The notes beneath the pieces are model-generated. The model saw only the letters and a list, made by a program, of their open reading frames with translations, was not told the DNA's origin and searched no databases. This document shows positions 1-64,000 of a DNA stretch of 64,000 nucleotides, one piece after another. Position numbers and translations under genes: made by a program. The number at the start of each line of letters is the position of its first letter. Position 1 is the first letter of the stretch. The stretch is from Ornithinimicrobium tianjinense (GTDB taxonomy: Bacteria > Actinomycetota > Actinomycetes > Actinomycetales > Dermatophilaceae), in NCBI RefSeq assembly GCF_014636495.1, contig NZ_BMEM01000001.1:356195-420194 (forward strand), in the 5' to 3' direction.

Positions 1-77
1 GGCCGGACTTCCGCAAGGTCGACTTCCTGCGCGCCCTGCGGTCCTACGCGGAGCGGGAGCGCCGCTTCGGCACCTGA
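1..77 (+). CDS. C-terminal end of an unidentified protein (partial)
   Basis: An open frame enters from the left edge (codons from base 3) and stops at TGA 75-77. The visible tail is about 24 residues, charged and helical-looking, ending in RERRFGT. It is too short for me to recognise the family. The next gene starts 27 bases later with its own -10-like hexamer, so the two need not be one operon. Confidence 0.5.
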   Translation, partial: PDFRKVDFLRALRSYAERERRFGT

Positions 78-90
78 CCCGGTGAGGGCA

Positions 91-96
91 TAGTCT
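91..96 (+). promoter_or_regulatory. -10-like hexamer TAGTCT before the amino-acid binding protein
   Basis: TAGTCT ends 8 bases before the ATG at 105 and no Shine-Dalgarno sequence lies between. This suits a leaderless or nearly leaderless transcript, as at several other genes in this window. The spacing is slightly longer than in the best cases. Confidence 0.4.
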
Positions 97-104
97 GCCC
101 TGCT

Positions 105-938
105 ATGAACACGCGATCGTTCCAGGCCCTGTCCATCGCCGCCGTGCTGGCGCTCGGCCTGTCGGCCTGTGGCTCCGACTCCGAGGAGAGCCCCGACGCA
201 GCCGGCGGCTCCGACCTCAACCTCGTGACCGACGGCACCCTGACCGTCTGCTCCGACGTGCCCTACCCCCCGTTCGAGGACTTCGACACCTCCTCCGAGT
301 CGGGCTTCAAGGGCTTCGACATCGACATCGTGCAGGAGATCGCCGACGGTCTCGAGCTGGAGCTCGCCGTGAAGGACTCCTCCTTCGACGCCCTGCAGTC
401 CGGTCTGGCCCTCAACGCCGGCGACTGCGACATGGCCGCCTCGGCGATGACCATCAACGAGGAGCGCAAGAAGAGCATCGACTTCAGCGACGGCTACTAC
501 GACTCCAAGCAGTCCCTGCTGGTGCCGACCGACAGCGACATCAAGACCATCGCCGACCTGGCCGGCAAGAAGGTCGGCGTCCAGGCCACCACCACCGGTG
601 AGGCCTACGCCAAGGAGAACGCCACCGACGCCGAGCTGATCTCCCTGCCCAGCGACGCGGAGATGTTCCAGTCGCTGCAGGCCGGCACCGTCGACGCCCT
701 CCTGCAGGACCTCCCGGTCAACCTCGAGCACACGAAGAGCGGTGACTTCACCATCGTCGAGGAGTACTCCACCGACGAGCAGTACGGCCTGGCGATGAAG
801 AAGGGCAACACCGCGCTCGTGGACGCCGTCAACGCCGAGCTGGCGGAGATGCGCGACAACGGTACCTACGACGAGCTCTACGCGAAGTACTTCACCGAGG
901 GTGGCGACGCCGACAGCGCCACCAGCACCGGTCGCTGA
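105..938 (+). CDS. Polar amino-acid ABC transporter, substrate-binding lipoprotein
   Basis: This 277-residue protein is a family 3 extracellular solute-binding protein, predicted to be lipid-anchored outside the membrane and to deliver an amino acid to the permease encoded next. It has a short charged N-terminus, a hydrophobic core and a lipobox LSAC with the modified cysteine at about residue 22. The mature part shows hallmarks of the fold: VCSDVPYPPFE near the start, GFDIDIVQEIA, DFSDGYY and the late LAMKKGN stretch. Permease and ATPase genes follow in order, so this is the first gene of a three-gene uptake operon. The amino acid transported cannot be read from sequence. Confidence 0.9.
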   Translation: MNTRSFQALSIAAVLALGLSACGSDSEESPDAAGGSDLNLVTDGTLTVCSDVPYPPFEDFDTSSESGFKGFDIDIVQEIADGLELELAVKDSSFDALQSGLALNAGDCDMAASAMTINEERKKSIDFSDGYYDSKQSLLVPTDSDIKTIADLAGKKVGVQATTTGEAYAKENATDAELISLPSDAEMFQSLQAGTVDALLQDLPVNLEHTKSGDFTIVEEYSTDEQYGLAMKKGNTALVDAVNAELAEMRDNGTYDELYAKYFTEGGDADSATSTGR

Positions 939-972
939 GCCGGCCTGCCCCGGACGAGGACAAGGAGGACCG

Positions 973-1770
973 ATGACCAGACGCCAGCGTCAGCGCGCCA
1001 TCCGGATGGTGCTCTACGCCATCTTCCTGGCGCTGGTCGTCGGCCTCCTGTTCCTCGTCGACTGGGAGAGCGTCACCCGCAACTTCTTCATGACCGAGGC
1101 GTTCACCGGCACCTGGCAGGACATGGTGCTGACCGCCGCCAAGAACACGATCCTCTACACGATCGCCGCGTTCGTCGGTGGCTTCGTCCTCGCCATGATC
1201 CTGGTGCTGATGAAGCTCGCCCCGGTCGCCCCCTTCCGCTGGGTGGCGACCGGCTACATCGAGCTGTTCCGCGGGCTCCCCGCGCTCGTCGTCATCCTGT
1301 TCATGGGCTTCGGCGTGCCGATCGCCTTCGGCGGCTGGCGCCCGCCGGGCGGGATCATCGGGTCCGGCCTGACAGCCCTGATGCTCGTCGCCGGGGCCTA
1401 CATGGCCGAGACCCTGCGAGCGGGCATCGAGGCGGTGCCGAAGGGACAGTCCGAGGCGGCACGCTCACTCGGCATGAACGGCGTCTGGACCATGTCCTCG
1501 ATCGTCATGCCGCAGGCGCTGCGCATCGTGGTCCCGCCGCTGACCAACGAGCTGGTGATCCTCCTCAAGGACACCTCGCTGCTCTTCGTGCTGGGCTTCG
1601 CGGCCAACCAGAAGGAGCTGACGTCGATGGCGCGAGACTTCATGGTCAGCGGTCCGTCGGCCGGCACCGCCACCAGCCTGACGTTCGCCGCGCTGCTCTA
1701 CCTCGCCATCACGCTGCCCCTGACGCAGCTGGTGTCGTGGATGGAGCGCAAGCAGAAGAGGAGCCGGTGA
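973..1770 (+). CDS. Polar amino-acid ABC transporter permease (HisM type)
   Basis: This 265-residue inner-membrane subunit forms the translocation path. I start it at ATG 973, preceded by AAGGAGG seven to eight bases upstream; the frame stays open to 901 but that would overlap the binding-protein gene. Hydrophobic segments lie near residues 15-35, 60-85, 100-125 and 225-250. The EAA loop that docks on the ATPase is visible as [15 protein letters not shown], followed by [14 protein letters not shown], both typical of HisM/GlnP permeases. It overlaps the ATPase gene by one base (TGATG). As is usual in this family, one permease gene may supply a homodimer. Confidence 0.92.
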
Positions 1771-2537
1771 TGGAGGATCTTCACCCCACCCAGAAGGTCG
1801 ACCGGTCCGCCCCCGCGATCGACGTCCGGCAGCTGCACAAGAGCTACGGCGACCACGAGGTGCTCAAGGGGATCGACTTCTCGGTCGAGAAGGGCCAGGT
1901 CGTCTGCGTGATCGGTCCTTCCGGCTCGGGCAAGTCCACGCTGCTGCGCTGCGTCAACCGGCTCGAGGAGCCGTCCTCCGGCCAGATCCTGGTCGAGGGC
2001 ATCGACATCACCGACCCGGACACCGAGCTGGACAAGGTCCGGTCGCGGGTCGGGATGGTGTTCCAGCAGTTCAACCTCTTCCCGCACATGACGGTGCTGC
2101 GCAACCTGACGATCGCCCAGCAGCGCGTCAAGAAGCGCGGCCGCGCCGAGGCGGAGAAGATCGCGCGGGAGAACCTGGCCAAGGTCGGGCTGGCCGACAA
2201 GGAGGGTGCCTACCCCGGTCACCTCTCCGGCGGCCAGCAGCAGCGGGTGGCGATCGCCCGGGCGCTGTCCATGGACCCCGACATGATGCTCTTCGACGAG
2301 CCGACCTCGGCTCTGGACCCCGAGCTCGTCGGTGACGTCCTGGACGTCATGCGCAAGCTCGCCGAGAGCGGCATGACGATGATGGTGGTCACCCACGAGA
2401 TGGGGTTTGCCCGCGAGGTGGGCGACAAGCTGGTCTTCATGGACGGCGGCGTCATCGTCGAGGAGGGCAGTCCGGTCGAGGTGCTGACCAACCCCCAGCA
2501 CCGGCGCACGCAGTCCTTCCTGTCCAAGGTGCTCTAA
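1770..2537 (+). CDS. Polar amino-acid ABC transporter ATP-binding protein
   Basis: This 255-residue cytoplasmic ATPase powers the transporter encoded just upstream. Walker A is GPSGSGKST, the Q-loop is [11 protein letters not shown], the signature is [15 protein letters not shown], Walker B is [14 protein letters not shown] and the H-loop is VVTHEMGF. The length is typical of GlnQ/HisP ATPases. The ATG at 1770 overlaps the permease stop by one base; a GTG one codon upstream is an alternative. It closely resembles the ATPase encoded at 63162-63956, so the window contains two paralogous amino-acid importers. Confidence 0.93.
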
Positions 2538-2837
2538 GACCTCGTCACGCCCGTCACCTGCGCCCCACCCGCCTCGTGGTCGACAGCGGGTCGCCGGAAA
2601 TTCACCCGGAGGTCGCCGACTCGCCGTGTCGCCACGAGGGTATGACGTGGGTCACGGCATACCGTCGGAGGCAGACGTCAGGACACCCGTCCTCGTCTCG
2701 GGAGGCCCACCACATGGAGCTCTGGCTTCGGACGGAGGGCCGGCACCGGCTCACCGTCGTCGTGGCGGGGTCCGGTCCCGGCCCCACACCGACCATCGGC
2801 GCGTGACCGCACGGGCGCGCGTCAGCAGGGAGCCACG
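2538..2837. other. 300-base intergenic region, no gene seen
   Basis: This separates the ABC transporter operon from the PhoH-family gene. Short open frames exist on both strands but have no recognisable protein, no convincing ribosome binding site and no consistent codon pattern. It contains one copy of the recurrent octamer (CGGCATAC at 2655). I see no strong terminator hairpin. The promoter of the next gene is presumably here. Confidence 0.5.
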
Positions 2838-4217
2838 ATGACGACCACCACCCGCGTCCCCTCTTCCACGCGCGTCGCCGACACCGCGGACGGCACCGCA
2901 GCCGCCGGATCCGCGACCACCGGGCTGAAGACCTACGTCCTCGACACCTCGGTGCTGCTGTCGGACCCCCGCGCGATCCAGCGGTTCGCCGAGCACGACG
3001 TCGTGCTCCCCGTGGTCGTCATCACCGAGCTCGAGGCCAAGCGGCACCACCCCGAGCTGGGCTACTTCGCGCGCCAGGCGCTGCGGCTGCTGGACGACCT
3101 GCGCATCGAGCACGGCACGCTCAGCGAGCCCGTCCCCGTCGGGGAGGACGGCGGGCGTATCCACGTCGAGCTGAACCACAGCAACCCCGAGGCCCTGCCG
3201 GCCGGTTTCCGCCTCGGCGACAACGACACCAGGATCCTGGCGGTCGCCGCCAACCTGGCCGCCGAGGGCAAGGACGTCACGGTCGTCAGCAAGGACCTGC
3301 CCATGCGGGTCAAGGCCTCCGCCGTCGGTCTCGACGCCGAGGAGTACCGCGCCGAGCTCGCGGTCGAGAGCGGCTGGACCGGGATGGCCGAGCTCGAGGT
3401 CGACGACGCCCAGATGCACGACCTGTACGAGTTCGGCCGGCTCGAGCACGAGGGCGCCGGTGACCTGCTGGTCCACACCGGCCTCACGATCCTCGGCCCC
3501 TCGGGGAGCGCCCTCGGGCGGGTGGCGCCCGACCGCAGCGTGCGGCTGGTGCGCGGCGACCGCGACGCCTTCGGGCTGCACGGGCGCTCCGCCGAGCAGC
3601 GGATCGCGCTCGACCTGCTGCTGGACCCCGACATCGGCATCGTCAGCCTCGGCGGCCGCGCGGGCACCGGCAAGAGCGCCCTGGCGCTGTGCGCGGGCCT
3701 GGAGGCCGTGATGGAGCGCCGGCAGCACCGCAAGGTCATCGTCTTCCGGCCCTTGTATGCCGTGGGCGGCCAGGAGCTGGGCTACCTCCCGGGCAGCGAG
3801 AACGACAAGATGGGGCCCTGGGCCCAGGCGGTCTTCGACACTCTCGGTGCCGTCGTGTCCAAGGAGGTCGTCGAGGAGATCCTCGACCGCGACATGCTCG
3901 AGGTGCTCCCGCTCACCCACATCCGCGGGCGTTCCCTGCACGACGCGTTCGTCATCGTCGACGAGGCCCAGTCGCTGGAGCGCAACGTCCTCCTGACGGT
4001 GCTCTCCCGGATCGGGCAGAGCTCACGGGTGGTGCTGACGCACGACGTGGCCCAGCGCGACAACCTGCGAGTGGGTCGCCACGACGGCGTCGCCGCCGTC
4101 ATCGAGGCACTCAAGGGCCACCCCCTCTTCGCCCACGTCACCCTCTCCCGCAGCGAGCGCAGCCCCATCGCCGCCCTGGTCACCGAGATGCTGGAGGGCA
4201 CGTCGGGGCTGGTCTGA
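2838..4217 (+). CDS. PIN-domain/PhoH-family ATPase (PhoH2-like RNA helicase-RNase)
   Basis: This 459-residue protein has the two-part architecture of PhoH2. Residues about 33-165 form a PIN nuclease domain: [12 protein letters not shown] carries the first acidic residue, ITELEAK the second, and [11 protein letters not shown] the later pair. Residues about 250-459 form a PhoH P-loop ATPase with Walker A GRAGTGKS near residue 274 and Walker B VIVDEAQS near 371. Studied mycobacterial PhoH2 proteins unwind and cut RNA. ATG 2838 follows a GGGAG sequence at close spacing. The first 30 residues are poorly conserved in character. A terminator-like hairpin follows the gene, so it is probably monocistronic. 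Confidence 0.88.
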
Positions 4218-4227
4218 GGCTCGTGAG

Positions 4228-4256
4228 GCGCTCGGGGCCAGTGAGGCCCCGGGCGC
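4228..4256 (+). terminator. Terminator-like hairpin after the PIN-PhoH gene
   Basis: Arms of 12 bases (4228-4239 and 4245-4256) pair with a single G-T wobble around a 5-base loop, starting 11 bases after the stop codon. There is no T-run, which is common for actinobacterial terminators. Confidence 0.6.
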
Positions 4257-4340
4257 GCCGTCCCGGCGTGTGACCTTCGCCACGATTGCGTGCGTGGGTT
4301 TGACGCGGATGCGAGGGGCCCGGCACCGTGGATAGACCAG

Positions 4341-4353
4341 ATCACGAAGTGAT
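4341..4353. promoter_or_regulatory. Small palindrome in the transglycosylase leader
   Basis: ATCAC-gaa-GTGAT is a perfect 5+3+5 palindrome about 100 bases before the start codon. A TTGACG-like -35 lies upstream near 4299. It could be an operator for a cell-wall regulator; actinobacterial resuscitation and lysis genes often have long regulated leaders. The factor is unknown. Confidence 0.35.
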
Positions 4354-4455
4354 AACGCCGTCGGTCCCAATCCCGGGCGTCCCGTGACGTGCCGCGCTCC
4401 CTGGCGCGGGACGTGTCAGGCCCGGGGCGGCGCGTCCCTGAGAGGTAACCACCGC

Positions 4456-5334
4456 ATGTCCCAGCCCCCCCTGCTCGAGCCGTCGCGCGGCCCGTCCGGC
4501 CGTCACCGTGCGCGCAAGCTCGGCGGCCCCGCCGGTGCCGTCACCGCCGGTATCGCCGTCACCTCGCTGGCCGTGGCCGGCTACGCCGTGAGCTCCAGCG
4601 CCGCCGCGCCGGGCACGGGCGGCCTGACCGCAGCGGTGTCGCGCCTCAACCCCGACCTCGCCGCCGACACCGCGGCCGAGCGCAGCGCCAGGGCGAGCTA
4701 CGAGGCCCACGCCGCGTTCGCCGAGGCCACGGCGCTCCGTGAGCAGCAGGCCCTGGACTCGCTCGGTGCGTCCGCCGACCTGACCTCCAGCAGCGTGCGC
4801 TCCGCGCGGGGCGCGTCGGACGCCATCGCGGAGGAGCGGGCTGAGAAGGCCGCCGCCCGCCGCGCCGCGGAGGAGAAGGCGGCCGCCGAGGCTGCCGCCG
4901 CAGAGCAGGCCGCCGAGGAGGCCGCTGCCGAGGAGGCCGCCGCCCAGGCTGCCGCCGAGCGCGCGGAGGAGCAGGCTGCCTCCCGCAGCACCCCCCGCGA
5001 GGAGGCCTCGGTCTCCACGGCGCCGGTCGTCTCCGGTGACTCGCGCTCGATCGCGCGGTCGATGCTCGGCAGCTACGGCTGGGGCGATGACCAGTGGGGC
5101 TGCCTCGACTCCCTCTGGCAGCGCGAGTCCGGCTGGAACCACCTCGCGATGAACGCCTCCTCGGGCGCCTACGGCATCCCGCAGGCCCTCCCCGGCAGCA
5201 AGATGGCCTCCGTCGCGGGTGACTGGCAGACCAACCCGACCACCCAGATCACCTGGGGTCTGGGGTACATCTCCGAGCGTTACGGCAGCCCCTGCAACGC
5301 CTGGGGCCACTCCGAGTCCGTCGGCTGGTACTGA
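4456..5334 (+). CDS. Secreted transglycosylase-like cell-wall protein
   Basis: This 292-residue protein has an arginine-rich N-terminus and one hydrophobic segment at about residues 25-50 (signal or anchor). Residues about 125-195 form a long alanine/glutamate coiled coil, and the C-terminal ~95 residues are a lytic-transglycosylase-like domain. That domain shows W-Q-R-E-S-G-W with the likely catalytic glutamate, SSGAYGIPQALPGSKM, and a terminal Trp-Tyr. This layout is common in actinobacterial muralytic proteins. I chose ATG 4456 (GAGAGG about 10 bases upstream) over the earlier frame start at 4384, which would add a non-signal-like extension. The leader is long and can fold. A strong terminator follows. 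Confidence 0.82.
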   Translation: MSQPPLLEPSRGPSGRHRARKLGGPAGAVTAGIAVTSLAVAGYAVSSSAAAPGTGGLTAAVSRLNPDLAADTAAERSARASYEAHAAFAEATALREQQALDSLGASADLTSSSVRSARGASDAIAEERAEKAAARRAAEEKAAAEAAAAEQAAEEAAAEEAAAQAAAERAEEQAASRSTPREEASVSTAPVVSGDSRSIARSMLGSYGWGDDQWGCLDSLWQRESGWNHLAMNASSGAYGIPQALPGSKMASVAGDWQTNPTTQITWGLGYISERYGSPCNAWGHSESVGWY

Positions 5335-5362
5335 CCACCGCCGCATCGACGACATACCTGCT

Positions 5363-5400
5363 GCAGGACCCTCGTCTCGCGCCGCGAGAGGGGGTCCTGC
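5363..5400 (+). terminator. Strong terminator hairpin after the transglycosylase gene
   Basis: Outer arms 5363-5371 and 5392-5400 (9 bases, perfect) enclose inner arms 5375-5380 and 5384-5389 (6 bases, perfect) with a 3-base loop. The -10-like hexamer of the next gene starts five bases later, so terminator and promoter sit back to back. Confidence 0.8.
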
Positions 5401-5404
5401 GCCG

Positions 5405-5410
5405 TAGGGT
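5405..5410 (+). promoter_or_regulatory. -10 hexamer TAGGGT of a leaderless DUF1206 gene
   Basis: TAGGGT ends six bases before the GTG at 5417. With this spacing, transcription would begin at or next to the start codon, giving a leaderless mRNA. Confidence 0.55.
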
Positions 5411-5416
5411 GGGGGA

Positions 5417-6229
5417 GTGAACGACACCCCCCTCGCCGCTGCTGCCGAGCGTACCGCGCGCAACCTGTCCGACCACCCGTGGCTCGAGCGGCTGGCGCGC
5501 GCCGGCTTCGCCGCCAGCGGGCTGCTGCACCTGGTGATCGGCTGGGTCGCGGCGCAGGTCGCTCTGGGCGGTCGCGGGGAGGCGGACCAGGGCGGTGCCC
5601 TCGAGGCGCTGCGTGACGCCCCCGGCGGTCCGGTGCTGCTGTGGGCCTGCGTGGTCGGCTTCGCGGCGCTCGCGCTGTGGCAGGCCCTGGAGGCGATCTT
5701 CGGCGGCGGTGAGGCCAAGGACCGGCTCAAGGCGGCCGGGAAGGCGGTCCTCTACGGCGCCCTCGGCGCCACCTCCCTCACCTTCGCCCTCGGGGGGAGC
5801 ACGGACAGCGGCGAGAGCAGCACCGACCTCACCGCCACGCTCATGGGTATGCCGCTCGGTCGGCTTCTCGTGGGCGCCGTGGGTCTGGCTGTCATCGCGG
5901 CCGGTGGCTATCACGTCTACAAGGGCCTGGCCAAGCGGTTCCTCGACGACCTGCAGCCCACGGCCGACGACGGTGGCCCCGTCGGTGCGACCGTGGTCGG
6001 CAGCGGGATGGTCGGGTATGCCGCCAAGGGGGTGGCCCTGGCCATCGTCGGCGGGCTCTTCGTGCTGGCCGCCGCCACGGCGGACCCCGAGCGCTCCACC
6101 GGGCTGGACGGCGCGCTCAAGCTGCTCGTGCAGCAGCCGCTCGGCGGGGCGCTGCTCCTCGCGATCGCGCTGGGGCTCGTGCTCTTCGGGATCTACAGCT
6201 TCGCCCGGGCCCGCTTCGCCGACCTGTAG
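5417..6229 (+). CDS. DUF1206 membrane protein
   Basis: This 270-residue integral membrane protein carries three repeats of about 75 residues, each with two hydrophobic segments, the arrangement seen in DUF1206 proteins. Repeat starts are visible near residue 28 (ARAGFAASGLLHLVIGW), near 108 (AGKAVLYGALGATSL) and near 200 (GYAAKGVALAIVGG). The function of the family is unknown. GTG 5417 is preceded by TAGGGT at leaderless spacing. The next gene, coaA, is convergent and begins its stop 12 bases away. Confidence 0.85.
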   Translation: MNDTPLAAAAERTARNLSDHPWLERLARAGFAASGLLHLVIGWVAAQVALGGRGEADQGGALEALRDAPGGPVLLWACVVGFAALALWQALEAIFGGGEAKDRLKAAGKAVLYGALGATSLTFALGGSTDSGESSTDLTATLMGMPLGRLLVGAVGLAVIAAGGYHVYKGLAKRFLDDLQPTADDGGPVGATVVGSGMVGYAAKGVALAIVGGLFVLAAATADPERSTGLDGALKLLVQQPLGGALLLAIALGLVLFGIYSFARARFADL

Positions 6230-6241
6230 TCCCTGGCCGGC

Positions 6242-7201
6242 TCAGAGCCGGCGCAGCCGCACGCGGTCGACGGTGTGGTCCGGCCCCTTGAGCAGGACCA
6301 GGGTCGCGCGGCTGCGCGTCGGCAGGATGTTCTCGACCAGGTTCGGTGCGTTGATCGAGTCGAAGATCTCCTGAGCCGTCCGCACCGCCTCGTCGTCGCT
6401 GAGCGTGGAGAAGCGATGGAAGTGCGATGTCGGGTCGGCGAAGGCGGTCTCGCGGAGCGACAGGAACCGCTCGGTGTACCAGCGGCGGATGTCGCTGAGG
6501 TGAGCGTCGACATACACGGTGAAGTCGAAGAAGTCGCTCACCGCGAGACCGGCGCGACCGTTGGCGTGCGGGCGGGGGGCCTGCAGGACGTTCAGCCCCT
6601 CGACGATGAGCACGTCCGGCTGGCGGACGACGATCGACTCGCCGGGCACGATGTCGTAGATGAGGTGGCTGTAGACGGGTGCGCGGACCTCGGCGCGCCC
6701 CGCCTTGACCTCGGAGACGAAGCGCAGCAGCGCACGACGGTCGTAGGACTCGGGGAAGCCCTTGCGGTCCATCAGGCCGCGCTCCTCCAGCACCCGGTTC
6801 GGGTAGAGGAAGCCGTCGGTGGTCACGAGGTCGACGCGCGGCTGCGAGTCCCACCGGGAGATCAGCTCGGCCAGGATGCGCGCCGTCGTCGACTTGCCCA
6901 CGGCCACCGAGCCCGCCACACCGACGATGAAGGGGGTCCGCGCGGCGCGCTCGCCGAGGAAGTCACCGGTCACCTGGTGCAGCCGCGCCGTGGCCTCCTC
7001 GTAGAAGGACAGCAGCCGGCTGATCGGCAGGTAGACCTGCTCGACCTCGTCCATGTCGAGCCGGTCGCCCAGACCCCGCAGCCGCTCGACGTCGGCCGCG
7101 TCGAGGTGCATCGGGTGGGACTCGCGCAGCCGCGCCCAGTCCCGCCGGTCGAGCTCGACGTACGGGGAGGGGATGCTGGCGCCGTTGCCATGGGAAGCCA
7201 T
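6242..7201 (-). CDS. coaA: Pantothenate kinase, type I
   Basis: Phosphorylates pantothenate with ATP, the first and usually controlling step of coenzyme A synthesis. The 319-residue protein has the P-loop [15 protein letters not shown] near residue 95, then [18 protein letters not shown] and the later [11 protein letters not shown] stretch, all typical of bacterial CoaA. Three ATGs lie close together (7210, 7201, 7192). I use 7201, whose product best matches usual CoaA N-termini; no clear ribosome binding site separates them. It is divergent from glmS, with only ~50 bases between. The precursor pathway (panB, panC, panD) is encoded 8 kb away in the same window. Confidence 0.93.
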
Positions 7202-7244
7202 GCGCGGCATTCTGGCAGAGTCCGGGAGCGTCCCTGCGACGTCG

Positions 7245-7250
7245 TAGGCT
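7245..7250 (+). promoter_or_regulatory. -10 hexamer TAGGCT of leaderless glmS
   Basis: TAGGCT ends seven bases before the ATG of glmS and no ribosome binding site is present, which suggests a leaderless transcript. Confidence 0.55.
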
Positions 7251-7257
7251 TGCCCCC

Positions 7258-9123
7258 ATGTGCGGAATCGTCGGTTACGTGGGCCCCCAGGTCAGCGGCA
7301 AGGCGCTGGACGTCGTCATGGAGGGGCTGGGACGCCTGGAGTACCGCGGGTACGACTCGGCCGGGGTGGCGCTCGTCGCCGAGGGCGACGTCGAGACCCG
7401 CAAGCGCTCCGGCAAGCTCAGCAACCTGCGCGAGGAGCTGGCCAGCGCCCCGCTGCACGAGACCGCCACGGCCATCGGCCACACCCGGTGGGCCACCCAC
7501 GGCGGCCCGACCGACGACAACGCCCACCCGCACCGCGGGGGCCGGGACGGCAAGCTGGCGCTCGTCCACAACGGCATCATCGAGAACTTCCACTCGCTCA
7601 AGCAGGACCTGCTGTCCCAGGGCGTGGAGTTCACCTCCGAGACCGACACCGAGGTCGTCGCCCACCTGGTCTCCCAGGCCTTCGACCGCACCGGCAACCT
7701 CACCGACGCGATGCGCGAGGTCGTCAACACCCTGCACGGCGCGTTCACCCTGCTGGCGGTCCACGCCGACGCCCCGCAGACGGTCGTCGGCGCCCGCCGC
7801 AACTCCCCGCTCGTCGTCGGCCTCGGCGAGGGCGAGAACTTCCTCGGCTCCGACGTCGCCGCCTTCATCGGCCACACCCGCCACGCGCTCGAGCTCGGTC
7901 AGGACCAGATCGTCACGATCACCCCCGACACCTACGAGGTCATCAACTTCGACGGCACGCCCTCCGACGGCAAGGCCTACGAGGTCACCTGGGACGCGGC
8001 GGCCGCGGAGAAGGGCGGCTACGCCACCTTCATGGAGAAGGAGATCCACGACCAGCCGCACGCGGTGCGTGACACCCTCATCGGCCGCTTCGACGCCGAG
8101 GGTCGGCTGGCGCTCGACGAGCTGCACATCCCCGAGGACGAGCTGCGCGCGGTGACCAAGATCGTCATCGTCGCCTGCGGCACCGCCGCCTACGCCGGCA
8201 TGGTCGCCAAGTACGCCATCGAGCGGTGGACCCGCATCCCCGTCGAGGTCGAGCTGGCCCACGAGTTCCGCTACCGCGACCCGGTCATCGACCAGCACAC
8301 GCTCGTCGTGTCGATCTCCCAGTCCGGCGAGACGATGGACACCCTCATGGCGGTCCGTCACGCCAAGGAGCTGGGCGCGCGCACGGTCTCCATCTGCAAC
8401 ACCCATGGCTCGACGATCCCGCGCGAGTCCGACGCGGTGCTCTACACCCACGCCGGGCCGGAGATCGCGGTGGCCTCGACCAAGGCCTTCCTCGGGCAGA
8501 TCACCGCCTCCTACATCCTCGGCCTCTACCTCGCCTCGCTGCGCGCGGGCGTCACCGGGGTCGAGCCGGACGTCGAGGGCATCCTGGCCGAGATGCAGGC
8601 CATCCCCGCCAAGATCGAGCAGCTCCTCGGCCAGATGGACCGCGTCAAGGAGATCGCCTCCTACATGGCCGACTCCCGCTCGGTCCTCTTCCTCGGTCGC
8701 CACGTCGGCTACCCGGTGGCCATGGAAGGCGCGCTCAAGCTCAAGGAGCTCGCCTATATCCACGCCGAGGGGTTCGCCGCCGGAGAGCTCAAGCACGGCC
8801 CGATCGCGCTCATCGAGCCGGGCCAGCCGGTGTTCGTCATCGTCCCGTCGCCGGACAGCGAGCACGGTCTGCACGGCAAGGTGGTCTCCAACATCCAGGA
8901 GATCCGCGCCCGCGGCGCCCGCACCCTCGTGATCGCCGAGGAGGGGGACGAGGACGTCGTGCCCTTCGCCGACGTGGTCATCCGCGTCCCGCGCACGCCC
9001 GCCCTGCTGGCGCCGCTGCTGACCGTGGTGCCGCTGCAGGTCTTCGCGCTGCACCTGTCCACCGCCAAGGGTCTGGACGTCGACCAGCCGCGCAACCTCG
9101 CCAAGTCCGTCACCGTCGAGTGA
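7258..9123 (+). CDS. glmS: Glutamine-fructose-6-phosphate aminotransferase (isomerizing)
   Basis: Makes glucosamine-6-phosphate from fructose-6-phosphate and glutamine, the entry step to peptidoglycan amino sugars. The 621-residue protein begins MCGIVGYVG, with Cys2 as the N-terminal nucleophile of the glutaminase domain. [16 protein letters not shown] and [11 protein letters not shown] follow. The C-terminal half carries two sugar-isomerase domains with SISQSGET near residue 347 and the terminal KSVTVE typical of GlmS. acpS follows after 10 bases and nnr directly after that, a common actinobacterial arrangement. I see no glmS ribozyme or other leader, since start and promoter nearly touch. 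Confidence 0.96.
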
Positions 9124-9133
9124 GCGTCGGCCG

Positions 9134-9520
9134 GTGATCCTCGGGATCGGGATCGACGTCGTCGACATCGCCCGCTTCACCGCGCGGCTCGAGGCCAGCC
9201 CGCGCCTCGAGGAGCGCCTGTTCACCTCCGAGGAGCAGGGGCTGCGTCCGGCCTCGATGGCCGCGCGGTTCGCCGCCAAGGAGGCCCTCGCCAAGGCGCT
9301 CGGCGCACCGGTCGGCCTGCGCTGGACCGACGCCATCGTCGTCCGCGCGGACGACGGGCGGCCGCACCTGCGGATCACCGGCACCGTCCAGGAGCGGGCC
9401 GAGGCGCTGGGCGTGACGTCCCTGCACCTGTCCCTGTCCCACGACGCGGGGATCGCCTCCGCCGTCGTCGTCGCCGAGGGCGACGCCCCGTCGCCCATCG
9501 TCGCCCCCGAGGAGGACTAG
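9134..9520 (+). CDS. acpS: Holo-[acyl-carrier-protein] synthase
   Basis: Transfers 4'-phosphopantetheine from coenzyme A to a serine of acyl carrier protein. The 128-residue product has the two family motifs: [11 protein letters not shown] at the N-terminus (first metal-binding aspartate) and [13 protein letters not shown] near residue 55. The end [15 protein letters not shown] is also typical. The start is GTG 9134, ten bases after the glmS stop. The next gene begins on the base after the acpS stop, so the trio is very likely co-transcribed. Confidence 0.95.
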
Positions 9521-11068
9521 GTGCTCAAGGGGTATGCCGTGGAGGACGTCCGCGCGGCCGAGGCCCGGGTGCGGGCCGGCCTCCCGTACGGCGAGCTGAT
9601 GCTGCGCGCGGCCCGGGCCCTGGCGGAGGTCGTCAAGGAGCGCGCCGCCGAGCGCGGTGCCACCCGGGTGGTGGTGCTGGCCGGGCCGGGCGACAACGGC
9701 GGCGACGCGCTGCACGCGGCGGCCCTGCTCGCGGGCGGCCTGTCCGTCACGGCGGTGGGCATCGGCAAGGAGCTGCACGCGCGCGGCTTCGCGGCCGCGA
9801 CGCGCGCAGGCGTGCTCGTGCACCGCACCGACCCCACCGCGCCCCTGCCCCGCCTCGTCCACGAGCTGCTGGCCGGGGCCGACCTCGTCGTCGACGGTCT
9901 GCTGGGCACGGGCGCCCGCCCGGGGCTGCGGGGAGCCATGGCCGAGGCCATCGACGCGGTGCCGGACACGGCATACCTGCTCTCGGTGGACCTGCCGAGC
10001 GGGGCCGACCCGGCCGGGCTGAAGAGCGCCGGGAAGACGCCCCTGGGCGACCCGCTCAGCGGGCCCCGCGTCAGCGACGTCGCGCACGCCGACGAGACGG
10101 TCACCCTGGCCCTGCTCAAGCCCGCGCACCTGCTCCCGGCCACGGAGTCCTCGATCGGGCGGCTCATGCTCGCCGACATCGGCGTGCAGACGACGCGTCC
10201 CCCCGCGGTGGAGCGGCTGGAGGCGCAGGACGTCGCAGAGCTGTGGCCGGTCCCCGGGCCGCAGGACCACAAGTACACCCGCGGTGTCCTCGGCGTGATC
10301 GCCGGCAGCGACGCCTATCCGGGAGCCGCCGTCCTGTGCACCACCGCGGCCGTGGAGGCGGGCGCGGGCATGGTGCGCTACTTCGGGCCGCGCCGGTGTG
10401 AGGACCTGGTCCTGGCCGCGTGCCCGGAGGTGGTCCCGGGGGCGGGGCAGATGCAGGCCGCCGTGGTCGGCCCCGGCATCGGACCCCTGGGCCGCAGCCA
10501 CGCCGACCACGACCACCACCACGACCACGCGGACATCGTGCGTGAGGCGCTGGGCGCCGACGACCTGGCCCTGGTCGTCGACGCCGGCGCCCTGGAGCTG
10601 CTCGTGCCCTGGATCCTCGAGGGCCACCGGCGCACGGCGCCGACGCTCCTGACGCCCCACGCCGGCGAGCTCGCGACCCTGCTCAGCGGCCTGGACCCGG
10701 CGCGCCGAACGACCCGCGAGGAGGTCGCGGCCGACCCCGTGCAGCACGCGCGGCGCGCCGCGGAGCGCACGGGGTGCGCCGTCCTGCTCAAGGGCGCGAC
10801 GACGATCGTCGCACCCGCCGAGCGCGGGCAGGCGGTCCGCAGCCAGGGGGTCGCGCCGGCCTGGCTGGCCACCGCGGGCAGCGGCGACGTGCTCGCCGGG
10901 CTGGCGGGCGTGCTGCTCGCCGCCGGGCTCTCGCCCGTCGACGCCGGCTCCCTCGCGGCCCTCGTCCACGCCCGCGCGGCCGAGCGGGCCAACCCGGGCG
11001 GGCCCCTGCGCGCGCTCGCCGTGGCCCGCGCGATCCCCCTGGCGGTCGCCGAGCTGCTCGCTGTGTAG
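9521..11068 (+). CDS. nnrD: Bifunctional NAD(P)H-hydrate epimerase / ADP-dependent dehydratase
   Basis: Repairs damaged nicotinamide cofactors. The N-terminal ~210 residues are a YjeF_N epimerase (LAGPGDNGGDALHAA, then VDGLLGTGARPGLRG). The C-terminal ~280 residues are a YjeF_C carbohydrate-kinase-like dehydratase (GVLGVIAGSDAYPGA, LLTPHAGEL near residue 377, ATAGSGDVLAGLAGVL near 448). The 515-residue length fits bacterial fusions. It starts with GTG immediately after the acpS stop. An unusual His/Asp-rich stretch, HADHDHHHDHAD, lies near residues 327-338 just after GPGIGPLG, where many homologues have a short loop. In many actinobacteria alr and tsaE follow this gene; here they are 16.7 kb away. 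Confidence 0.92.
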   Translation: MLKGYAVEDVRAAEARVRAGLPYGELMLRAARALAEVVKERAAERGATRVVVLAGPGDNGGDALHAAALLAGGLSVTAVGIGKELHARGFAAATRAGVLVHRTDPTAPLPRLVHELLAGADLVVDGLLGTGARPGLRGAMAEAIDAVPDTAYLLSVDLPSGADPAGLKSAGKTPLGDPLSGPRVSDVAHADETVTLALLKPAHLLPATESSIGRLMLADIGVQTTRPPAVERLEAQDVAELWPVPGPQDHKYTRGVLGVIAGSDAYPGAAVLCTTAAVEAGAGMVRYFGPRRCEDLVLAACPEVVPGAGQMQAAVVGPGIGPLGRSHADHDHHHDHADIVREALGADDLALVVDAGALELLVPWILEGHRRTAPTLLTPHAGELATLLSGLDPARRTTREEVAADPVQHARRAAERTGCAVLLKGATTIVAPAERGQAVRSQGVAPAWLATAGSGDVLAGLAGVLLAAGLSPVDAGSLAALVHARAAERANPGGPLRALAVARAIPLAVAELLAV

Positions 11069-11071
11069 GTT
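11066..11071 (+). promoter_or_regulatory. -10 hexamer TAGGTT of a leaderless VOC gene
   Basis: TAGGTT overlaps the end of nnrD (stop TAG 11066-11068) and ends six bases before ATG 11078. No ribosome binding site is visible, so the VOC gene probably has its own leaderless transcript. Confidence 0.55.
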
Positions 11072-11077
11072 GACGGT

Positions 11078-11533
11078 ATGGATCAGCGCCTCTCTCTGGT
11101 GACGCTCGGTGTGGCCGACATGGACCGCGCCAAGGACTTCTACACGGCCCTCGGGTGGGAGACCGGCCCGTCGCCGGAGCACATCGTCTTCTTCCAGACC
11201 GGCGGCATGGTCGTCGCGCTGTGGGAGCGCATGGCGCTGGCCGTCGACTCGGGGATCGACCTCGACGACGAGGACGAGGACACCCCGGGCAGCGAGGGCT
11301 GGGGCGGCAAGGTCCTCGGCCTCAACGTCGGCAGCGCCGGCGACGTGGACGAGCAGTTCGCGACCGCCGTGGACGCGGGGGCCACGGTGCTGCGCCGGCC
11401 CGCGACCCGCTACTGGGGCGGCTACTCCGGCATCTTCGCCGACCCCGACGGTCACGTCTGGGAGATCGCCCACAACCCCTACTGGACCGTGACCGACGAG
11501 GGCCAGACGCTGCTGGGCGACGGCCGGGGCTGA
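11078..11533 (+). CDS. VOC (glyoxalase/bleomycin resistance) family protein
   Basis: This 151-residue protein has the two beta-alpha-beta-beta-beta modules of the vicinal oxygen chelate fold. The first begins LSLVTLGVADMDRAKDFYTALGW and the second covers VGSAGDVDEQFATAVDAGA to GIFADPDGHVWEIAHNP. Members include glyoxalases, dioxygenases and resistance proteins; the substrate cannot be assigned here. The metal-ligand pattern looks incomplete on quick reading. It stands alone between nnrD and the thiC riboswitch. Confidence 0.82.
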   Translation: MDQRLSLVTLGVADMDRAKDFYTALGWETGPSPEHIVFFQTGGMVVALWERMALAVDSGIDLDDEDEDTPGSEGWGGKVLGLNVGSAGDVDEQFATAVDAGATVLRRPATRYWGGYSGIFADPDGHVWEIAHNPYWTVTDEGQTLLGDGRG

Positions 11534-11555
11534 CGGGGCGCCGGCGGGCGTCTGC

Positions 11556-11561
11556 TAGCCT
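11556..11561 (+). promoter_or_regulatory. -10 hexamer TAGCCT upstream of the thiC riboswitch
   Basis: TAGCCT ends 27 bases before the conserved start of the TPP aptamer, a sensible position for the promoter of the riboswitch-thiC transcript. Confidence 0.45.
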
Positions 11562-11588
11562 CGCCGGCGCACCACCACAACCACACAC

Positions 11589-14616
<3,028 letters not shown>

Positions 14617-14639
14617 TGGGGGTCCCTCCCGGGTGACCG

Positions 14640-14655
14640 CACGTCGCGGGACGTG
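14640..14655. terminator. Hairpin between convergent MFS and panB genes
   Basis: CACGTC (14640-14645) pairs perfectly with GACGTG (14650-14655) around GCGG. It sits between two convergent stop codons and may terminate both transcripts, although the stem is only six base pairs. Confidence 0.45.
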
Positions 14656-14658
14656 ACC

Positions 14659-15546
14659 TCACTCGAGCGTCGACCGGAACGCCTCCATCTCGGCGGGGTC
14701 GATGCCGTAGCAGTGCTCCGGTGCGGGGTAGCTGCCGTCCCGCACGTCTGCGGCAAAGGCGGTGAGGGCGGCGACCGCCTGGCGGTGCAGGTCGGCATAC
14801 CTCCTGACGAAGCGCGCGGAGCCGCCGGAGCCCCAGCCCAGCAGGTCGTGCAGGACGAGCACCTGGCCGTCCGTGGCGGGACCGGCGCCGATGCCGATGG
14901 TCACGAGGTCGAGCGACGGGCAGATCGCTGCGGCGACCTCCGCGGGCACCGCCTCGAGGACGACCGAGAAGCAGCCCACCTCCTGCAGTGCTCGCGCCTC
15001 CTCGGCGACGCGCCGGGCCGCCGCGGCGGTGCGACCCTGGGCCCTGAAGCCGCCCAGGGCCGTCGCGGTCTGCGGGGTCAGGCCGACGTGGCCCATCACC
15101 GGGATGCCGGCCGCGACGATCGCGGCCGCCCGCGCCAGGGGCACGGCGCTGCCGCCCTCGAGCTTCACCGCGTCGCAGCCGCCCTCCTTCACGAAGCGCA
15201 GCGCCGTCGCCACCGCCTGCTCGTCGCTGACCTCGTAGGACCCGAAGGGCAGGTCGCCGACGAGCAGCGGGGCGTGCAGTCCCCGACGCGCGGCGCGGGT
15301 CAGGACGAGCATCTCGTCCACGGTGACCGGCACGGTGCTGTCGAGGCCGAGGACGGTCATCGCGGCGGAGTCGCCGACGAGGACGACGTCGACGCCCGCC
15401 TCCTCGGCCGCCAGGGCCGACGGGAAGTCATAGGCGGTGACCATGACGATCCGGTCGCCGGCCTGCTTCATGGCGGCGAGGTCGGGCAGCGTGAGGCGAG
15501 GGCGAACGTGATCGGCCGCGGGCCCGGGGCGTGGGCGCGTCGACAC
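14659..15546 (-). CDS. panB: 3-methyl-2-oxobutanoate hydroxymethyltransferase
   Basis: Adds a hydroxymethyl group from 5,10-methylene-THF to ketoisovalerate to give ketopantoate. The 295-residue protein has MVTAYDFPSALAAEEAGVD with metal-binding neighbourhood VGDSAAM, VADLPFGSYE-like VGDLPFGSYE, KLEGG and GHVGLTPQ. It is the last gene of a four-gene minus-strand pantothenate operon and starts with GTG ten bases after panD ends. The N-terminal ~20 residues before LTLPDLAAMK are probably a flexible extension. Confidence 0.94.
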   Translation of the reverse strand: MSTRPRPGPAADHVRPRLTLPDLAAMKQAGDRIVMVTAYDFPSALAAEEAGVDVVLVGDSAAMTVLGLDSTVPVTVDEMLVLTRAARRGLHAPLLVGDLPFGSYEVSDEQAVATALRFVKEGGCDAVKLEGGSAVPLARAAAIVAAGIPVMGHVGLTPQTATALGGFRAQGRTAAAARRVAEEARALQEVGCFSVVLEAVPAEVAAAICPSLDLVTIGIGAGPATDGQVLVLHDLLGWGSGGSARFVRRYADLHRQAVAALTAFAADVRDGSYPAPEHCYGIDPAEMEAFRSTLE

Positions 15547-15555
15547 CGGCCCGCC

Positions 15556-15948
15556 TCAGCGCGCGCCGGTGAGGAGCGTCCCGACCTCGGCGTCCACGTC
15601 GACGACGGTGTTGGTTCCCTTCTCGACGTGGACGACCACGGGCTCGTAGGTCGCCAGCTCGGCCCGGTCGTACTGCCCGTAGGAGATGACGATGATCGTG
15701 TCGCCGCGGTGGACGAGGCGGGCGGCGGCGCCGTTGACCTTCATCTGTCCCGAGCCGCGCTCGCCGGCGATCGTGTAGGTCTCGAAGCGGGCGCCGTTGT
15801 CGACGTTGACGACGCTGACCTGCTCGTGCTCGAGGATGTCCGAGGCCTCGAGCAGGTCCGGGTCGATGGTGATCGAGCCGACGTAGTGCAGGTCGGCGTC
15901 CGTCACCGTCGCGCGGTGGATCTTGGACTTGAGCATGGTGCGGAGCAT
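15556..15948 (-). CDS. panD: Aspartate 1-decarboxylase proenzyme
   Basis: Makes beta-alanine from aspartate using a pyruvoyl group formed by self-cleavage. The 130-residue protein has the cleavage site between Gly24 and Ser25 (HYVGSITID), Lys9 in [12 protein letters not shown], and Tyr58-type residues in the [17 protein letters not shown] and ISYGQ stretches. ATG 15948 overlaps the panC stop by one base (TGATG), although the frame stays open well upstream inside panC. Coupling to panC suits balanced supply of beta-alanine and pantoate. Confidence 0.95.
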
Positions 15949-16805
15949 CAGCGGGTCTCCAGGGCGAGGGCGGGGACGGGCAGGTTGTCGATGAGCCGGA
16001 CGTCGCCGACCCGGGCGGCGACCACGGCCACGCTCGGCCGGCGCGGGTCGTGGGCCGGGGCGAAGGTGTCGGGGTCGACCAGGGCGAGGTACTCGGGGTC
16101 CACGCGCATCACCCGCATCCACTGCTGGCCCAGCTGCTCGGCGGCGCGCAGGTCACCGCCCGAGGCCGCCTCGACCGCGACGTCCAGGCCGGCCTTGAGG
16201 GCGAGGGCGCGGCGGCGGTCCTCGGGGGCGATGCGCACGTTGCGGCTGGACATCGCCAGCCCGTCCGCCTCCCGCACGGTCGGGGCGGCCTCGATGGTCA
16301 CCGGCAGGCCGAGGTCGGCCACGAGCCGGCGCACCACCGCCACCTGCTGGGCGTCCTTCTGACCGAACCACGCCACGTCCGGCGAGGCGGCGAGGAGCAG
16401 CTTGGTCACCACCGTCGCGACCCCGTCGAAGTGCCCCACACCACGCTGCTCGCCCTCGAGCGGCTCGCTGACGCCGCGCACCTGGACGGTGGTGGCGAAG
16501 CCGTGGGGATACATCTCCTCCACCGACGGGGCGAAGAGCAGGTCCGCCCCGGCGCCTGCGGCCAGGGCCGCGTCGCGCGCCTCGTCCCGGGGGTATGCCG
16601 TGAGGTCGGCCCGGTCGTCGAACTGGGTCGGGTTGACGAAGACCGAGACCACGACCACGTCGCAGGCGGCCCGGGCCGCTCGGACGAGCGAGAGGTGCCC
16701 GTCGTGCAGGGCCCCCATCGTGGGCACGAGCCCGATGCGTCGGCCCTCGGCCCGTGCCGGGGCCAGGGCCGAGCGGAGGTCGGCGACGGTGCGGACGGTT
16801 CTCAA
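15948..16805 (-). CDS. panC: Pantoate-beta-alanine ligase
   Basis: Joins pantoate and beta-alanine with ATP to give pantothenate. The 285-residue protein shows [13 protein letters not shown] near residue 28 (the nucleotidyltransferase HxGH signature), [25 protein letters not shown] and the late MSSRNVR motif, all characteristic of PanC. The start is TTG 16805, with AGGAGG upstream, and it overlaps the DUF2520 gene by four bases. The TTG start is uncommon and may lower translation. Confidence 0.95.
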
Positions 16806-17539
16806 CGGGGGGCCTCCTGGGCGGCGAGTCGGCGGGTGCGGGTGAGGAGCACGTCATACAGCTCGAGGTCGTCGGGGCAGCGCTCGGCGACGGCGGCGCG
16901 CTGGCGGGCGACGGTCTCCTCGTCGCCGCGCGCGACCGGGCCCGTCAGGGCCGACGCGGAGCCGGTGCGGGCCCAGCTCTCGACGGTGGCGCGAACGAGG
17001 GGCAGCAGCCGCTCGCGCGGCACCCCGGCGGAGGCCGCGAGGCGCTCGGCGAGGTCCTCGAGGGTCAGGAGGAAGTTGGAGGCGACGGAGGCGGCGGCGT
17101 GGTAGGCCGCCCGGTCCGCGTCACGCACGTGGACCGTCAGCATGCCCAGGGCGTCCGCGAGCTGCTCGGCGAGCTCGAGCGCACGGTCGGTGGAGCCGGC
17201 GACGGCCGCGGTGGCGCCGGTCAGGTCGGCGCCCTGGCCGGTGACGGTCATGAGCGGGTGCAGGCTGAACGCCTCGTGCGGGGCCAGGACGTCGAGCGTG
17301 GTGGCGCCGGAGCAGTGGCCGACGAGGAGACCGTCCCGGGGGGTGAGGGCGGCGGAGGCGTGGGCGACCTGGGCGTCCGGGACGACGAGGAGGACGACCC
17401 CGACCTCCTGAGGGTCCGCGCCGCGGCCCAGGGGGCCGGTCACCGACCAGCCCGCGAGGCGCAGGGCCCGGGTCAGCGTGGTCCCGAGGCGTCCGCCACC
17501 GACGACCGCGACGCGAGGGCGCACGCCTGTCCGGTCCAT
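16802..17539 (-). CDS. Rossmann/DUF2520 oxidoreductase-like protein of the pan operon
   Basis: This 245-residue protein has an N-terminal NAD(P)-binding Rossmann domain (VAVVGGGRLGTTLTRALRLAG) and a helical C-terminal DUF2520 domain (HAAASVASNFLLTLEDLA). Related genes often precede panC in Actinobacteria. No panE or ilvC is present nearby, so it is a reasonable candidate for the missing ketopantoate reductase step, but I infer this from context and fold only. ATG 17539 is preceded by GAGGAGG, making it the first gene of the operon DUF2520-panC-panD-panB. Confidence 0.82.
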   Translation of the reverse strand: MDRTGVRPRVAVVGGGRLGTTLTRALRLAGWSVTGPLGRGADPQEVGVVLLVVPDAQVAHASAALTPRDGLLVGHCSGATTLDVLAPHEAFSLHPLMTVTGQGADLTGATAAVAGSTDRALELAEQLADALGMLTVHVRDADRAAYHAAASVASNFLLTLEDLAERLAASAGVPRERLLPLVRATVESWARTGSASALTGPVARGDEETVARQRAAVAERCPDDLELYDVLLTRTRRLAAQEAPR

Positions 17540-17654
17540 CCGTGGCCTCCTCGCTCCGTCGCTCGACCGCGGAGGACTCTAGTTGAGCAATACCCCCACC
17601 ACGAAATCGACCGGACAGGCGGTAGTGCCACCAGCGGCGCGGCGCGCCATACCG

Positions 17655-17686
17655 GACGCGCCGTCCTGCCAGCAGGACGGCGCGTC
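17655..17686 (-). terminator. leuA terminator hairpin
   Basis: A perfect 14-bp stem (17655-17668 with 17673-17686) and a 4-base loop lie eight bases past the leuA stop on the minus strand. It is one of the strongest hairpins in the window. No T-run follows. Confidence 0.75.
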
Positions 17687-17693
17687 GACGGGG

Positions 17694-19706
<2,013 letters not shown>

Positions 19707-19738
19707 TCACCTGGTTGCCGCGCTCACTCGCTCCGCGC

Positions 19739-19774
19739 ATCGATGTGCAGGGCTGTATCGATGTGCAGGACTGT
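19739..19774. repeat. Tandem 18-bp repeat, two copies
   Basis: ATCGATGTGCAGGGCTGT (19739-19756) is followed directly by the same unit with one change (19757-19774). The pair abuts and slightly overlaps a long inverted repeat. No gene covers it. It lies between the leuA leader and the 3' end of a glycosyltransferase gene, and its base composition is less GC-rich than its surroundings. Confidence 0.8.
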
Positions 19775-19816
19775 TGTGTCGCAACGAATGCTCTGGCATT
19801 GCTTGTGACACAACAG
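19771..19816. repeat. 46-bp imperfect inverted repeat
   Basis: Arms 19771-19791 and 19796-19816 match at 18 of 21 positions with a 4-base loop. The outer ten bases (CTGTTGTGTC with GACACAACAG) are perfect. The sequence is AT-rich for this genome. It could be a terminator, or the remnant of a small palindromic mobile element given the duplicated leuD scrap six bases away. Confidence 0.75.
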
Positions 19817-19821
19817 CCCAC

Positions 19822-19891
19822 GGTCGCCACGATGTCGCCGCAGGTCGCTCTGCGGGCCGGCAGGTCGACGGTGATCTCGGTGCCCGGCTCG
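19822..19891 (-). pseudogene. Displaced 70-bp fragment of leuD
   Basis: These 70 bases match leuD positions 24577-24646 at 68 of 70 bases (differences at 19847 and 19849), in the same orientation. The fragment corresponds to the part of LeuD with [20 protein letters not shown]. It has no start or stop of its own and lies between leuA and a glycosyltransferase gene. It is a recent partial duplication across about 4.7 kb, adjacent to tandem and inverted repeats. Confidence 0.88.
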
Positions 19892-19908
19892 AGGTCGCGG
19901 GCTGAGCG

Positions 19909-21021
19909 TCACCGGTTGAGGGTCGCCGGCCGACGCTGACGTCGCGCTGAGCGGCCCCCGCCGTCTCGACGGTGAGGGCCGGCCTCGCTCCGGGCGACCC
20001 GCGCCGCGACCAGCTCCCGGTAGATCCCGACCAGCCGCTCCGCCGCGGCCGCGCTGTCGAAGCGGTCCGCGATCCGGCGCGACCGCTCCGCCCACGTCCG
20101 GTATGCCGTCTCGTCTTCGCGCAGGTGCACGAGGGCCTCGCCGAAGGTCTCGTCGCGGCAGCGGAGCACGTCGTCGCCGAAGGTGTCGTCGTACTCCGGG
20201 ATGTCGCGCGCCACGACCGGCAGGCCCACGCCGGCGGCCTCGAGGATGCACATCGGGTGGTTCTCCTGCTCGGCCGGCAGGCAGAAGACGTCGGCGGCCT
20301 GCAGATATCGCCTCACCTCGGGGTGCGGGAGCATGTCGGTGAAGACGAGGTTGTCCGGGGCGTCGTCCATCAGGGAGCGCATGGCGCCGTAGTCGGCACC
20401 GAGGTGCTTGAACGGGATGCCGCCCACCCACACGAACGTCATCTCCGGGTGCTCGCGGGCCAGCCGGTCGACCAGGTCGACCCGCTTGCGCGGCTGCACC
20501 TGACCCACGCCGAGCACCACGAACGCGTCGTCGCGGAAGCCCAGCTCCCGACGCGCGGCAATGCGGTCCTGCGTGGTCGTGCGGTAGGCCGCCATGTCGA
20601 TGGTGTTGTAGAGGACCTCGATGCGGTCCGGGTCGACGCCGAGCTCGGACTCGAGCGCACGGGCGACCGTCCCGGATACGGCGAGGACCGTGTCGGCGCG
20701 CCGGTAGAACCACCGCATGTAGAGGCGGGCGGCCGGACGCCACCAGCGTGCCCCGCGCAGCGAGCCGACGAGCGAGTCGGGCACGACGTGCGCGGAGACC
20801 ACGGTGGGCGCGCGCGGGTCGAGGAGCTTGCGCCATACCCGCGTGCCCAGGGTGTGCAGGTGGTAGACGCCGCAGTCGACGCGCTCGCCGTAGCGGCCGC
20901 GGACGACGGACACGTCGTCGCGACGCTCCAGCGCGGTGGCCAGCTCGACGTAGGCGGTGTGCACGCCGTGCCCCTGCACGGAGACGTCGCTCTCGCTCGC
21001 CATGTTGACGACCAGGCTCAT
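19909..21021 (-). CDS. Glycosyltransferase family 4 (GT-B fold)
   Basis: This ~370-residue glycosyltransferase has an N-terminal acceptor half with HTLGTRVWRKLL and VSAHVVPDS. The nucleotide-sugar half shows VLGVGQVQPRKRVDLV near residue 170, VFCLPAEQENHPMCILEAAGVGLPVV with the E-x7-E-like signature, and a terminal amphipathic basic tail. It probably adds a sugar to a lipid or wall polymer on the cytoplasmic face. ATG 21021 has a GGGG sequence upstream; an in-frame GTG at 21030 overlaps the preceding stop as GTGA and is equally plausible. It is the last gene of a GT-VTT-GT operon. Confidence 0.82.
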   Translation of the reverse strand: MSLVVNMASESDVSVQGHGVHTAYVELATALERRDDVSVVRGRYGERVDCGVYHLHTLGTRVWRKLLDPRAPTVVSAHVVPDSLVGSLRGARWWRPAARLYMRWFYRRADTVLAVSGTVARALESELGVDPDRIEVLYNTIDMAAYRTTTQDRIAARRELGFRDDAFVVLGVGQVQPRKRVDLVDRLAREHPEMTFVWVGGIPFKHLGADYGAMRSLMDDAPDNLVFTDMLPHPEVRRYLQAADVFCLPAEQENHPMCILEAAGVGLPVVARDIPEYDDTFGDDVLRCRDETFGEALVHLREDETAYRTWAERSRRIADRFDSAAAAERLVGIYRELVAARVARSEAGPHRRDGGGRSARRQRRPATLNR

Positions 21022-21026
21022 CGCGC

Positions 21027-21680
21027 TCACCCCGCCAGCCACGGGATCCAGCGGGACAGGAGCGTCAGAACGCCGAAGGTGTAGACGATCAGCGCCCACG
21101 GCTTGAGCAGCAGGATGATCACCACGAAGGTGCGCCACCGCATGCGGGAGAGCCCGGCCAGGTAGCAGAGCAGGTCGTCCGGCGCGACGGGCAGCGCGAT
21201 CGCGACCGCGAACCAGCGGGTGAAGTGCTGGTGCTGGAGCCAGCCGAGCCAGCGCTCGACCGTCGCGGTGCGGAAGCGCGCGAGCAGCAGGTCCTGGCCG
21301 ACGTGGCGGGAGAGCGCGAAGACGAGCATCGAGCCGAGGGAGGTCGCGGCGTAGGCGACCAGGACGCCGACCACCGGCCCGAAGAGGATCGGGGCGGCCA
21401 TGATCGTCGCGGAGCCGGGAAGGACGGGGAAGACCGCCTCGCCCGCGCCGACGAGCGCGTAGACGACGGGCGCGAGCGGCCCGAAGCCGTCGACGGTGTC
21501 CTGCAGCGCCGACACCGACGTCAGGGCCCCCGACTGGAACCCCCAGACGACCATCGCGACCAGTTCGACCCAGCCCACGACCGCGACCCGGCGCGACCAG
21601 CGCAGGAAGGCGGCTGCCGTGGGAGGCGGGGGTGGGGACGGCCGGTGGGTCGACGCCCGCTCGAGCCGTGCGGTGGTCAT
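21027..21680 (-). CDS. VTT/DedA-like membrane protein
   Basis: This 217-residue membrane protein belongs to the VTT (SNARE-associated, YdjX/TVP38/DedA) group. It has an N-terminal anchor near residues 30-55, then the domain core with EAVFPVLPGSATIMAAPILFG-like sequence, SLGSMLVFALSRHVGQDLL, and FAVAIALPVAPDDLLCYLAGLSRM. Family members act in lipid scrambling or membrane homeostasis. ATG 21680 overlaps the stop of the upstream glycosyltransferase (ATGA). Its place between two glycosyltransferase genes suggests a role in moving or handling the lipid acceptor or product, which is inference. Confidence 0.82.
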   Translation of the reverse strand: MTTARLERASTHRPSPPPPPTAAAFLRWSRRVAVVGWVELVAMVVWGFQSGALTSVSALQDTVDGFGPLAPVVYALVGAGEAVFPVLPGSATIMAAPILFGPVVGVLVAYAATSLGSMLVFALSRHVGQDLLLARFRTATVERWLGWLQHQHFTRWFAVAIALPVAPDDLLCYLAGLSRMRWRTFVVIILLLKPWALIVYTFGVLTLLSRWIPWLAG

Positions 21681-22897
21681 GCCGCCCACCTCGCCGTGCC
21701 GGCGGCACTGATCGCCCGGTCATAGGCCGCGCCGACGGCGGCGGCGAAGGTGTCGCGCCCCGAGCGGGCCGCGCTGCGGACCGCGCCCTCGCTCCAGCGC
21801 TCTCGCAGGTCGGGGTCGCGCAGGAGGTCTGTCAGCGTGCGGGTGAACTCCTCGGGCGTGGTGTAGGTGCGGCCGTTGACGTCGTCCACGACGACACCGT
21901 CTACCGAGGCGTCGTCGCGGCACAGGACGGGTATGCCGCTGGCCAGGGCCTCGAGGTAGGTCAACCCCTGGGTCTCGCTGCGCGAGACGGAGACGAAGAC
22001 GTCGGCGAGCCGGTAGAAGTCCGGGACCCGCGCAGGCTCGATGGCCCCGACGAAGCGCACCCGGGGCGTCAGGCCGAGCCGCTCGACCTGCCGGCGCAGC
22101 GCGCCGGCCTGCGGCCCGTCGCCGGCCACGACCAGCTGCCACGGCTCGTGCACGGTGGCCAGCAGGTCGATCACCTCGGCGGTGTTCTTCTCCGCCGCCA
22201 GCCGGCCGAGGCTGAGGACCACGGGCACGCCCGGCGTCAGGTCCAGCGAGGCGCGCAGGTCCTCCGACCCCGGGCCCGGGGTGAAGCGGGTGAGGTCGAT
22301 GCCGGTGGGGACCACGCACACCGGCGCGCGGACGCCATACCCGCGCAGGAGCGTCTCGATCTTGGCGGTCGGGGCGATGACCAGGTCCGTGCGGTTGAGG
22401 GTCTTGCGCGCGAACCGGGCGACCAGGGCGCGGCCGGTGCGCTCGTGCGGGAAGAAGTAGTGCGTGTAGTCGGCGTAGAGCGTGTGGTAGGTGTGCAGGT
22501 GCGGGACGTCCAGCCGGTGCGCGAGCCGCCGCGCCCACCAGAACGCGACGAACTCCGTGTGCGAGTGCAGCACCTCGGGACGCCAGGCGACCAGGTCGGC
22601 CCACAGGTCCCGGTCGACCGGGCGGCCCAGCCGGGCGTGCGGGTAGATGTGGCTCGCGTCCAGCGACGGCAGCCGGTAGACCTCGCCGTCGAAGGTGGTG
22701 CGGCGGGTGGGTCCGACGGTCAGGACGCGGACCTCGTGACCGGCCTCGACCAGGCCCTTGCGCAGCTCGTCGATCGAGGTCACGACCCCGTTGACGGTCG
22801 GGCGGTAGGAGTCGGTGAGCAGCAGGACCCGACGGGCGCGCGCGGCGGTGGTTCGAGGCACACCCGCATCGTGTCGGGAGCCGCCCCGGTGCGTCAT
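21677..22897 (-). CDS. Glycosyltransferase family 4, glycolipid/mannosyltransferase type
   Basis: This roughly 400-residue GT-B enzyme resembles 1,2-diacylglycerol glucosyltransferases and phosphatidylinositol mannosyltransferases. Key pieces are DSYRPTVNGVVTSIDELRKGL near the start, LHSHTEFVAFW, YHTLYADYTHYF, VPTGIDLTRFTPG, LSLGRLAAEKN and SRSETQGLTYLEALASGIPV. The start is uncertain: the frame opens at 22981, I use ATG 22897, and a GTG at 22861 just before RTTAARARRVLLL is also reasonable. It is the first gene of the GT-VTT-GT operon and faces away from a broken lipoprotein gene. Confidence 0.84.
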   Translation of the reverse strand: MTHRGGSRHDAGVPRTTAARARRVLLLTDSYRPTVNGVVTSIDELRKGLVEAGHEVRVLTVGPTRRTTFDGEVYRLPSLDASHIYPHARLGRPVDRDLWADLVAWRPEVLHSHTEFVAFWWARRLAHRLDVPHLHTYHTLYADYTHYFFPHERTGRALVARFARKTLNRTDLVIAPTAKIETLLRGYGVRAPVCVVPTGIDLTRFTPGPGSEDLRASLDLTPGVPVVLSLGRLAAEKNTAEVIDLLATVHEPWQLVVAGDGPQAGALRRQVERLGLTPRVRFVGAIEPARVPDFYRLADVFVSVSRSETQGLTYLEALASGIPVLCRDDASVDGVVVDDVNGRTYTTPEEFTRTLTDLLRDPDLRERWSEGAVRSAARSGRDTFAAAVGAAYDRAISAAGTARWAA

Positions 22898-23145
22898 CGA
22901 CCGTCGGTGTTCGAGGGCGAAGACCACGGTCTGATGTGTGTCAGCTCGGTCTCCGCCGACGGGATGAGGCTGTGCGTCCATGCGCCCAGCCTCGTCCGGG
23001 GCAGGGCCGCGAACGATGGTGCGACCCGCCCGACCGCACGGGGGTTAACCCGATCGCCGTCCGCCGTTCAGCAACAACCCCGGCAGGCCGCAGGGAAGGA
23101 CCAGCACGCCGAGCACCGCGCGCGGTGTGCATATCGTTGTTCTGA

Positions 23146-24411
23146 TGCCCAGCAGCGGGGCGATGGTGCTCTGCACGTCGCGGCTCTCGCGCTGACAGCA
23201 CGCAGGACGAGGTCCCGCCGCTGGACGAGATCTGGTGGCTCGTCAACGCCAACGCCGCCGCCGCCGAGTCGGTCACCTACCACGTCGTGGAGCCGATCTT
23301 CGGTGTCCCGCTCGAGGCGACGTTCACCGGCCGCCCCGACTCCCCGAGCTACGGGATGGATGTCGACTTCGCCGGCATGACGGTGGAGGGCGTGGTCGCC
23401 GACGGTGTCTACTACGTCCGGGCCGACGAGGCTTTCTGGCAGGAGGCCGGCTACGCCGACGTCGCCGCCGACGGGGCGTCGGCGATGGAGGGCATCAGCT
23501 TCCCTGCGCTCTGGAGCGAGCTGGTGACGAAAGCCCTGGTCGGCGGATACCTCGACACGACGGTCGCCGAGCTGACCGAGCTGGACGGCACCGCCGCCTA
23601 CCACTACGTGACCGAGAAGCAGGGGCGAGAGTTCTGAGTCACCGCAGAGGGGGAGCCGAGGCTCCTCCGCGCGGTGGGCGAGGGTGGCATCGAGGTCACC
23701 ACGACCGGCTGGGACGCGACCGAGGTGCCCGCCGCCCCCGACGACGCGATGACGCTCACGGGGGAGCCAGCCCCACCCGCGCCAGAGCCGGAGGACGGAG
23801 AGGCTCCGGACGTCCCGGACGGCGAGGTGCCGTCAGTGGAGAAGATCTGGCCCACGGTCGTGGAGCGGGCACGGTCGGCCAGCTCGGTCACCAGCAGCTC
23901 GGTGGAGGCCGGTACCTATGAGCCGCGCACCCAGATCATCACGGGCCAGACCGACGACTCCAACGTCGAGCAACGGTCCCTGGTGAACGGCAAGGCCAGC
24001 ACGGAGCGTCTCGTCGACGGGGTCACCTACCTCAAGGGGGACGTGGCCTACTGGGACAGCGCCATCGAGCTCGCCGACCGGTGGCTCATCAAGCCTGACG
24101 AGGGCAGCCCTCTGCTGTTCACGCCCTCCCAGGAGATCGAGGACCTGCTCGCATGGGTGGGGCCAGCCGAGGGGACAGAGATGGTCCGGGCGGAGCTGAC
24201 GACCTTCCGGGGAGCGCCGGCCTACTGTTACACCCTGGTCACCGCGGACGACGACCCCCGACAGGTCTGGGTCTCGGCCGAGAAGGAGCCACGGCTGCTC
24301 ATGGTCGCCATCGACCAGGGAGGCGACGAGTGGGGGGTCTACACACTCACCGACTGGGACAGAGTCGAGCCGGTCATCGCTCCGGAGGGGGCTGTGCCGC
24401 TCGGCCAGTGA
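23146..24411 (+). pseudogene. Broken two-domain lipoprotein-like gene with in-frame UGA
   Basis: One reading frame from about 23146 to 24411 encodes two related ~150-residue beta-rich domains, starting DEIWWLVNANAAAAESV (about 23224) and EKIWPTVVERARSASSV (about 23838). They recall LppX/LprG-type lipoproteins. The frame is interrupted by TGA at 23635-23637. The residues around it, REF-stop-VTAEGEPRLL, align with QVWVSAEKEPRLL in domain two, so a tryptophan codon TGG has become TGA. The 5' end is also damaged: a signal-like sequence ALHVAALALTA lies in another frame just upstream (about 23170-23205), with no lipobox cysteine in register. Two short ORFs (from GTG 23287 and GTG 23674) could be translated separately. 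Confidence 0.7.
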
Positions 24412-24432
24412 CCGGTTGACGTGGACGTGCTG

Positions 24433-25032
24433 CTAGTCGACGGCGGGGGTGACGACCGGCTTCCAGCTCGGCCGGGCGGCCTCGTAGGCGCTGATCTCGT
24501 CCTCGTGCTGGAGCGTGAGGGAGATGTCGTCCAGGCCGTTCTCGAGGCGCCAGGCGACGTAGTCGTCGACCTGGAAGGTCGCCACGATGTCGCCGCAGGT
24601 CACGCTGCGGGCCGGCAGGTCGACGGTGATCTCGGTGCCCGGCTCGGCCTCGAGCTGCTTCCAGATCAGCTCGATGTCACCCTGCTCGAGCTGCGCGGTG
24701 AGCAGCCCGCCCTTGCCGGAGTTGCCGCGGAAGATGTCGGCGAACTTCGAGGAGAGCACGGCCCGGAAGCCGTACTGCTGCAGCGCCCACACCGCGTGCT
24801 CGCGCGAGCTGCCCGTCCCGAAGTCGGGACCGGCGACGAGGACCGAGCCCGCGGCATACCCGGGCTGGTTGAGCACGAAGCCGGGGTCCTCGCGCCAGCG
24901 CGCGAAGAGCCCGTCCTCGAACCCGGTCCGGGAGACCCGCTTGAGGTAGTGCGCCGGGATGATCTGGTCGGTGTCGACGTTCGAGCGCCGCAGCGGGACC
25001 CCGACGCCGGTGTGCGTGGTGAACTTCTCCAT
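24433..25032 (-). CDS. leuD: 3-isopropylmalate dehydratase small subunit
   Basis: Together with LeuC, isomerises 2- to 3-isopropylmalate. The 199-residue protein begins [26 protein letters not shown] and contains [14 protein letters not shown] and the GNSGKGGL stretch typical of aconitase swivel domains. ATG 25032 overlaps the leuC stop by one base (TGATG). A 70-bp piece of this gene is copied at 19822-19891. The gene is convergent with the broken lipoprotein gene, 21 bases away. Confidence 0.96.
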
Positions 25033-26444
25033 CAGGCCATGACCTCCTCGGCCAGGTCGGCGGGCGAGGACAGGGTGCCGCGCACGGCGGTCGCGGCGGC
25101 GACCGCGGGGGAGACCAGGTGCGTGCGGCCCCGGGCGCCCTGCCGGCCCTCGAAGTTGCGGTTGGACGTTGAGGCGCAGCGCTCCTCGGGGGCGAGCTGG
25201 TCGGGGTTCATGCCCAGGCACATCGAGCACCCGGCCAGGCGCCACTCGCCGCCGGCCTCGGTGAAGACCGTGTCGAGCCCCTCCTCCTCGGCCTGGAGGC
25301 GCACGGAGTGCGAGCCGGGCACCACCAGCAGCCGGACCCCGTCCGCGACGTGGCGGCCACGCAGCACCTCGGCAGCCAGGCGGAGATCCTCGATGCGTCC
25401 GTTGGTGCACGAGCCCAGGAAGACCGCGTCCACCCCGACCTCGCGCATCGGCGTGCCGGCGGTCAGACCCATGTAGTCCAGGGCCCGGCGGGCGGCGTCC
25501 TTGCTGTCGTCGTCGCCGAAGGACTCCGGGTCCGGCACGGCCTCGCCCAGCTGGACGGACTGGGCCGGGTTGGTGCCCCACGTGACGTATGGCGTCAACG
25601 TCGCGGCGTCGAGGTGCACCTCGGCGTCGAAGACGGCGCCCTCGTCGCTGGGCAGCTGGCGCCACGCCTCGACGGCGGCGTCCCAGTCGGCCCCCTGCGG
25701 GGCGTGCGGACGGCCCTTGAGGTAGTCGAAGGTCTTCTCGTCCGGGGCGACCATCCCGGCCCGCGCCCCCGCCTCGATCGACATGTTGCAGATCGTCATC
25801 CGGCCCTCCATCGACAGGCCCCGGATGGCTGAGCCGCGGTACTCCAGCACGTAGCCCTGCCCGCCGCCGGTGCCGATCCGGTTGATGACCGCCAGGATGA
25901 TGTCCTTCGCGCCGACGCCGGCGGGCAGCTCGCCCTCCACGGTGATCGCCATCGTCCGGAAGGGCTTGAGCGGCAGCGTCTGGGTGGCCATCACGTGCTC
26001 GACCTCGGAGGTGCCGATGCCGAAGGCCAGGGCGCCGAACGCGCCGTGGGTGGAGGTGTGGGAGTCGCCGCACACGATCGTCATACCGGGCTGGGTCAGA
26101 CCCAGCTCCGGGCCGATCACGTGCACGATGCCCTGGCCGCGACGACCGCGCTCGTGGTGCACGATCCCGAACTCGGCGCAGTTGGCCTTCAGCGCCTCCA
26201 GCTGGGTGCGCGAGACGGGGTCGGTCACCGGGCCGAGCGTGGTCGGCACGTTGTGGTCCTCGGTCGCGACCGTCAGGTCGGGGCGGCGCACGGGGCGCCC
26301 GGCCATCCGCAGGCCGTCGAAGGCCTGGGGGCTCGTGACCTCGTGGATGAGGTGCAGGTCGATGTAGAGAAGGTCGGGCTCGCCCTCGGCAGAGCGGACG
26401 ACGTGCTGCGCCCACAGCTTCTCGGCCATCGTGAGTCCGGCCAC
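25032..26444 (-). CDS. leuC: 3-isopropylmalate dehydratase large subunit
   Basis: This 470-residue aconitase-family subunit carries the [4Fe-4S] cluster. Visible motifs are [46 protein letters not shown] (first cluster cysteine), [15 protein letters not shown] (second) and [12 protein letters not shown] near residue 400 (the last). GTG 26444 is preceded by GAGGAGG at good spacing. It forms an operon with leuD and is divergent from leuB; about 200 bases between them hold both promoters. The order leuCD and divergent leuB with a separate leuA is the leucine set of this window. Confidence 0.96.
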
Positions 26445-26644
26445 TGGACCTCCTCGGGTATGGGGTGTCCCCGGCCGTCGCGTTGACGTCGGGGCAAGGG
26501 AGAGAGGCCCACTCTATCGACTGCCCCCGCGCTCCTCGTCGTCGCGGTCGGTCAGGCGGCTGGCGCGCCCACGTGGTCACGGCCCGGAGCCGGTGCGCCA
26601 CAATGTCCGCAACCCCCACCGACCGTCGCGTCAAGGAGCCCCGC

Positions 26645-27790
26645 ATGACAGAGCCGCAGCGCACCCACAGCATCGCCGTCCTGCCCGGCGACGGGATCGG
26701 TCCCGAGGTGACGGCCGCCGCGCTCGCCGTGCTCGACGCCGCTCAGGAGCGGTTCGGCTTCACGACCGAGCGCACCGACGTCCCCCTCGGTGCCGACCAC
26801 TACCTGTCCACCGGCGAGCTGCTGCCCGACGCGACCGTCGAGGAGCTGCGCGGCCACGACGCCATCCTCTTCGGGGCGATCGGCAGCCCGACGGTCACGC
26901 CGGGCATCCTCGAGCGCGGCATCATCCTGGCGCTGCGCCGCCAGATGGAGCAGGCGATCAACCTGCGGCCGGTCCGGCTCTACGACGGCGTGCCCACGCC
27001 CATCGCCGGCCTGACCCCCGAGCGCTGCGACATGGTGATCGTCCGCGAGAACACCGAGGGCGCCTACGTCGCCCAGGGCAGCACCGTGCACGCCGGCACG
27101 AGCGCCCAGGTGGCGGTCCAGGAGTCCGTCAACACCTGGTATGCCGTGGAGCGCGCCGTGGACTTCGCGTTCCGCCTGGCCTCGGTGCGGCGCAAGAAGC
27201 TCACCCTCTGCCACAAGACCAACGTCCTCGTCGAGGCCGGCAAGCTGTGGACCCGGGCGATGGAGGAGGTCGGCGCGCGCTACCCCGACGTGGAGACCGA
27301 CTACGTCCACGTCGACGCGATGTGCATGCACCTGCCGGTCAACCCGGAGCGCTTCGACGTCGTCGTCACCGACAACCTCTTCGGTGACATCGTCACCGAC
27401 CTCGGTGCGGTCGTGCAGGGCGGGCTTGGCGTCGCGGCGAGCGGCAACCTCAACATCGCCGGCACCGGCACGAGCATGTTCGAGCCGATCCACGGCTCCG
27501 CGCCCGACATCGCCGGCCGTGGTTGGGCCAACCCGGCCGGGGCGTGCCTGTCCCTGTCGATGATGCTCGGTCACCTGGGCGAGGGCGAGGCGGCTGCCGC
27601 CGTCGAGGCGGCCGCGGCCGCGGTCGTCGCGCAGCTGCCGGCGCTCGCCGGCGCGGAGATGGGCGCCACCACCGAGGAGCTCGGCCGACGCATCGCCGAC
27701 CTCGTGCGGGACGGCGGTGCCCCGGCCGTCGAGGGCAGCCTGATGAGCCAGCTCGCGCAGGTGATGGCCGGGCTGCGGGACGGGTCGTGA
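26645..27790 (+). CDS. leuB: 3-isopropylmalate dehydrogenase
   Basis: Oxidises and decarboxylates 3-isopropylmalate with NAD. The 381-residue protein has the family pattern: [36 protein letters not shown] with the substrate-binding arginines, [21 protein letters not shown] with the catalytic lysine, [11 protein letters not shown] with metal aspartates and [12 protein letters not shown]. It is about 30 to 40 residues longer than many bacterial LeuB proteins, mostly at the C-terminus. ATG 26645 follows AAGGAG at seven bases. The stop overlaps the alr start (GTGA), an unusual pairing. A related tartrate or isocitrate-type dehydrogenase is less likely given the adjacent leuCD. Confidence 0.9.
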
Positions 27791-28962
27791 CCGAGCTGAG
27801 CGCGGTGTGGCCCGCCCGGGTCACCATCGACCTGGACGCGATCCGCGACAACGTCCGAGCCCTGCGCGACCGGGTCGGTGGCGCCGAGCTCATGGCGGTG
27901 GTCAAGGCGGACGCCTACGGCCACGGCCTGGTGCCGTCGGCCCGCGCCGCGCTCGCGGGGGGTGCGTGCGCGCTCGGTGTCGCCCAGCCCGCCGAGGCCC
28001 TGCTGCTGCGCGCCGCCGAGATCCAGGCGCCGATCCTGACCTGGCTCGTGGCCCCTGGCGTCGACCTGGCCCCGCTCGTCGATGCCGACGTCGAGGTCGC
28101 GGCCGCGACCCCGTGGGCGCTGGAGGAGCTGGCCCGCGTCGCCCGTGAGCTCGGCCGCCCCGCGACCACCCAGCTCAAGGTCGACACGGGGCTCGCGCGC
28201 AACGGGGCGAGCGCCATACCCCTGAAGAAGGGTGACGCGCGGACCGACTGGACCGACCTCGTCGACCTCGCCGCGCGGCTGCAGGCGGAGGGCAGCGTGC
28301 GCACGCGCGGGGTCTTCACGCACTTCGCGTATGCCGACGCGCCCCTGCACCCGACCGTGCGCGGGCAGCAGGAGGCCTTCGCCGACGCGGTGGCGGTCGC
28401 CGAGCGCGCCGGGCTGGACCTCGAGGTGCGGCACATGAGCAACTCGGCCGCGACGCTGACCACCCCGGAGGCGGCCTGGGACATGGTGCGTCCCGGGCTC
28501 GCCGTCTACGGGCTGTCCCCGGTGCCCGACCTGGGGTCGCCGGCCGACTACGGGCTCCGGCCGGCCATGCGGGTCAGCGCGTCCGTGGTCGTGGCCAAGC
28601 GGATCCCGGCGGGGCAGGGCGTCTCCTACGGCCACACCTACGCGCCCGAGCGCGAGACGACCGTGGTGGACGTGCCTCTCGGGTATGCCGACGGCGTGCC
28701 CCGTCACGCGTCGGGCACGGGTCCGGTGCTCGTCGGGGGGCAGCGGCGGACCGTCTCCGGGCGCGTGTGCATGGACCAGTTCGTCGTCGACGTCGGGGAC
28801 CTCGACGTGCAGGTCGGGGACGAGGTCGTGCTGTTCGGCGCCGGGGCCGACGGGGAGCCGACCGCCCAGGACTGGGCCGACGCCGCAGGGACGATCAGCT
28901 ACGAGATCGTCACCCGCCTCGGGCCGCGGGTCCCGCGCGTCTACGTCGGGGAGGGCGCGTGA
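27787..28962 (+). CDS. alr: Alanine racemase
   Basis: PLP enzyme that supplies D-alanine for peptidoglycan. The 391-residue protein has the PLP lysine at about residue 40 in AVVKADAYGHG. The catalytic tyrosine of the C-terminal barrel end is in GVSYGHTY near residue 281, and GRVCMDQFVVDVGD precedes the C-terminus. GTG 27787 overlaps the leuB stop by four bases and its own stop overlaps tsaE the same way. In many actinobacteria alr follows nnr; here it is separated from nnr by thiamin, pantothenate and leucine genes. Confidence 0.95.
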   Translation: MTELSAVWPARVTIDLDAIRDNVRALRDRVGGAELMAVVKADAYGHGLVPSARAALAGGACALGVAQPAEALLLRAAEIQAPILTWLVAPGVDLAPLVDADVEVAAATPWALEELARVARELGRPATTQLKVDTGLARNGASAIPLKKGDARTDWTDLVDLAARLQAEGSVRTRGVFTHFAYADAPLHPTVRGQQEAFADAVAVAERAGLDLEVRHMSNSAATLTTPEAAWDMVRPGLAVYGLSPVPDLGSPADYGLRPAMRVSASVVVAKRIPAGQGVSYGHTYAPERETTVVDVPLGYADGVPRHASGTGPVLVGGQRRTVSGRVCMDQFVVDVGDLDVQVGDEVVLFGAGADGEPTAQDWADAAGTISYEIVTRLGPRVPRVYVGEGA

Positions 28963-29438
28963 GCGGCGTCGTGCTCGAGCTGCCGACGAGCGCGGACACC
29001 CAGGCGCTGGGGGAGCGTCTCGGGCGGCTGCTGCGCGCCGGGGACCTCGTCGTGCTGACCGGCGACCTGGGCGCCGGCAAGACGACGCTGACCCAAGGGC
29101 TGGCCGCCGGGCTGGGCGTGCGCGGCCCGATCACCTCGCCGACCTTCGTCATCGCGCGCGTCCACCCCTCGCTGGTCGGCGGGCCGGCGCTCGTGCACGT
29201 CGACGCCTACCGGCTGGGGGGCGAGGCGGAGCTCGACGACCTCGACCTGGACACCTCGCTGGAGGAGTCCGTCACGGTCGTGGAGTGGGGGCACGGGCTG
29301 GCCGAGCACCTCGCCGACGAGATGCTCGAGGTCGAGCTGCAGCGCTCCGGCAGCGAGGACGGTGACCAGCAGTCGCGGTCGGTGTCGCTGCGCGGCGTCG
29401 GGGACCGCTGGGCGCAGCTGGCGCAGCAGCTCGGCTGA
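28959..29438 (+). CDS. tsaE: tRNA threonylcarbamoyladenosine biosynthesis ATPase TsaE
   Basis: This 159-residue P-loop ATPase supports the TsaB-TsaD complex that modifies A37 of ANN-decoding tRNAs. Walker A is GDLGAGKTT at residues 35-43. ITSPTFVIARVH and HVDAYRLGGEAELDDLDL follow, then VVEWGHGLAEHL, all typical. GTG 28959 overlaps the alr stop by four bases. The partners tsaB and tsaD, often next door, are not in the window; the following gene is a phosphatase on a separate promoter. Confidence 0.93.
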   Translation: MSGVVLELPTSADTQALGERLGRLLRAGDLVVLTGDLGAGKTTLTQGLAAGLGVRGPITSPTFVIARVHPSLVGGPALVHVDAYRLGGEAELDDLDLDTSLEESVTVVEWGHGLAEHLADEMLEVELQRSGSEDGDQQSRSVSLRGVGDRWAQLAQQLG

Positions 29439-29453
29439 GTCGGCGGCGGGCCC

Positions 29454-29459
29454 TACATT
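29454..29459 (+). promoter_or_regulatory. -10 hexamer TACATT of a leaderless phosphatase gene
   Basis: TACATT ends seven bases before ATG 29467 with no ribosome binding site between them, so the phosphatase gene appears to have its own leaderless transcript starting in the short gap after tsaE. Confidence 0.5.
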
Positions 29460-29466
29460 GGGACCC

Positions 29467-30042
29467 ATGGAGCAGGGGTTGATCCTGGTGGTGTGCACCG
29501 GCAACGTGTGCCGTTCGCCGCTGGTCGAGCGGGTGCTGCAGGCGGGGCTGGACCAGCGGCACGGGCCCGGGAGCGTGCTGGTGCGCTCGGCGGGCACGTC
29601 GGGGCTGGAGGGATGGCCGATGGACGAGCGCTCGGCGGCGCTGCTCGCCGACCTGGGCGGGTCGGCGGACGGTTTCGCGGCCCGCCGACTCACGCCCGAG
29701 ATGGTGGCCGCGGCTGAGCTGGTGCTCACCGCGACCCGTGACCACCGTGCCCGGTCGGTGAGGCTGCACCCCCGGGCGTTGCGGCGCACCTTCACCGTGC
29801 GGGAGCTGGCGGACATCCTGTCCAGGGTGCCCGAGGAGGAGCTCCCGACGGCCGCCGACCCCGCGGAGCGGCTGCGGGAGCTGGTCCGGGTCGCCGGTGA
29901 CCACCGCGGGCTGCACCTGCCCGACCGGCCCGAGGACCACGACCTCGTGGACCCCTTCCGTCGGGAGGACTCCGTCTACGCCCAGCTGCGCGAGGAGCTG
30001 CTGCCGGCGCTCCCGCACCTGCGGCGTGGGCTCGGTCTCTGA
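29467..30042 (+). CDS. Low-molecular-weight protein-tyrosine phosphatase
   Basis: This 191-residue enzyme begins LILVVCTGNVCRSPLVERVL, the LMW-PTP active-site loop with nucleophile Cys10 and phosphate-binding Arg16 (C-x5-R). The general-acid aspartate is probably in DHDLVDPFRRE near the C-terminus. In bacteria such phosphatases often sit with exopolysaccharide genes and dephosphorylate the tyrosine-kinase partner. The next gene is a polyprenyl-phosphate sugar transferase, which fits. No tyrosine kinase gene is in the window. Confidence 0.88.
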   Translation: MEQGLILVVCTGNVCRSPLVERVLQAGLDQRHGPGSVLVRSAGTSGLEGWPMDERSAALLADLGGSADGFAARRLTPEMVAAAELVLTATRDHRARSVRLHPRALRRTFTVRELADILSRVPEEELPTAADPAERLRELVRVAGDHRGLHLPDRPEDHDLVDPFRREDSVYAQLREELLPALPHLRRGLGL

Positions 30043-30224
30043 GCCCGCGCCGAGCGACCAGCTCACCCGTGCTGGTGCCTCATCTGCCCCTCCAGCCCCC
30101 ACCCGGAGCCCGAGGGTGGACGTATGTGGGTGCGGGCTGCTCTAATGACCAAGGGTAAAGAATTGGTAAGGAAGTGCTGGTCGCCGTGCCGACCGCGCTC
30201 CTGACCAGCGGCAGATGGGACGCC

Positions 30225-31778
30225 ATGACGGCATCGGTTGAGGTTACTCGGGCTGGGGTGCCTGGGTCCTACGGAGATGGGGCCGTAGGAGCAACCCCGC
30301 TCTTCGTGCTGCCCGAGGCGATGAACGCCGCCCGCGAGTCCCGGGCCCGCTCCACCAACCGGGCCCGGCGCTACCTCGCCGGCTACCTCCGGTCCGTCCG
30401 CGCGATCGACCTGCTGGCCGTGTCCGTGGCCCTGGTCGCGGCGCACCTGCTCCGCTTCGGCGTCGAGTCCCGTCAGCTGCAGTACGGCCTGGGCCAGGTG
30501 AGCTACGTGCTGGTCACCGCGCTGCTCGTGCTCGGCTGGATGGTCTCCCTCCAGCTGCAGAACGCCTACGACGGCCGTCTCGTCGGGCACGGCGTGCAGG
30601 AGTACCGCCAGGTCTTCCAGGCCTCCACCTGGCTGTTCGCGATCCTGGCGATCGTGGCGCTGGCGTTCAAGGTCGACGTCGCGCGGCTCTACGTCCTCGT
30701 GGCCTTCCCCCTCGGGACGCTCCTGCTGCTGACGGGTCGATGGACCGCCCGACGCTGGCTGGTCAGGCAGCGCCGCCGCGGCCGGCTCTCCGACCGGGTG
30801 CTCCTCGTCGGTGACCGCGACCACGTCGCCAGCCTCGTCGTCGCCCTGCGGCGCACGCCGGACGCCGGCTACAACGTGCTCGGTGCCTGCGTGGACCGCG
30901 TCAGCACCGGCAAGGTCGCCGGGGTGCCCGTGGTCGGCCCGGAGTCCGACGTCCTGCTCAAGGCGCTGGAGCTCGAGGTCGACGTGGTGGCCGTGTCCTC
31001 CTCCGCCGGGCTGGGGCAGACCGGCCTGCGGCGTCTGGGCTGGGCGCTCGAGGGCACCGACATCGACCTCGTCGTGGCGCCAGGCATCATGGACGTCGCC
31101 GGTCCTCGCGTGCTGACCCGCCCCGTGCAGGGGCTGCCGCTCATCCACGTGGAGGCGCCGTCCTTCGCCGGCCCCCAGCTCGTGCTCAAGAACGTCACCG
31201 ACCGCGTGCTCGCCGTCGTCACGGCCGCGCTGCTGGCTCCGGTGATCCTGGGCGTGGCCCTCGCGGTCAAGCTCGAGGACGGCGGCCCGGTGCTCTTCCG
31301 CCAGGAACGGGTGGGTCGGGACGGGCGCACCTTCTCGATGTACAAGTTCCGCAGCATGGTCGTCGAGGCCGACCGCCAGCTGCCGGCGTTGCTCGCCGCG
31401 CACGACGGCGCCGGACCGTTGTTCAAGCTCCACGCCGACCCGCGCGTCACCGGCGTGGGTGCCGTCATCCGTCGCTACTCCCTCGACGAGCTGCCCCAGC
31501 TGCTCAACGTCATGCTCGGGCACATGAGCCTGGTCGGTCCGCGACCGCCCCTGCCGCGCGAGGTGGCCGAGTACGAGGCGGACACGCGCCGGCGCCTCCT
31601 GGTCAAGCCGGGCATGACCGGGCTGTGGCAGATCAACGGACGCAGCGACCTGTCCTGGGAGGAGTCGGTCCGGCTCGACCTCTACTACGTGGAGAACTGG
31701 ACGCCGGTGCTGGATCTGATGATCCTGTGGCGCACCGTCTCGGTCGTGCTGCACCCGGACTCCAGCGGAGCCTACTGA
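30225..31778 (+). CDS. Polyprenyl-phosphate sugar-1-phosphate transferase (WbaP/WcaJ type)
   Basis: This ~517-residue membrane enzyme starts a polysaccharide chain by moving a sugar-1-phosphate onto undecaprenyl phosphate. Residues about 45-170 hold four hydrophobic segments, and a nucleotide-binding-like domain follows (LLVGDRDHVASLV). A fifth segment near 330 leads into the catalytic domain: GGPVLFRQERVGRDGRTF, MYKFRSMVVEAD, DELPQLLNVMLGHMSLVGPRPPLP and KPGMTGLWQINGRSDL. I use ATG 30225; a GTG at 30174 after AAGGA lies in a notably AT-rich stretch and may be the real start. It follows the tyrosine phosphatase, suggesting a capsule or exopolysaccharide role. Confidence 0.88.
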   Translation: MTASVEVTRAGVPGSYGDGAVGATPLFVLPEAMNAARESRARSTNRARRYLAGYLRSVRAIDLLAVSVALVAAHLLRFGVESRQLQYGLGQVSYVLVTALLVLGWMVSLQLQNAYDGRLVGHGVQEYRQVFQASTWLFAILAIVALAFKVDVARLYVLVAFPLGTLLLLTGRWTARRWLVRQRRRGRLSDRVLLVGDRDHVASLVVALRRTPDAGYNVLGACVDRVSTGKVAGVPVVGPESDVLLKALELEVDVVAVSSSAGLGQTGLRRLGWALEGTDIDLVVAPGIMDVAGPRVLTRPVQGLPLIHVEAPSFAGPQLVLKNVTDRVLAVVTAALLAPVILGVALAVKLEDGGPVLFRQERVGRDGRTFSMYKFRSMVVEADRQLPALLAAHDGAGPLFKLHADPRVTGVGAVIRRYSLDELPQLLNVMLGHMSLVGPRPPLPREVAEYEADTRRRLLVKPGMTGLWQINGRSDLSWEESVRLDLYYVENWTPVLDLMILWRTVSVVLHPDSSGAY

Positions 31779-31789
31779 CCGTGTCTCGG

Positions 31790-31795
31790 TAGGGT
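31790..31795 (+). promoter_or_regulatory. -10 hexamer TAGGGT of leaderless pheA
   Basis: TAGGGT ends six bases before GTG 31802, a leaderless arrangement identical in hexamer and spacing to the DUF1206 gene at 5417. Confidence 0.55.
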
Positions 31796-31801
31796 TCGTG
31801 G

Positions 31802-32731
31802 GTGACCAGCACCCGCATCGCCTACCTCGGCCCCACCGGCACCTTCACCGAGCAGGCTGTCCGGCAGTGGGCTCCGGAGCTGGTGACCGCCGCCTGGGCG
31901 GCACCCAGCGTCCCGGCCGCGATCCAGGCGCTGCGTGACCGTGAGGCCGACGCCGCGGTCGTGCCGTTCGAGAACTCCGTCGAGGGGTCCGTGCCCGCCA
32001 CCCTCCAGGCGCTGCTCGAGGGCGACGGTGACGACGGCGTCCGCATCACCGGGGAGGTGCACGTGCAGGTGCAGTTCTCCCTGCTGGTGCGCCCCGGCAC
32101 CACCCTCGAGGGGGTGCGCACCGTGGCCTCGCACCCGCACGCCTTCGCCCAGACCAGGGAGTGGCTGGCCACGCACCTGCCGGACGCTCAGCAGGTGCCC
32201 GAGTCGTCCACCGCTCGTGCCGCCCAGGCGGTGGCCGAGGGCGGGTATGACGCGGCCGTCGCCGCGCCGGGCGCGGGCACGGCATACCAGCTCCAGACCG
32301 CTGCGGAGCGGATCGCCGACCGGGAGGGGGCGGTGACGCGCTTCGTCGTGCTGACGCGGGGGACCCCGGTGCCGCCGCCGACGGGCAGCGACCGGACCAC
32401 GCTGGTCGCGCTGATCTGGCAGAACCGGCCCGGTGCGCTGCTGGAGCTGCTGGAGCAGTTCGCGACGCGCGGGATCGACCTGAGCCGGCTCGAGTCGCGG
32501 CCGACGGGGGAGGGGCTCGGGGAGTACTGCTTCTGGATCGACGCGGACGCGCACCTGTCGGAGCACCGGATGCGCGAGGCGCTCACCGGCTTGCGACGGA
32601 CCTGCCGGGACGTGCGGTTCCTCGGCTCGTACGCCCGTGCGGACCGGCGACCGGTGCCGGCGCCGCCGCATGCGGACGACCGCGCCTACGCCGAGGCGCA
32701 GGCGTGGGTCGAGAGGCTGGGTCGGTCCTGA
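31802..32731 (+). CDS. pheA: Prephenate dehydratase
   Basis: Converts prephenate to phenylpyruvate for phenylalanine synthesis. The 309-residue monofunctional enzyme starts RIAYLGPTGTFTEQAVRQW and has VVPFENSVEGSVPATL and HPHAFAQTREWL. Its ACT regulatory domain runs from about residue 198 (TTLVALIWQNRPGALLELLEQFATRGIDLSRLESRPT), which in homologues binds phenylalanine. No chorismate mutase domain is attached. GTG 31802 is six bases after a TAGGGT hexamer. A terminator-like hairpin follows. Confidence 0.94.
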   Translation: MTSTRIAYLGPTGTFTEQAVRQWAPELVTAAWAAPSVPAAIQALRDREADAAVVPFENSVEGSVPATLQALLEGDGDDGVRITGEVHVQVQFSLLVRPGTTLEGVRTVASHPHAFAQTREWLATHLPDAQQVPESSTARAAQAVAEGGYDAAVAAPGAGTAYQLQTAAERIADREGAVTRFVVLTRGTPVPPPTGSDRTTLVALIWQNRPGALLELLEQFATRGIDLSRLESRPTGEGLGEYCFWIDADAHLSEHRMREALTGLRRTCRDVRFLGSYARADRRPVPAPPHADDRAYAEAQAWVERLGRS

Positions 32732-32733
32732 CC

Positions 32734-32765
32734 CGACCGGACAGGCGCTGGTGCCGCCCCGGTCG
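32734..32765. terminator. Hairpin between convergent pheA and SGNH genes
   Basis: CGACCGG (32734-32740) pairs with CCGGTCG (32759-32765), and inside it GGCGC pairs with GTGCC. It begins three bases after the pheA stop. The SGNH-like gene ends nine bases beyond on the other strand, so it may serve both. Confidence 0.55.
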
Positions 32766-32773
32766 TCAGCGGG

Positions 32774-33442
32774 TCAGTCGAGACGCAGCCACTGCTGCCA
32801 GCCGTTGTTGAGCACCAGCCAGGCGATGAGGCCGTAGCCGGCCTGCCCGGGGTGCACGGTGTCGCCGGCGGCGAGGTCGGACTGCCACTGGTCGTGGGCG
32901 ACGAGGGGCGCGAAGCAGTCGACGAAGGGCACCGAGCGTCGCTGGCAGACGTCCATCTGGGCGTCGACGAGCACGCGGAGGCGCTCGTTGACCTCGTGGT
33001 CCAGCGTCGGCGTGGGACCGACGACGAAGGTGGCGATGCCCGTGGAGCTCGCCTCGTCCAGGATGTTGGCCAGGTTGAGGCGCGACCGTGCCGTGGTCAG
33101 CCCCCGCGCCACGTCCTCGGCGCCGACGCCGACGACGAGCCGCCGCTCGGCGCGACCCTCCCAGCGCGGGGGGCACTCCGAGCGCCAGCGCGTCATCGCG
33201 TCCGCGGAGCTGCTGCCGCGCACGCCGAGGTTGTAGGACGTCAGGGTCGCGTCCTGGGTGTCCGTGCGCCCCACCACCCTGGACACCCAGCCGAGCGCCT
33301 TAGGGTCGCCGAAGCCCGCGACAAAGCCGTCGCCGACGAAGCACAGGCCGATGTCGCGCGGGCCGTCGCCGACCTGGAAGTCGGCGCTCGGGGTGTAGTG
33401 CAGCTCCGCCGGCGTGTCCTCGGTCTGGTCCTCGATGCTCAC
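32774..33442 (-). CDS. SGNH/GDSL-hydrolase-like protein lacking the nucleophile serine
   Basis: The 222-residue protein follows the SGNH fold. Block I reads LCFVGDGFVAGFGDP, where family members have G-D-S; residue 39 is Gly (codon GGC), not Ser. Block II is GVRGSSSADAM. Block III, normally G-x-N-D, reads GVGAEDVARG, so the oxyanion Asn also seems lost. Block V is intact: DTVHPGQAGYG with Asp194 and His197. The frame and codon use are normal, so the gene is not decaying by frameshift. It may be a catalytically dead or repurposed member. GTG 33442 follows GGAGG, and a DUF6104 gene lies directly upstream. Confidence 0.78.
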   Translation of the reverse strand: MSIEDQTEDTPAELHYTPSADFQVGDGPRDIGLCFVGDGFVAGFGDPKALGWVSRVVGRTDTQDATLTSYNLGVRGSSSADAMTRWRSECPPRWEGRAERRLVVGVGAEDVARGLTTARSRLNLANILDEASSTGIATFVVGPTPTLDHEVNERLRVLVDAQMDVCQRRSVPFVDCFAPLVAHDQWQSDLAAGDTVHPGQAGYGLIAWLVLNNGWQQWLRLD

Positions 33443-33470
33443 GTCGTCCGTCCTCCGTGCTGTCGCCGGC

Positions 33471-33644
33471 TCACTCGTCGTCGTCGTCGCGGGCGAGCCA
33501 GGTCGCGAGCCGGTCGACCGCCACCTCGAACTCGGGGTGCAGGTCCACGAAGGTGCGCAGCTGCTCGGCCAGCCAGTCGAGGCTCACCTCGTCCTCGCCC
33601 CGGCGCTGCGCCAGCTCCTCGATCCCGCGGTCGGTGAAGTACAC
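33471..33644 (-). CDS. DUF6104 family small protein (57 residues)
   Basis: A short frame encodes V-YFTDRGIEELAQRRGE, then SLDWLAEQLRTFVDLHPEFE, then RLATWLARDDDDE. This matches the conserved small actinobacterial DUF6104 family of unknown function. It is acidic and helical with no membrane segment. GTG 33644 lies six bases after a TAACCT hexamer, so it is probably leaderless. It precedes the SGNH-like gene by 28 bases and the two are likely co-transcribed. Confidence 0.82.
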   Translation of the reverse strand: MYFTDRGIEELAQRRGEDEVSLDWLAEQLRTFVDLHPEFEVAVDRLATWLARDDDDE

Positions 33645-33650
33645 ACCAGC

Positions 33651-33656
33651 AGGTTA
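33651..33656 (-). promoter_or_regulatory. -10 hexamer TAACCT of the leaderless DUF6104 gene
   Basis: On the minus strand TAACCT ends six bases before GTG 33644, again at leaderless spacing. Confidence 0.5.
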
Positions 33657-33685
33657 ACCCGGGGTGAGCGCCCAGCCCCGCAGGC

Positions 33686-34573
33686 TCAGCGGTCGAGCAC
33701 GTCGATGGTCAGCGTGAGCGCGCGCGAGTCACCTGGGGCGAGCAGCACCCCACCGGGGTCGATGTTGAACGCGTCCGGCGGGCAGGTCATCGGCTCGACG
33801 GCCGCCCCTCGCCGGCCGATGCGGTCGCCGGTGTAGAGCTGCACCCAGCGGGCGTCGCTCGTCATACGCACGCCGACCGCCTCAGGATGCGTGAGCTCGA
33901 CCTCCCACGTCCCCTCCGGCAGGTCGGTGTAGGCGTTGTCGACCATCCGGTCGAGCACCGGGGTCGGGGCCAGGAAGTCCAGCTGCGTGCCCGCCACGGG
34001 GACCACCTCGGTCGGGGAGAGCCGCGCGTCCGTAAGCATCGCCGCGCGGGCCGGCAGCCTCAGCGTGCACTCGTCCAGCGGCCGGTCGTCGCAGGAGAGA
34101 TAGGGATGGGTCGACGGCCCGAACGGCGCGGGGCGATCCCCCTGGTTGGTGCCCGACACCGTCACGGTGAGGCCGTCGGCGGCGTCCAGCACGTAGTCCG
34201 CACGACAGAGGACATCGAAGGGGTAGCCGTAGCTGGCCGGCAGGTCCAGCACCCACGTCACCCGGTGCGGGGCGACCCCCTCGGCCACCCAGGCCTGGAA
34301 GGCGCCGAGGCCGTGCAGCGCCGCCCCGGTGGCCGGCTCGTTCACCGGCAGCTCGTATGTCGTGCCACCTACCTCGTAGTGTCCCCCGACGACGCGGTTG
34401 GCCCACGGCACCAGCGTGCGGCCCTGGTAGCCCTCGTTGAGAGCGTCGGCGAGCGCGGGCTGGACCAGGTGGCGGCCGCGGTGGGTGAGGGTGAGCAGGC
34501 TGGCGCCGACCGCGGCGACGGTCGCCTCGTAGTCGCCTGCGCGCAGCCGGGTGACCTGTCCGTTGATGCTCAC
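33686..34573 (-). CDS. Aldose 1-epimerase family protein
   Basis: This 295-residue galactose-mutarotase-like enzyme interconverts anomers of aldoses. Visible family features are QGRTLVPWANRVVGG (sugar-binding Asn and Arg), ALHGLG with the first histidine, STHPYLSC with the second, and the likely catalytic glutamate in AAVEPMTCPPDAFN near the C-terminus. GTG 34573 overlaps the preceding acetyltransferase stop (GTGA). Which sugar it acts on is not evident; no sugar-catabolic operon is adjacent. Confidence 0.88.
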   Translation of the reverse strand: MSINGQVTRLRAGDYEATVAAVGASLLTLTHRGRHLVQPALADALNEGYQGRTLVPWANRVVGGHYEVGGTTYELPVNEPATGAALHGLGAFQAWVAEGVAPHRVTWVLDLPASYGYPFDVLCRADYVLDAADGLTVTVSGTNQGDRPAPFGPSTHPYLSCDDRPLDECTLRLPARAAMLTDARLSPTEVVPVAGTQLDFLAPTPVLDRMVDNAYTDLPEGTWEVELTHPEAVGVRMTSDARWVQLYTGDRIGRRGAAVEPMTCPPDAFNIDPGGVLLAPGDSRALTLTIDVLDR

Positions 34574-35616
34574 GCCGACGCCTCCAGCTCGCGGTGCCAG
34601 GACTGGGTGACGTACTTCGTCACCCACCCGAGCGAGCTGTAGAGCCCGTCGGCCCCGGTGGGGGAGTCAGCGTCGACCTCCAGGCCCACCGCCGCCCGGC
34701 CCCGCGCCGCCGCGTCGGCGAGGACGGTGCCCAGCAGGGCCTTGGCGACGCCGCGTCCGCGGGCCCGGCGGTGCACGCCGATGTAGTCGACGTAGGTGGA
34801 GTCGGGCCGCGCCACCCCGTCGGTCCCGACCCTCCCGGGGCTGGTGCTGGCGACGAGCGCGCCGGCCGGCTGGCCGTCGACCGTGGCCAGCCACCAGTGG
34901 TCCCACCGGTGGCCGGGGTCCTCGCGCAACCGCCCGACGAACTCCTCGAAGGTCTCCCGGTAGGAGTTGAAGTGGTCGGCGAACGACTCCTCGAGCACGA
35001 GGTGCACCGCGCGCAGGTCCTCGTCGTCGGGCATCCCGACCCCGTCGTCACGCCGGACGCGGCGCACCTCCACGCCCTCGCGCAGCACGGGAGGACGCGC
35101 GTCGGCAGGGGTGACCGGCCGCGACATCTGCCACCACTCGCGCACGTGCTCGTAGCCCGCGGTCCGCAGCCAGCGCTGCTGCCGCGGGTCGTCGGCGAAC
35201 GCGCCCGAGTCCAGCTGCGTGCGCGGCATGCCCCGCCTCTGCAGGACCTCGCGACCGAGGTCCTCGGCCCGGGCGAAGCCGTAGGCGGCGAGCGGGTCGG
35301 CGGCGGCGTCGTCGAGGTCGGGGTCGACGGTCACGCCGACGAGGACGCGCCCCGCGGCGCGGTCGTGGCAGTTGATCCAGGCGCGGACCCGCCCGTCGCC
35401 GTCGCGGACGACCTCGTGCAGGTGGGTGCTGGCGCCGCGACCGGTGACCTCGGCGGCCACGGTCTCGCTGTCGGCCCCGGGCCAGCCGCGCGCCTCGCGC
35501 TCGTGCCGCCGGAGCAGGCGCACCAGGTCGTCCAGGTCCTCCTCCGTCGGAGGGTATGCGGTGTGGCTGGCGGGCAGGAGGTGTCCGGCGGCGCTGGCGG
35601 TCATGCCCTGCAGCAT
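34570..35616 (-). CDS. Double GNAT-domain acetyltransferase
   Basis: The 348-residue protein contains two GNAT-like halves. The C-terminal half is well conserved: YVDYIGVHRRARGRGVAKALLGTVLADAAARG holds the acetyl-CoA pyrophosphate loop (R-x-x-G-x-G/A) near residue 285, followed by LEVDADSPTGADGLYSSLGW. The N-terminal half (to about residue 160) is degenerate, as in mycothiol synthase relatives. The substrate is unknown. Two nearby ATGs (35616, 35604) are possible starts and neither has ideal ribosome-binding spacing. It is co-transcribed with the epimerase gene. Confidence 0.82.
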   Translation of the reverse strand: MLQGMTASAAGHLLPASHTAYPPTEEDLDDLVRLLRRHEREARGWPGADSETVAAEVTGRGASTHLHEVVRDGDGRVRAWINCHDRAAGRVLVGVTVDPDLDDAAADPLAAYGFARAEDLGREVLQRRGMPRTQLDSGAFADDPRQQRWLRTAGYEHVREWWQMSRPVTPADARPPVLREGVEVRRVRRDDGVGMPDDEDLRAVHLVLEESFADHFNSYRETFEEFVGRLREDPGHRWDHWWLATVDGQPAGALVASTSPGRVGTDGVARPDSTYVDYIGVHRRARGRGVAKALLGTVLADAAARGRAAVGLEVDADSPTGADGLYSSLGWVTKYVTQSWHRELEASA

Positions 35617-35758
35617 CTCATGGGCCGGCCGACGGCCCGGGCCTCGGCGGGCGAGGCGGCCCCCGGCCAGAACCGCCTGCCGCGCGGCGCGGCGCGCCCG
35701 GGCCTAGCCTGGACGTGCGGGGCGGCCGCCCCGCTCGATGAGGCAAGGAGGCTGGCTC

Positions 35759-35914
35759 GTGATCATTCTCGGCATCATCCTGCTGATCCTCGGCGCGGTC
35801 CTGGACATCTCGATCCTGTGGACCATCGGCATCATCCTCGTGGTCATCGGCGTGATCCTCTGGATCCTGGGCGCCGTGGGCCACGCCGTCGGAGGACGCA
35901 AGCACTACTGGTGA
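35759..35914 (+). CDS. DUF6131 family small membrane protein (51 residues)
   Basis: A short frame encodes two hydrophobic segments, IILGIILLILGAVLDIS and LWTIGIILVVIGVILWIL, ending GHAVGGRKHYW. This is the conserved tiny membrane protein DUF6131 found in many actinobacteria; function unknown. GTG 35759 is preceded by AAGGAGG at seven to eight bases. A TAGCCT hexamer lies at 35705-35710 and could be its promoter. It stands alone. Confidence 0.83.
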   Translation: MIILGIILLILGAVLDISILWTIGIILVVIGVILWILGAVGHAVGGRKHYW

Positions 35915-35997
35915 GGCCCGTCCAGGGCCGCCGAGGACGCCCGGGCCCGGCCCCGGGCTTCCTCGCGTCGGGGCCCTGGCTGTGCGCCGGGTAGGAC

Positions 35998-36147
35998 TCA
36001 CTCCATGTAGTAGTGGGCGCCACCGCCGCCACCACCGCCCGAGCCGCCGGCGGTCGCGGTGAGCGAACCGGTGGCGGCCAGGAGGAGCGCGGCGACGATG
36101 CCTGCGAGGGTCCTGCGGATGACGACGGTGCTGGTCGTGCGGGTCAT
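35998..36147 (-). CDS. Small secreted glycine-rich peptide (49 residues)
   Basis: A 49-codon frame starts with ATG 36147 after a GAGGAAAG ribosome binding site. It has a textbook signal: MTRTTSTVVIRRT, then hydrophobic LAGIVAALLLAATGSLTATA with a likely signal-peptidase cleavage at ATA, leaving a tail of glycines ending AHYYME. It may be a tiny exported or surface peptide. I recognise no family, so it could be lineage-specific. It precedes the C5-acid catabolic genes but is separated from them by about 130 bases. Confidence 0.6.
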   Translation of the reverse strand: MTRTTSTVVIRRTLAGIVAALLLAATGSLTATAGGSGGGGGGGAHYYME

Positions 36148-36277
36148 GGTCTTTCCTCTCGGACGACCACCTGCGGGGTGCTGGTGGCTCGTCTCGAGCG
36201 TGAAACAGCGTGGTACCGCCCCGGTGTCGCTCCGGTGTCACCCGGGTATCACCACCGCCGGCCCTCCCGCCCCGACG

Positions 36278-37108
36278 TCAGCGCGGAGTGTCCGCCTCGC
36301 TCACCGTGCTCACCGCGCACACCGCCCCGGCCGCCGACCGGGACTCGGCGCCGCGCTCCAGGCCGTCCTGGCCGGGCACGACGGTGAAGGTCTGCGGCCC
36401 GACCATCGGCGAGACGAGCCGGTAGCCGAACGTCCGACCGACCAGCGAGATCCCCTCGCGGCGCAGGTGGTCGCCCATCATCAGCGCCTGCAGCGGGCCG
36501 TGGATCACCAGACCGTCATACCCCTCGCTCGGCACGTAGCCGAGGTCGTAGTGGATCCGGTGCGTGTTGTAGGTGAGCGCGGAGAACCGGAAGAGCATCC
36601 GCTCGTCGACGTCGAGGCGCAGCGTCGGGCCGGCCGGCGGAGCGGGAGGCTCGGGTGCGTGCGGCAGCGCACCCGTCCCCGGTGCGCGGTAGACGATGTC
36701 CTGCTCCTCGCGGACCGCCAGCTCGCCGCCCTGCGTGATCTGCTGCAGCACGGTGACGAAGGTCAGGGGCCCGGTCCGGCCCTCCTTCTCCACCGTCCTG
36801 GCGATCGAGGTGACCTTCGTCGCCTCCGTGCCGATGACCAGGGGCCGGTATGTCGTCACGCGCCCGCCCGCGAACATGCGCCTGCGTCCGGGGCCGGGCG
36901 GGGCGGGGATGCCGCTGGTCGGGTGGCCGTCGGTGCCGAGGTCGCTCTGCCGGCGGCGGTCGAGGAGGTACATCCAGTGCCACAGGGGCGGCACCGGGTC
37001 ACCTGCGCCGTAGGGCACCTCGATGTCCAGCATCGCCGCGAGAGACTCGACCGGCTCTGCGGCGATGACCTCGGTCCTCGTCGTGGTCGTGGGGTTGGTG
37101 TCGGTCAT
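36278..37108 (-). CDS. MaoC/FAS1-type enoyl-CoA hydratase (itaconyl-CoA hydratase candidate)
   Basis: This 276-residue double-hotdog hydratase has an N-terminal FAS1-like dehydratase half with LWHWMYLLDRR, GRRRMFAGGRVTTYRPL and TFVTVLQQI. The C-terminal half carries the hydratase-2 motif in NTHRIHYDLGYVPSEGYDGLVIHGPLQ (catalytic Asp and His). This architecture is shared by mesaconyl-C4-CoA hydratase and the itaconyl-CoA hydratases of itaconate operons. ATG 37108 overlaps the CitE-like stop (TGATG). As last gene of the catabolic unit it would hydrate itaconyl- or mesaconyl-CoA to citramalyl-CoA, the lyase substrate. The step is inferred from family and context. Confidence 0.85.
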   Translation of the reverse strand: MTDTNPTTTTRTEVIAAEPVESLAAMLDIEVPYGAGDPVPPLWHWMYLLDRRRQSDLGTDGHPTSGIPAPPGPGRRRMFAGGRVTTYRPLVIGTEATKVTSIARTVEKEGRTGPLTFVTVLQQITQGGELAVREEQDIVYRAPGTGALPHAPEPPAPPAGPTLRLDVDERMLFRFSALTYNTHRIHYDLGYVPSEGYDGLVIHGPLQALMMGDHLRREGISLVGRTFGYRLVSPMVGPQTFTVVPGQDGLERGAESRSAAGAVCAVSTVSEADTPR

Positions 37109-37926
37109 CAGCGGTCCTTCCGTCGCAGCACGTCGCGCGCCCGCGCGATCACGGGCGCGTCCACCATGTCGCCGTCGACCCGCACGGCGCCGCCGTCGGT
37201 GTCGCTGACGGCGGACAGCACCTTCTCCGCCCAGGCGACCTCGTCGGAGGAGGGCCGGTAGGCGGCGTGCGTCCCCTCGACCTGGCGCGGGTGGATGAGC
37301 AGCTTGCCCGTGAACCCCAGCTCCCGGGCGTGCGCGAGGTCCTCGGCGAGCACGGCCGGGTCGTCGAGGGTGACGGTGACCCCGTCGACCGGGCCGGGCA
37401 GCCCGGCGCCGCGGGAGGCCAGCACGAGGGTCGAGCGACCGTGCAGCATGGCGGTGCGGCCGTTGTCGGCGCCCAGGTCGACGGCGTAGTCGAGGTGGCC
37501 GAAGGCCAGCCGAGCCACTCCCTCGGCGCGCGCCAGCTCGGCGGCGCGCAGCATCCCGGCGGCCGACTCCACCAGCGCCACGACCGGGACGCCGCACCGC
37601 GCGGAGACCGCGTCGGCCAGGGCAGGGTCGTCGGCCTTGGGCAGCACGACGGCGACCAGGCCGGACGCGCCGGCCAGGGCGGCCACGTCGTCCTCGTGCT
37701 CGGGGCTGCCGGCGGCGTTGACCCGGACGCAGGCCGAGCCTCCGTCGGTGAGCCACGCCACCACCGCGTCGCGTGCGGCGCGCTTGTGCTCGGCCACGAC
37801 GGCGTCCTCGAGGTCGACGATCACGAGGTCGGCGCCGGCGGCCGCGGCCTTGTCGAAGCGCTCCGGCCGGTCGCCGGGCACGAAGAGGAACGACCGCGCG
37901 CCCTGCACCTGCTCGAGCGACGTCAT
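37108..37926 (-). CDS. CitE-type HpcH/HpaI lyase (citramalyl-CoA lyase candidate)
   Basis: The 272-residue TIM-barrel protein has CitE family landmarks: RSFLFVPGDRPERFDKA, VIVDLEDAVVAEHK (metal-binding acidic residues), VRVNAAGSPEHEDD, VALVESAAGML and FGHLDYAVDLGAD. The late KLLIHPRQVEGTHAAYRPS is also typical. Such stand-alone CitE proteins cleave malyl-, beta-methylmalyl- or citramalyl-CoA. With a CoA-transferase and a hydratase alongside, citramalyl-CoA cleavage to pyruvate and acetyl-CoA is the best guess. ATG 37926 overlaps the acyl-CoA dehydrogenase stop (ATGA). Confidence 0.87.
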   Translation of the reverse strand: MTSLEQVQGARSFLFVPGDRPERFDKAAAAGADLVIVDLEDAVVAEHKRAARDAVVAWLTDGGSACVRVNAAGSPEHEDDVAALAGASGLVAVVLPKADDPALADAVSARCGVPVVALVESAAGMLRAAELARAEGVARLAFGHLDYAVDLGADNGRTAMLHGRSTLVLASRGAGLPGPVDGVTVTLDDPAVLAEDLAHARELGFTGKLLIHPRQVEGTHAAYRPSSDEVAWAEKVLSAVSDTDGGAVRVDGDMVDAPVIARARDVLRRKDR

Positions 37927-39110
37927 ACCGGGTCCACGTTCCCGCGCTTGACGAGCTGGCGCGCGATGACGTTCTTCTGGATCTCGTTGGTGCCCTCGCC
38001 CACGATCATGAGCGGGGCGTCGCGGAAGTAGCGCTCGACGTCGAACTCGGTGGAGTAGCCGTAGCCGCCGTGCACGCGGATCGCGTCGAGCGCGATCTGC
38101 ATACCGACCTCGGAGGCGAACAGCTTGGCCATCCCGGCCTCCATGTCCGCGCGCTGACCGGCGTCGAAGGCGCGCGCCGCGTGCAGGGTGAGCTGCCGGG
38201 CGGCCACCAGCTTGGTCGCCATCTCGGCGAGGTAGTTGCCGATCGACTGGTGCTTCCAGATCGGCACCCCGAAGGCCTCGCGCTCCTGCGCGTAGCGCAA
38301 CGAGTCCTCGAGAGCCGCGCGGCCCACCCCGAGGGCCCGCGACGCGACCTGCAGCCGGCCGACCTCCAGGCCCTTCATCATCTGGGCGAAGCCGGCACCC
38401 TCGGCGTCGCCGAGCAGGTTGGCGACCGGCACGCGCATGTCGTCGAAGGCGATCTCGCAGGACTCGACGCCCTTGTAGCCGAGCTTGGGCAGGTCGCGCG
38501 AGAGGGTGAACCCGGGCAGGCCGGGCTCGTCGCCGCCGTCCTTCTCGACGAGGATGATCGAGACCCCCTTGTGCCGCGGCTGCGCCTCCGGGTCCGTCTT
38601 GCACATGAGGGCGATGAGCCCCGCCTTGCGGGCGTTGGTGATCCACGTCTTGGAGCCGCTGATGACGTAGTCGTCGCCGTCCCGGCGCGCGACGGTGCGC
38701 ATCGCCTGCAGGTCCGAGCCGCCGCCCGGCTCGGTGAGCGCCATGGTGGCGCGCAGCTCACCAGTGGCCATCCGCGGCAGGTAGCGGTCCTTCTGCTCCT
38801 GGGTGCCGTAGGCCAGGATCAGCTTGGCCACGACCGTGTGCCCGCCCATCGCGCCGGCCAGGCTCATCCAGCCGCGCGAGAGCTCCTCGGTCACCAAGCA
38901 GTAGGCCGGCAGCGACACGGCGACGTCGCCCCACGGCTCGGGGATCGCCAGCCCGAAGATCCCCATCTGCTTCATCGCGTCGATGAGCTCCTCGGGGTAG
39001 GTGTTGGCGTGCTCGAGCTCGTTGACGACCGGCTTGACCTGCTCGTCGACGAACTCGCGCACCAGGCGGACGATCTCGACCTCGTCCTCGGAGAGCAGCT
39101 CGGTGGTCAT
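37923..39110 (-). CDS. Acyl-CoA dehydrogenase
   Basis: This 395-residue flavoprotein shows MALTEPGGGSDLQAM and GSKTWITNA (FAD and substrate loop), KLGYKGVESCEIAFDDMRVP, and VHGGYGYSTEFDVERYFRDA, where the glutamate is the probable catalytic base. In a pathway with mesaconyl- or itaconyl-CoA it could oxidise methylsuccinyl-CoA, as Mcd does in the ethylmalonyl-CoA pathway. An acyl-CoA dehydrogenase of unclear role also occurs in known itaconate loci. ATG 39110 follows GAAAGGAA. It is the third gene of the five-gene catabolic unit. Confidence 0.92.
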   Translation of the reverse strand: MTTELLSEDEVEIVRLVREFVDEQVKPVVNELEHANTYPEELIDAMKQMGIFGLAIPEPWGDVAVSLPAYCLVTEELSRGWMSLAGAMGGHTVVAKLILAYGTQEQKDRYLPRMATGELRATMALTEPGGGSDLQAMRTVARRDGDDYVISGSKTWITNARKAGLIALMCKTDPEAQPRHKGVSIILVEKDGGDEPGLPGFTLSRDLPKLGYKGVESCEIAFDDMRVPVANLLGDAEGAGFAQMMKGLEVGRLQVASRALGVGRAALEDSLRYAQEREAFGVPIWKHQSIGNYLAEMATKLVAARQLTLHAARAFDAGQRADMEAGMAKLFASEVGMQIALDAIRVHGGYGYSTEFDVERYFRDAPLMIVGEGTNEIQKNVIARQLVKRGNVDPV

Positions 39111-39133
39111 GGCGTTCCTTTCGCAGAGGGGGA

Positions 39134-39169
39134 GGTATGGCGTGGTGCCGGTCAGCGACGACCGGCACC
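39134..39169 (-). terminator. Hairpin at the 3' end of the MmgE/PrpD gene
   Basis: GGTGCCGGTC (39144-39153) pairs perfectly with GACCGGCACC (39160-39169) around six bases, overlapping the last codons and stop of the MmgE/PrpD gene. The 20 bases 39134-39153 match the left arm of the 20-bp hairpin at 41691-41736 at 18 of 20 positions. It could attenuate transcription into the acyl-CoA dehydrogenase gene. Confidence 0.6.
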
Positions 39170-40420
39170 CAGCTGCGTGGACAGGAGGGCAGCGCCGCTG
39201 GCCCAGGTGATCTCGTCGGGGGTCAGCCCCTCGACGCCGCCCAGGTCCAGGCAGTCGACCACCTTGGCGGACATCTCGTCGGCGGTCGGCGGCCTGCGCG
39301 GCGAGCCCGGGGGCAGATCCAGCGAGCCGCGGCGGGTCGTGCCGTCGGCCAGGTCGACCTCGACGTCGACGGCACCGTCGAGCAGGCCGGCGCCGCCGCC
39401 CTCGGTGAGCGTGACCTGCGTGAGGCCGACGAGCCTGCGGGCGTCCTCCCGGGCGACCGCCTCGTCGTCGAAGGCCCAGAAGCCGGAGTGGCGGTCGAGG
39501 AGGGCGGTGGCCGCGGCATACTCCAGGCTGAACTTGCCCTCCAGGCCCGTGCTCGGGTCGTGGTGGACGAGCGGGGTGACGGTGCCGCGCGGCGTGGTGA
39601 GCCGGATGGCGGTGACCTGGTCGGCGGTCACCGGGCCGCCGACCGTCTCGCGCAGCGCACCGATGGGGCGCTGGAGCGCGTAGCAGGCGGGGTAGACCTT
39701 CACGGCCAGCCCGTCCGGGACGGCCGCCGGGTCGCCGGCCGGGTCGACCAGGAGGGGGTGGCCCGGGTCGCCGCCGACGAGGGTGAGCCAGGCGTCGAGC
39801 GCACGGGGGTCGGCGGTGGCGCCGGCCGCGGCCAGCTGGGCCGCGCGGACGCCGGCCGCGGCCGCCATCCCGACCTGGATGCTCTTGGCGTCGGTGCCGA
39901 ACGCGCGCTGGACCCCGCCGGCGGCCGGCACGGTGAGCGCGACGGCGGTCGCGAGCTGCTCGGCGTCCAGGCCCAGCGCGATGCCGGCGACGACCGCGGC
40001 GGCGGGGGCGCCCGCCGTCGTCGTGGCGTGCCAGCCGCTCGTGTAGTGCCCCCAGCCGAGCGCCGTGCCGAGCCGGGCCATGACGCCCGCCCCGGCCAGG
40101 TAGGCGCGGGCGGCGAGGTCGGCGTCGTCCGGCGCGACGGCCAGCGCGACCGGGACGCAGACCGTGGAGATGTGCGTGGTCGAGGGCATGTGGAGGTCGT
40201 CGAAGTCGATGACGTGGGCGAGCAGCGCCCAGCGGGCGGCGTCGCCGGCCAGCGGCCCGGAGGTCTCGGCGAGCGCGTCGGCGACCGGACGGATCGGGTG
40301 CGTGGCCGCGGCCAGCGCGACGGCGACCGTGTCCAGCAGGCTGCGGTCGGCGAGCGCGAGGTCCTCGGCGGTGGGCTCGAGGGCCAGGGCCCAGTCGGCC
40401 AGGGCGCGGGCGATGGTCAT
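39152..40420 (-). CDS. MmgE/PrpD family protein
   Basis: This 422-residue protein belongs to the family of 2-methylcitrate dehydratase, iminodisuccinate epimerase and cis-aconitate decarboxylase. Family features include HVIDFDDLHMPSTTHIS (His/Asp active-site region), GWHATTTAGAPAAAV, QRAFGTDAKSIQVGMAA, KVYPACYALQRPIGA and EGKFSLEYAAATALL. An MmgE/PrpD gene of unknown role is also found in itaconate-degradation loci. Here it might prepare or isomerise the C5/C6 acid. ATG 40420 overlaps the CoA-transferase stop (ATGA). Confidence 0.88.
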   Translation of the reverse strand: MTIARALADWALALEPTAEDLALADRSLLDTVAVALAAATHPIRPVADALAETSGPLAGDAARWALLAHVIDFDDLHMPSTTHISTVCVPVALAVAPDDADLAARAYLAGAGVMARLGTALGWGHYTSGWHATTTAGAPAAAVVAGIALGLDAEQLATAVALTVPAAGGVQRAFGTDAKSIQVGMAAAAGVRAAQLAAAGATADPRALDAWLTLVGGDPGHPLLVDPAGDPAAVPDGLAVKVYPACYALQRPIGALRETVGGPVTADQVTAIRLTTPRGTVTPLVHHDPSTGLEGKFSLEYAAATALLDRHSGFWAFDDEAVAREDARRLVGLTQVTLTEGGGAGLLDGAVDVEVDLADGTTRRGSLDLPPGSPRRPPTADEMSAKVVDCLDLGGVEGLTPDEITWASGAALLSTQLGAGRR

Positions 40421-41604
40421 GGCGTCCCTTCGTGGTCGTGCGCGACGGTGCGGGCGTCCGGGTCGGGGTGCAGGCCGAGCTCGGCCAGGACGGCGTCGGT
40501 GTGCTGGCCGGCCGTCGGGATCGGGCCCATCACCGGGGTGGCGCCCTCCAGGGTCGCCGGGGGGATGAGCGCGCGCAGGGGGCCGACGGGGGAGTCGTAC
40601 TCGCGCCACCGGTCGCGGGCGGCGAGCTGGGGGTGCTCGGCGAAGGAGTGCAGGTCGCGCAGGAGCGCGTTGGCGATGCCGACCTCCTCCAGCAGCTCGG
40701 CGGCCTGCTCGGCCGTCCTGCCGGCGAGAGCGCGCTCGACCTCGGCGGTGAGGTCGGTGAGGTTGTCCACGCGCAGGGAGTTGCGCTCGAACCGGGGGTC
40801 GGTGGCGAGGTCGGCGCGGCCCAGCACGCGCTCGCAGAACGTCGCCCACTCGCGCTCGTTCTGGATGCCGAGGAAGACCTGCTCGCCGTCGCCGCAGGTG
40901 AACGGGCCGTACGGGGCGATCGCGGCGTGGCGGGCCCCCGAGCGGGAGGGCGCGGCGCCGCCGTACATCGCGTAGTTGAGCGGGAAGCCCATCCACTCCC
41001 CGAGCGCCTCGAGCATGGAGACCTCCAGCGTGGCGCCCTCGCCGGTGCGGCCGCGCTGGATCAGGGCGGTGAGGACCCCGCTGTAGGCGTACATGCCGGC
41101 GGCGATGTCCGCGACCGAGATGCCGACCTTCGCCGGCTCCTCGGGGGTGCCGGTGATCGAGACGAGGCCGGCCTCGCACTGCACGAGCAGGTCGTAGGCC
41201 TTCTTGGTGGTGTACGGACCGCCGGGGCCGTAGCCGGAGATCGAGACGTGGACCAGCCGCGGGTTGAGCGCCCGGAGCTCGGCCGCGCCGAGGCCCAGGC
41301 GCTCGGCCGCGCCCGGTGCGAGGTTCTGCACGAACACGTCGGCGCGGGAGACCAGCTCGCGGACCGCGCGCAGGCCCAGGTCGGTCTTGAGGTCGAGGGC
41401 CACCGACTCCTTGGAGCGGTTGAGCCAGACGAAGTGGCTGGCCATCCCCTTGACCGTCTCGTCGTAGCCGCGGGCGAAGTCGCCGTCGCCGGGACGCTCG
41501 ACCTTGATGACCCGGGCGCCGAGGTCGGCGAGCTGGCGGGTGGCGAAGGGGGCCGCCACGGCCTGCTCGAGGGAGACGACGGTGATCCCGTCCAGAGGGT
41601 TCAT
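40417..41604 (-). CDS. CaiB/BaiF-family CoA-transferase (C5-dicarboxylate activating candidate)
   Basis: This 395-residue family III CoA-transferase has GITVVSLEQAVAAPFATRQLADLGARVIKVE at its N-terminus, FVWLNRSKESVALDLKT, FVQNLAPGAAERLG and HVSISGYGPGGPYTTKKAYDLLVQ. The catalytic aspartate is probably that of VGISVADIAAGMYA near residue 170. It would move CoA from succinyl- or acetyl-CoA to the imported dicarboxylate. ATG 41604 sits six bases after a TAGGCT hexamer, so it begins a separate, probably leaderless unit of five overlapping catabolic genes downstream of the TRAP genes. Confidence 0.9.
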   Translation of the reverse strand: MNPLDGITVVSLEQAVAAPFATRQLADLGARVIKVERPGDGDFARGYDETVKGMASHFVWLNRSKESVALDLKTDLGLRAVRELVSRADVFVQNLAPGAAERLGLGAAELRALNPRLVHVSISGYGPGGPYTTKKAYDLLVQCEAGLVSITGTPEEPAKVGISVADIAAGMYAYSGVLTALIQRGRTGEGATLEVSMLEALGEWMGFPLNYAMYGGAAPSRSGARHAAIAPYGPFTCGDGEQVFLGIQNEREWATFCERVLGRADLATDPRFERNSLRVDNLTDLTAEVERALAGRTAEQAAELLEEVGIANALLRDLHSFAEHPQLAARDRWREYDSPVGPLRALIPPATLEGATPVMGPIPTAGQHTDAVLAELGLHPDPDARTVAHDHEGTP

Positions 41605-41610
41605 GGACCT

Positions 41611-41616
41611 AGCCTA
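41611..41616 (-). promoter_or_regulatory. -10 hexamer TAGGCT of the CoA-transferase operon
   Basis: On the minus strand TAGGCT ends six bases before ATG 41604. It matches the hexamer before glmS and marks a second promoter between the TRAP genes and the catabolic genes. Confidence 0.55.
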
Positions 41617-41690
41617 TCGAAAGTGAGTGCCAGATGACAAAGGGCCGTACATTAAGTCGTGCACGGGCTGCGGCCAGGAGGGCGAGGTGA

Positions 41691-41736
41691 GGTATGCGGT
41701 GGTGCCGGTCCGGGGAGACCGGCACCACCGCATACC
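41691..41736. terminator. Perfect 20-bp stem hairpin between dctM and the CoA-transferase gene
   Basis: Arms 41691-41710 and 41717-41736 are perfectly complementary over 20 bases with a 6-base loop, starting four bases after the dctM stop on the minus strand. It should end the TRAP transcript, dividing the cluster into a transport unit and a catabolic unit. The arm is nearly the same sequence as 39134-39153 and as a coding stretch at 57480-57499, and includes the GTATG core of the recurrent octamer. Confidence 0.8.
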
Positions 41737-41740
41737 CGCG

Positions 41741-43021
41741 CTAGGGGACGAGGGAGAGGGCGATGAACGGGATGTAGGTGACGATCAGCAGCGCGGTGAG
41801 CAGCACGCCCGCGCTGGGCAGCGCGGCCTTGGCCACCTGCAGCACGCTCATCCCGGACAGCCCGGAAGCGACGAACAGGTTGAGCCCGAGCGGCGGCGTG
41901 ATCATGCCGATCTCGAGGTTCATCACCATGATGATGCCGAGGTGCACCGGGTCGACCCCCATGTCGAGGGCGACCGGCAGCAGGATCGGCGCCAGGATCA
42001 GCAGCGCGCTGCTCGTCTCCATGAAGCAGCCCACGATGAGCAGCAGCAGGTTGACGATGAGCAGGAACTGCCAGGGCTGCAGGTTCATCGCGGCGATGCC
42101 CTCGGTCACCTGCAGCGGGATCCGCTCGGCGGCCAGGACGAAGGTGAACAGGATGCCGTTGGCGATGATGAACATGATCATCGCCGAGGTCTTGGCCGAG
42201 CCGAGCAGCACCTTGCCGAGGTCCTTGATCTTCAGCTCGCGGTAGATGACCATCGAGACCAGCAGGCTGTAGGCCACGGACGCGGCCGCCGCCTCCGTGG
42301 GGGTGAAGAAGCCGCCGTAGATGCCGCCCAGCACGATGACCGGCAGCATGAGCGCCAGGACCGCGTCCCGCAGCGCCCGGCGCCGGAAGCCCTTGGGCCG
42401 CTCCTCGCCGCCGCTGGAGCCGTAGTTGTTGCGGCGCGAGACCCAGACCGCCATCCCGAGGAGCATGAGGCCGGCCATCACGCCGGGCAGGATGCCCGCG
42501 ACGAAGAGGTCGCCGATGCTGGTCTCGGTCGCGATGCCGTAGACGATCAGCGGGATCGAGGGCGGGATGAGGATGCCCAGCGAGCCCGAGGTCGCGATGA
42601 GACCGGTGGAGAACTGCTTGGGGTAGCCGGCCCGGATCATCGCCGGGATCAGCAGCGTGCCGACCGCCACCACGGTCGCCGGCGAGGAGCCCGACACCGC
42701 CGCGAAGAACATGCACGCCAGCACGGCGGTCATCGCCATGCCGCCGCGGTACTGCCCGACGAGGGCGTTGCCGAAGTCGGTCAGCCGTCGGCTGATCCCA
42801 CCCCTCGTCATGATGTTGGCCGCCAGGACGAAGAAGGGGATGGCCATCAGCGGGAAGCTGTTCAGCGCGTTGAAGAGCCGCTCGACCACCTGCGTGAGCG
42901 GGATGGTCGTGAACCAGTACAGGTAGACGAAGGAGGTCAGGCCCAGTGCCATCGCGATCGGCGTGGACGTGAACAGCAGCAGTGCCAGGATCACGACGAG
43001 GGCGATCACCTCGGTGCTCAT
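41741..43021 (-). CDS. dctM: TRAP transporter large membrane subunit DctM
   Basis: This 426-residue subunit is the sodium-driven transport channel of a TRAP dicarboxylate transporter. It has about twelve membrane segments with family hallmarks FPLMAIPFFVLAANIM, FFAAVSGSSPATVVAVGTLLIPAM, SGSLGILIPPSIPLIVYG, FFTPTEAAA and GMITPPLGLNLFVASG. ATG 43021 overlaps the dctQ stop (ATGA). A strong terminator hairpin lies just after it. TRAP transporters are less common in high-GC actinobacteria than in proteobacteria. Confidence 0.95.
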   Translation of the reverse strand: MSTEVIALVVILALLLFTSTPIAMALGLTSFVYLYWFTTIPLTQVVERLFNALNSFPLMAIPFFVLAANIMTRGGISRRLTDFGNALVGQYRGGMAMTAVLACMFFAAVSGSSPATVVAVGTLLIPAMIRAGYPKQFSTGLIATSGSLGILIPPSIPLIVYGIATETSIGDLFVAGILPGVMAGLMLLGMAVWVSRRNNYGSSGGEERPKGFRRRALRDAVLALMLPVIVLGGIYGGFFTPTEAAAASVAYSLLVSMVIYRELKIKDLGKVLLGSAKTSAMIMFIIANGILFTFVLAAERIPLQVTEGIAAMNLQPWQFLLIVNLLLLIVGCFMETSSALLILAPILLPVALDMGVDPVHLGIIMVMNLEIGMITPPLGLNLFVASGLSGMSVLQVAKAALPSAGVLLTALLIVTYIPFIALSLVP

Positions 43022-43617
43022 CGGCCGTCCTCCCTGGTCTGGTCGCGGTCGGCGCGGGCGATCGCCTCGTGCGAGGCCTTGATCTCCTCGAAGGTCAGGC
43101 CGGTGGCCTCGGCCTCGGCGGCCAGCACCTCCTCGGGGCTCTCGCCCACCGTGCCGTAGCGGGCGGTGCGGTAGAGCATCTCGATGGCCCGCAGGAACAT
43201 CAGGGTCATCCCGATGGGCACCGCGGCCTCGACCACCCACAGCGGCAGCTTGAGGACCGGGGTGACCGTGGTGCGCGAGAATGGCTCGAGGAGCAGCAGC
43301 CAGCCCAGGTAGGACATGATCCCCAGGTAGACGAGGGTGACCACCCCCGCCACGAGCGCCAGCCACTTCTTGCCGCGCTCCTTGAAGAAGACGCCGAGGA
43401 TGTCGACGCTGACGTGCTCGTTGTGCCGCAGCGTGATGACGGCGCCCAGGAAGGTGGAGAAGATGATCAGGTAGATCACCGACTCCTCCGTCCAGAACCA
43501 GGCGGCTCCGAACTGGCGGATGATGATGTTGACGATCGAGATCAGGGCCGCCAGGCCGAGGGCGCCGGCGGCCAGCACGTTCTCGACGGTGGTGAGCGCG
43601 CGATCGAGTTGCTTCAT
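43018..43617 (-). CDS. dctQ: TRAP transporter small membrane subunit DctQ
   Basis: This 199-residue membrane protein has four hydrophobic segments (about residues 14-36, 47-66, 85-110 and 125-148). It carries the DctQ pattern WTEESVIYLIIFSTFLGAVITLRHNEHVSVDIL. The C-terminus extends about 45 residues past the last segment with an acidic, helical tail (ESPEEVLAAEAEATGLTFEE), longer than the usual DctQ. It overlaps dctM by four bases and is separated from dctP by a hairpin. Confidence 0.9.
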   Translation of the reverse strand: MKQLDRALTTVENVLAAGALGLAALISIVNIIIRQFGAAWFWTEESVIYLIIFSTFLGAVITLRHNEHVSVDILGVFFKERGKKWLALVAGVVTLVYLGIMSYLGWLLLLEPFSRTTVTPVLKLPLWVVEAAVPIGMTLMFLRAIEMLYRTARYGTVGESPEEVLAAEAEATGLTFEEIKASHEAIARADRDQTREDGR

Positions 43618-43634
43618 CGTTCTCCTTGGGCAGG

Positions 43635-43664
43635 GGCCGGGGCGGCGCGATGACCGCCCCGGCC
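43635..43664 (-). promoter_or_regulatory. Intercistronic hairpin between dctP and dctQ
   Basis: GGCCGGGGCGG (43635-43645) pairs perfectly with CCGCCCCGGCC (43654-43664) over 11 bases around an 8-base loop. Hairpins at this position in transporter operons usually protect or partly terminate the upstream message, giving more binding protein than membrane subunits. Confidence 0.65.
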
Positions 43665-43677
43665 GGGTGGGGAGGAC

Positions 43678-44730
43678 TCAGCCCTGGTTGGCGAGCAGCT
43701 CGTCGATGATCTCGCTGCCGATCAGCTCGCGGTACTCCTCGTAGAGGGAGGGGACGACGACGTCCTTGAAGGCCTGACGCTGCTCGTCGGTCCAGACGTT
43801 GATCTCGGTCGAGCCCTCCTCCTCGATCGCCTTCTTGGACGCGTCGTTGATCGAGGTGACGTTGTCACGGTTGTAGGTCGAGGCCTCCTCGGCGACCTCC
43901 ACCAGCGTGTCCTGCAGGTCGGTAGGCAGGCTGTCGAAGAAGTCCGTGTTGACCACGAGGATGTAGCCGATGTAGCCGTGGTTGGACTCGGCGATGTTGC
44001 TCTGCACCGTGTGCATCTTCTGCGACTCGATGTTGGAGTAGGTGTTCTCGCCGCCGTCGATGACACCCTGCTGGAGTGCGGAGTAGACCTCGGCGAAGGC
44101 GATCGCCTCGGCGTGGCCGCCCCAGGCCTCGATCTGCGACTTCAGGACGTCGGAGGGCTGGATCCGGTACTTCTTGCCCTTCATGTCCTCGGGCTTCTCG
44201 GTGAGGTTGTTGGAGTGGATCTGCTTCATCCCGGAGTCCCACAGGCCCAGGACCTTCATCTTCTTGGCCTCGAGGTCGGGGTTGGCGAAGATCGCCTTGC
44301 CCACCTCGGTGTCCGGGGCGGCGACGGTGGGGATGTCCTCCGGGCCGTCGAAGAGGAACGGCAGGTCAAGGACCTGCAGCGCCGGCGCGACCGTGGTGAA
44401 CTTCGCGGAGGCGGGGGCCAGCATCTGGACGGAGTTCTGCTGGATGGCCTGCATCTCGTCCTTGTCGCCGTAGAGCGAGGAGTTGGAGTAGACCTCGACG
44501 TCGATGCGACCGTCGGTGCGCTTCTCCAGCTCCTCCTCGAACCAGAGGGCCGCCGCGCCCTTGGGGGTGGTGTCCGTGGTGACGTGGGAGAACTTCAGCG
44601 TGAACGTCTCCTCGCCGTCGGCGGACCCGCCGGCCGAGTCGCCGCCGCGGGCGCCGCCGCAGCCGGCCAGCGTGAGGGAGGCGACGGCGACCAGGGCCGC
44701 CAGCGTGCGCAGGGAGTTGCGGTTGCTCAT
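43678..44730 (-). CDS. dctP: TRAP transporter substrate-binding protein DctP
   Basis: This 350-residue extracytoplasmic solute receptor has a signal with lipobox SLTLAGC and so is probably a lipoprotein. Family features are LKFSHVTTDTTPKGAAALWFEEELEKRTDG, KKYRIQPSDVLKSQIEAWGG, where the arginine usually holds the substrate carboxylate, and GGENTYSNIESQKM. It should bind a dicarboxylate. ATG 44730 overlaps the regulator's stop codon (ATGA), so it is translated from the gntR message. The C-terminal end is typical in length. Confidence 0.94.
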   Translation of the reverse strand: MSNRNSLRTLAALVAVASLTLAGCGGARGGDSAGGSADGEETFTLKFSHVTTDTTPKGAAALWFEEELEKRTDGRIDVEVYSNSSLYGDKDEMQAIQQNSVQMLAPASAKFTTVAPALQVLDLPFLFDGPEDIPTVAAPDTEVGKAIFANPDLEAKKMKVLGLWDSGMKQIHSNNLTEKPEDMKGKKYRIQPSDVLKSQIEAWGGHAEAIAFAEVYSALQQGVIDGGENTYSNIESQKMHTVQSNIAESNHGYIGYILVVNTDFFDSLPTDLQDTLVEVAEEASTYNRDNVTSINDASKKAIEEEGSTEINVWTDEQRQAFKDVVVPSLYEEYRELIGSEIIDELLANQG

Positions 44731-45527
44731 TCGGGTGTTCCTTTCGGGGGGTGGGGTGCCGCCGTCAGGGACGGCGACGGCATGCTCCGGCGGCCCAGAC
44801 GGAGCCGGTGCGTGTAGTGCTCGGGCAGGAAGTCGGAGACCGCCCACTCGACGGGTCGGCCACTGGCGTCGACGTAGAGCCGCTCGACGTGCAGGAGGGG
44901 GTGGCCGACCGAACAGCCCAGCCGAGGGGCTGTCAGCTCGTCGGCGGCGCGGGCGGTCATCGACTGCTCAGCGCCGCTGATCTGGATGCCGTGGTCGGCG
45001 AGGGCGCCGATCACGGTGCGGGTGGTCTTCAGGCCGGGCTCGAGGAAGGTCGCCTCGTCCTCGAGGACCTGGCCGACCGCCAGCGGCAGGTAGACGTCGG
45101 TGGCGCAGAAGACGACGCCCTGGTGGCGGCGCACGAAGCGCATGCCGTACATCAGCCGGGTCGTCAGCTGCAGCTGAGCCGCGGCTCGGTCGTCGTAGGT
45201 GCCGGCCAGCGCCTCGACGACCTCCAGCTCGGTGTCCTCGGAGAGGGAGAGCAGGTCGTCGACGGTCTCGAAGGGACGGTGGTAGCGCAGCCGCGAGGGC
45301 GTGACGAAGGTGCCCCGGCCCGGGACGCGGTAGACCAGCCCCTCGTTGACCAGCTCGAGGTAGGCACGCCGGACGGTCTGCCGGCTCACCCGGTGCTCCT
45401 TCTCCAGCTCGCCGTCGGTGGGGAGGGGCTCGTCCTCGTCCCACGTCTGCGCGCGGATCTGCTCGCGCAGCGCCGACGCCAGACGTCGGTAGCCGGGCTG
45501 CTCGGCCCGGACGGTCGGCGGCACCAT
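44727..45527 (-). CDS. GntR-family regulator, HutC/UTRA type
   Basis: This 266-residue regulator has an N-terminal winged helix (YRRLASALREQIRAQTWDEDEPLPTDGELEKEHRVSRQTVRRAYLELVNEGLVYRVPGRGTFV) and a UTRA ligand-binding domain. UTRA signs are MRFVRRHQGVVFCATDVYLP and LLHVERLYVDASGRPVEWAVSDF. ATG 45527 follows GGGAGGG. It is the first gene of the gntR-dctPQM unit, overlapping dctP by four bases, so it probably regulates its own transcription and the divergent MFS gene in response to the imported acid or a CoA derivative. Confidence 0.92.
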   Translation of the reverse strand: MVPPTVRAEQPGYRRLASALREQIRAQTWDEDEPLPTDGELEKEHRVSRQTVRRAYLELVNEGLVYRVPGRGTFVTPSRLRYHRPFETVDDLLSLSEDTELEVVEALAGTYDDRAAAQLQLTTRLMYGMRFVRRHQGVVFCATDVYLPLAVGQVLEDEATFLEPGLKTTRTVIGALADHGIQISGAEQSMTARAADELTAPRLGCSVGHPLLHVERLYVDASGRPVEWAVSDFLPEHYTHRLRLGRRSMPSPSLTAAPHPPKGTPE

Positions 45528-45556
45528 GCGCCCTCCCTTCGTTGGGTCCGGGGAAC

Positions 45557-45586
45557 AGCATCGCAAATGGCACAACATTTCGTCAA
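45557..45586 (-). promoter_or_regulatory. Candidate gntR-dctPQM promoter
   Basis: On the minus strand a TTGACG -35-like element (45581-45586) lies 18 bases from GATGCT (45557-45562), about 30 bases before ATG 45527. The surrounding stretch is AT-richer than average. Confidence 0.4.
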
Positions 45587-45602
45587 TGGTGTGTCGATAA
45601 GG

Positions 45603-45620
45603 TGTCTGCGTGACCAGACA
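45603..45620. promoter_or_regulatory. Palindrome between divergent gntR and MFS genes
   Basis: TGTCTG-cgtgac-CAGACA is a perfect 6+6+6 inverted repeat just upstream of the MFS start and downstream of the -35-like element of gntR. Its symmetry, size and position suit a GntR-type operator that controls both directions. Confidence 0.5.
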
Positions 45621-45629
45621 GGATCAGGC

Positions 45630-46952
45630 GTGAGCGGCCGGGGAGGTGCGGCCTCCGGGGTGAGCAGCGGCCGGCTGATGCTCGGCGCCAGCGCGCTGAC
45701 GACCCTCGGCGCCATCCCGCCGTTCCTGCTCGGCTCGCAGGCCGTGCTCATGATGCGCGAGCTGGACTTCGGGGCCGCGGGGCTCGGGCTCGCGGTGAGC
45801 GTCTTCTTCGCGGTCGCCGCGGCCGTGACGATCCTCCTCGGCTCCCTCATCGCCCGGTGGAGCGGTCCTGGCGGTCTGCTGGTCGGCGGCTCGCTCGTCG
45901 CCGTCGGCGGGCTCGGGGTCGTCTGGTTCGTGCACGGCTGGCCGGTGCTCGTGGGCGCCATGGCCGTCCTGGGCGCGGCGAACGCCGTGTGCCAGGGCGT
46001 CTCCAACCGCACCGTGGCGACCGTGCTCCCGCCCGACCGGCGCGGGCTGGGCTTCGGGCTCAAGCAGAGCGCCGTGCCCGCGGCGATCATGCTCGGCGGC
46101 CTCGCGGTCCCGACGACGACGGCCGTCTTCGGATGGCGCAGCACCTTCCTGGTGACCGGGACCATCGGCGTCCTCGTCGCCCTCGCCGGCCTGGCCCCTC
46201 TGGTGGCCGGTGCTCTGCGGGGGCGCCGGGCGGCCCGGGCGGCCGAGCACCCCGTGACCGCCGCGCGCCGCGGTGACGGCGCACGGCATACCTCGGCGCC
46301 ACGGGACCACGCGCCCTGGGGACCGCTGCTGCTGTGCGGCGTGGCGATCGCCTTCGCCAGCTCCGCCGCCAACTTCCTCGGTGCCTACCTCGCGAGCTGG
46401 GCGCACGACGTGGGCCTGACGATCGGGCAGGCCGGGCTGCTCATGGCGGCGGGTTCGGGCACCTCGGTCCTCGTGCGCGTCGCGACCGGCTTCCAGGCCG
46501 ACCGGCGCTACGGCGGCAACCTGTCGGTGGTCGCGACGATGATCCTCATCGGCGCCGGCTGCCTCGCGCTGATCGGCGCGCTGCCCTCGCCGTGGGCGGT
46601 CGTGGTGTTCGGTTACCTCGGCTTCGCCCTCGGCTGGTCCTGGCCGGGCCTGATGCTGTATGCCGTCGCGCGGGTCGGGCGCGACGCCCCCACCGAGGCG
46701 TCCTCGGTGGTCCAGGCGGGCGCCTTCGTCGGCGGGGCGCTGGGCCCGGTCAGCCTGGGCCTGGTCATCTCGACGGTCGGCTTCCGGACGACCTGGTATG
46801 CCGCCGCGGCCTGCTTCCTCACCGCCGGGCTGCTCACCCTGCTGGCGCGCCGGGGCTTCCGCAAGGACCTCATCGCGCGCCCGCCGGCGGAGCCGCTCGG
46901 CTTCGGCGGCGGTCGACGGGAGCCCCGCTACACGACCCCACTGCCCGAATAG
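45630..46952 (+). CDS. MFS transporter divergent from the GntR regulator
   Basis: This ~440-residue major facilitator protein has about twelve hydrophobic segments, opening LMLGASALTTLGAIPPFLLGSQAVLMMRELDF, with CQGVSNRTVATVLPPDRRGLGFGLKQSAVPAAIML in the first half. The GLKQSAVPAA-type motif is common in cyanate/nitrate-like and organic-acid MFS proteins. GTG 45630 follows AGGA by seven bases; a second GTG at 45660 has GGGAGG upstream. It sits beside the GntR regulator with a shared control region, so it may export or import the same acid or a pathway product. Confidence 0.85.
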   Translation: MSGRGGAASGVSSGRLMLGASALTTLGAIPPFLLGSQAVLMMRELDFGAAGLGLAVSVFFAVAAAVTILLGSLIARWSGPGGLLVGGSLVAVGGLGVVWFVHGWPVLVGAMAVLGAANAVCQGVSNRTVATVLPPDRRGLGFGLKQSAVPAAIMLGGLAVPTTTAVFGWRSTFLVTGTIGVLVALAGLAPLVAGALRGRRAARAAEHPVTAARRGDGARHTSAPRDHAPWGPLLLCGVAIAFASSAANFLGAYLASWAHDVGLTIGQAGLLMAAGSGTSVLVRVATGFQADRRYGGNLSVVATMILIGAGCLALIGALPSPWAVVVFGYLGFALGWSWPGLMLYAVARVGRDAPTEASSVVQAGAFVGGALGPVSLGLVISTVGFRTTWYAAAACFLTAGLLTLLARRGFRKDLIARPPAEPLGFGGGRREPRYTTPLPE

Positions 46953-46964
46953 GCGTGGTCCATC

Positions 46965-47402
46965 ATGTGCCCCATGGAGTCCGGCAACCACGTGTCCTGG
47001 TCCAACTTCTCCCGGCACCTCGGGATCGAGCAGGTCTCCCTGGATCCGCAGCGCGCCGTCTACCGGATGCCGGTGCTCGAGCAGCACGCCAACCGCAACG
47101 GGGTCCTGCACGGGGGCGCGCTGATGTCGCTCGTCGACCAGGTCGCCGGATCGCTGGCCTTCGCCAACTGCCCGCCGGGGTCCACCAACGTCACCCTCGA
47201 GGCCAAGACCAACTTCTTCCGCTTCGCCCGGGTCGGTGACGTCGTGACTGCGGTGGCGGTGCCGCTGCACGCCGGGCGCACCACGGTGGTCGCCCAGGTC
47301 ACCACGACCCGCGGTGACGGCAAGGAGCTGTCCGCCACGATGCAGACCCAGCTGTTCATCCGGTGGGACGGCGACCCCACGGGAGCGCCGACCCAGGGCT
47401 GA
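46965..47402 (+). CDS. PaaI-type hotdog thioesterase
   Basis: This 145-residue single hotdog-domain protein has the PaaI-family motif NGVLHGGALMSLVDQVAGSLAF and later VTLEAKTNFFRFARVGD. Such enzymes release CoA from acyl-CoA or aromatic acyl-CoA. It lies 12 bases after the MFS gene and may be co-transcribed, providing a way to relieve trapped CoA when the C5-acid pathway stalls; this role is inferred. Two ATGs (46965, 46974) are possible starts. Confidence 0.85.
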   Translation: MCPMESGNHVSWSNFSRHLGIEQVSLDPQRAVYRMPVLEQHANRNGVLHGGALMSLVDQVAGSLAFANCPPGSTNVTLEAKTNFFRFARVGDVVTAVAVPLHAGRTTVVAQVTTTRGDGKELSATMQTQLFIRWDGDPTGAPTQG

Positions 47403-47469
47403 GTGAGCGCGCCCGCCCGCCCGCCCGCTGGTTCGCCCGCCCGCCCGCCCCGGTGGTTCGCTCATGGCC

Positions 47470-47525
47470 CACACTTCGGGGAAGGATTCGTTGGATGTGA
47501 CCAACGAATCCTTGACGGAAGTGTG
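47470..47525. repeat. 56-bp inverted repeat with matched internal loop
   Basis: Outer arms CACACTTC and GAAGTGTG (47470-47477, 47518-47525) and inner arms of 13 bases (47482-47494, 47501-47513) are perfect, separated by 4-base internal loops and a 6-base terminal loop. The stretch is AT-rich for this genome and lies in a gene-free gap after the thioesterase. It may be a terminator or a small palindromic insertion. Confidence 0.8.
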
Positions 47526-47585
47526 TGCTTTGAGCTAGGGGTGCGGCTGGGCTTGTCGGCCTCGCTGCAGAAGCACCGGCGACGG

Positions 47586-47787
47586 GTGGGACTACCGCGG
47601 GTGAGGTGCCGCCGGTGGGGCTGCCGCCGGTGGGGCTGCCGCCGGTGGGGCTGCCGCCGGTGGGATGCCGCCGGTGGGGCTGCCGCGGGTGAGGCTGCCG
47701 CCGGTGGGGATGCCGCCGGTGGGGATGCCCCGGTGGGACTACGGCCGGTGGGGCTGGCGCCGGTGGGGTTGCCGTCGGTGGGGCTAC
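47586..47787. repeat. Tandem ~15-bp repeat array, about 14 copies
   Basis: Units close to GTGGGGCTGCCGCCG repeat from about 47586 to 47787, mostly 15 bases with two 14-base units and scattered changes (GTGGGGATG, GTGAGGCTG). The array reaches the stop codon of the hydrolase gene on the minus strand. The two 14-base units break any constant reading frame, so a repeat protein is unlikely. Minisatellites like this often vary between strains. Confidence 0.88.
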
Positions 47788-48593
47788 AGCTCGAGCAGCC
47801 ACCTCGCCAGCGCCTCCGCGGTGGCGACCGGCGCCTCGGCGGGGGCGAGGTGCCCCACCCCCGGGAGCACGACCGCCTCAGCCCCGGGGACGGCGGCAGC
47901 CAGGTCCTCCTGCACCTGCGGCGGGGCGACCGGGTCGGCCGCGCCCCCGAGCGCGAGGACGGGCACCGTGATCTGACCCAGGCGGTCGCGGACGTCGTGC
48001 TGGCCGAGCGCCCCGCACACCAGCGCGTAGGACTCGTCGTCGGCCGCGCGCAGCGTGTCCAGCAGCCGGGCTGCGACGTGCGGCCCGCGCTCGAGGAAGC
48101 CGGGGGCGAACCACCGCTCGCGGGAGCCGTCGACCATCGACGCCGTGCCGTGCTCCCGCACCTGCTCGGCCCGCTCGGCCCAGCCCTCGGGCGAGCCGAG
48201 CTGGGGGCCCGAGCACACCACGGCGCTCGCGCGCACGGCGCCGGCCAGCGCGAGATGGAGCCCGGTCGCACCGCCGACGCTGACGCCCGCGTGCGTCCAC
48301 GAGCCGGGCGCGACACCGGGCGCCGCGAGAGCCACCGCGGCGACGACCGCGCCGGCCAGGTCCTGGAGGGTGAACGGCTCACGAGCGGGGGCCCCGTCCC
48401 CGTGGCCCGGGAGGTCCCACGCCAGGACGTCGACGTCGATCAGCCCGGCCAGCTCGCGCGCGCACTCCTGCCAGAGCGCGACCACACCGGTGCCGAGCGA
48501 GGGGCCCACCACCACCAGATCCCTCGCTGGGGCCGAGCCCGGCGCAGGCTTCGGGTCCGTGGGGGTGAGCCAGTGGGTCGTCAGGGTCAGCAT
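47784..48593 (-). CDS. Alpha/beta hydrolase, 3-oxoadipate enol-lactonase candidate
   Basis: The ~269-residue protein has a standard alpha/beta hydrolase layout: LVVVGPSLGTGVVALW (oxyanion region), VLAWDLPGHGDG, nucleophile elbow GVSVGGATG with the serine, VPVLALGGAADPVAP with the acid, and VVLPGVGHLAPAEAP with the histidine. It resembles PcaD/CatD enol-lactonases, the step after CatC. It is divergent from the LysR-catBAC operon. Starts at 48593 (used) and 48677 are possible. Its 3' end touches a tandem-repeat array. Confidence 0.8.
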   Translation of the reverse strand: MLTLTTHWLTPTDPKPAPGSAPARDLVVVGPSLGTGVVALWQECARELAGLIDVDVLAWDLPGHGDGAPAREPFTLQDLAGAVVAAVALAAPGVAPGSWTHAGVSVGGATGLHLALAGAVRASAVVCSGPQLGSPEGWAERAEQVREHGTASMVDGSRERWFAPGFLERGPHVAARLLDTLRAADDESYALVCGALGQHDVRDRLGQITVPVLALGGAADPVAPPQVQEDLAAAVPGAEAVVLPGVGHLAPAEAPVATAEALARWLLEL

Positions 48594-48688
48594 GCGGGTC
48601 AGTCTGGCAGTGTCCGCGCCGCCCTCCCCGGCGGCCGGCACGGTCGAGCACCCGCCGCGCAGCTCACGTGCACTCATGCCCTAGAAGA

Positions 48689-48731
48689 ATCAATCGTCCT
48701 CAACTTGTTCTTGCGCAGCCCTGCGATTGAT
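48689..48731. promoter_or_regulatory. Inverted repeat between the divergent hydrolase and LysR genes
   Basis: ATCAATCG (48689-48696) and CGATTGAT (48724-48731) are perfect inverted copies 27 bases apart in the only gap between the two divergent units. This is a plausible binding region for the LysR regulator, although the arms are farther apart than in a classical T-N11-A box. Confidence 0.5.
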
Positions 48732-48787
48732 GTCTACCGTCGATCAGACACGGCGGACTACGACGGTCCCGAGGACGGAGCGCGGCG

Positions 48788-49752
48788 ATGAGCATCGAGA
48801 CACGGCACCTGCGGTGCTTCCTCGCGGTCGCCGACACCCTCCACTTCGGGCGGGCCGCCGAGCAGCTCCACCTTGCCCAGCCGGCCGTCTCCCGCACGGT
48901 CCGCCAGCTCGAGCGCGAGGTGGGCACCGAGCTGCTCACGCGTTCCACGCGCAGCGTCGCGCTCACCGCCGCCGGCGAGGAGTACGCCGCCCGCGCCCGC
49001 GCCGTCCTGGACCAGGTCGGTCTCGCCGGCGAGGCCGCGCGCAACATCGCCGAGGGCCGCTCCGGCGTGCTCCGGCTCGGGGTGACCGGCGCCGCCACCT
49101 ACGGCTACCTGCCCGACCTCGCGCGGGTCGCGGCCGCCGCGATCCCCGACGTCCGGCTGCACGTCGAGACCGAGATGCTCACGCCCCAGCAGGAGCAGGC
49201 CCTGGTCGAGGACCGTCTCGACCTCGGGGTGCTGCGCTCGCCGGTGGGCTCCCCGGACGTCGACCACGTGGTCCTGCGCCCCGAGCGCCTCGTGGTGGCG
49301 CTGCCGGAGAGCCACCCGCTGGCCGCCGGCGGCCCGGACACCGTGGTCGACGTCGCCGACCTCGCCGACGAGGACTTCGTGACGTATGCCGACCGCAGCG
49401 GCTCGGTCGTCCTGCGCGCCGTGCTCGCGGCGTGCGCCGAGGCCGGCTTCGTCCCGCGTCGCCCGCACCAGGTCACGGCCACCGCCACCGCGGTGGCCCT
49501 CGTCGCCGCCGGCCGCGGGGTGTCGCTGCTGCCGGAGACCGCGAGCGCGCTGACCCTCTCGGGCGTCACCTTCCGCCCGACCACGACCGGGCAGCAGCTC
49601 GACCTCGCCCTGGCCTGGCCCGCCGGCCGCCGCCGCCCGGTGGTCACCCGGCTGCTCGAGGCCCTGCACGAGGCCGGGCTGGCGCCGCGCGTGCCGCAGG
49701 ACCGACCGGGCCCACGGCATACCCCGACCACGACACCGCAGGAGGCGTCCGC

Positions 49753-49756
<4 letters not shown>
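48788..49756 (+). CDS. LysR-family regulator of the cat genes
   Basis: This 322-residue regulator has an N-terminal helix-turn-helix (LRCFLAVADTLHFGRAAEQLHLAQPAVSRTVRQLEREVGTELLTRSTRSVALTAAG). A periplasmic-binding-like effector domain follows from about residue 90. The sequence FGRAAEQLHLAQPAVSRTVRQLE is close to the CatR/BenM/PcaQ group, whose effector is often cis,cis-muconate. It overlaps catB by four bases (GTGA), an unusual in-line arrangement, since CatR genes are typically divergent from catB. The divergent partner here is the hydrolase gene. Confidence 0.9.
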
Positions 49757-51796
<2,040 letters not shown>

Positions 51797-51826
51797 CCGA
51801 CCTTCGACGGAGCGCGAGGAGCACGA

Positions 51827-52114
51827 ATGCTGTTCATGGTCAGGATGCAGGTCAGCCTCCCCGCGGACCTCGACCCGGTCCGGCGGGAGGAGCTGGTCGC
51901 CGCCGAGCGGGACTACTCCCAGGGGCTGCAGCGCGCCGGCAAGATCGCGGCGATCTGGCGGGTGTCCGGGCAGTTCGCCAACTACTGCCTCTTCGACGTC
52001 GACTCCCACGAGGAGCTGCACGAGTGCGTGTCGGGGCTGCCGATGTTCGCCTTCATCAGCACGCAGGTGGAGGCGCTGAGCCGCCACCCCAACGCGGTCG
52101 ACCGCGACTCCTGA
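51827..52114 (+). CDS. catC: Muconolactone delta-isomerase
   Basis: This 95-residue protein isomerises muconolactone to 3-oxoadipate enol-lactone. It begins MLFMVRMQVSLPADLDP and contains YSQGLQRAGKIAAIWRVSGQFANYCLFDVDSHEELHECVSGLPMF, the family core. It is the last gene of catBAC. The enol-lactone product is the substrate expected for the divergent hydrolase; the later pcaIJ and pcaF functions must be encoded elsewhere. Confidence 0.95.
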   Translation: MLFMVRMQVSLPADLDPVRREELVAAERDYSQGLQRAGKIAAIWRVSGQFANYCLFDVDSHEELHECVSGLPMFAFISTQVEALSRHPNAVDRDS

Positions 52115-52160
52115 GCCGACCGTCCGGCGTCCCGCGCCACCGCGGGTGGACGATGGGGCC

Positions 52161-52868
52161 ATGGTGTCCGTGCCGCCCGTGGTGGTGCAGCCGTCGCTCG
52201 CCCGGGCGTGGGGCCTCGTCCTCGCGCTCGGGCTGGTCGCGCTCGCGGCCACCCTGGCCGCCAACGAGCTGATCAGCACCCGGTTCGCCGACGCGCCCCG
52301 CCCGGAGGACCTGCTCTTCCAGGTGCTGCCCTACGTCCGACCGGCGCGCTGGCTCACCCTGGTCGCGCTGGTGGGCGGCCTCGGGGTGCTCCTGGTGGAC
52401 CTGGGGCGCCGCGTGGGGCTGGCCGTGGGCCTGCCCCACGCGGCGGGCGCCTTCGCGCTGATGTACCTCCTGCGCGCCGGGATCATGGTGCTGACGCCCC
52501 TGGCCCCCTCCCAGGGGGAGGGCCCGTTCATCTTCACCACGCAGCAGTTCGGCATGTTCCCGTCGGGCCACGTCGGCGCGATGACGCTCCTGGTCCTGCT
52601 CGCCGGCGGCGCGCCGGCCTGGGTGCGCCGCGCCCAGTGGGTCATGCTCGCGACGATGGTTGCGGTGCTGCTGCTCGCGCGCGGGCACTACTCCATCGAC
52701 GTCGTCGGCGGTCTCCTGCTGGGGTATGCCGTGTGGACCGCCTGGCGCACCTGGCCGGTGCTCGCCCCGCTGGCCCGTCAGTTGGCGACACCTCCGCACA
52801 GCACCGGCAGCGTCGCCTCGAGCGGGGCGTCCGGGGTCAGCTCCGAGGGCCCGGCCTCGAAGTCGTAG
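52161..52868 (+). CDS. PAP2/sphingomyelin-synthase-like membrane phosphatase
   Basis: This ~235-residue membrane protein has about five hydrophobic segments and the PAP2_C active-site pattern: FPSGHVGAMTLL with the first catalytic histidine and RGHYSIDVVGGLLLGY with the second histidine and the aspartate. It probably hydrolyses or transfers a lipid phosphate head group. ATG 52161 is used; a GTG at 52146 is alternative. The C-terminal ~30 residues (from about RQLATPPH) lie antisense to the 3' end of the next gene, a 91-base overlap of two convergent coding regions. Confidence 0.82.
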   Translation: MVSVPPVVVQPSLARAWGLVLALGLVALAATLAANELISTRFADAPRPEDLLFQVLPYVRPARWLTLVALVGGLGVLLVDLGRRVGLAVGLPHAAGAFALMYLLRAGIMVLTPLAPSQGEGPFIFTTQQFGMFPSGHVGAMTLLVLLAGGAPAWVRRAQWVMLATMVAVLLLARGHYSIDVVGGLLLGYAVWTAWRTWPVLAPLARQLATPPHSTGSVASSGASGVSSEGPASKS

Positions 52869-53425
52869 ACCCCGTTGCCGTTGAGGTCGATGCCGTGCAC
52901 GACGACCTGCGCCCGACCCGCGTTGGCCAACGCGAGGTCGTTGCGGAACGTCCGCGAGTAGCTGAGGTAGCCGCTGGCGTCCGCCGTCGCGAAGTGGTGC
53001 AGGTCCAGCGCGTGGGCCGCCGTCGTGTCACCCGAGGTGGTGAGTGAAGCCAGGATGCCGCCGTAGAAGGGGACCCCGTCGAGCACGTCGACGAGCCCGT
53101 CGCCGCCGTCGGCGTCCGACCCGGGGCAGCCCAGGTCCGGCGCCTCCGTGAAGCCGTGCAGGTGCATGGCGTGGGGCACCCCGGGAGCCACGCCCCAGGC
53201 CTCCACCTGCACCTGGACCTTGTGGTTGGGCAGGGCGGTGATGCGTGTGGTGCCCCACGCCTGGCTGCCGGGGACGGTCGACGCCTGCACCGGGTTGAGC
53301 GTGTAGGTGTAGCTCTCGACCTTGCTGGAGGGGTTGGCGTCGTGCTGGGCGCTGGCGCTCCCGGCCGCGCCCAGCGTCGCGAGGGCGGCGAGGGCGGCGG
53401 TGCTGGCGATGATGCGGGTCCTCAT
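52778..53425 (-). CDS. Secreted SOD-like or CHRD-like protein
   Basis: This 215-residue secreted protein has a signal peptide (MRTRIIASTAALAALATLGAAGSASA, cleavage after ASA). The mature part recalls Cu/Zn superoxide dismutase or CHRD domains: HAMHLHGFTEAPDLGCPG, DGGDGLVDVLDGVPFYGGI, LTTSGDTTAAHALDLHHFATADASGYLSYSRTF and a final ELTPDAPLEATLPVLCGG. There are two HxH-type pairs, but I cannot place a complete copper/zinc set. Its end overlaps the convergent PAP2 gene. ATG 53425 is preceded by AAGGAG. Confidence 0.7.
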   Translation of the reverse strand: MRTRIIASTAALAALATLGAAGSASAQHDANPSSKVESYTYTLNPVQASTVPGSQAWGTTRITALPNHKVQVQVEAWGVAPGVPHAMHLHGFTEAPDLGCPGSDADGGDGLVDVLDGVPFYGGILASLTTSGDTTAAHALDLHHFATADASGYLSYSRTFRNDLALANAGRAQVVVHGIDLNGNGVYDFEAGPSELTPDAPLEATLPVLCGGVAN

Positions 53426-53543
53426 GATCACTCCTTCGTGCGCGGACGGCGGGATGTCGTCCGGGTGCAGGGGGTTCGAAGCCGCCGTCCGCACGGATTG
53501 GCCGGAGCGTTGCCCGTCCGGCTGCGGTGGGAGACTGTCCGCC

Positions 53544-55247
53544 GTGAGCGCGACGATCCAGGCCCGTGGTGTGGCGGTCGGCCACGGCGCGACCCACCTG
53601 TTCAGCGGCCTCGACCTGGTCGTCGCCCCCGGCGACGTCGTCGGGCTGGTCGGACCCAACGGTGCCGGCAAGTCCACGCTGCTGCACGTGCTCGCCGGCC
53701 GCCGCGCGCCCGAGGCGGGCGAGGTGCTCCTCTCCCCGAGGGCGGCGCACCTGGGGCTGCTCACCCAGGAGCCGGACGCGGTCGCGGGGGAGACCATCCG
53801 CGAGGCCCTCGGGCGCCGCACCGGCGTCACCCAGGCGCTCGCGGAGATGGACGCGGCGGCACATCTCCTCGCGGAGCGGCCCGACGACGAGGCGAGCGGA
53901 ACGGCATACTCCAACGCCCTGGAGAGCTGGCTCGCCCTCGGCGGTGCGGACCTGGACGAGCGGGCCGAGGAGGTCGCCGGGCGGCTCGGGCTGGCCGTCG
54001 ACCTCGACCGCGAGGTGGCCACGCTCTCCGGCGGGCAGGCCGCGCGGGTGGGGCTGGCGGGGCTGCTGCTGTCGCGCTACGACGGCTACCTGCTCGACGA
54101 GCCGACCAACGACCTCGACGTCGCGGGGCTGGACCTGCTCGAGGACTTCGTGCTCGGCCTCGACGCGCCGGTCGTCATGGTCAGCCACGACCGGGCGTTC
54201 CTGTCCGCCACCGTGACGACGGTCGTCGAGATCGACCGGAGCCTGCAGCGCGTGGTCACCTACGGCGGCGGGTATGACGCCTACCTCGAGGAGCGCTCGA
54301 TCACCCGGCGCCACGCGCGCGAGGCGTTTGAGGAGTATGCCGAGCGCCGGCGCGCCCTCGACGCGCGCGCCCGGATGCAGCGCGCGTGGATGGACAAGGG
54401 GGTGCGTGCCGCCAACAGCAAGCTGGCCCGGCGCAAGGAGAGCGACAAGAACGTCCGCTTCCACCAGCAGGCGACGTCGGAGAAGCAGGCGGCCAAGGCG
54501 CGGCAGACGGAGCGCATGATCGAGCGGCTCGAGGTGGTGGAGGAGCCGCGCAAGGAGTGGCAGCTGCAGTTCTCCATCGCGCGGGCGCCGCGGTCGGGCG
54601 ACGTGGTGAGCGTGGCGCGGGCGGCGGTCGTCCGGCGGGGCGAGGGCGTCGACGGTGGCGGCGAGCGGTTTGTCCTCGGGCCGGTGGACCTGCAGCTCGA
54701 CCTCGGCGACCGGGTGGCCATCACCGGGCCCAACGGGGCCGGGAAGTCGACGCTGCTGGCGCTGCTGCTGGGGCGGGTCGTGCCGGATGAGGGCAGCGTG
54801 TCGCTCGGCTCGCGGGTGGTCGTCGGGGAGGTCGACCAGGCGCGGGCGCTGCTCGACGTGGCTGAGGTGCCGCTGGCCAGGGTGTTCGCGCTGGAGCTGC
54901 CGGAGTGGACGGACGCGGACCGGCGCACCCTGCTCGCCAAGTTCGGGCTGGTCGGCGACCACGTCGGGCGGCCCACGGCGTCGCTGTCCCCGGGGGAGCG
55001 GACGCGGGCGGCGCTCGCGCTGCTGCAGGCGCGCGGGGTCAACCTCCTCGTCCTCGACGAGCCGACCAACCACCTCGACCTGCCGGCGATCGAGCAGCTC
55101 GAGCAGGCGCTCGAGGCCTTCGACGGGACCCTGCTGCTGGTCACCCACGACCGGCGGATGCTGGAGACCGTGCGCCTCACCCGGCGCTGGGAGGTCGAGG
55201 GCGGCCGGGTGGTCGAGGTGCTGCCGGGCTCGGCGGCGCAGGGGTAG
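53544..55247 (+). CDS. ABC-F family ATPase
   Basis: This 567-residue cytoplasmic protein has two ABC domains in tandem and no membrane segment, typical of ABC-F proteins that act on the ribosome. Domain one has GPNGAGKST, LSGGQAARVGLAG and LLDEPTNDLD; domain two has GPNGAGKST, LSPGERTRAALAL and LVLDEPTNHLD. The interdomain linker is charged and helical (about residues 250-340). Some ABC-F proteins give resistance to ribosome-targeting antibiotics and others regulate translation; the subfamily cannot be fixed by eye. GTG 53544 has no clear ribosome binding site. Confidence 0.93.
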   Translation: MSATIQARGVAVGHGATHLFSGLDLVVAPGDVVGLVGPNGAGKSTLLHVLAGRRAPEAGEVLLSPRAAHLGLLTQEPDAVAGETIREALGRRTGVTQALAEMDAAAHLLAERPDDEASGTAYSNALESWLALGGADLDERAEEVAGRLGLAVDLDREVATLSGGQAARVGLAGLLLSRYDGYLLDEPTNDLDVAGLDLLEDFVLGLDAPVVMVSHDRAFLSATVTTVVEIDRSLQRVVTYGGGYDAYLEERSITRRHAREAFEEYAERRRALDARARMQRAWMDKGVRAANSKLARRKESDKNVRFHQQATSEKQAAKARQTERMIERLEVVEEPRKEWQLQFSIARAPRSGDVVSVARAAVVRRGEGVDGGGERFVLGPVDLQLDLGDRVAITGPNGAGKSTLLALLLGRVVPDEGSVSLGSRVVVGEVDQARALLDVAEVPLARVFALELPEWTDADRRTLLAKFGLVGDHVGRPTASLSPGERTRAALALLQARGVNLLVLDEPTNHLDLPAIEQLEQALEAFDGTLLLVTHDRRMLETVRLTRRWEVEGGRVVEVLPGSAAQG

Positions 55248-55299
55248 CGGCGGCGGGGCAGGGGTAGCAGCCGCGCAGGGGAAGCCGCGGGCTGCTGCG

Positions 55300-55399
55300 T
55301 GCACTCAAACCGGCACTTTTGCCAGCCAGCACAACCCGCACCCCGCGGTTGCGCGGGTGAGATGGCGAACGGCATACAAAGTGCCGGTTTGAGTGCACA
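55300..55399. mobile_element. Palindrome-ended ~100-bp repeat element, copy 1 (MITE-like)
   Basis: The ends GTGCACTCAAACCGGCACTTT (55300-55320) and its perfect inverted copy (55379-55399) are 21 bases each and enclose a 58-base centre. A second copy in opposite orientation lies at 56258-56355: its ends are the same and the reverse complement of its centre closely matches this one. No transposase is encoded. It is best described as a non-autonomous palindromic element. It contains the octamer CGGCATAC at 55371. Confidence 0.85.
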
Positions 55400-55447
55400 C
55401 CCTCCCGGGCGGTCCCCACCCTGAACGGTCCTCAGGAGGCACCGGCG

Positions 55448-55465
55448 GTGCCGGTTTGGGTGCAC
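55448..55465 (+). repeat. Isolated end of the palindromic element
   Basis: GTGCCGGTTTGGGTGCAC matches the inner-to-outer end of the 100-bp elements except for G in place of A in TTTGAGTG. It has no partner, so it is a solo or remnant end. Confidence 0.7.
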
Positions 55466-55476
55466 ACGCTCCGGGC

Positions 55477-55545
55477 GACCCGTCTCGGTGGAGCTGCCCG
55501 TGACGCGTCTCGGTGGTGCTGCCCGCGACCCGTCTCAGTGGTGGT
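55477..55545. repeat. 25-bp tandem repeat, nearly three copies
   Basis: A unit starting GACCCGTCTCGGTGG begins at 55477, 55502 and 55527 with a few changes. The third copy runs into the last codons of the hemerythrin gene, so copy-number change could alter that protein's histidine-rich C-terminus. Confidence 0.75.
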
Positions 55546-56041
55546 GCGCCATGGCCTCGACCAGGCCCTCGGGGTCCCGCTCCTCCATCAGCGGCAGGAT
55601 GATCTCGTTCTCCTTGGCCTGGTGGCTGACGAACGTGGCGTACAGGGCCCGGCCCCACACCGACGCCGGCAGCGGCGCGGCGGAGCTCACCTGGGCGGCC
55701 ATGCTCCTGATCAGGTCGTGCTCCCGCGACATGGCGTCGATGAGGGCACGCCCCTCGGGCAGCCGCGCGGCAGCGGCATAGATCCCGTTCTCCTCCTCGA
55801 GCGCGTGCGGCACGAGGACCTCCTCGATCCAGCGGACGAGCTCCGCGCGCTGCCGGGCGGGTTCGGGGTCGCGGGCCACCGCCTCGGCGAAGGCGGTGCT
55901 CAGCTGCTCGAGCTCCGCCACCAGATGAGCGTGGTGGTGCCGCACGTGCTCGGCGACGTCGTGCACGTGAGCCGTGTGGTCGTGACCCGTGTGGTCGTGG
56001 GCGGTGTGGTCGTGGGTGGTGTGGTCGTGCGTGGTGGTCAT
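55535..56041 (-). CDS. Hemerythrin-domain protein with N-terminal His-Asp repeats
   Basis: This 168-residue protein has a hemerythrin HHE domain from about residue 28: HHHAHLVAELEQLS, VPHALEEENGIYAAA, MSREHDLIRSMAAQ and FVSHQAKENEIILPLM give the histidine and acidic ligands of a di-iron four-helix bundle. In front is a run of HDHT repeats (THDHTTHDHTAHDHTGHDHTAH) encoded by a 15-base minisatellite at about 55955-56035, and the protein ends MAHHH. The repeats could bind extra metal ions. ATG 56041 follows GGAGGAGG. The gene is bracketed by two inverted copies of a palindromic element. Confidence 0.88.
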   Translation of the reverse strand: MTTTHDHTTHDHTAHDHTGHDHTAHVHDVAEHVRHHHAHLVAELEQLSTAFAEAVARDPEPARQRAELVRWIEEVLVPHALEEENGIYAAAARLPEGRALIDAMSREHDLIRSMAAQVSSAAPLPASVWGRALYATFVSHQAKENEIILPLMEERDPEGLVEAMAHHH

Positions 56042-56257
56042 AGTGGCCTCCTCCGGTAGGACCCGGCTGGTCCGGGCTGTCGGTACCACTCAACTCCTGC
56101 GCGCCGAAGCGTGCCTTGACCCACGTCAAGCGACAGTCACGGCGGGCGGCACGGGCCACCGCGGGAGTGGCCGGTGTGCGGCTCGCGCGCGGGAGCGGGA
56201 CTGGGGTAGCTCGTCGGGCGTAGGCGCGCCACGACTGTGGCTGGCCGCCCGCAGCGC

Positions 56258-56355
56258 GTGCACTCAAACCGGCACTTGTATGTCGGTCGCCACCTCACCC
56301 GCGCAACGGCGGGGTGCCGGTGGTGCTGGCTGGGAAAGTGCCGGTTTGAGTGCAC
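56258..56355. mobile_element. Palindrome-ended ~100-bp repeat element, copy 2 (MITE-like)
   Basis: Ends at 56258-56277 and 56335-56355 are inverted copies of GTGCACTCAAACCGGCACTT. The centre, read on the minus strand, is closely similar to that of copy 1 at 55300-55399. The two copies face each other about 860 bases apart, with the hemerythrin gene between. The gap 56042-56442 holds no gene apart from this element. Confidence 0.85.
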
Positions 56356-56442
56356 GCGGCAACCGGTGAGGTTCGAAGTCAGGGCGGCTCGGCCGGCGCG
56401 CGGCAGCCGGTGCGGAGGGAGGTGAAGGCCGGCTCGGCCGGC

Positions 56443-57582
56443 TCAGCTCAGCCCCTCACCCCTCAACCCCTCGGCGGCCAGGCGCACGGCCCGGGCCAGG
56501 ATCGCGGCGGCCACCGGCAGCGGCTCGGTGGAGTAGGTCATCGAAGGCACGTGCAGGCCGGGGGCCACGCCGACACCGAGGGCGAGCATGCTCGACCGCA
56601 GCCCGGGGCTGGCCTGCGCGTAGTAGTGGAAGTCGTCGGCACCGGTCGTGACGACCTCCTCGGCCAGCGCCTCCTCGCCGGCGACCTCACGGATCGCCTG
56701 CGCCAGGGTCGCGGCGGCGGCGGGGTGGACCTCGGCGCCGGGCGTCCCGTCGTGCCAGCTGACCTCCATGGTCACGCCATAGGTCGAGGCGATCCCGCGC
56801 ACGGCCTCGGTGATCCGCTCCTGGAGCCCGGTCATCACCTCGTTGCGCTGCGCCCGCAGGTCGATGGCGACCTCGGCGGTGCCGGGGATGACGTTGAGGC
56901 TGGCGCCACCGGCCCGGATCCGGGTGATCTTGGCCGAGTAGGACTCCGCCGGGTTGAACCTCATCGCCGGCAGGGCCTGGTGCAGCGCGACGAGCGGGTC
57001 GATCGCGTTGGCGCCCAGGTGCGGCCGGGCGCCGTGCGCGTCCTCCCCGGCGATGGTCACCAGCCCGGTGAGCGAGGCGCCGCTGTGCAGCGCAGGCCCG
57101 AACCGGCCCACCGCCAGCTCCTCCACCGGCCGCACGTGGATCCCGAAGAGGTCGGTGACGCCCTCCAGCGCCCCGCGCTCGATGAGGTCGAGCGCGCCGG
57201 TGCCCGTCTCCTCGGCCGGCTGCAGGAGCAGCCGCACGCCGACGCCCTCGGGCAGCTCAGGCCCCTCGGCCAGCAGGCGGGCCGCCCCGAGCACCGCGGC
57301 CATGTGGGCGCTGTGGCCGCAGGAGTGCACGGCATACCCGTCGTCGTCGCCCATCCAGATCGCGTCGAGGTCGGCGCGCAGCGCGACCCACCGCGGCCCC
57401 GTGCCGAGGTCCGCGACCGCGCCCGTGCGCCCGTCGACCTGGTGGCAGGTGCAACCCAGGTGCTCCAGCTGCTCCACCAGGTATGCCGTGGTGCCGGTCT
57501 CCCGCCACGCCGGCTCCGGGTGCGCGTCCAGCCAGGCGTGCCAGTCCAGGACCTGCTGGGCGAGCTCGGGGGTGACGGTCAT
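56443..57582 (-). CDS. M20-family amidohydrolase (L-desuccinylase/deacylase candidate)
   Basis: This 379-residue zinc or manganese hydrolase of the M20D group has HSCGHSAHMAAVLGAARLL (metal-binding Cys and His pair), LLQPAEETGTGALDLIERG with the catalytic glutamates, LFGIHVRP, and a dimerisation domain with HGARPHLGANAIDPLVALHQAL. A C-terminal TTGADDFHYYAQ completes the metal set. M20 enzymes remove acyl groups from N-acylamino acids. In this locus it would desuccinylate or deacylate the L-amino acid product of the racemase. ATG 57582 follows GAGGAG. Confidence 0.88.
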   Translation of the reverse strand: MTVTPELAQQVLDWHAWLDAHPEPAWRETGTTAYLVEQLEHLGCTCHQVDGRTGAVADLGTGPRWVALRADLDAIWMGDDDGYAVHSCGHSAHMAAVLGAARLLAEGPELPEGVGVRLLLQPAEETGTGALDLIERGALEGVTDLFGIHVRPVEELAVGRFGPALHSGASLTGLVTIAGEDAHGARPHLGANAIDPLVALHQALPAMRFNPAESYSAKITRIRAGGASLNVIPGTAEVAIDLRAQRNEVMTGLQERITEAVRGIASTYGVTMEVSWHDGTPGAEVHPAAAATLAQAIREVAGEEALAEEVVTTGADDFHYYAQASPGLRSSMLALGVGVAPGLHVPSMTYSTEPLPVAAAILARAVRLAAEGLRGEGLS

Positions 57583-57647
57583 GGGATCGATCTCCTCGGG
57601 ACGGGTGCGGTGACGGCCTGGGCACACGAAGGCTTGGCCACACGATG

Positions 57648-59237
57648 TCAGACCGCGCTGCGGTGCAGCCGCAGGGCCAGCCAGACCAGGAGCAGCTGGT
57701 CGGCGTCGGTGCGGTCGAGCCCGTGGACCGACTCCAGACGGCCCAGCCGGTAGCGGACCGTGTTGGCGTGGATGCCGAGACGCTCGGCCACCTGCCGCGT
57801 GTCGCCCTGGCACTGCAGCCAGGTCAGCAGCAGCTGGGCGTGCGTGGTGCCCTGCTCCTCGTCGTGGCGCAGGATGGCCGCGGCGGTCTCGGAGAGCTCG
57901 GCGGTGACGGGATGCTGGTCGGCGAGGGCGAGGAGCCGCAGCCCGTCGACGAGGGTGTCGGCGCTGCCGACCTCCCCGGGCGCCGCGCCCGTGAGCAGCA
58001 GGTCGAGGACGCCGTCGGCCTCCTCGCGCGCCTCGGAGACGCGCCACGCGTCGCGCAGCGGTCGCGAGATCCCGCACACCAGGGAGGTATGCAGTGCCCG
58101 TCCCGCGCTGCGGGCCGCGGCCGCGACGGAGGTCCGCATCCGCTCGGGGGTGTCGGCCAGGGCGACGAGGGCGTAGAGACGGCCCGCGACGTCCACGCAC
58201 CCGGTCGGGCCGAGCCGCGCCTCCAGCTCCACCGTCACGACGTCCAGCAGCCGACCGAGGTCGACCGACGCCGCCGACGAGCGGGGGTGCACCGCCACCA
58301 CGCAGAGGCGGCCCGGGTCGGTGAGCCCGAGCTGGCGCGCGGCGGTGGGGTCGTCGTGCTCCAGCAGCCGCCGGACCAGGTCGGTGCGCCGCTGCCGGGC
58401 GGCGTCCTGGCTGCTCCGGTTGCGCAGCAGGTGCAGGGCGGCGAGCTCGGTCACCGACGCGAGCACCCGGGCGGCGTCGGGGCGCAGGCCGGTGGAGGGC
58501 ACCACGACCCAGACCGACCCCAGCGGCTCGGTGCCGCTGCGCACGGCCACGGCGATCCGGCCCAGACCGGTGTCCGTGGCGGGGTACTCCAGGACCCCCG
58601 CGGCACGGTAGAGGTCGGCGTACTGCTGGTCGTTCTCCGGCAGGTCGGGGACCTGGCGGCCCAGGATCCCCTCGCGCCGCTCCTCGTCGGTCTCCTGCCC
58701 GGGGACGGCGGAGTAGGCCAGCACCCGGCGTCCGAGGTCCTCGATCGTCGTCGCCCCGCCCGTGGTCGTCGCGATCACGTGGGCCAGCGAGAAGAGGTCG
58801 CCGATCGCGACCGACGACAGCGCCACGTCCGCGCCGGCGCGGGACCCGGAGAGGGCGGTCGTCACCATCCGGTCCAGGTGGAGCCACTCCACGGCGTCGT
58901 CGACGACCAGCAGCGCGATCCCTGCCGCGTCCGCCGCGCGGACCGCTGCCTCGACCCCCCGGCCCCGGCGCTTGAGCGCCACCGCGGCATACCCGCCCGC
59001 GGCGGCCTCCTCGACGACCGCGTCCAGCCCCGACCCGTCCGGCCCGAGCGCCACGCCGAGCAGGAGCCCACGTGTCGCGGGGGCGACCGGGTGGCCGGGC
59101 TCGTGCAGGACGGTCTGGGTCACGGCCAGGTCGCGGCCGGCCGCGTCCGAGGCCAGCGCCAGCGTCGTCGTGCCCAGCGCGTCGACCAGGGTGCCGACAC
59201 TGGGCATGGACGGCCGGAGCGGAATGTGTCGTGCCAC
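57648..59237 (-). CDS. PucR-family transcriptional regulator
   Basis: The 529-residue protein has an N-terminal PucR domain (VGTLVDALGTTTLALASD through about residue 125), a central GGDEF-like/GAF-like region, and a C-terminal HTH_30 helix-turn-helix: TWLQCQGDTRQVAERLGIHANTVRYRLGRLE. Relatives regulate purine or amino-acid catabolism. It lies between the M20 gene (same strand) and the divergent GNAT-racemase-ABC operon, which it probably controls. GTG 59237 sits six bases after TAGCAT, so it may be leaderless. Confidence 0.9.
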   Translation of the reverse strand: MARHIPLRPSMPSVGTLVDALGTTTLALASDAAGRDLAVTQTVLHEPGHPVAPATRGLLLGVALGPDGSGLDAVVEEAAAGGYAAVALKRRGRGVEAAVRAADAAGIALLVVDDAVEWLHLDRMVTTALSGSRAGADVALSSVAIGDLFSLAHVIATTTGGATTIEDLGRRVLAYSAVPGQETDEERREGILGRQVPDLPENDQQYADLYRAAGVLEYPATDTGLGRIAVAVRSGTEPLGSVWVVVPSTGLRPDAARVLASVTELAALHLLRNRSSQDAARQRRTDLVRRLLEHDDPTAARQLGLTDPGRLCVVAVHPRSSAASVDLGRLLDVVTVELEARLGPTGCVDVAGRLYALVALADTPERMRTSVAAAARSAGRALHTSLVCGISRPLRDAWRVSEAREEADGVLDLLLTGAAPGEVGSADTLVDGLRLLALADQHPVTAELSETAAAILRHDEEQGTTHAQLLLTWLQCQGDTRQVAERLGIHANTVRYRLGRLESVHGLDRTDADQLLLVWLALRLHRSAV

Positions 59238-59243
59238 AAACTC

Positions 59244-59249
59244 ATGCTA
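59244..59249 (-). promoter_or_regulatory. -10 hexamer TAGCAT of the leaderless PucR-type gene
   Basis: On the minus strand TAGCAT ends six bases before GTG 59237. The 71 bases shared with the divergent GNAT gene are relatively AT-rich and must contain both promoters. Confidence 0.5.
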
Positions 59250-59308
59250 GGAAATTTGTGCAGCACCATAAGGCGCCGGGTCGGCCCGGTCCCGCAGAGT
59301 TTCTCTCC

Positions 59309-60187
59309 ATGACGCCCCCAGAGACGCCGACCCTCGGCTTCAACCTCGTCGGCCGGGTCCGCCGCACGGTGGACTCCGCGGCCGCGCGAGCCGGCGTCGT
59401 CCTCCACGAGGTCGAGGAGATGGACGACCTGCGCGAGGTCTCCGACCTGTTCGCCCGGGTCTGGGGCCGCTCCGACGAGGGCGTGCCGATGCACAGCGAG
59501 GCGCTGCGCAGCATGGCCCACGCGGGCGGACTGGTCGACGTCGCCCGCGACCGCGTGACCGGCGAGCTGGTCGGGGCCGCCGTGCTCGGGCGCGACGTCC
59601 CCGGTGCGGTCTACGGCTACCTCGCCGCCGTGGCCCCCGGCGTCGCCGACCGCGGGATCGGCCGGGCGCTCAAGCAGCACCAGCGGCTCTGGGCCCTCGA
59701 GCACGACGTCGCCGTCATGCGGTGGACCTTCGACCCCCTGGTCGGCCGCAACGCGCGGTTCAACATCTCCCGCCTCGGCGCCACCGTCGCGGACTACCTG
59801 CCCGCCTTCTACGGCACCATGTCCGACGCGCTCAACGGCACCGACCGCGGCGACCGCCTGGTCGCCGAGTGGGAGCTGCGCTCGCCCCGCGCGCTCGCGG
59901 CCGCCGAGGGCACCCTGCCCGAGCCCGCCGCGGACCCGGTGGGGGACGCACCCGCCGGCGCGGACGTGCGGACCGGGCCCGACGGCATACCGGCCCTCGT
60001 CACGACACCGGGCCAGCGCTGGCTGCGCGTCCCCGAGGACATCGTCGCGCTGCGACGCACCGACCCCGCCCAGGCCCGCGCCTGGCGCTCCACCACCGCC
60101 GACTGGTTCCAGGACGCCTTCGCCGCGGGCCTGGTCGCCCGGGGCGTCAGCCGCACCGGTTGGTACCACCTCACGGAGGACGCATGA
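59309..60187 (+). CDS. GNAT acyltransferase, COG3375 type (amino-acid N-succinyltransferase candidate)
   Basis: This 292-residue protein resembles the COG3375 GNAT group: VVLHEVEEMDDLREVSDLFARVWG at the start, GYLAAVAPGVADRGIGRALKQHQRLWAL (CoA-binding region), MRWTFDPLVGRNARFNISRLGATVADYLPAFYG, and GDRLVAEWELRSPR. In Geobacillus a COG3375 protein encoded next to an NSAR was shown to succinylate D-amino acids. ATG 59309 has no obvious ribosome binding site. The stop overlaps the racemase start (ATGA), which supports a joint role. Confidence 0.85.
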   Translation: MTPPETPTLGFNLVGRVRRTVDSAAARAGVVLHEVEEMDDLREVSDLFARVWGRSDEGVPMHSEALRSMAHAGGLVDVARDRVTGELVGAAVLGRDVPGAVYGYLAAVAPGVADRGIGRALKQHQRLWALEHDVAVMRWTFDPLVGRNARFNISRLGATVADYLPAFYGTMSDALNGTDRGDRLVAEWELRSPRALAAAEGTLPEPAADPVGDAPAGADVRTGPDGIPALVTTPGQRWLRVPEDIVALRRTDPAQARAWRSTTADWFQDAFAAGLVARGVSRTGWYHLTEDA

Positions 60188-61299
60188 AGATCGAGCACCT
60201 CGAGATCCGCTGGCTGTCGATCCCGCTGGTCACGCCGTTCCGGACCTCGTTCGGGACCAGCCACGACCGCGACACCTTCGTCGTCCGCCTCGTCACCGAC
60301 GACGGCACCGAGGGCTGGGCGGAGTGCGGCGCCGAGCCCGACCCGCTCTACAGCTCGGAGTTCCTCCCGGCCGCCGAGATGGTCATCCGCGACCACCTGC
60401 TGCCGCGGCTCCTCGCGCTCGGCGACGACCTCTCCGCGACCCGCGTGGCGCACGCCCTCGCCCCGGTCAAGGGTCACCCGATGGCCAAGCACGTCCTGGA
60501 GACCGCCCTGCTCGACGCCGAGCTCCGTTCCGCCGGTATGTCGTTCGCGCGCTACCTGGGCGGGGTGAAGGACCGCGTGCCGACCGGTGTGTCCGTCGGC
60601 ATCTACGACTCCATCCCCGAGCTGCTCGACAAGGTCGGCGGCTACCTCGACCAGGGCTACCTGCGGATCAAGCTCAAGATCGAGCCGGGCTGGGACCTGG
60701 AGCCGGTGCGGGTCGTGCGCGAGACCTTCGGCGACGACGTGCTGCTGCAGGTGGACGCCAACACGGCCTACACGCTCGCCGACGCCCGGCACCTGGCCCA
60801 GCTGGACCCCTTCGACCTGCTCCTCATGGAGCAGCCGCTGCCCGAGGACGACCTGCGCGGGCACGCCGAGCTGGCCCGGCGCATCAGCACCCCCATCTGC
60901 CTGGACGAGTCGATCACCTCGGCGCGCGACGCGGCCACCGCGATCGCGCTGGGCGCCGCCCACGTCATCAACGTCAAGCCCGCCCGCGTCGGCGGCTACC
61001 TCGAGGCGCGGCGGATCCACGACGTGGCGCACGCCAACGGCATACCGGTCTGGTGCGGGGGGATGCTCGAGACCGGCATCGGACGCGCGCCGAACCTCGC
61101 GCTCGCCTCGCTGCCCGGGTTCGTCCTCCCGGGCGACACCTCCGCCAGCGACCGTTACTACGACACCGACCTCACCGCGCCGTTCGTCATCGAGGACGGG
61201 CACCTGTCGGTGCCGACCGGCCCCGGGATCGGGGTCGACGTGCTGCCCGACGTCCTCTCCACGTTCACCACGAGCGTCTCCACCGTGCCGCTCGACTGA
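60184..61299 (+). CDS. N-acylamino acid racemase / OSBS-family enolase-superfamily enzyme
   Basis: This 371-residue enzyme matches the NSAR/OSBS subgroup. Catalytic lysines are in YLRIKLKIEPGWD (K-x-K) and HVINVKPARVGGYLEA. Metal acids are in LLQVDANTAYT, LLMEQPLPEDD and CLDESITSA, followed by VWCGGMLETGIGRAPNLALASLP. Either o-succinylbenzoate synthase (menaquinone) or N-succinylamino acid racemase activity fits the fold. With a COG3375 GNAT, an M20 deacylase and an amino-acid importer alongside and no other men gene, racemase is the better reading. ATG 60184 overlaps the GNAT stop. Confidence 0.9.
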   Translation: MKIEHLEIRWLSIPLVTPFRTSFGTSHDRDTFVVRLVTDDGTEGWAECGAEPDPLYSSEFLPAAEMVIRDHLLPRLLALGDDLSATRVAHALAPVKGHPMAKHVLETALLDAELRSAGMSFARYLGGVKDRVPTGVSVGIYDSIPELLDKVGGYLDQGYLRIKLKIEPGWDLEPVRVVRETFGDDVLLQVDANTAYTLADARHLAQLDPFDLLLMEQPLPEDDLRGHAELARRISTPICLDESITSARDAATAIALGAAHVINVKPARVGGYLEARRIHDVAHANGIPVWCGGMLETGIGRAPNLALASLPGFVLPGDTSASDRYYDTDLTAPFVIEDGHLSVPTGPGIGVDVLPDVLSTFTTSVSTVPLD

Positions 61300-61346
61300 C
61301 CCGCACCACCATCCCTGCCCCAGCCCCGCCCCCTTCAGGAGACACC

Positions 61347-62249
61347 ATGCGCAGCACCCCGTTCCGCCTCGCCACCGTCCTGCTCGCCACGACCGCCCTG
61401 CTCTCCGCCTGCGGTGGCTCGGGCGACGGCGACGCCGCGGCCGAGAGCGCCGCCCCGGCCAAGAACACCTCGGCGCCGCTGTTCGCGTCGCTGCCCGCCG
61501 ACATCCAGGAGGCCGGCACCATCCAGGTCGGCAGCGACCTCGCCTACGCCCCGATGGAGTACCTCGACGAGGACGGGAAGGTCGTCGGCTTCGACGTGGA
61601 GCTGGCCGACCTCATCGGCGAGCAGCTGGGTGTGGAGTTCGTCTTCAACAACGCCCAGTTCGACAGCCTCATCACCCAGCTCAAGTCCGACCGCATCGAC
61701 GTGGCCATCTCCGGCATGAGCGACACGGCCGAGCGGCAGAAGGAGATCGACTTCGTCGACTACTACAACGCCGGCGGCGTGCTGCTCGTGAAGAAGGGCA
61801 ACCCCTCCGGGCTGCAGTCGGCCGACGACCTGTGCGGCAAGACCGTCGCCGTCCAGCGCGGCACCACCGCGGAGGAGGTCTCCAACGCCCAGAGCACGAC
61901 CTGCACCGACGCGGGCAAGGAGCCCGTGGAGGTGCTCGCCTTCGACCGCGAGACCGAGGCGATGCTCCAGGTCAAGAACGGCCGCGCCGACTCCGGCATG
62001 CAGGACTACCCGGTCGCGGCCTACAACGCGCGCACCTCCGGCGGCGGCAACGACTTCGAGATCGTCGGCGACCAGATCGAGGCCGGCCCGCTCGGGATCG
62101 CCGTCTCCAAGGAGGACACCCAGCTGCGCGACGCGATCCAGGAGGCGCTGCAGGCCGTCATGGACTCCGGCGACTACCAGAAGCTGATCGACGCCTACGA
62201 GGTCCCGCTGGGCGCGATCGACGAGGCCACCATCAACGGAGGCAGCTGA
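61347..62249 (+). CDS. Amino-acid ABC transporter substrate-binding lipoprotein (racemase operon)
   Basis: This 300-residue family 3 binding protein has lipobox LLSAC in its signal (Cys near residue 22), an Ala/Glu-rich linker, then GTIQVGSDLAYAPMEYLDEDGKVVGFDVELADLIGEQ, DVAISGMSDTAERQKEIDFVDYYNAGG and DYPVAAYNA. ATG 61347 follows CAGGAG. It starts the transporter part of the GNAT-racemase operon. The substrate may be a D- or N-acylamino acid, which is inference from its neighbours. Confidence 0.92.
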   Translation: MRSTPFRLATVLLATTALLSACGGSGDGDAAAESAAPAKNTSAPLFASLPADIQEAGTIQVGSDLAYAPMEYLDEDGKVVGFDVELADLIGEQLGVEFVFNNAQFDSLITQLKSDRIDVAISGMSDTAERQKEIDFVDYYNAGGVLLVKKGNPSGLQSADDLCGKTVAVQRGTTAEEVSNAQSTTCTDAGKEPVEVLAFDRETEAMLQVKNGRADSGMQDYPVAAYNARTSGGGNDFEIVGDQIEAGPLGIAVSKEDTQLRDAIQEALQAVMDSGDYQKLIDAYEVPLGAIDEATINGGS

Positions 62250-62250
62250 G

Positions 62251-63165
62251 GTGTCGACGACCGCGCCGCCCACACCCGCCCCGGCCCCCGGGTCGGCGCC
62301 CGTGGCGATCCCCGTCCGGCACTACGGGCGCTGGGTCGGCGCGGTCGTCGTCATCGCCCTCCTGGGCGCCCTGGTCTGGGCCTTCTCGCAGGGCAACATC
62401 GACTACCGGTCGACGCTCGACTACGTCACCAACGAGCGCATCGTCCGGGGCATGTGGAACACGCTGCTCATCAGCGTGCTCGCCCAGCTCGTCGGCATCC
62501 TCCTCGGCGTCGTCGCCGCGGTGATGCGGACCTCGGCCAACCCGGTGACCTCCGGCGTGGCCTGGCTCTACATCTGGTTCTTCCGCGGGACGCCGGTGCT
62601 GGTCCAGCTGCTGGTCTGGTACAACCTCTCGCTGGTCTTCCCGACCGTCGGCATCCCCGGCCTCGCGACGTGGGACACCAACACCCTGATGACGCCGTTC
62701 CTGGCCGCGCTGCTGGGGCTGGGCATCAACGAGGGCGCCTACATGGCCGAGATCGTCCGCGCCGGCATCGGCTCGGTCGACCCGGGTCAGACAGAGGCGG
62801 CCAAGGCCCTCGGCCTCTCGCCGGGCAGGACCATGCGGCGGATCGTGCTGCCCCAGGCGATGCGGGTCATCATCCCGCCGACCGGCAACGAGTTCATCAA
62901 CATGCTCAAGACGTCCTCGTTGGCGTATGCCGTGCAGTACTCCGAGCTGCTCCTGTCCGCCGTGGGCATCTACTCGGCCAACCTGCTCGTCATCGAGCTG
63001 CTCTTCACGGTCTCGATCTGGTACCTCGTGCTGACCTCGGTGTTCTCCGTGGGGCAGTACTTCCTCGAGCGCCGGTTCTCCCGCGGCTACAGCCACGGCC
63101 GCAGCCGCTCCGGTGGCGCGCTCGGCCGCATCCTGACCAACCTGACGCCCGGGAGGACCCGATGA
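62251..63165 (+). CDS. Amino-acid ABC transporter permease (racemase operon)
   Basis: This 304-residue permease has an N-terminal proline-rich stretch ([15 protein letters not shown]) before its first membrane segment. About five segments follow, with the EAA loop [54 protein letters not shown] is typical of HisM/GltJ permeases. GTG 62251 has GGAGG about eight bases upstream. The stop overlaps the ATPase start (ATGA). The extended N-terminus is unusual but in frame. Confidence 0.92.
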
Positions 63166-63956
63166 CACGTCATACCGAGGCAGCGTCCGCGACCGACCAG
63201 CTCATGGTCGAGGCGCGGGGTGTGCGCAAGCACTACGGCCAGCTGGAGGTCCTCAAGGGCATCGACCTGGAGGTCCGCAACGGCGAGGTGCTGTGCCTGG
63301 TCGGCCCGTCGGGGTCGGGCAAGTCGACCTTCCTGCGGTGCATCAACCACCTGGAGCGCCTGGACGGCGGCACGCTGCGCGTCAACGGGCACCTGGTCGG
63401 CTTCCGCGAGCACGAGGGCAGGCTCTACGAGCTGCGCGAGAAGGAGGTGGCGGCCCAGCGGCTGGACATCGGCATGGTGTTCCAGCGGTTCAACCTCTTC
63501 CCGCACATGACCGCGCTCCAGAACGTCATGGAGGCGCCCGTCCAGGTCCACCGCGAGAAGCCCGCCGCCGCGCGGGAGCGGGCGATGTCCCTGCTGGAGC
63601 GGGTGGGGCTGGCGGACAAGTCCGGCGCCTACCCCGCGATGCTCTCCGGCGGCCAGCAGCAGCGGGTGGCCATCGCCCGCGCGCTGGCCATGCGCCCGCG
63701 GCTGATGCTCTTCGACGAGCCGACCTCGGCGCTGGACCCCGAGCTCGTCGGCGAGGTCCTCGACGTCATGCGCGGGCTCGCGGCGGACGGCATGACGATG
63801 GTCGTCGTCACGCACGAGATGGGCTTCGCGCGCGAGGTCGCGGACACGGTCGTGTTCATGGACGGTGGCGTGGTCGTCGAGAGCGGGCCTCCCGCCGACG
63901 TCCTCGGCAACCCCCAGCACGCCCGCACCCGCAGCTTCCTCGGCAAGGTGCTCTGA
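63162..63956 (+). CDS. Amino-acid ABC transporter ATP-binding protein (racemase operon)
   Basis: This 264-residue ATPase has [50 protein letters not shown] and VVTHEMGF. A short insertion in the helical region ([20 protein letters not shown]) distinguishes it from the ATPase at 1770-2537, as in some GlnQ relatives. It ends the operon GNAT-racemase-binding protein-permease-ATPase. Confidence 0.93.
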
Positions 63957-63962
63957 GCCGAG

Positions 63963-63995
63963 CGGGTATGCCGTGCCGGCGCCGTCACGGTACGC
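63963..63995 (+). terminator. Possible terminator at the right edge
   Basis: CCGTG (63971-63975) pairs with CACGG (63986-63990), and flanking GTA with TAC after a two-base bulge. It begins within ten bases of the ATPase stop and contains the recurrent octamer GTATGCCG at 63966. The stem is short and the window ends here. Confidence 0.35.
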
Positions 63996-64000
63996 GCGCG

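What the first reader, a model, noticed from the sequence alone, without database searches (positions are those of the whole stretch)
36278..46952. A complete itaconate-type (C5 dicarboxylate) catabolic locus in an actinobacterium
Ten genes read as one system: GntR/UTRA regulator, TRAP receptor and two membrane subunits, CaiB-type CoA-transferase, MmgE/PrpD protein, acyl-CoA dehydrogenase, CitE-type lyase and MaoC-type hydratase on the minus strand, and a divergent MFS transporter. Established knowledge: bacterial itaconate breakdown uses a CoA-transferase, an itaconyl-CoA hydratase and a citramalyl-CoA lyase (the ict-ich-ccl or Rip system). From memory, the Pseudomonas aeruginosa locus also has MmgE/PrpD, acyl-CoA dehydrogenase and TRAP genes. 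Inference: this organism imports a C5 dicarboxylate and cleaves it to pyruvate and acetyl-CoA. Mesaconate or methylsuccinate would suit the acyl-CoA dehydrogenase equally well. A high-GC actinobacterial version with TRAP uptake is not something I know to be described.
Basis: partly seen in the sequence, partly recalled or inferred. Interest (0 to 1): 0.85.

Follow-up and report, generated by a model that had tools for sequence, protein, structure and literature searches.

The report
Actinobacterial itaconate-type dicarboxylate catabolic locus
An actinobacterium carries a gene set that very probably imports and breaks down itaconate-like five-carbon acids; its core matches the known Pseudomonas pathway, but two of its five enzymes come from different enzyme lineages, so part of the pathway seems to have been put together separately.

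Summary
The ten genes are present as described. The core is orthologous to the Pseudomonas aeruginosa itaconate pathway: CoA-transferase 57% identical to Ict, hydratase 43% to Ich, lyase 46% to Ccl; the nearest solved sequences for the last two are the P. aeruginosa enzymes. The dehydrogenase is of a FadE3 clade, has its catalytic glutamate elsewhere, and groups with the ethylmalonyl-pathway methylsuccinyl-CoA dehydrogenase. The MmgE protein forms its own clade but keeps the isomerase residues. Of 80 named Ict loci, 15 hold this pair; none holds both dehydrogenase types. One conserved operator-like element precedes gntR and caiB, and occurs nowhere else in the genome within one mismatch. Best reading: a regulated itaconate/methylsuccinate operon whose methylsuccinate arm uses separately recruited enzymes. 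No activity is shown; the substrate is unproven. New variant of a known kind.

The parts
36278..37108 (-). ich: proposed itaconyl-CoA / mesaconyl-C4-CoA hydratase (double-hotdog MaoC, FAS1-DH)
   Evidence: only two PDB sequences match at E up to 0.001: 8huc and 8khg, the latter named Itaconyl-CoA hydratase; 43% identity to the PA0878 counterpart in L020
37108..37926 (-). ccl: proposed (S)-citramalyl-CoA lyase (HpcH/CitE)
   Evidence: best PDB matches 9nzb/8khl (186 bits; sequence nearly identical to the L020 lyase) against 139 for the 6aq4 chain, Rv2498c; 46% identity to the PA0883 counterpart; only match of that protein in the own genome at E up to 0.001
37923..39110 (-). acyl-CoA dehydrogenase of the FadE3 clade, proposed methylsuccinyl-CoA dehydrogenase of another lineage than PA0879
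   Evidence: 4iv6 FadE3 668 bits, next 6es9 294 bits; tree and residues
39152..40420 (-). MmgE/PrpD protein, proposed isomerase of a substituted succinate, of another lineage than PA0881
   Evidence: 28% identity to PA0881, separate clade, catalytic residues kept in 17 of 17, fold nearest to iminodisuccinate epimerase
40417..41604 (-). ict: proposed succinyl-CoA:itaconate/methylsuccinate CoA-transferase (class III)
   Evidence: 57-58% identity to the PA0882 counterpart, which finds it as best hit in the own genome, 454 against 219 bits for the next
41638..41653 (-). operator-like element AATGTACGGCCCTTTG before caiB/ict
41691..41736 (-). perfect 20-bp inverted repeat, 6-nt loop, between dctM and caiB; possible terminator or attenuator (not listed by the T-run terminator scan)
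41741..43021 (-). TRAP large membrane subunit (DctM)
   Evidence: 49% to IctM
43018..43617 (-). TRAP small membrane subunit (DctQ)
43678..44730 (-). TRAP substrate-binding protein (DctP)
   Evidence: most carboxylate-binding residues kept
44727..45527 (-). GntR-family regulator with UTRA domain
45564..45579 (-). operator-like element AATGTTGTGCCATTTG between gntR and the MFS gene
45630..46952 (+). MFS transporter, divergent
   Evidence: also next to gntR in five sibling genomes
46965..47402 (+).
   Evidence: family name from the reading of the sequence, not scanned against Pfam; relatives near caiB in L043, L045, L046, L047

Best explanation
It is a GntR-controlled operon for uptake and breakdown of branched C5 dicarboxylates. 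Shown by sequence: close kinship of the three core enzymes to Ict, Ich and Ccl. Inferred: the TRAP system (and perhaps the MFS carrier) brings in itaconate, methylsuccinate or a like acid; Ict moves CoA from succinyl-CoA to it; Ich hydrates itaconyl-CoA or mesaconyl-C4-CoA to (S)-citramalyl-CoA; Ccl cleaves that to pyruvate and acetyl-CoA. Inferred with less certainty (see the section on the most novel reading, 0.5): the MmgE protein interconverts the two mirror forms of methylsuccinate and the FadE3-type dehydrogenase oxidises methylsuccinyl-CoA to mesaconyl-CoA, doing by other protein lineages what PA0881 and PA0879 do in Pseudomonas. The GntR regulator would repress the regulator-transporter and the catabolic promoters through one shared operator until the inducer appears. 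The confidence given is for the core pathway with such C5 acids as substrates.
For: Core: 57% (Ict), 43% (Ich), 46% (Ccl) identity to the P. aeruginosa cluster of L020; PDB matches; the Ccl and Ict of L020 find the window genes as best hits in the own genome. Linkage: same set in 5 of 30 other same-genus genomes (gene order); among the best 80 of 527 Ict relatives, 19 hold the window-type dehydrogenase, and of these 19, 18 also hold MaoC, 15 the window-type MmgE, 15 the GntR, 14 CitE. All 4 of 394 class genomes with this MmgE (own included) also have an Ict-like gene, adjacent in 3. Methylsuccinate arm: dehydrogenase groups with 6es9, the (2S)-methylsuccinyl-CoA dehydrogenase, support 98/89; Arg421 of 6es9 kept in 22 of 22 and Lys in place of Arg376 in 22 of 22 (roles from PMC5798300, passages). 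MmgE: His88, His102, Tyr148, His152, Lys202, Lys266 kept and Glu91 as Asp in 17 of 17, as in IDS epimerase (roles from PMC12290011); AlphaFold model nearest to IDS epimerase. Regulation: within one mismatch the operator pattern occurs only at these two promoters in 3.3 Mb.
Against: No activity or growth data. 6es9 sits on a long branch (1.45) and acts on the C1-CoA ester, whereas the C. necator Ict makes the C4 ester (PMC12290011). The methyl pocket Ala285 of 6es9 is Met in 22 of 22, and Arg252 is not kept. PA0879 does find the window dehydrogenase as its best hit in the own genome (32%, 183 bits; next 161, 153), so best hits alone would not separate them. 4 of 19 loci with the window-type dehydrogenase lack this MmgE (in 3 of the 4 the stretch held is short). 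MmgE conserved residues are shared across the family, so they do not name the substrate. The binding protein scores as high with DctP (224 bits) as with IctP (222), and higher with another DctP-type protein (247), and has Ile at position 234, not the Val proposed for itaconate. The lyase is below the NCBIfam RipC cut-off (138 of 375 bits). Among solved structures the CoA-transferase is nearest to one named formyl-CoA transferase (225 bits; none of the 35 matches is named an itaconate CoA-transferase). The caiB promoter of the window has a weaker -35 and right operator half than its siblings.
Confidence: 0.72

Rival explanations
1. Core pathway as above, but the dehydrogenase and MmgE serve another substituted succinate (for example a longer 2-alkyl or a hydroxylated succinate), so the main growth substrate is not itaconate or methylsuccinate.
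For: Both proteins are of other lineages than the tested ones; the methyl-pocket residue differs from 6es9; the published model of PA0881 suggests room for larger C3 groups (PMC12290011, passage).
Against: Ict and Ich are close to enzymes tested with C5 acids; the gene families match the five-enzyme Pseudomonas set one for one.
Confidence: 0.18
2. The MmgE protein is a cis-aconitate decarboxylase that makes itaconate from imported aconitate, and the rest degrades it.
For: Same superfamily; cis-aconitate decarboxylases are strong structural matches.
Against: Sequence match to the decarboxylases is weak (up to 35 bits) against 130-134 for IDS epimerase and B. subtilis IRG1; by fold IDS epimerase ranks first; the second-base tyrosine is kept, though no decarboxylase was put in that alignment.
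Confidence: 0.04
3. A general C4-dicarboxylate uptake locus beside a leucine or HMG-CoA-type breakdown module; the CitE protein is mainly an (R)-HMG-CoA lyase.
For: Rv2498c and PA0883 also cleave (R)-HMG-CoA (PMC6689899); the binding protein scores as high with DctP.
Against: No biotin carboxylase or methylcrotonyl-CoA gene among the proteins scanned (not the whole window); Ict-type CoA-transferase and Ich are present and linked.
Confidence: 0.04

Closest known systems
P. aeruginosa PA0878-PA0886 itaconate/methylsuccinate cluster (ich-mcd-VOC-msi-ict-ccl-ictPQM)
   Different: dehydrogenase and MmgE from other subfamilies (32% and 28% identity); GntR where L020 has LysR genes; no VOC gene among the cluster genes; extra MFS gene; different gene order
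Cupriavidus necator five-gene cluster with methylsuccinate isomerase and (RS)-methylsuccinyl-C4-CoA dehydrogenase (PMC12290011)
   Same: same five enzyme families
   Different: as above; that dehydrogenase family has Pro at the canonical base position and a helix-G Glu (seen here in its P. aeruginosa, C. campinensis, Variovorax, Rubrobacter and other relatives; the C. necator protein itself was not fetched)
(2S)-methylsuccinyl-CoA dehydrogenase of the ethylmalonyl-CoA pathway (6es9, PMC5798300)
   Same: canonical Glu, Arg421, Tyr375 and a basic residue at 376; sister in the tree
   Different: no N-terminal extension (395 against 551 aa), Arg252 and Ala285 not kept
M. tuberculosis itaconate dissimilation through Rv2498c (PMC6689899)
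   Same: CitE-type (S)-citramalyl-CoA lyase in an actinobacterium
   Different: window lyase is closer to the P. aeruginosa lyase than to Rv2498c (186 against 139 bits)

Membership tests
P. aeruginosa-type itaconate degradation cluster (ict-ich-ccl) | orthologous Ict | tested here: met
   57-58% identity; best hit of the L020 Ict in the own genome, 454 against 219 bits
P. aeruginosa-type itaconate degradation cluster (ict-ich-ccl) | orthologous Ich | tested here: met
   43% identity; its only two PDB matches are Ich-type chains; no whole-genome reciprocal search was run for Ich
P. aeruginosa-type itaconate degradation cluster (ict-ich-ccl) | orthologous Ccl | tested here: met
   46% identity; only match of the L020 lyase in the own genome at E up to 0.001
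P. aeruginosa-type itaconate degradation cluster (ict-ich-ccl) | conversion of itaconate to acetyl-CoA and pyruvate | not testable with these tools
   needs enzymes or growth
five-gene itaconate/methylsuccinate cluster (PMC12290011) | orthologue of (RS)-methylsuccinyl-C4-CoA dehydrogenase (PA0879) | tested here: not met
   32% identity, separate clade, base Glu elsewhere; 227 bits against 624-787 for the 16 PA0879-type proteins from which the HMM was built. Against this: it is PA0879's best hit in the own genome
five-gene itaconate/methylsuccinate cluster (PMC12290011) | orthologue of (S)-(R)-methylsuccinate isomerase (PA0881) | tested here: not met
   28% identity, separate clade; 73 bits against 818-849 for the five proteins from which my own HMM was built (the published HMM, cut-off 550, was not run). 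It is the only MmgE/PrpD gene found in the own genome
MmgE/PrpD epimerase/isomerase mechanism | six substrate residues plus second-base tyrosine | tested here: met
   7 of 7 positions in 17 of 17 (Glu91 as Asp, as in IDS epimerase)
(2S)-methylsuccinyl-CoA dehydrogenase of the ethylmalonyl-CoA pathway | three-arginine carboxylate site and Ala285 pocket | tested here: not met
   Arg421 kept, Arg376 is Lys, Arg252 and Ala285 not kept, 22 of 22
IctPQM itaconate TRAP transporter (PMC12599236) | DctP-family site with Val234 | tested here: not met
   Lys41, Lys94, Arg169, Gln171, Asn209, Asn213, Tyr236 kept; position 234 is Ile, 91 is Ala
RipC/Ccl equivalog (NCBIfam NF038242) | score over curated cut-off 375 | tested here: not met
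   138 bits; PA0883 was not run against the model
cis-aconitate decarboxylase | closest sequence and fold | tested here: inconclusive
   up to 35 bits by sequence; ranks behind IDS epimerase and B. subtilis IRG1 by fold, but with strong matches

The most novel reading that the evidence does not exclude
Actinobacteria assembled a methylsuccinate-using arm onto the shared Ict-Ich-Ccl core separately from the PA0879/PA0881 lineage (which here was seen not only in Proteobacteria but, wholly or in part, also in Rubrobacteraceae, Acidobacteriota and Thermus): a FadE3-type dehydrogenase with the canonical base, and a separate MmgE/PrpD isomerase clade, under their own GntR operator. It would be a further type of methylsuccinyl-CoA dehydrogenase and a second methylsuccinate isomerase lineage, one that a survey with a PA0881-type HMM probably does not count.
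Probability: 0.5. Interest if true: 0.65.

Novelty: new variant of a known kind. Interest (0 to 1): 0.5.

Why it matters
Itaconate is a macrophage antimicrobial and a fungal product, and its close relative methylsuccinate has only lately been tied to a dedicated bacterial degradation route (PMC12290011). The published GTDB survey places methylsuccinate isomerases almost only in Pseudomonadota (96.2%, PMC12290011). If the actinobacterial enzymes do the same work, that count misses a lineage, the trait arose twice from the same two superfamilies, and there is another dehydrogenase, with a different catalytic base, for C5 metabolism and synthetic pathways. The conserved operator gives a direct way to find the inducer. 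It would also suggest a function for some FadE3-type dehydrogenases.

Tried and rejected
Tried and rejected or unhelpful: (a) naming the substrate from the TRAP binding protein: most carboxylate contacts are kept and position 234 is Ile in the window and in seven related loci, so it does not discriminate. (b) NCBIfam names: no equivalog passes its cut-off for any of the five enzymes. (c) Consensus promoter scan: none found in 36-47.5 kb; the operator-like element was found by comparing relatives instead. (d) Phylum sample for the window-type MmgE at E up to 1e-60: 1 of 396, the own genome. In the rows shown by the searches of about 400 genomes four candidates per genome were scored, so counts are lower bounds. 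(e) Islands and transfer route were not analysed; presence in 5 of 30 other same-genus genomes only shows patchiness.

Rows and doubles: the residue count lists 16 PA0879-type rows, but PA0879 and L020 are the same protein, so 15 are distinct. L144, L145 and L146 come from contigs with the same lengths as those of L051, L032 and L033 and are probably the same genomes, so they are not independent. The core string scored was taken from the sites themselves, and the pattern was written to fit the two window sites, so what adds is the absence of a third site. The HMMs were scored on the proteins that built them. The 80 loci are the best 80 of 527; the other 447 were not seen.

Papers: PMC12290011 (text parts 1-4 of 9 and passages), PMC12599236 (parts 1-2 of 5), PMC9875883, PMC5798300, PMC6689899, PMC5592240 (passages only). 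Searches in which, judged by the listings, no paper describes this actinobacterial cluster; open-licence PMC only. Work from the 1960s on itaconate use by a Micrococcus is recalled; I saw only that listed papers hold those words.
Full report
What is there. The window lies in a 3.3-Mb, 12-contig high-GC genome (72.7% G+C over the window). The closest named relatives by the CoA-transferase are Ornithinimicrobium species at 83-84% (where records of the own or a very near genome may be left out). The ten genes of the finding are confirmed by Pfam, coordinates. Five of the eight neighbouring minus-strand pairs overlap by 1-4 bases.

Core pathway. A plasmid of P. aeruginosa carries the whole PA0878-PA0886-like cluster and served as reference (L020); its binding protein has the residues published for PA0884 at all twelve positions looked at (PMC12599236). 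Window proteins against it: CoA-transferase 57% (224 of 392 aligned residues), hydratase 43% (112 of 262), lyase 46% (123 of 267). In the Protein Data Bank the hydratase matches two distinct sequences, one named Itaconyl-CoA hydratase; the lyase matches 9nzb and 8khl best (186 bits; nearly identical to the L020 lyase), against 139 for the chain of 6aq4, which PMC6689899 gives as Rv2498c. The CoA-transferase has no match named itaconate CoA-transferase among 35 listed; the best is named formyl-CoA transferase (225 bits). The L020 Ict and Ccl each find the window gene as best hit in the own genome.

Where it departs from Pseudomonas. [quoted passage not shown] The window genes carry the same family names but have 32% and 28% identity to them. 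PA0879 still finds the window dehydrogenase as best hit in the own genome (183 bits, next 161), so the case for a different lineage rests on tree and residues. The dehydrogenase is in one clade with FadE3 (4iv6, 668 bits) and with dehydrogenases beside Ict genes in other actinobacteria (73-90%). The next reference outwards is 6es9, the (2S)-methylsuccinyl-CoA dehydrogenase of the ethylmalonyl-CoA pathway (support 98/89, but a long branch). The catalytic glutamate is at the canonical place in 22 of 22 window-type proteins and is proline in 15 of 15 distinct PA0879-type proteins, which instead have a glutamate on the aligned helix-G position in 15 of 15. A base on helix G is what is described for isovaleryl-CoA dehydrogenase (PMC5798300, passage); that the positions match is my inference. 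Arg421, one of three arginines that 6es9 is thought to use for the substrate carboxylate, is kept in 22 of 22 and is glutamate in the other type; Arg376 is lysine in 22 of 22; Arg252 and the methyl-pocket Ala285 are not kept. So a short dicarboxylyl-CoA substrate is likely, methylsuccinyl-CoA the best guess, the exact ester unsettled.

The MmgE protein falls in a clade of 18 (100/100) apart from PA0881-type isomerases. An HMM built here from five PA0881-type proteins gives those five 818-849 bits, 17 window-type proteins of related loci 45-96 bits, and the window 73; the published survey used its own HMM with a cut-off of 550, which I could not run. The residues assigned to catalysis in PA0881, including Tyr148, which the authors give as an additional base of the two isomerases, are kept in 17 of 17, with Asp in place of Glu91 as in IDS epimerase. 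The AlphaFold model (mean pLDDT 88.5) is nearest to iminodisuccinate epimerase (E 8.8e-22), then B. subtilis IRG1, cis-aconitate decarboxylases and 2-methylcitrate dehydratases. De Witt and co-workers report the same first match for PA0881 (PMC9875883, passage).

Distribution. One scan returned the best 80 of 527 confirmed Ict relatives in GTDB genomes. With the thresholds, 19 of 80 have the window-type dehydrogenase, 18 of 80 the window-type MmgE, 15 both; 14 of 80 have the PA0879-type dehydrogenase, 2 of 80 also the PA0881-type isomerase (both Rubrobacteraceae); no locus has both dehydrogenase types (0 of 80; Fisher p 0.03, not corrected for kinship); 44 of 80 have none of the four. The pair was seen in Ornithinimicrobium, Intrasporangium, Knoellia, Nocardioides and other Nocardioidaceae, Sphaerisporangium and MAGs labelled Streptomyces, Frankiales and Actinomycetota. 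The PA0879 type is not confined to Proteobacteria: here it is in Rubrobacteraceae, Acidobacteriota and a Thermus plasmid too. Ict-like genes are frequent (58 of 396 phylum genomes at E up to 1e-80; 80 of 394 class genomes at E up to 1e-120); this MmgE is rare (4 of 394 at E up to 1e-80, all four with Ict-like genes, adjacent in three). In the genus it is patchy: 5 of 30 other genomes. Many flanks are cut by contig ends, so absences are soft.

Regulation. Promoters of the window and ten related loci were compared. Before gntR an element TTGACGAAATGT-x-x-TGC-x-x-TTTG is seen in the window, its five siblings, L034 and L036, but not clearly in the three Nocardioidaceae loci. Before caiB the siblings have TTGACAAAATGT-A/G-CGGCCCTT with an inverted GGCCT-x-ACA, by eye lying between -35 and -10 boxes; in Nocardioides AX2bis (L046) it is a perfect 10-base inverted repeat with a 10-base spacer. 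The core AATGTACGGCC is matched at 9 or more of 11 bases in 16 of 22 promoter windows (7 of 11 gntR, 9 of 11 caiB) against 177 of 4400 shuffled windows; the core was taken from these sites. At caiB it starts 49-53 bases before the start codon in the window, the five siblings, L034 and L036. In the own genome AATGTNSKGCCMTTTG has two matches at up to one mismatch, both here; the reversed control has none. This ties transporter and enzymes into one regulon and is the best evidence that the TRAP substrate is the pathway substrate. A perfect 20-base inverted repeat separates dctM from caiB, so the two promoters may drive two transcripts. The caiB promoter of the window has a weaker -35 and right half-site than its siblings and no clear ribosome site; a leaderless start is possible (by eye).

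Uptake. The binding protein keeps most carboxylate-binding residues of IctP but has Ile at position 234 and Ala at 91, in the window and in seven related loci. PDB scores with IctP (222) and DctP (224) are equal, and another DctP-type protein is higher (247). It is probably a C4/C5-dicarboxylate receptor; more cannot be said.

Verdict. The new point is the dehydrogenase and MmgE of other lineages, a distribution in which the two dehydrogenase types were not found together, and a conserved operator-like element. No function has been shown. Judged by their listings, the searches of open-licence papers named under Tried and rejected hold no description of this actinobacterial variant; subscription journals were not covered.

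Noticed in passing
search listing (Prescottella equi plasmid records, not opened): 36 of 207 plasmid records with a hydratase relative are Prescottella (Rhodococcus) equi; those listed encode a protein 58-66% identical to the window hydratase, several annotated mesaconyl-C4 CoA hydratase. That these are virulence-type plasmids is recalled from their sizes. A paper search for R. equi, itaconate and virulence plasmid found no paper.
   Followed up: no
L020 (NZ_CP131792.1 706068-723198): A P. aeruginosa megaplasmid typed as conjugative carries a complete PA0878-PA0886-type itaconate/methylsuccinate cluster next to LysR genes.
   Followed up: partly
window 47784-51796: Next to the locus: an alpha/beta hydrolase, a LysR regulator, a mandelate racemase/muconate-lactonising-type enzyme and a catechol dioxygenase, probably a catechol ortho-cleavage set.
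   Followed up: partly
window 47585-47785: Tandem array of a 15-base unit, 13.6 copies.
   Followed up: no
L031 (Thermus thermophilus plasmid pAA2-2c): Ict-like gene (60%) with a PA0879-type dehydrogenase (63%), fumarase-type subunits, a CitE-type lyase and TAXI-TRAP genes: a possible mesaconate/methylsuccinate cluster.
   Followed up: no
L016, L037, L039, L041, L042: Rhodococcus, Rhodococcoides, Gordonia and Arthrobacter Ict loci carry a third MmgE clade, on the PA0881 side of the tree but only about 30% identical to it, without either dehydrogenase type in the stretch held.
   Followed up: no
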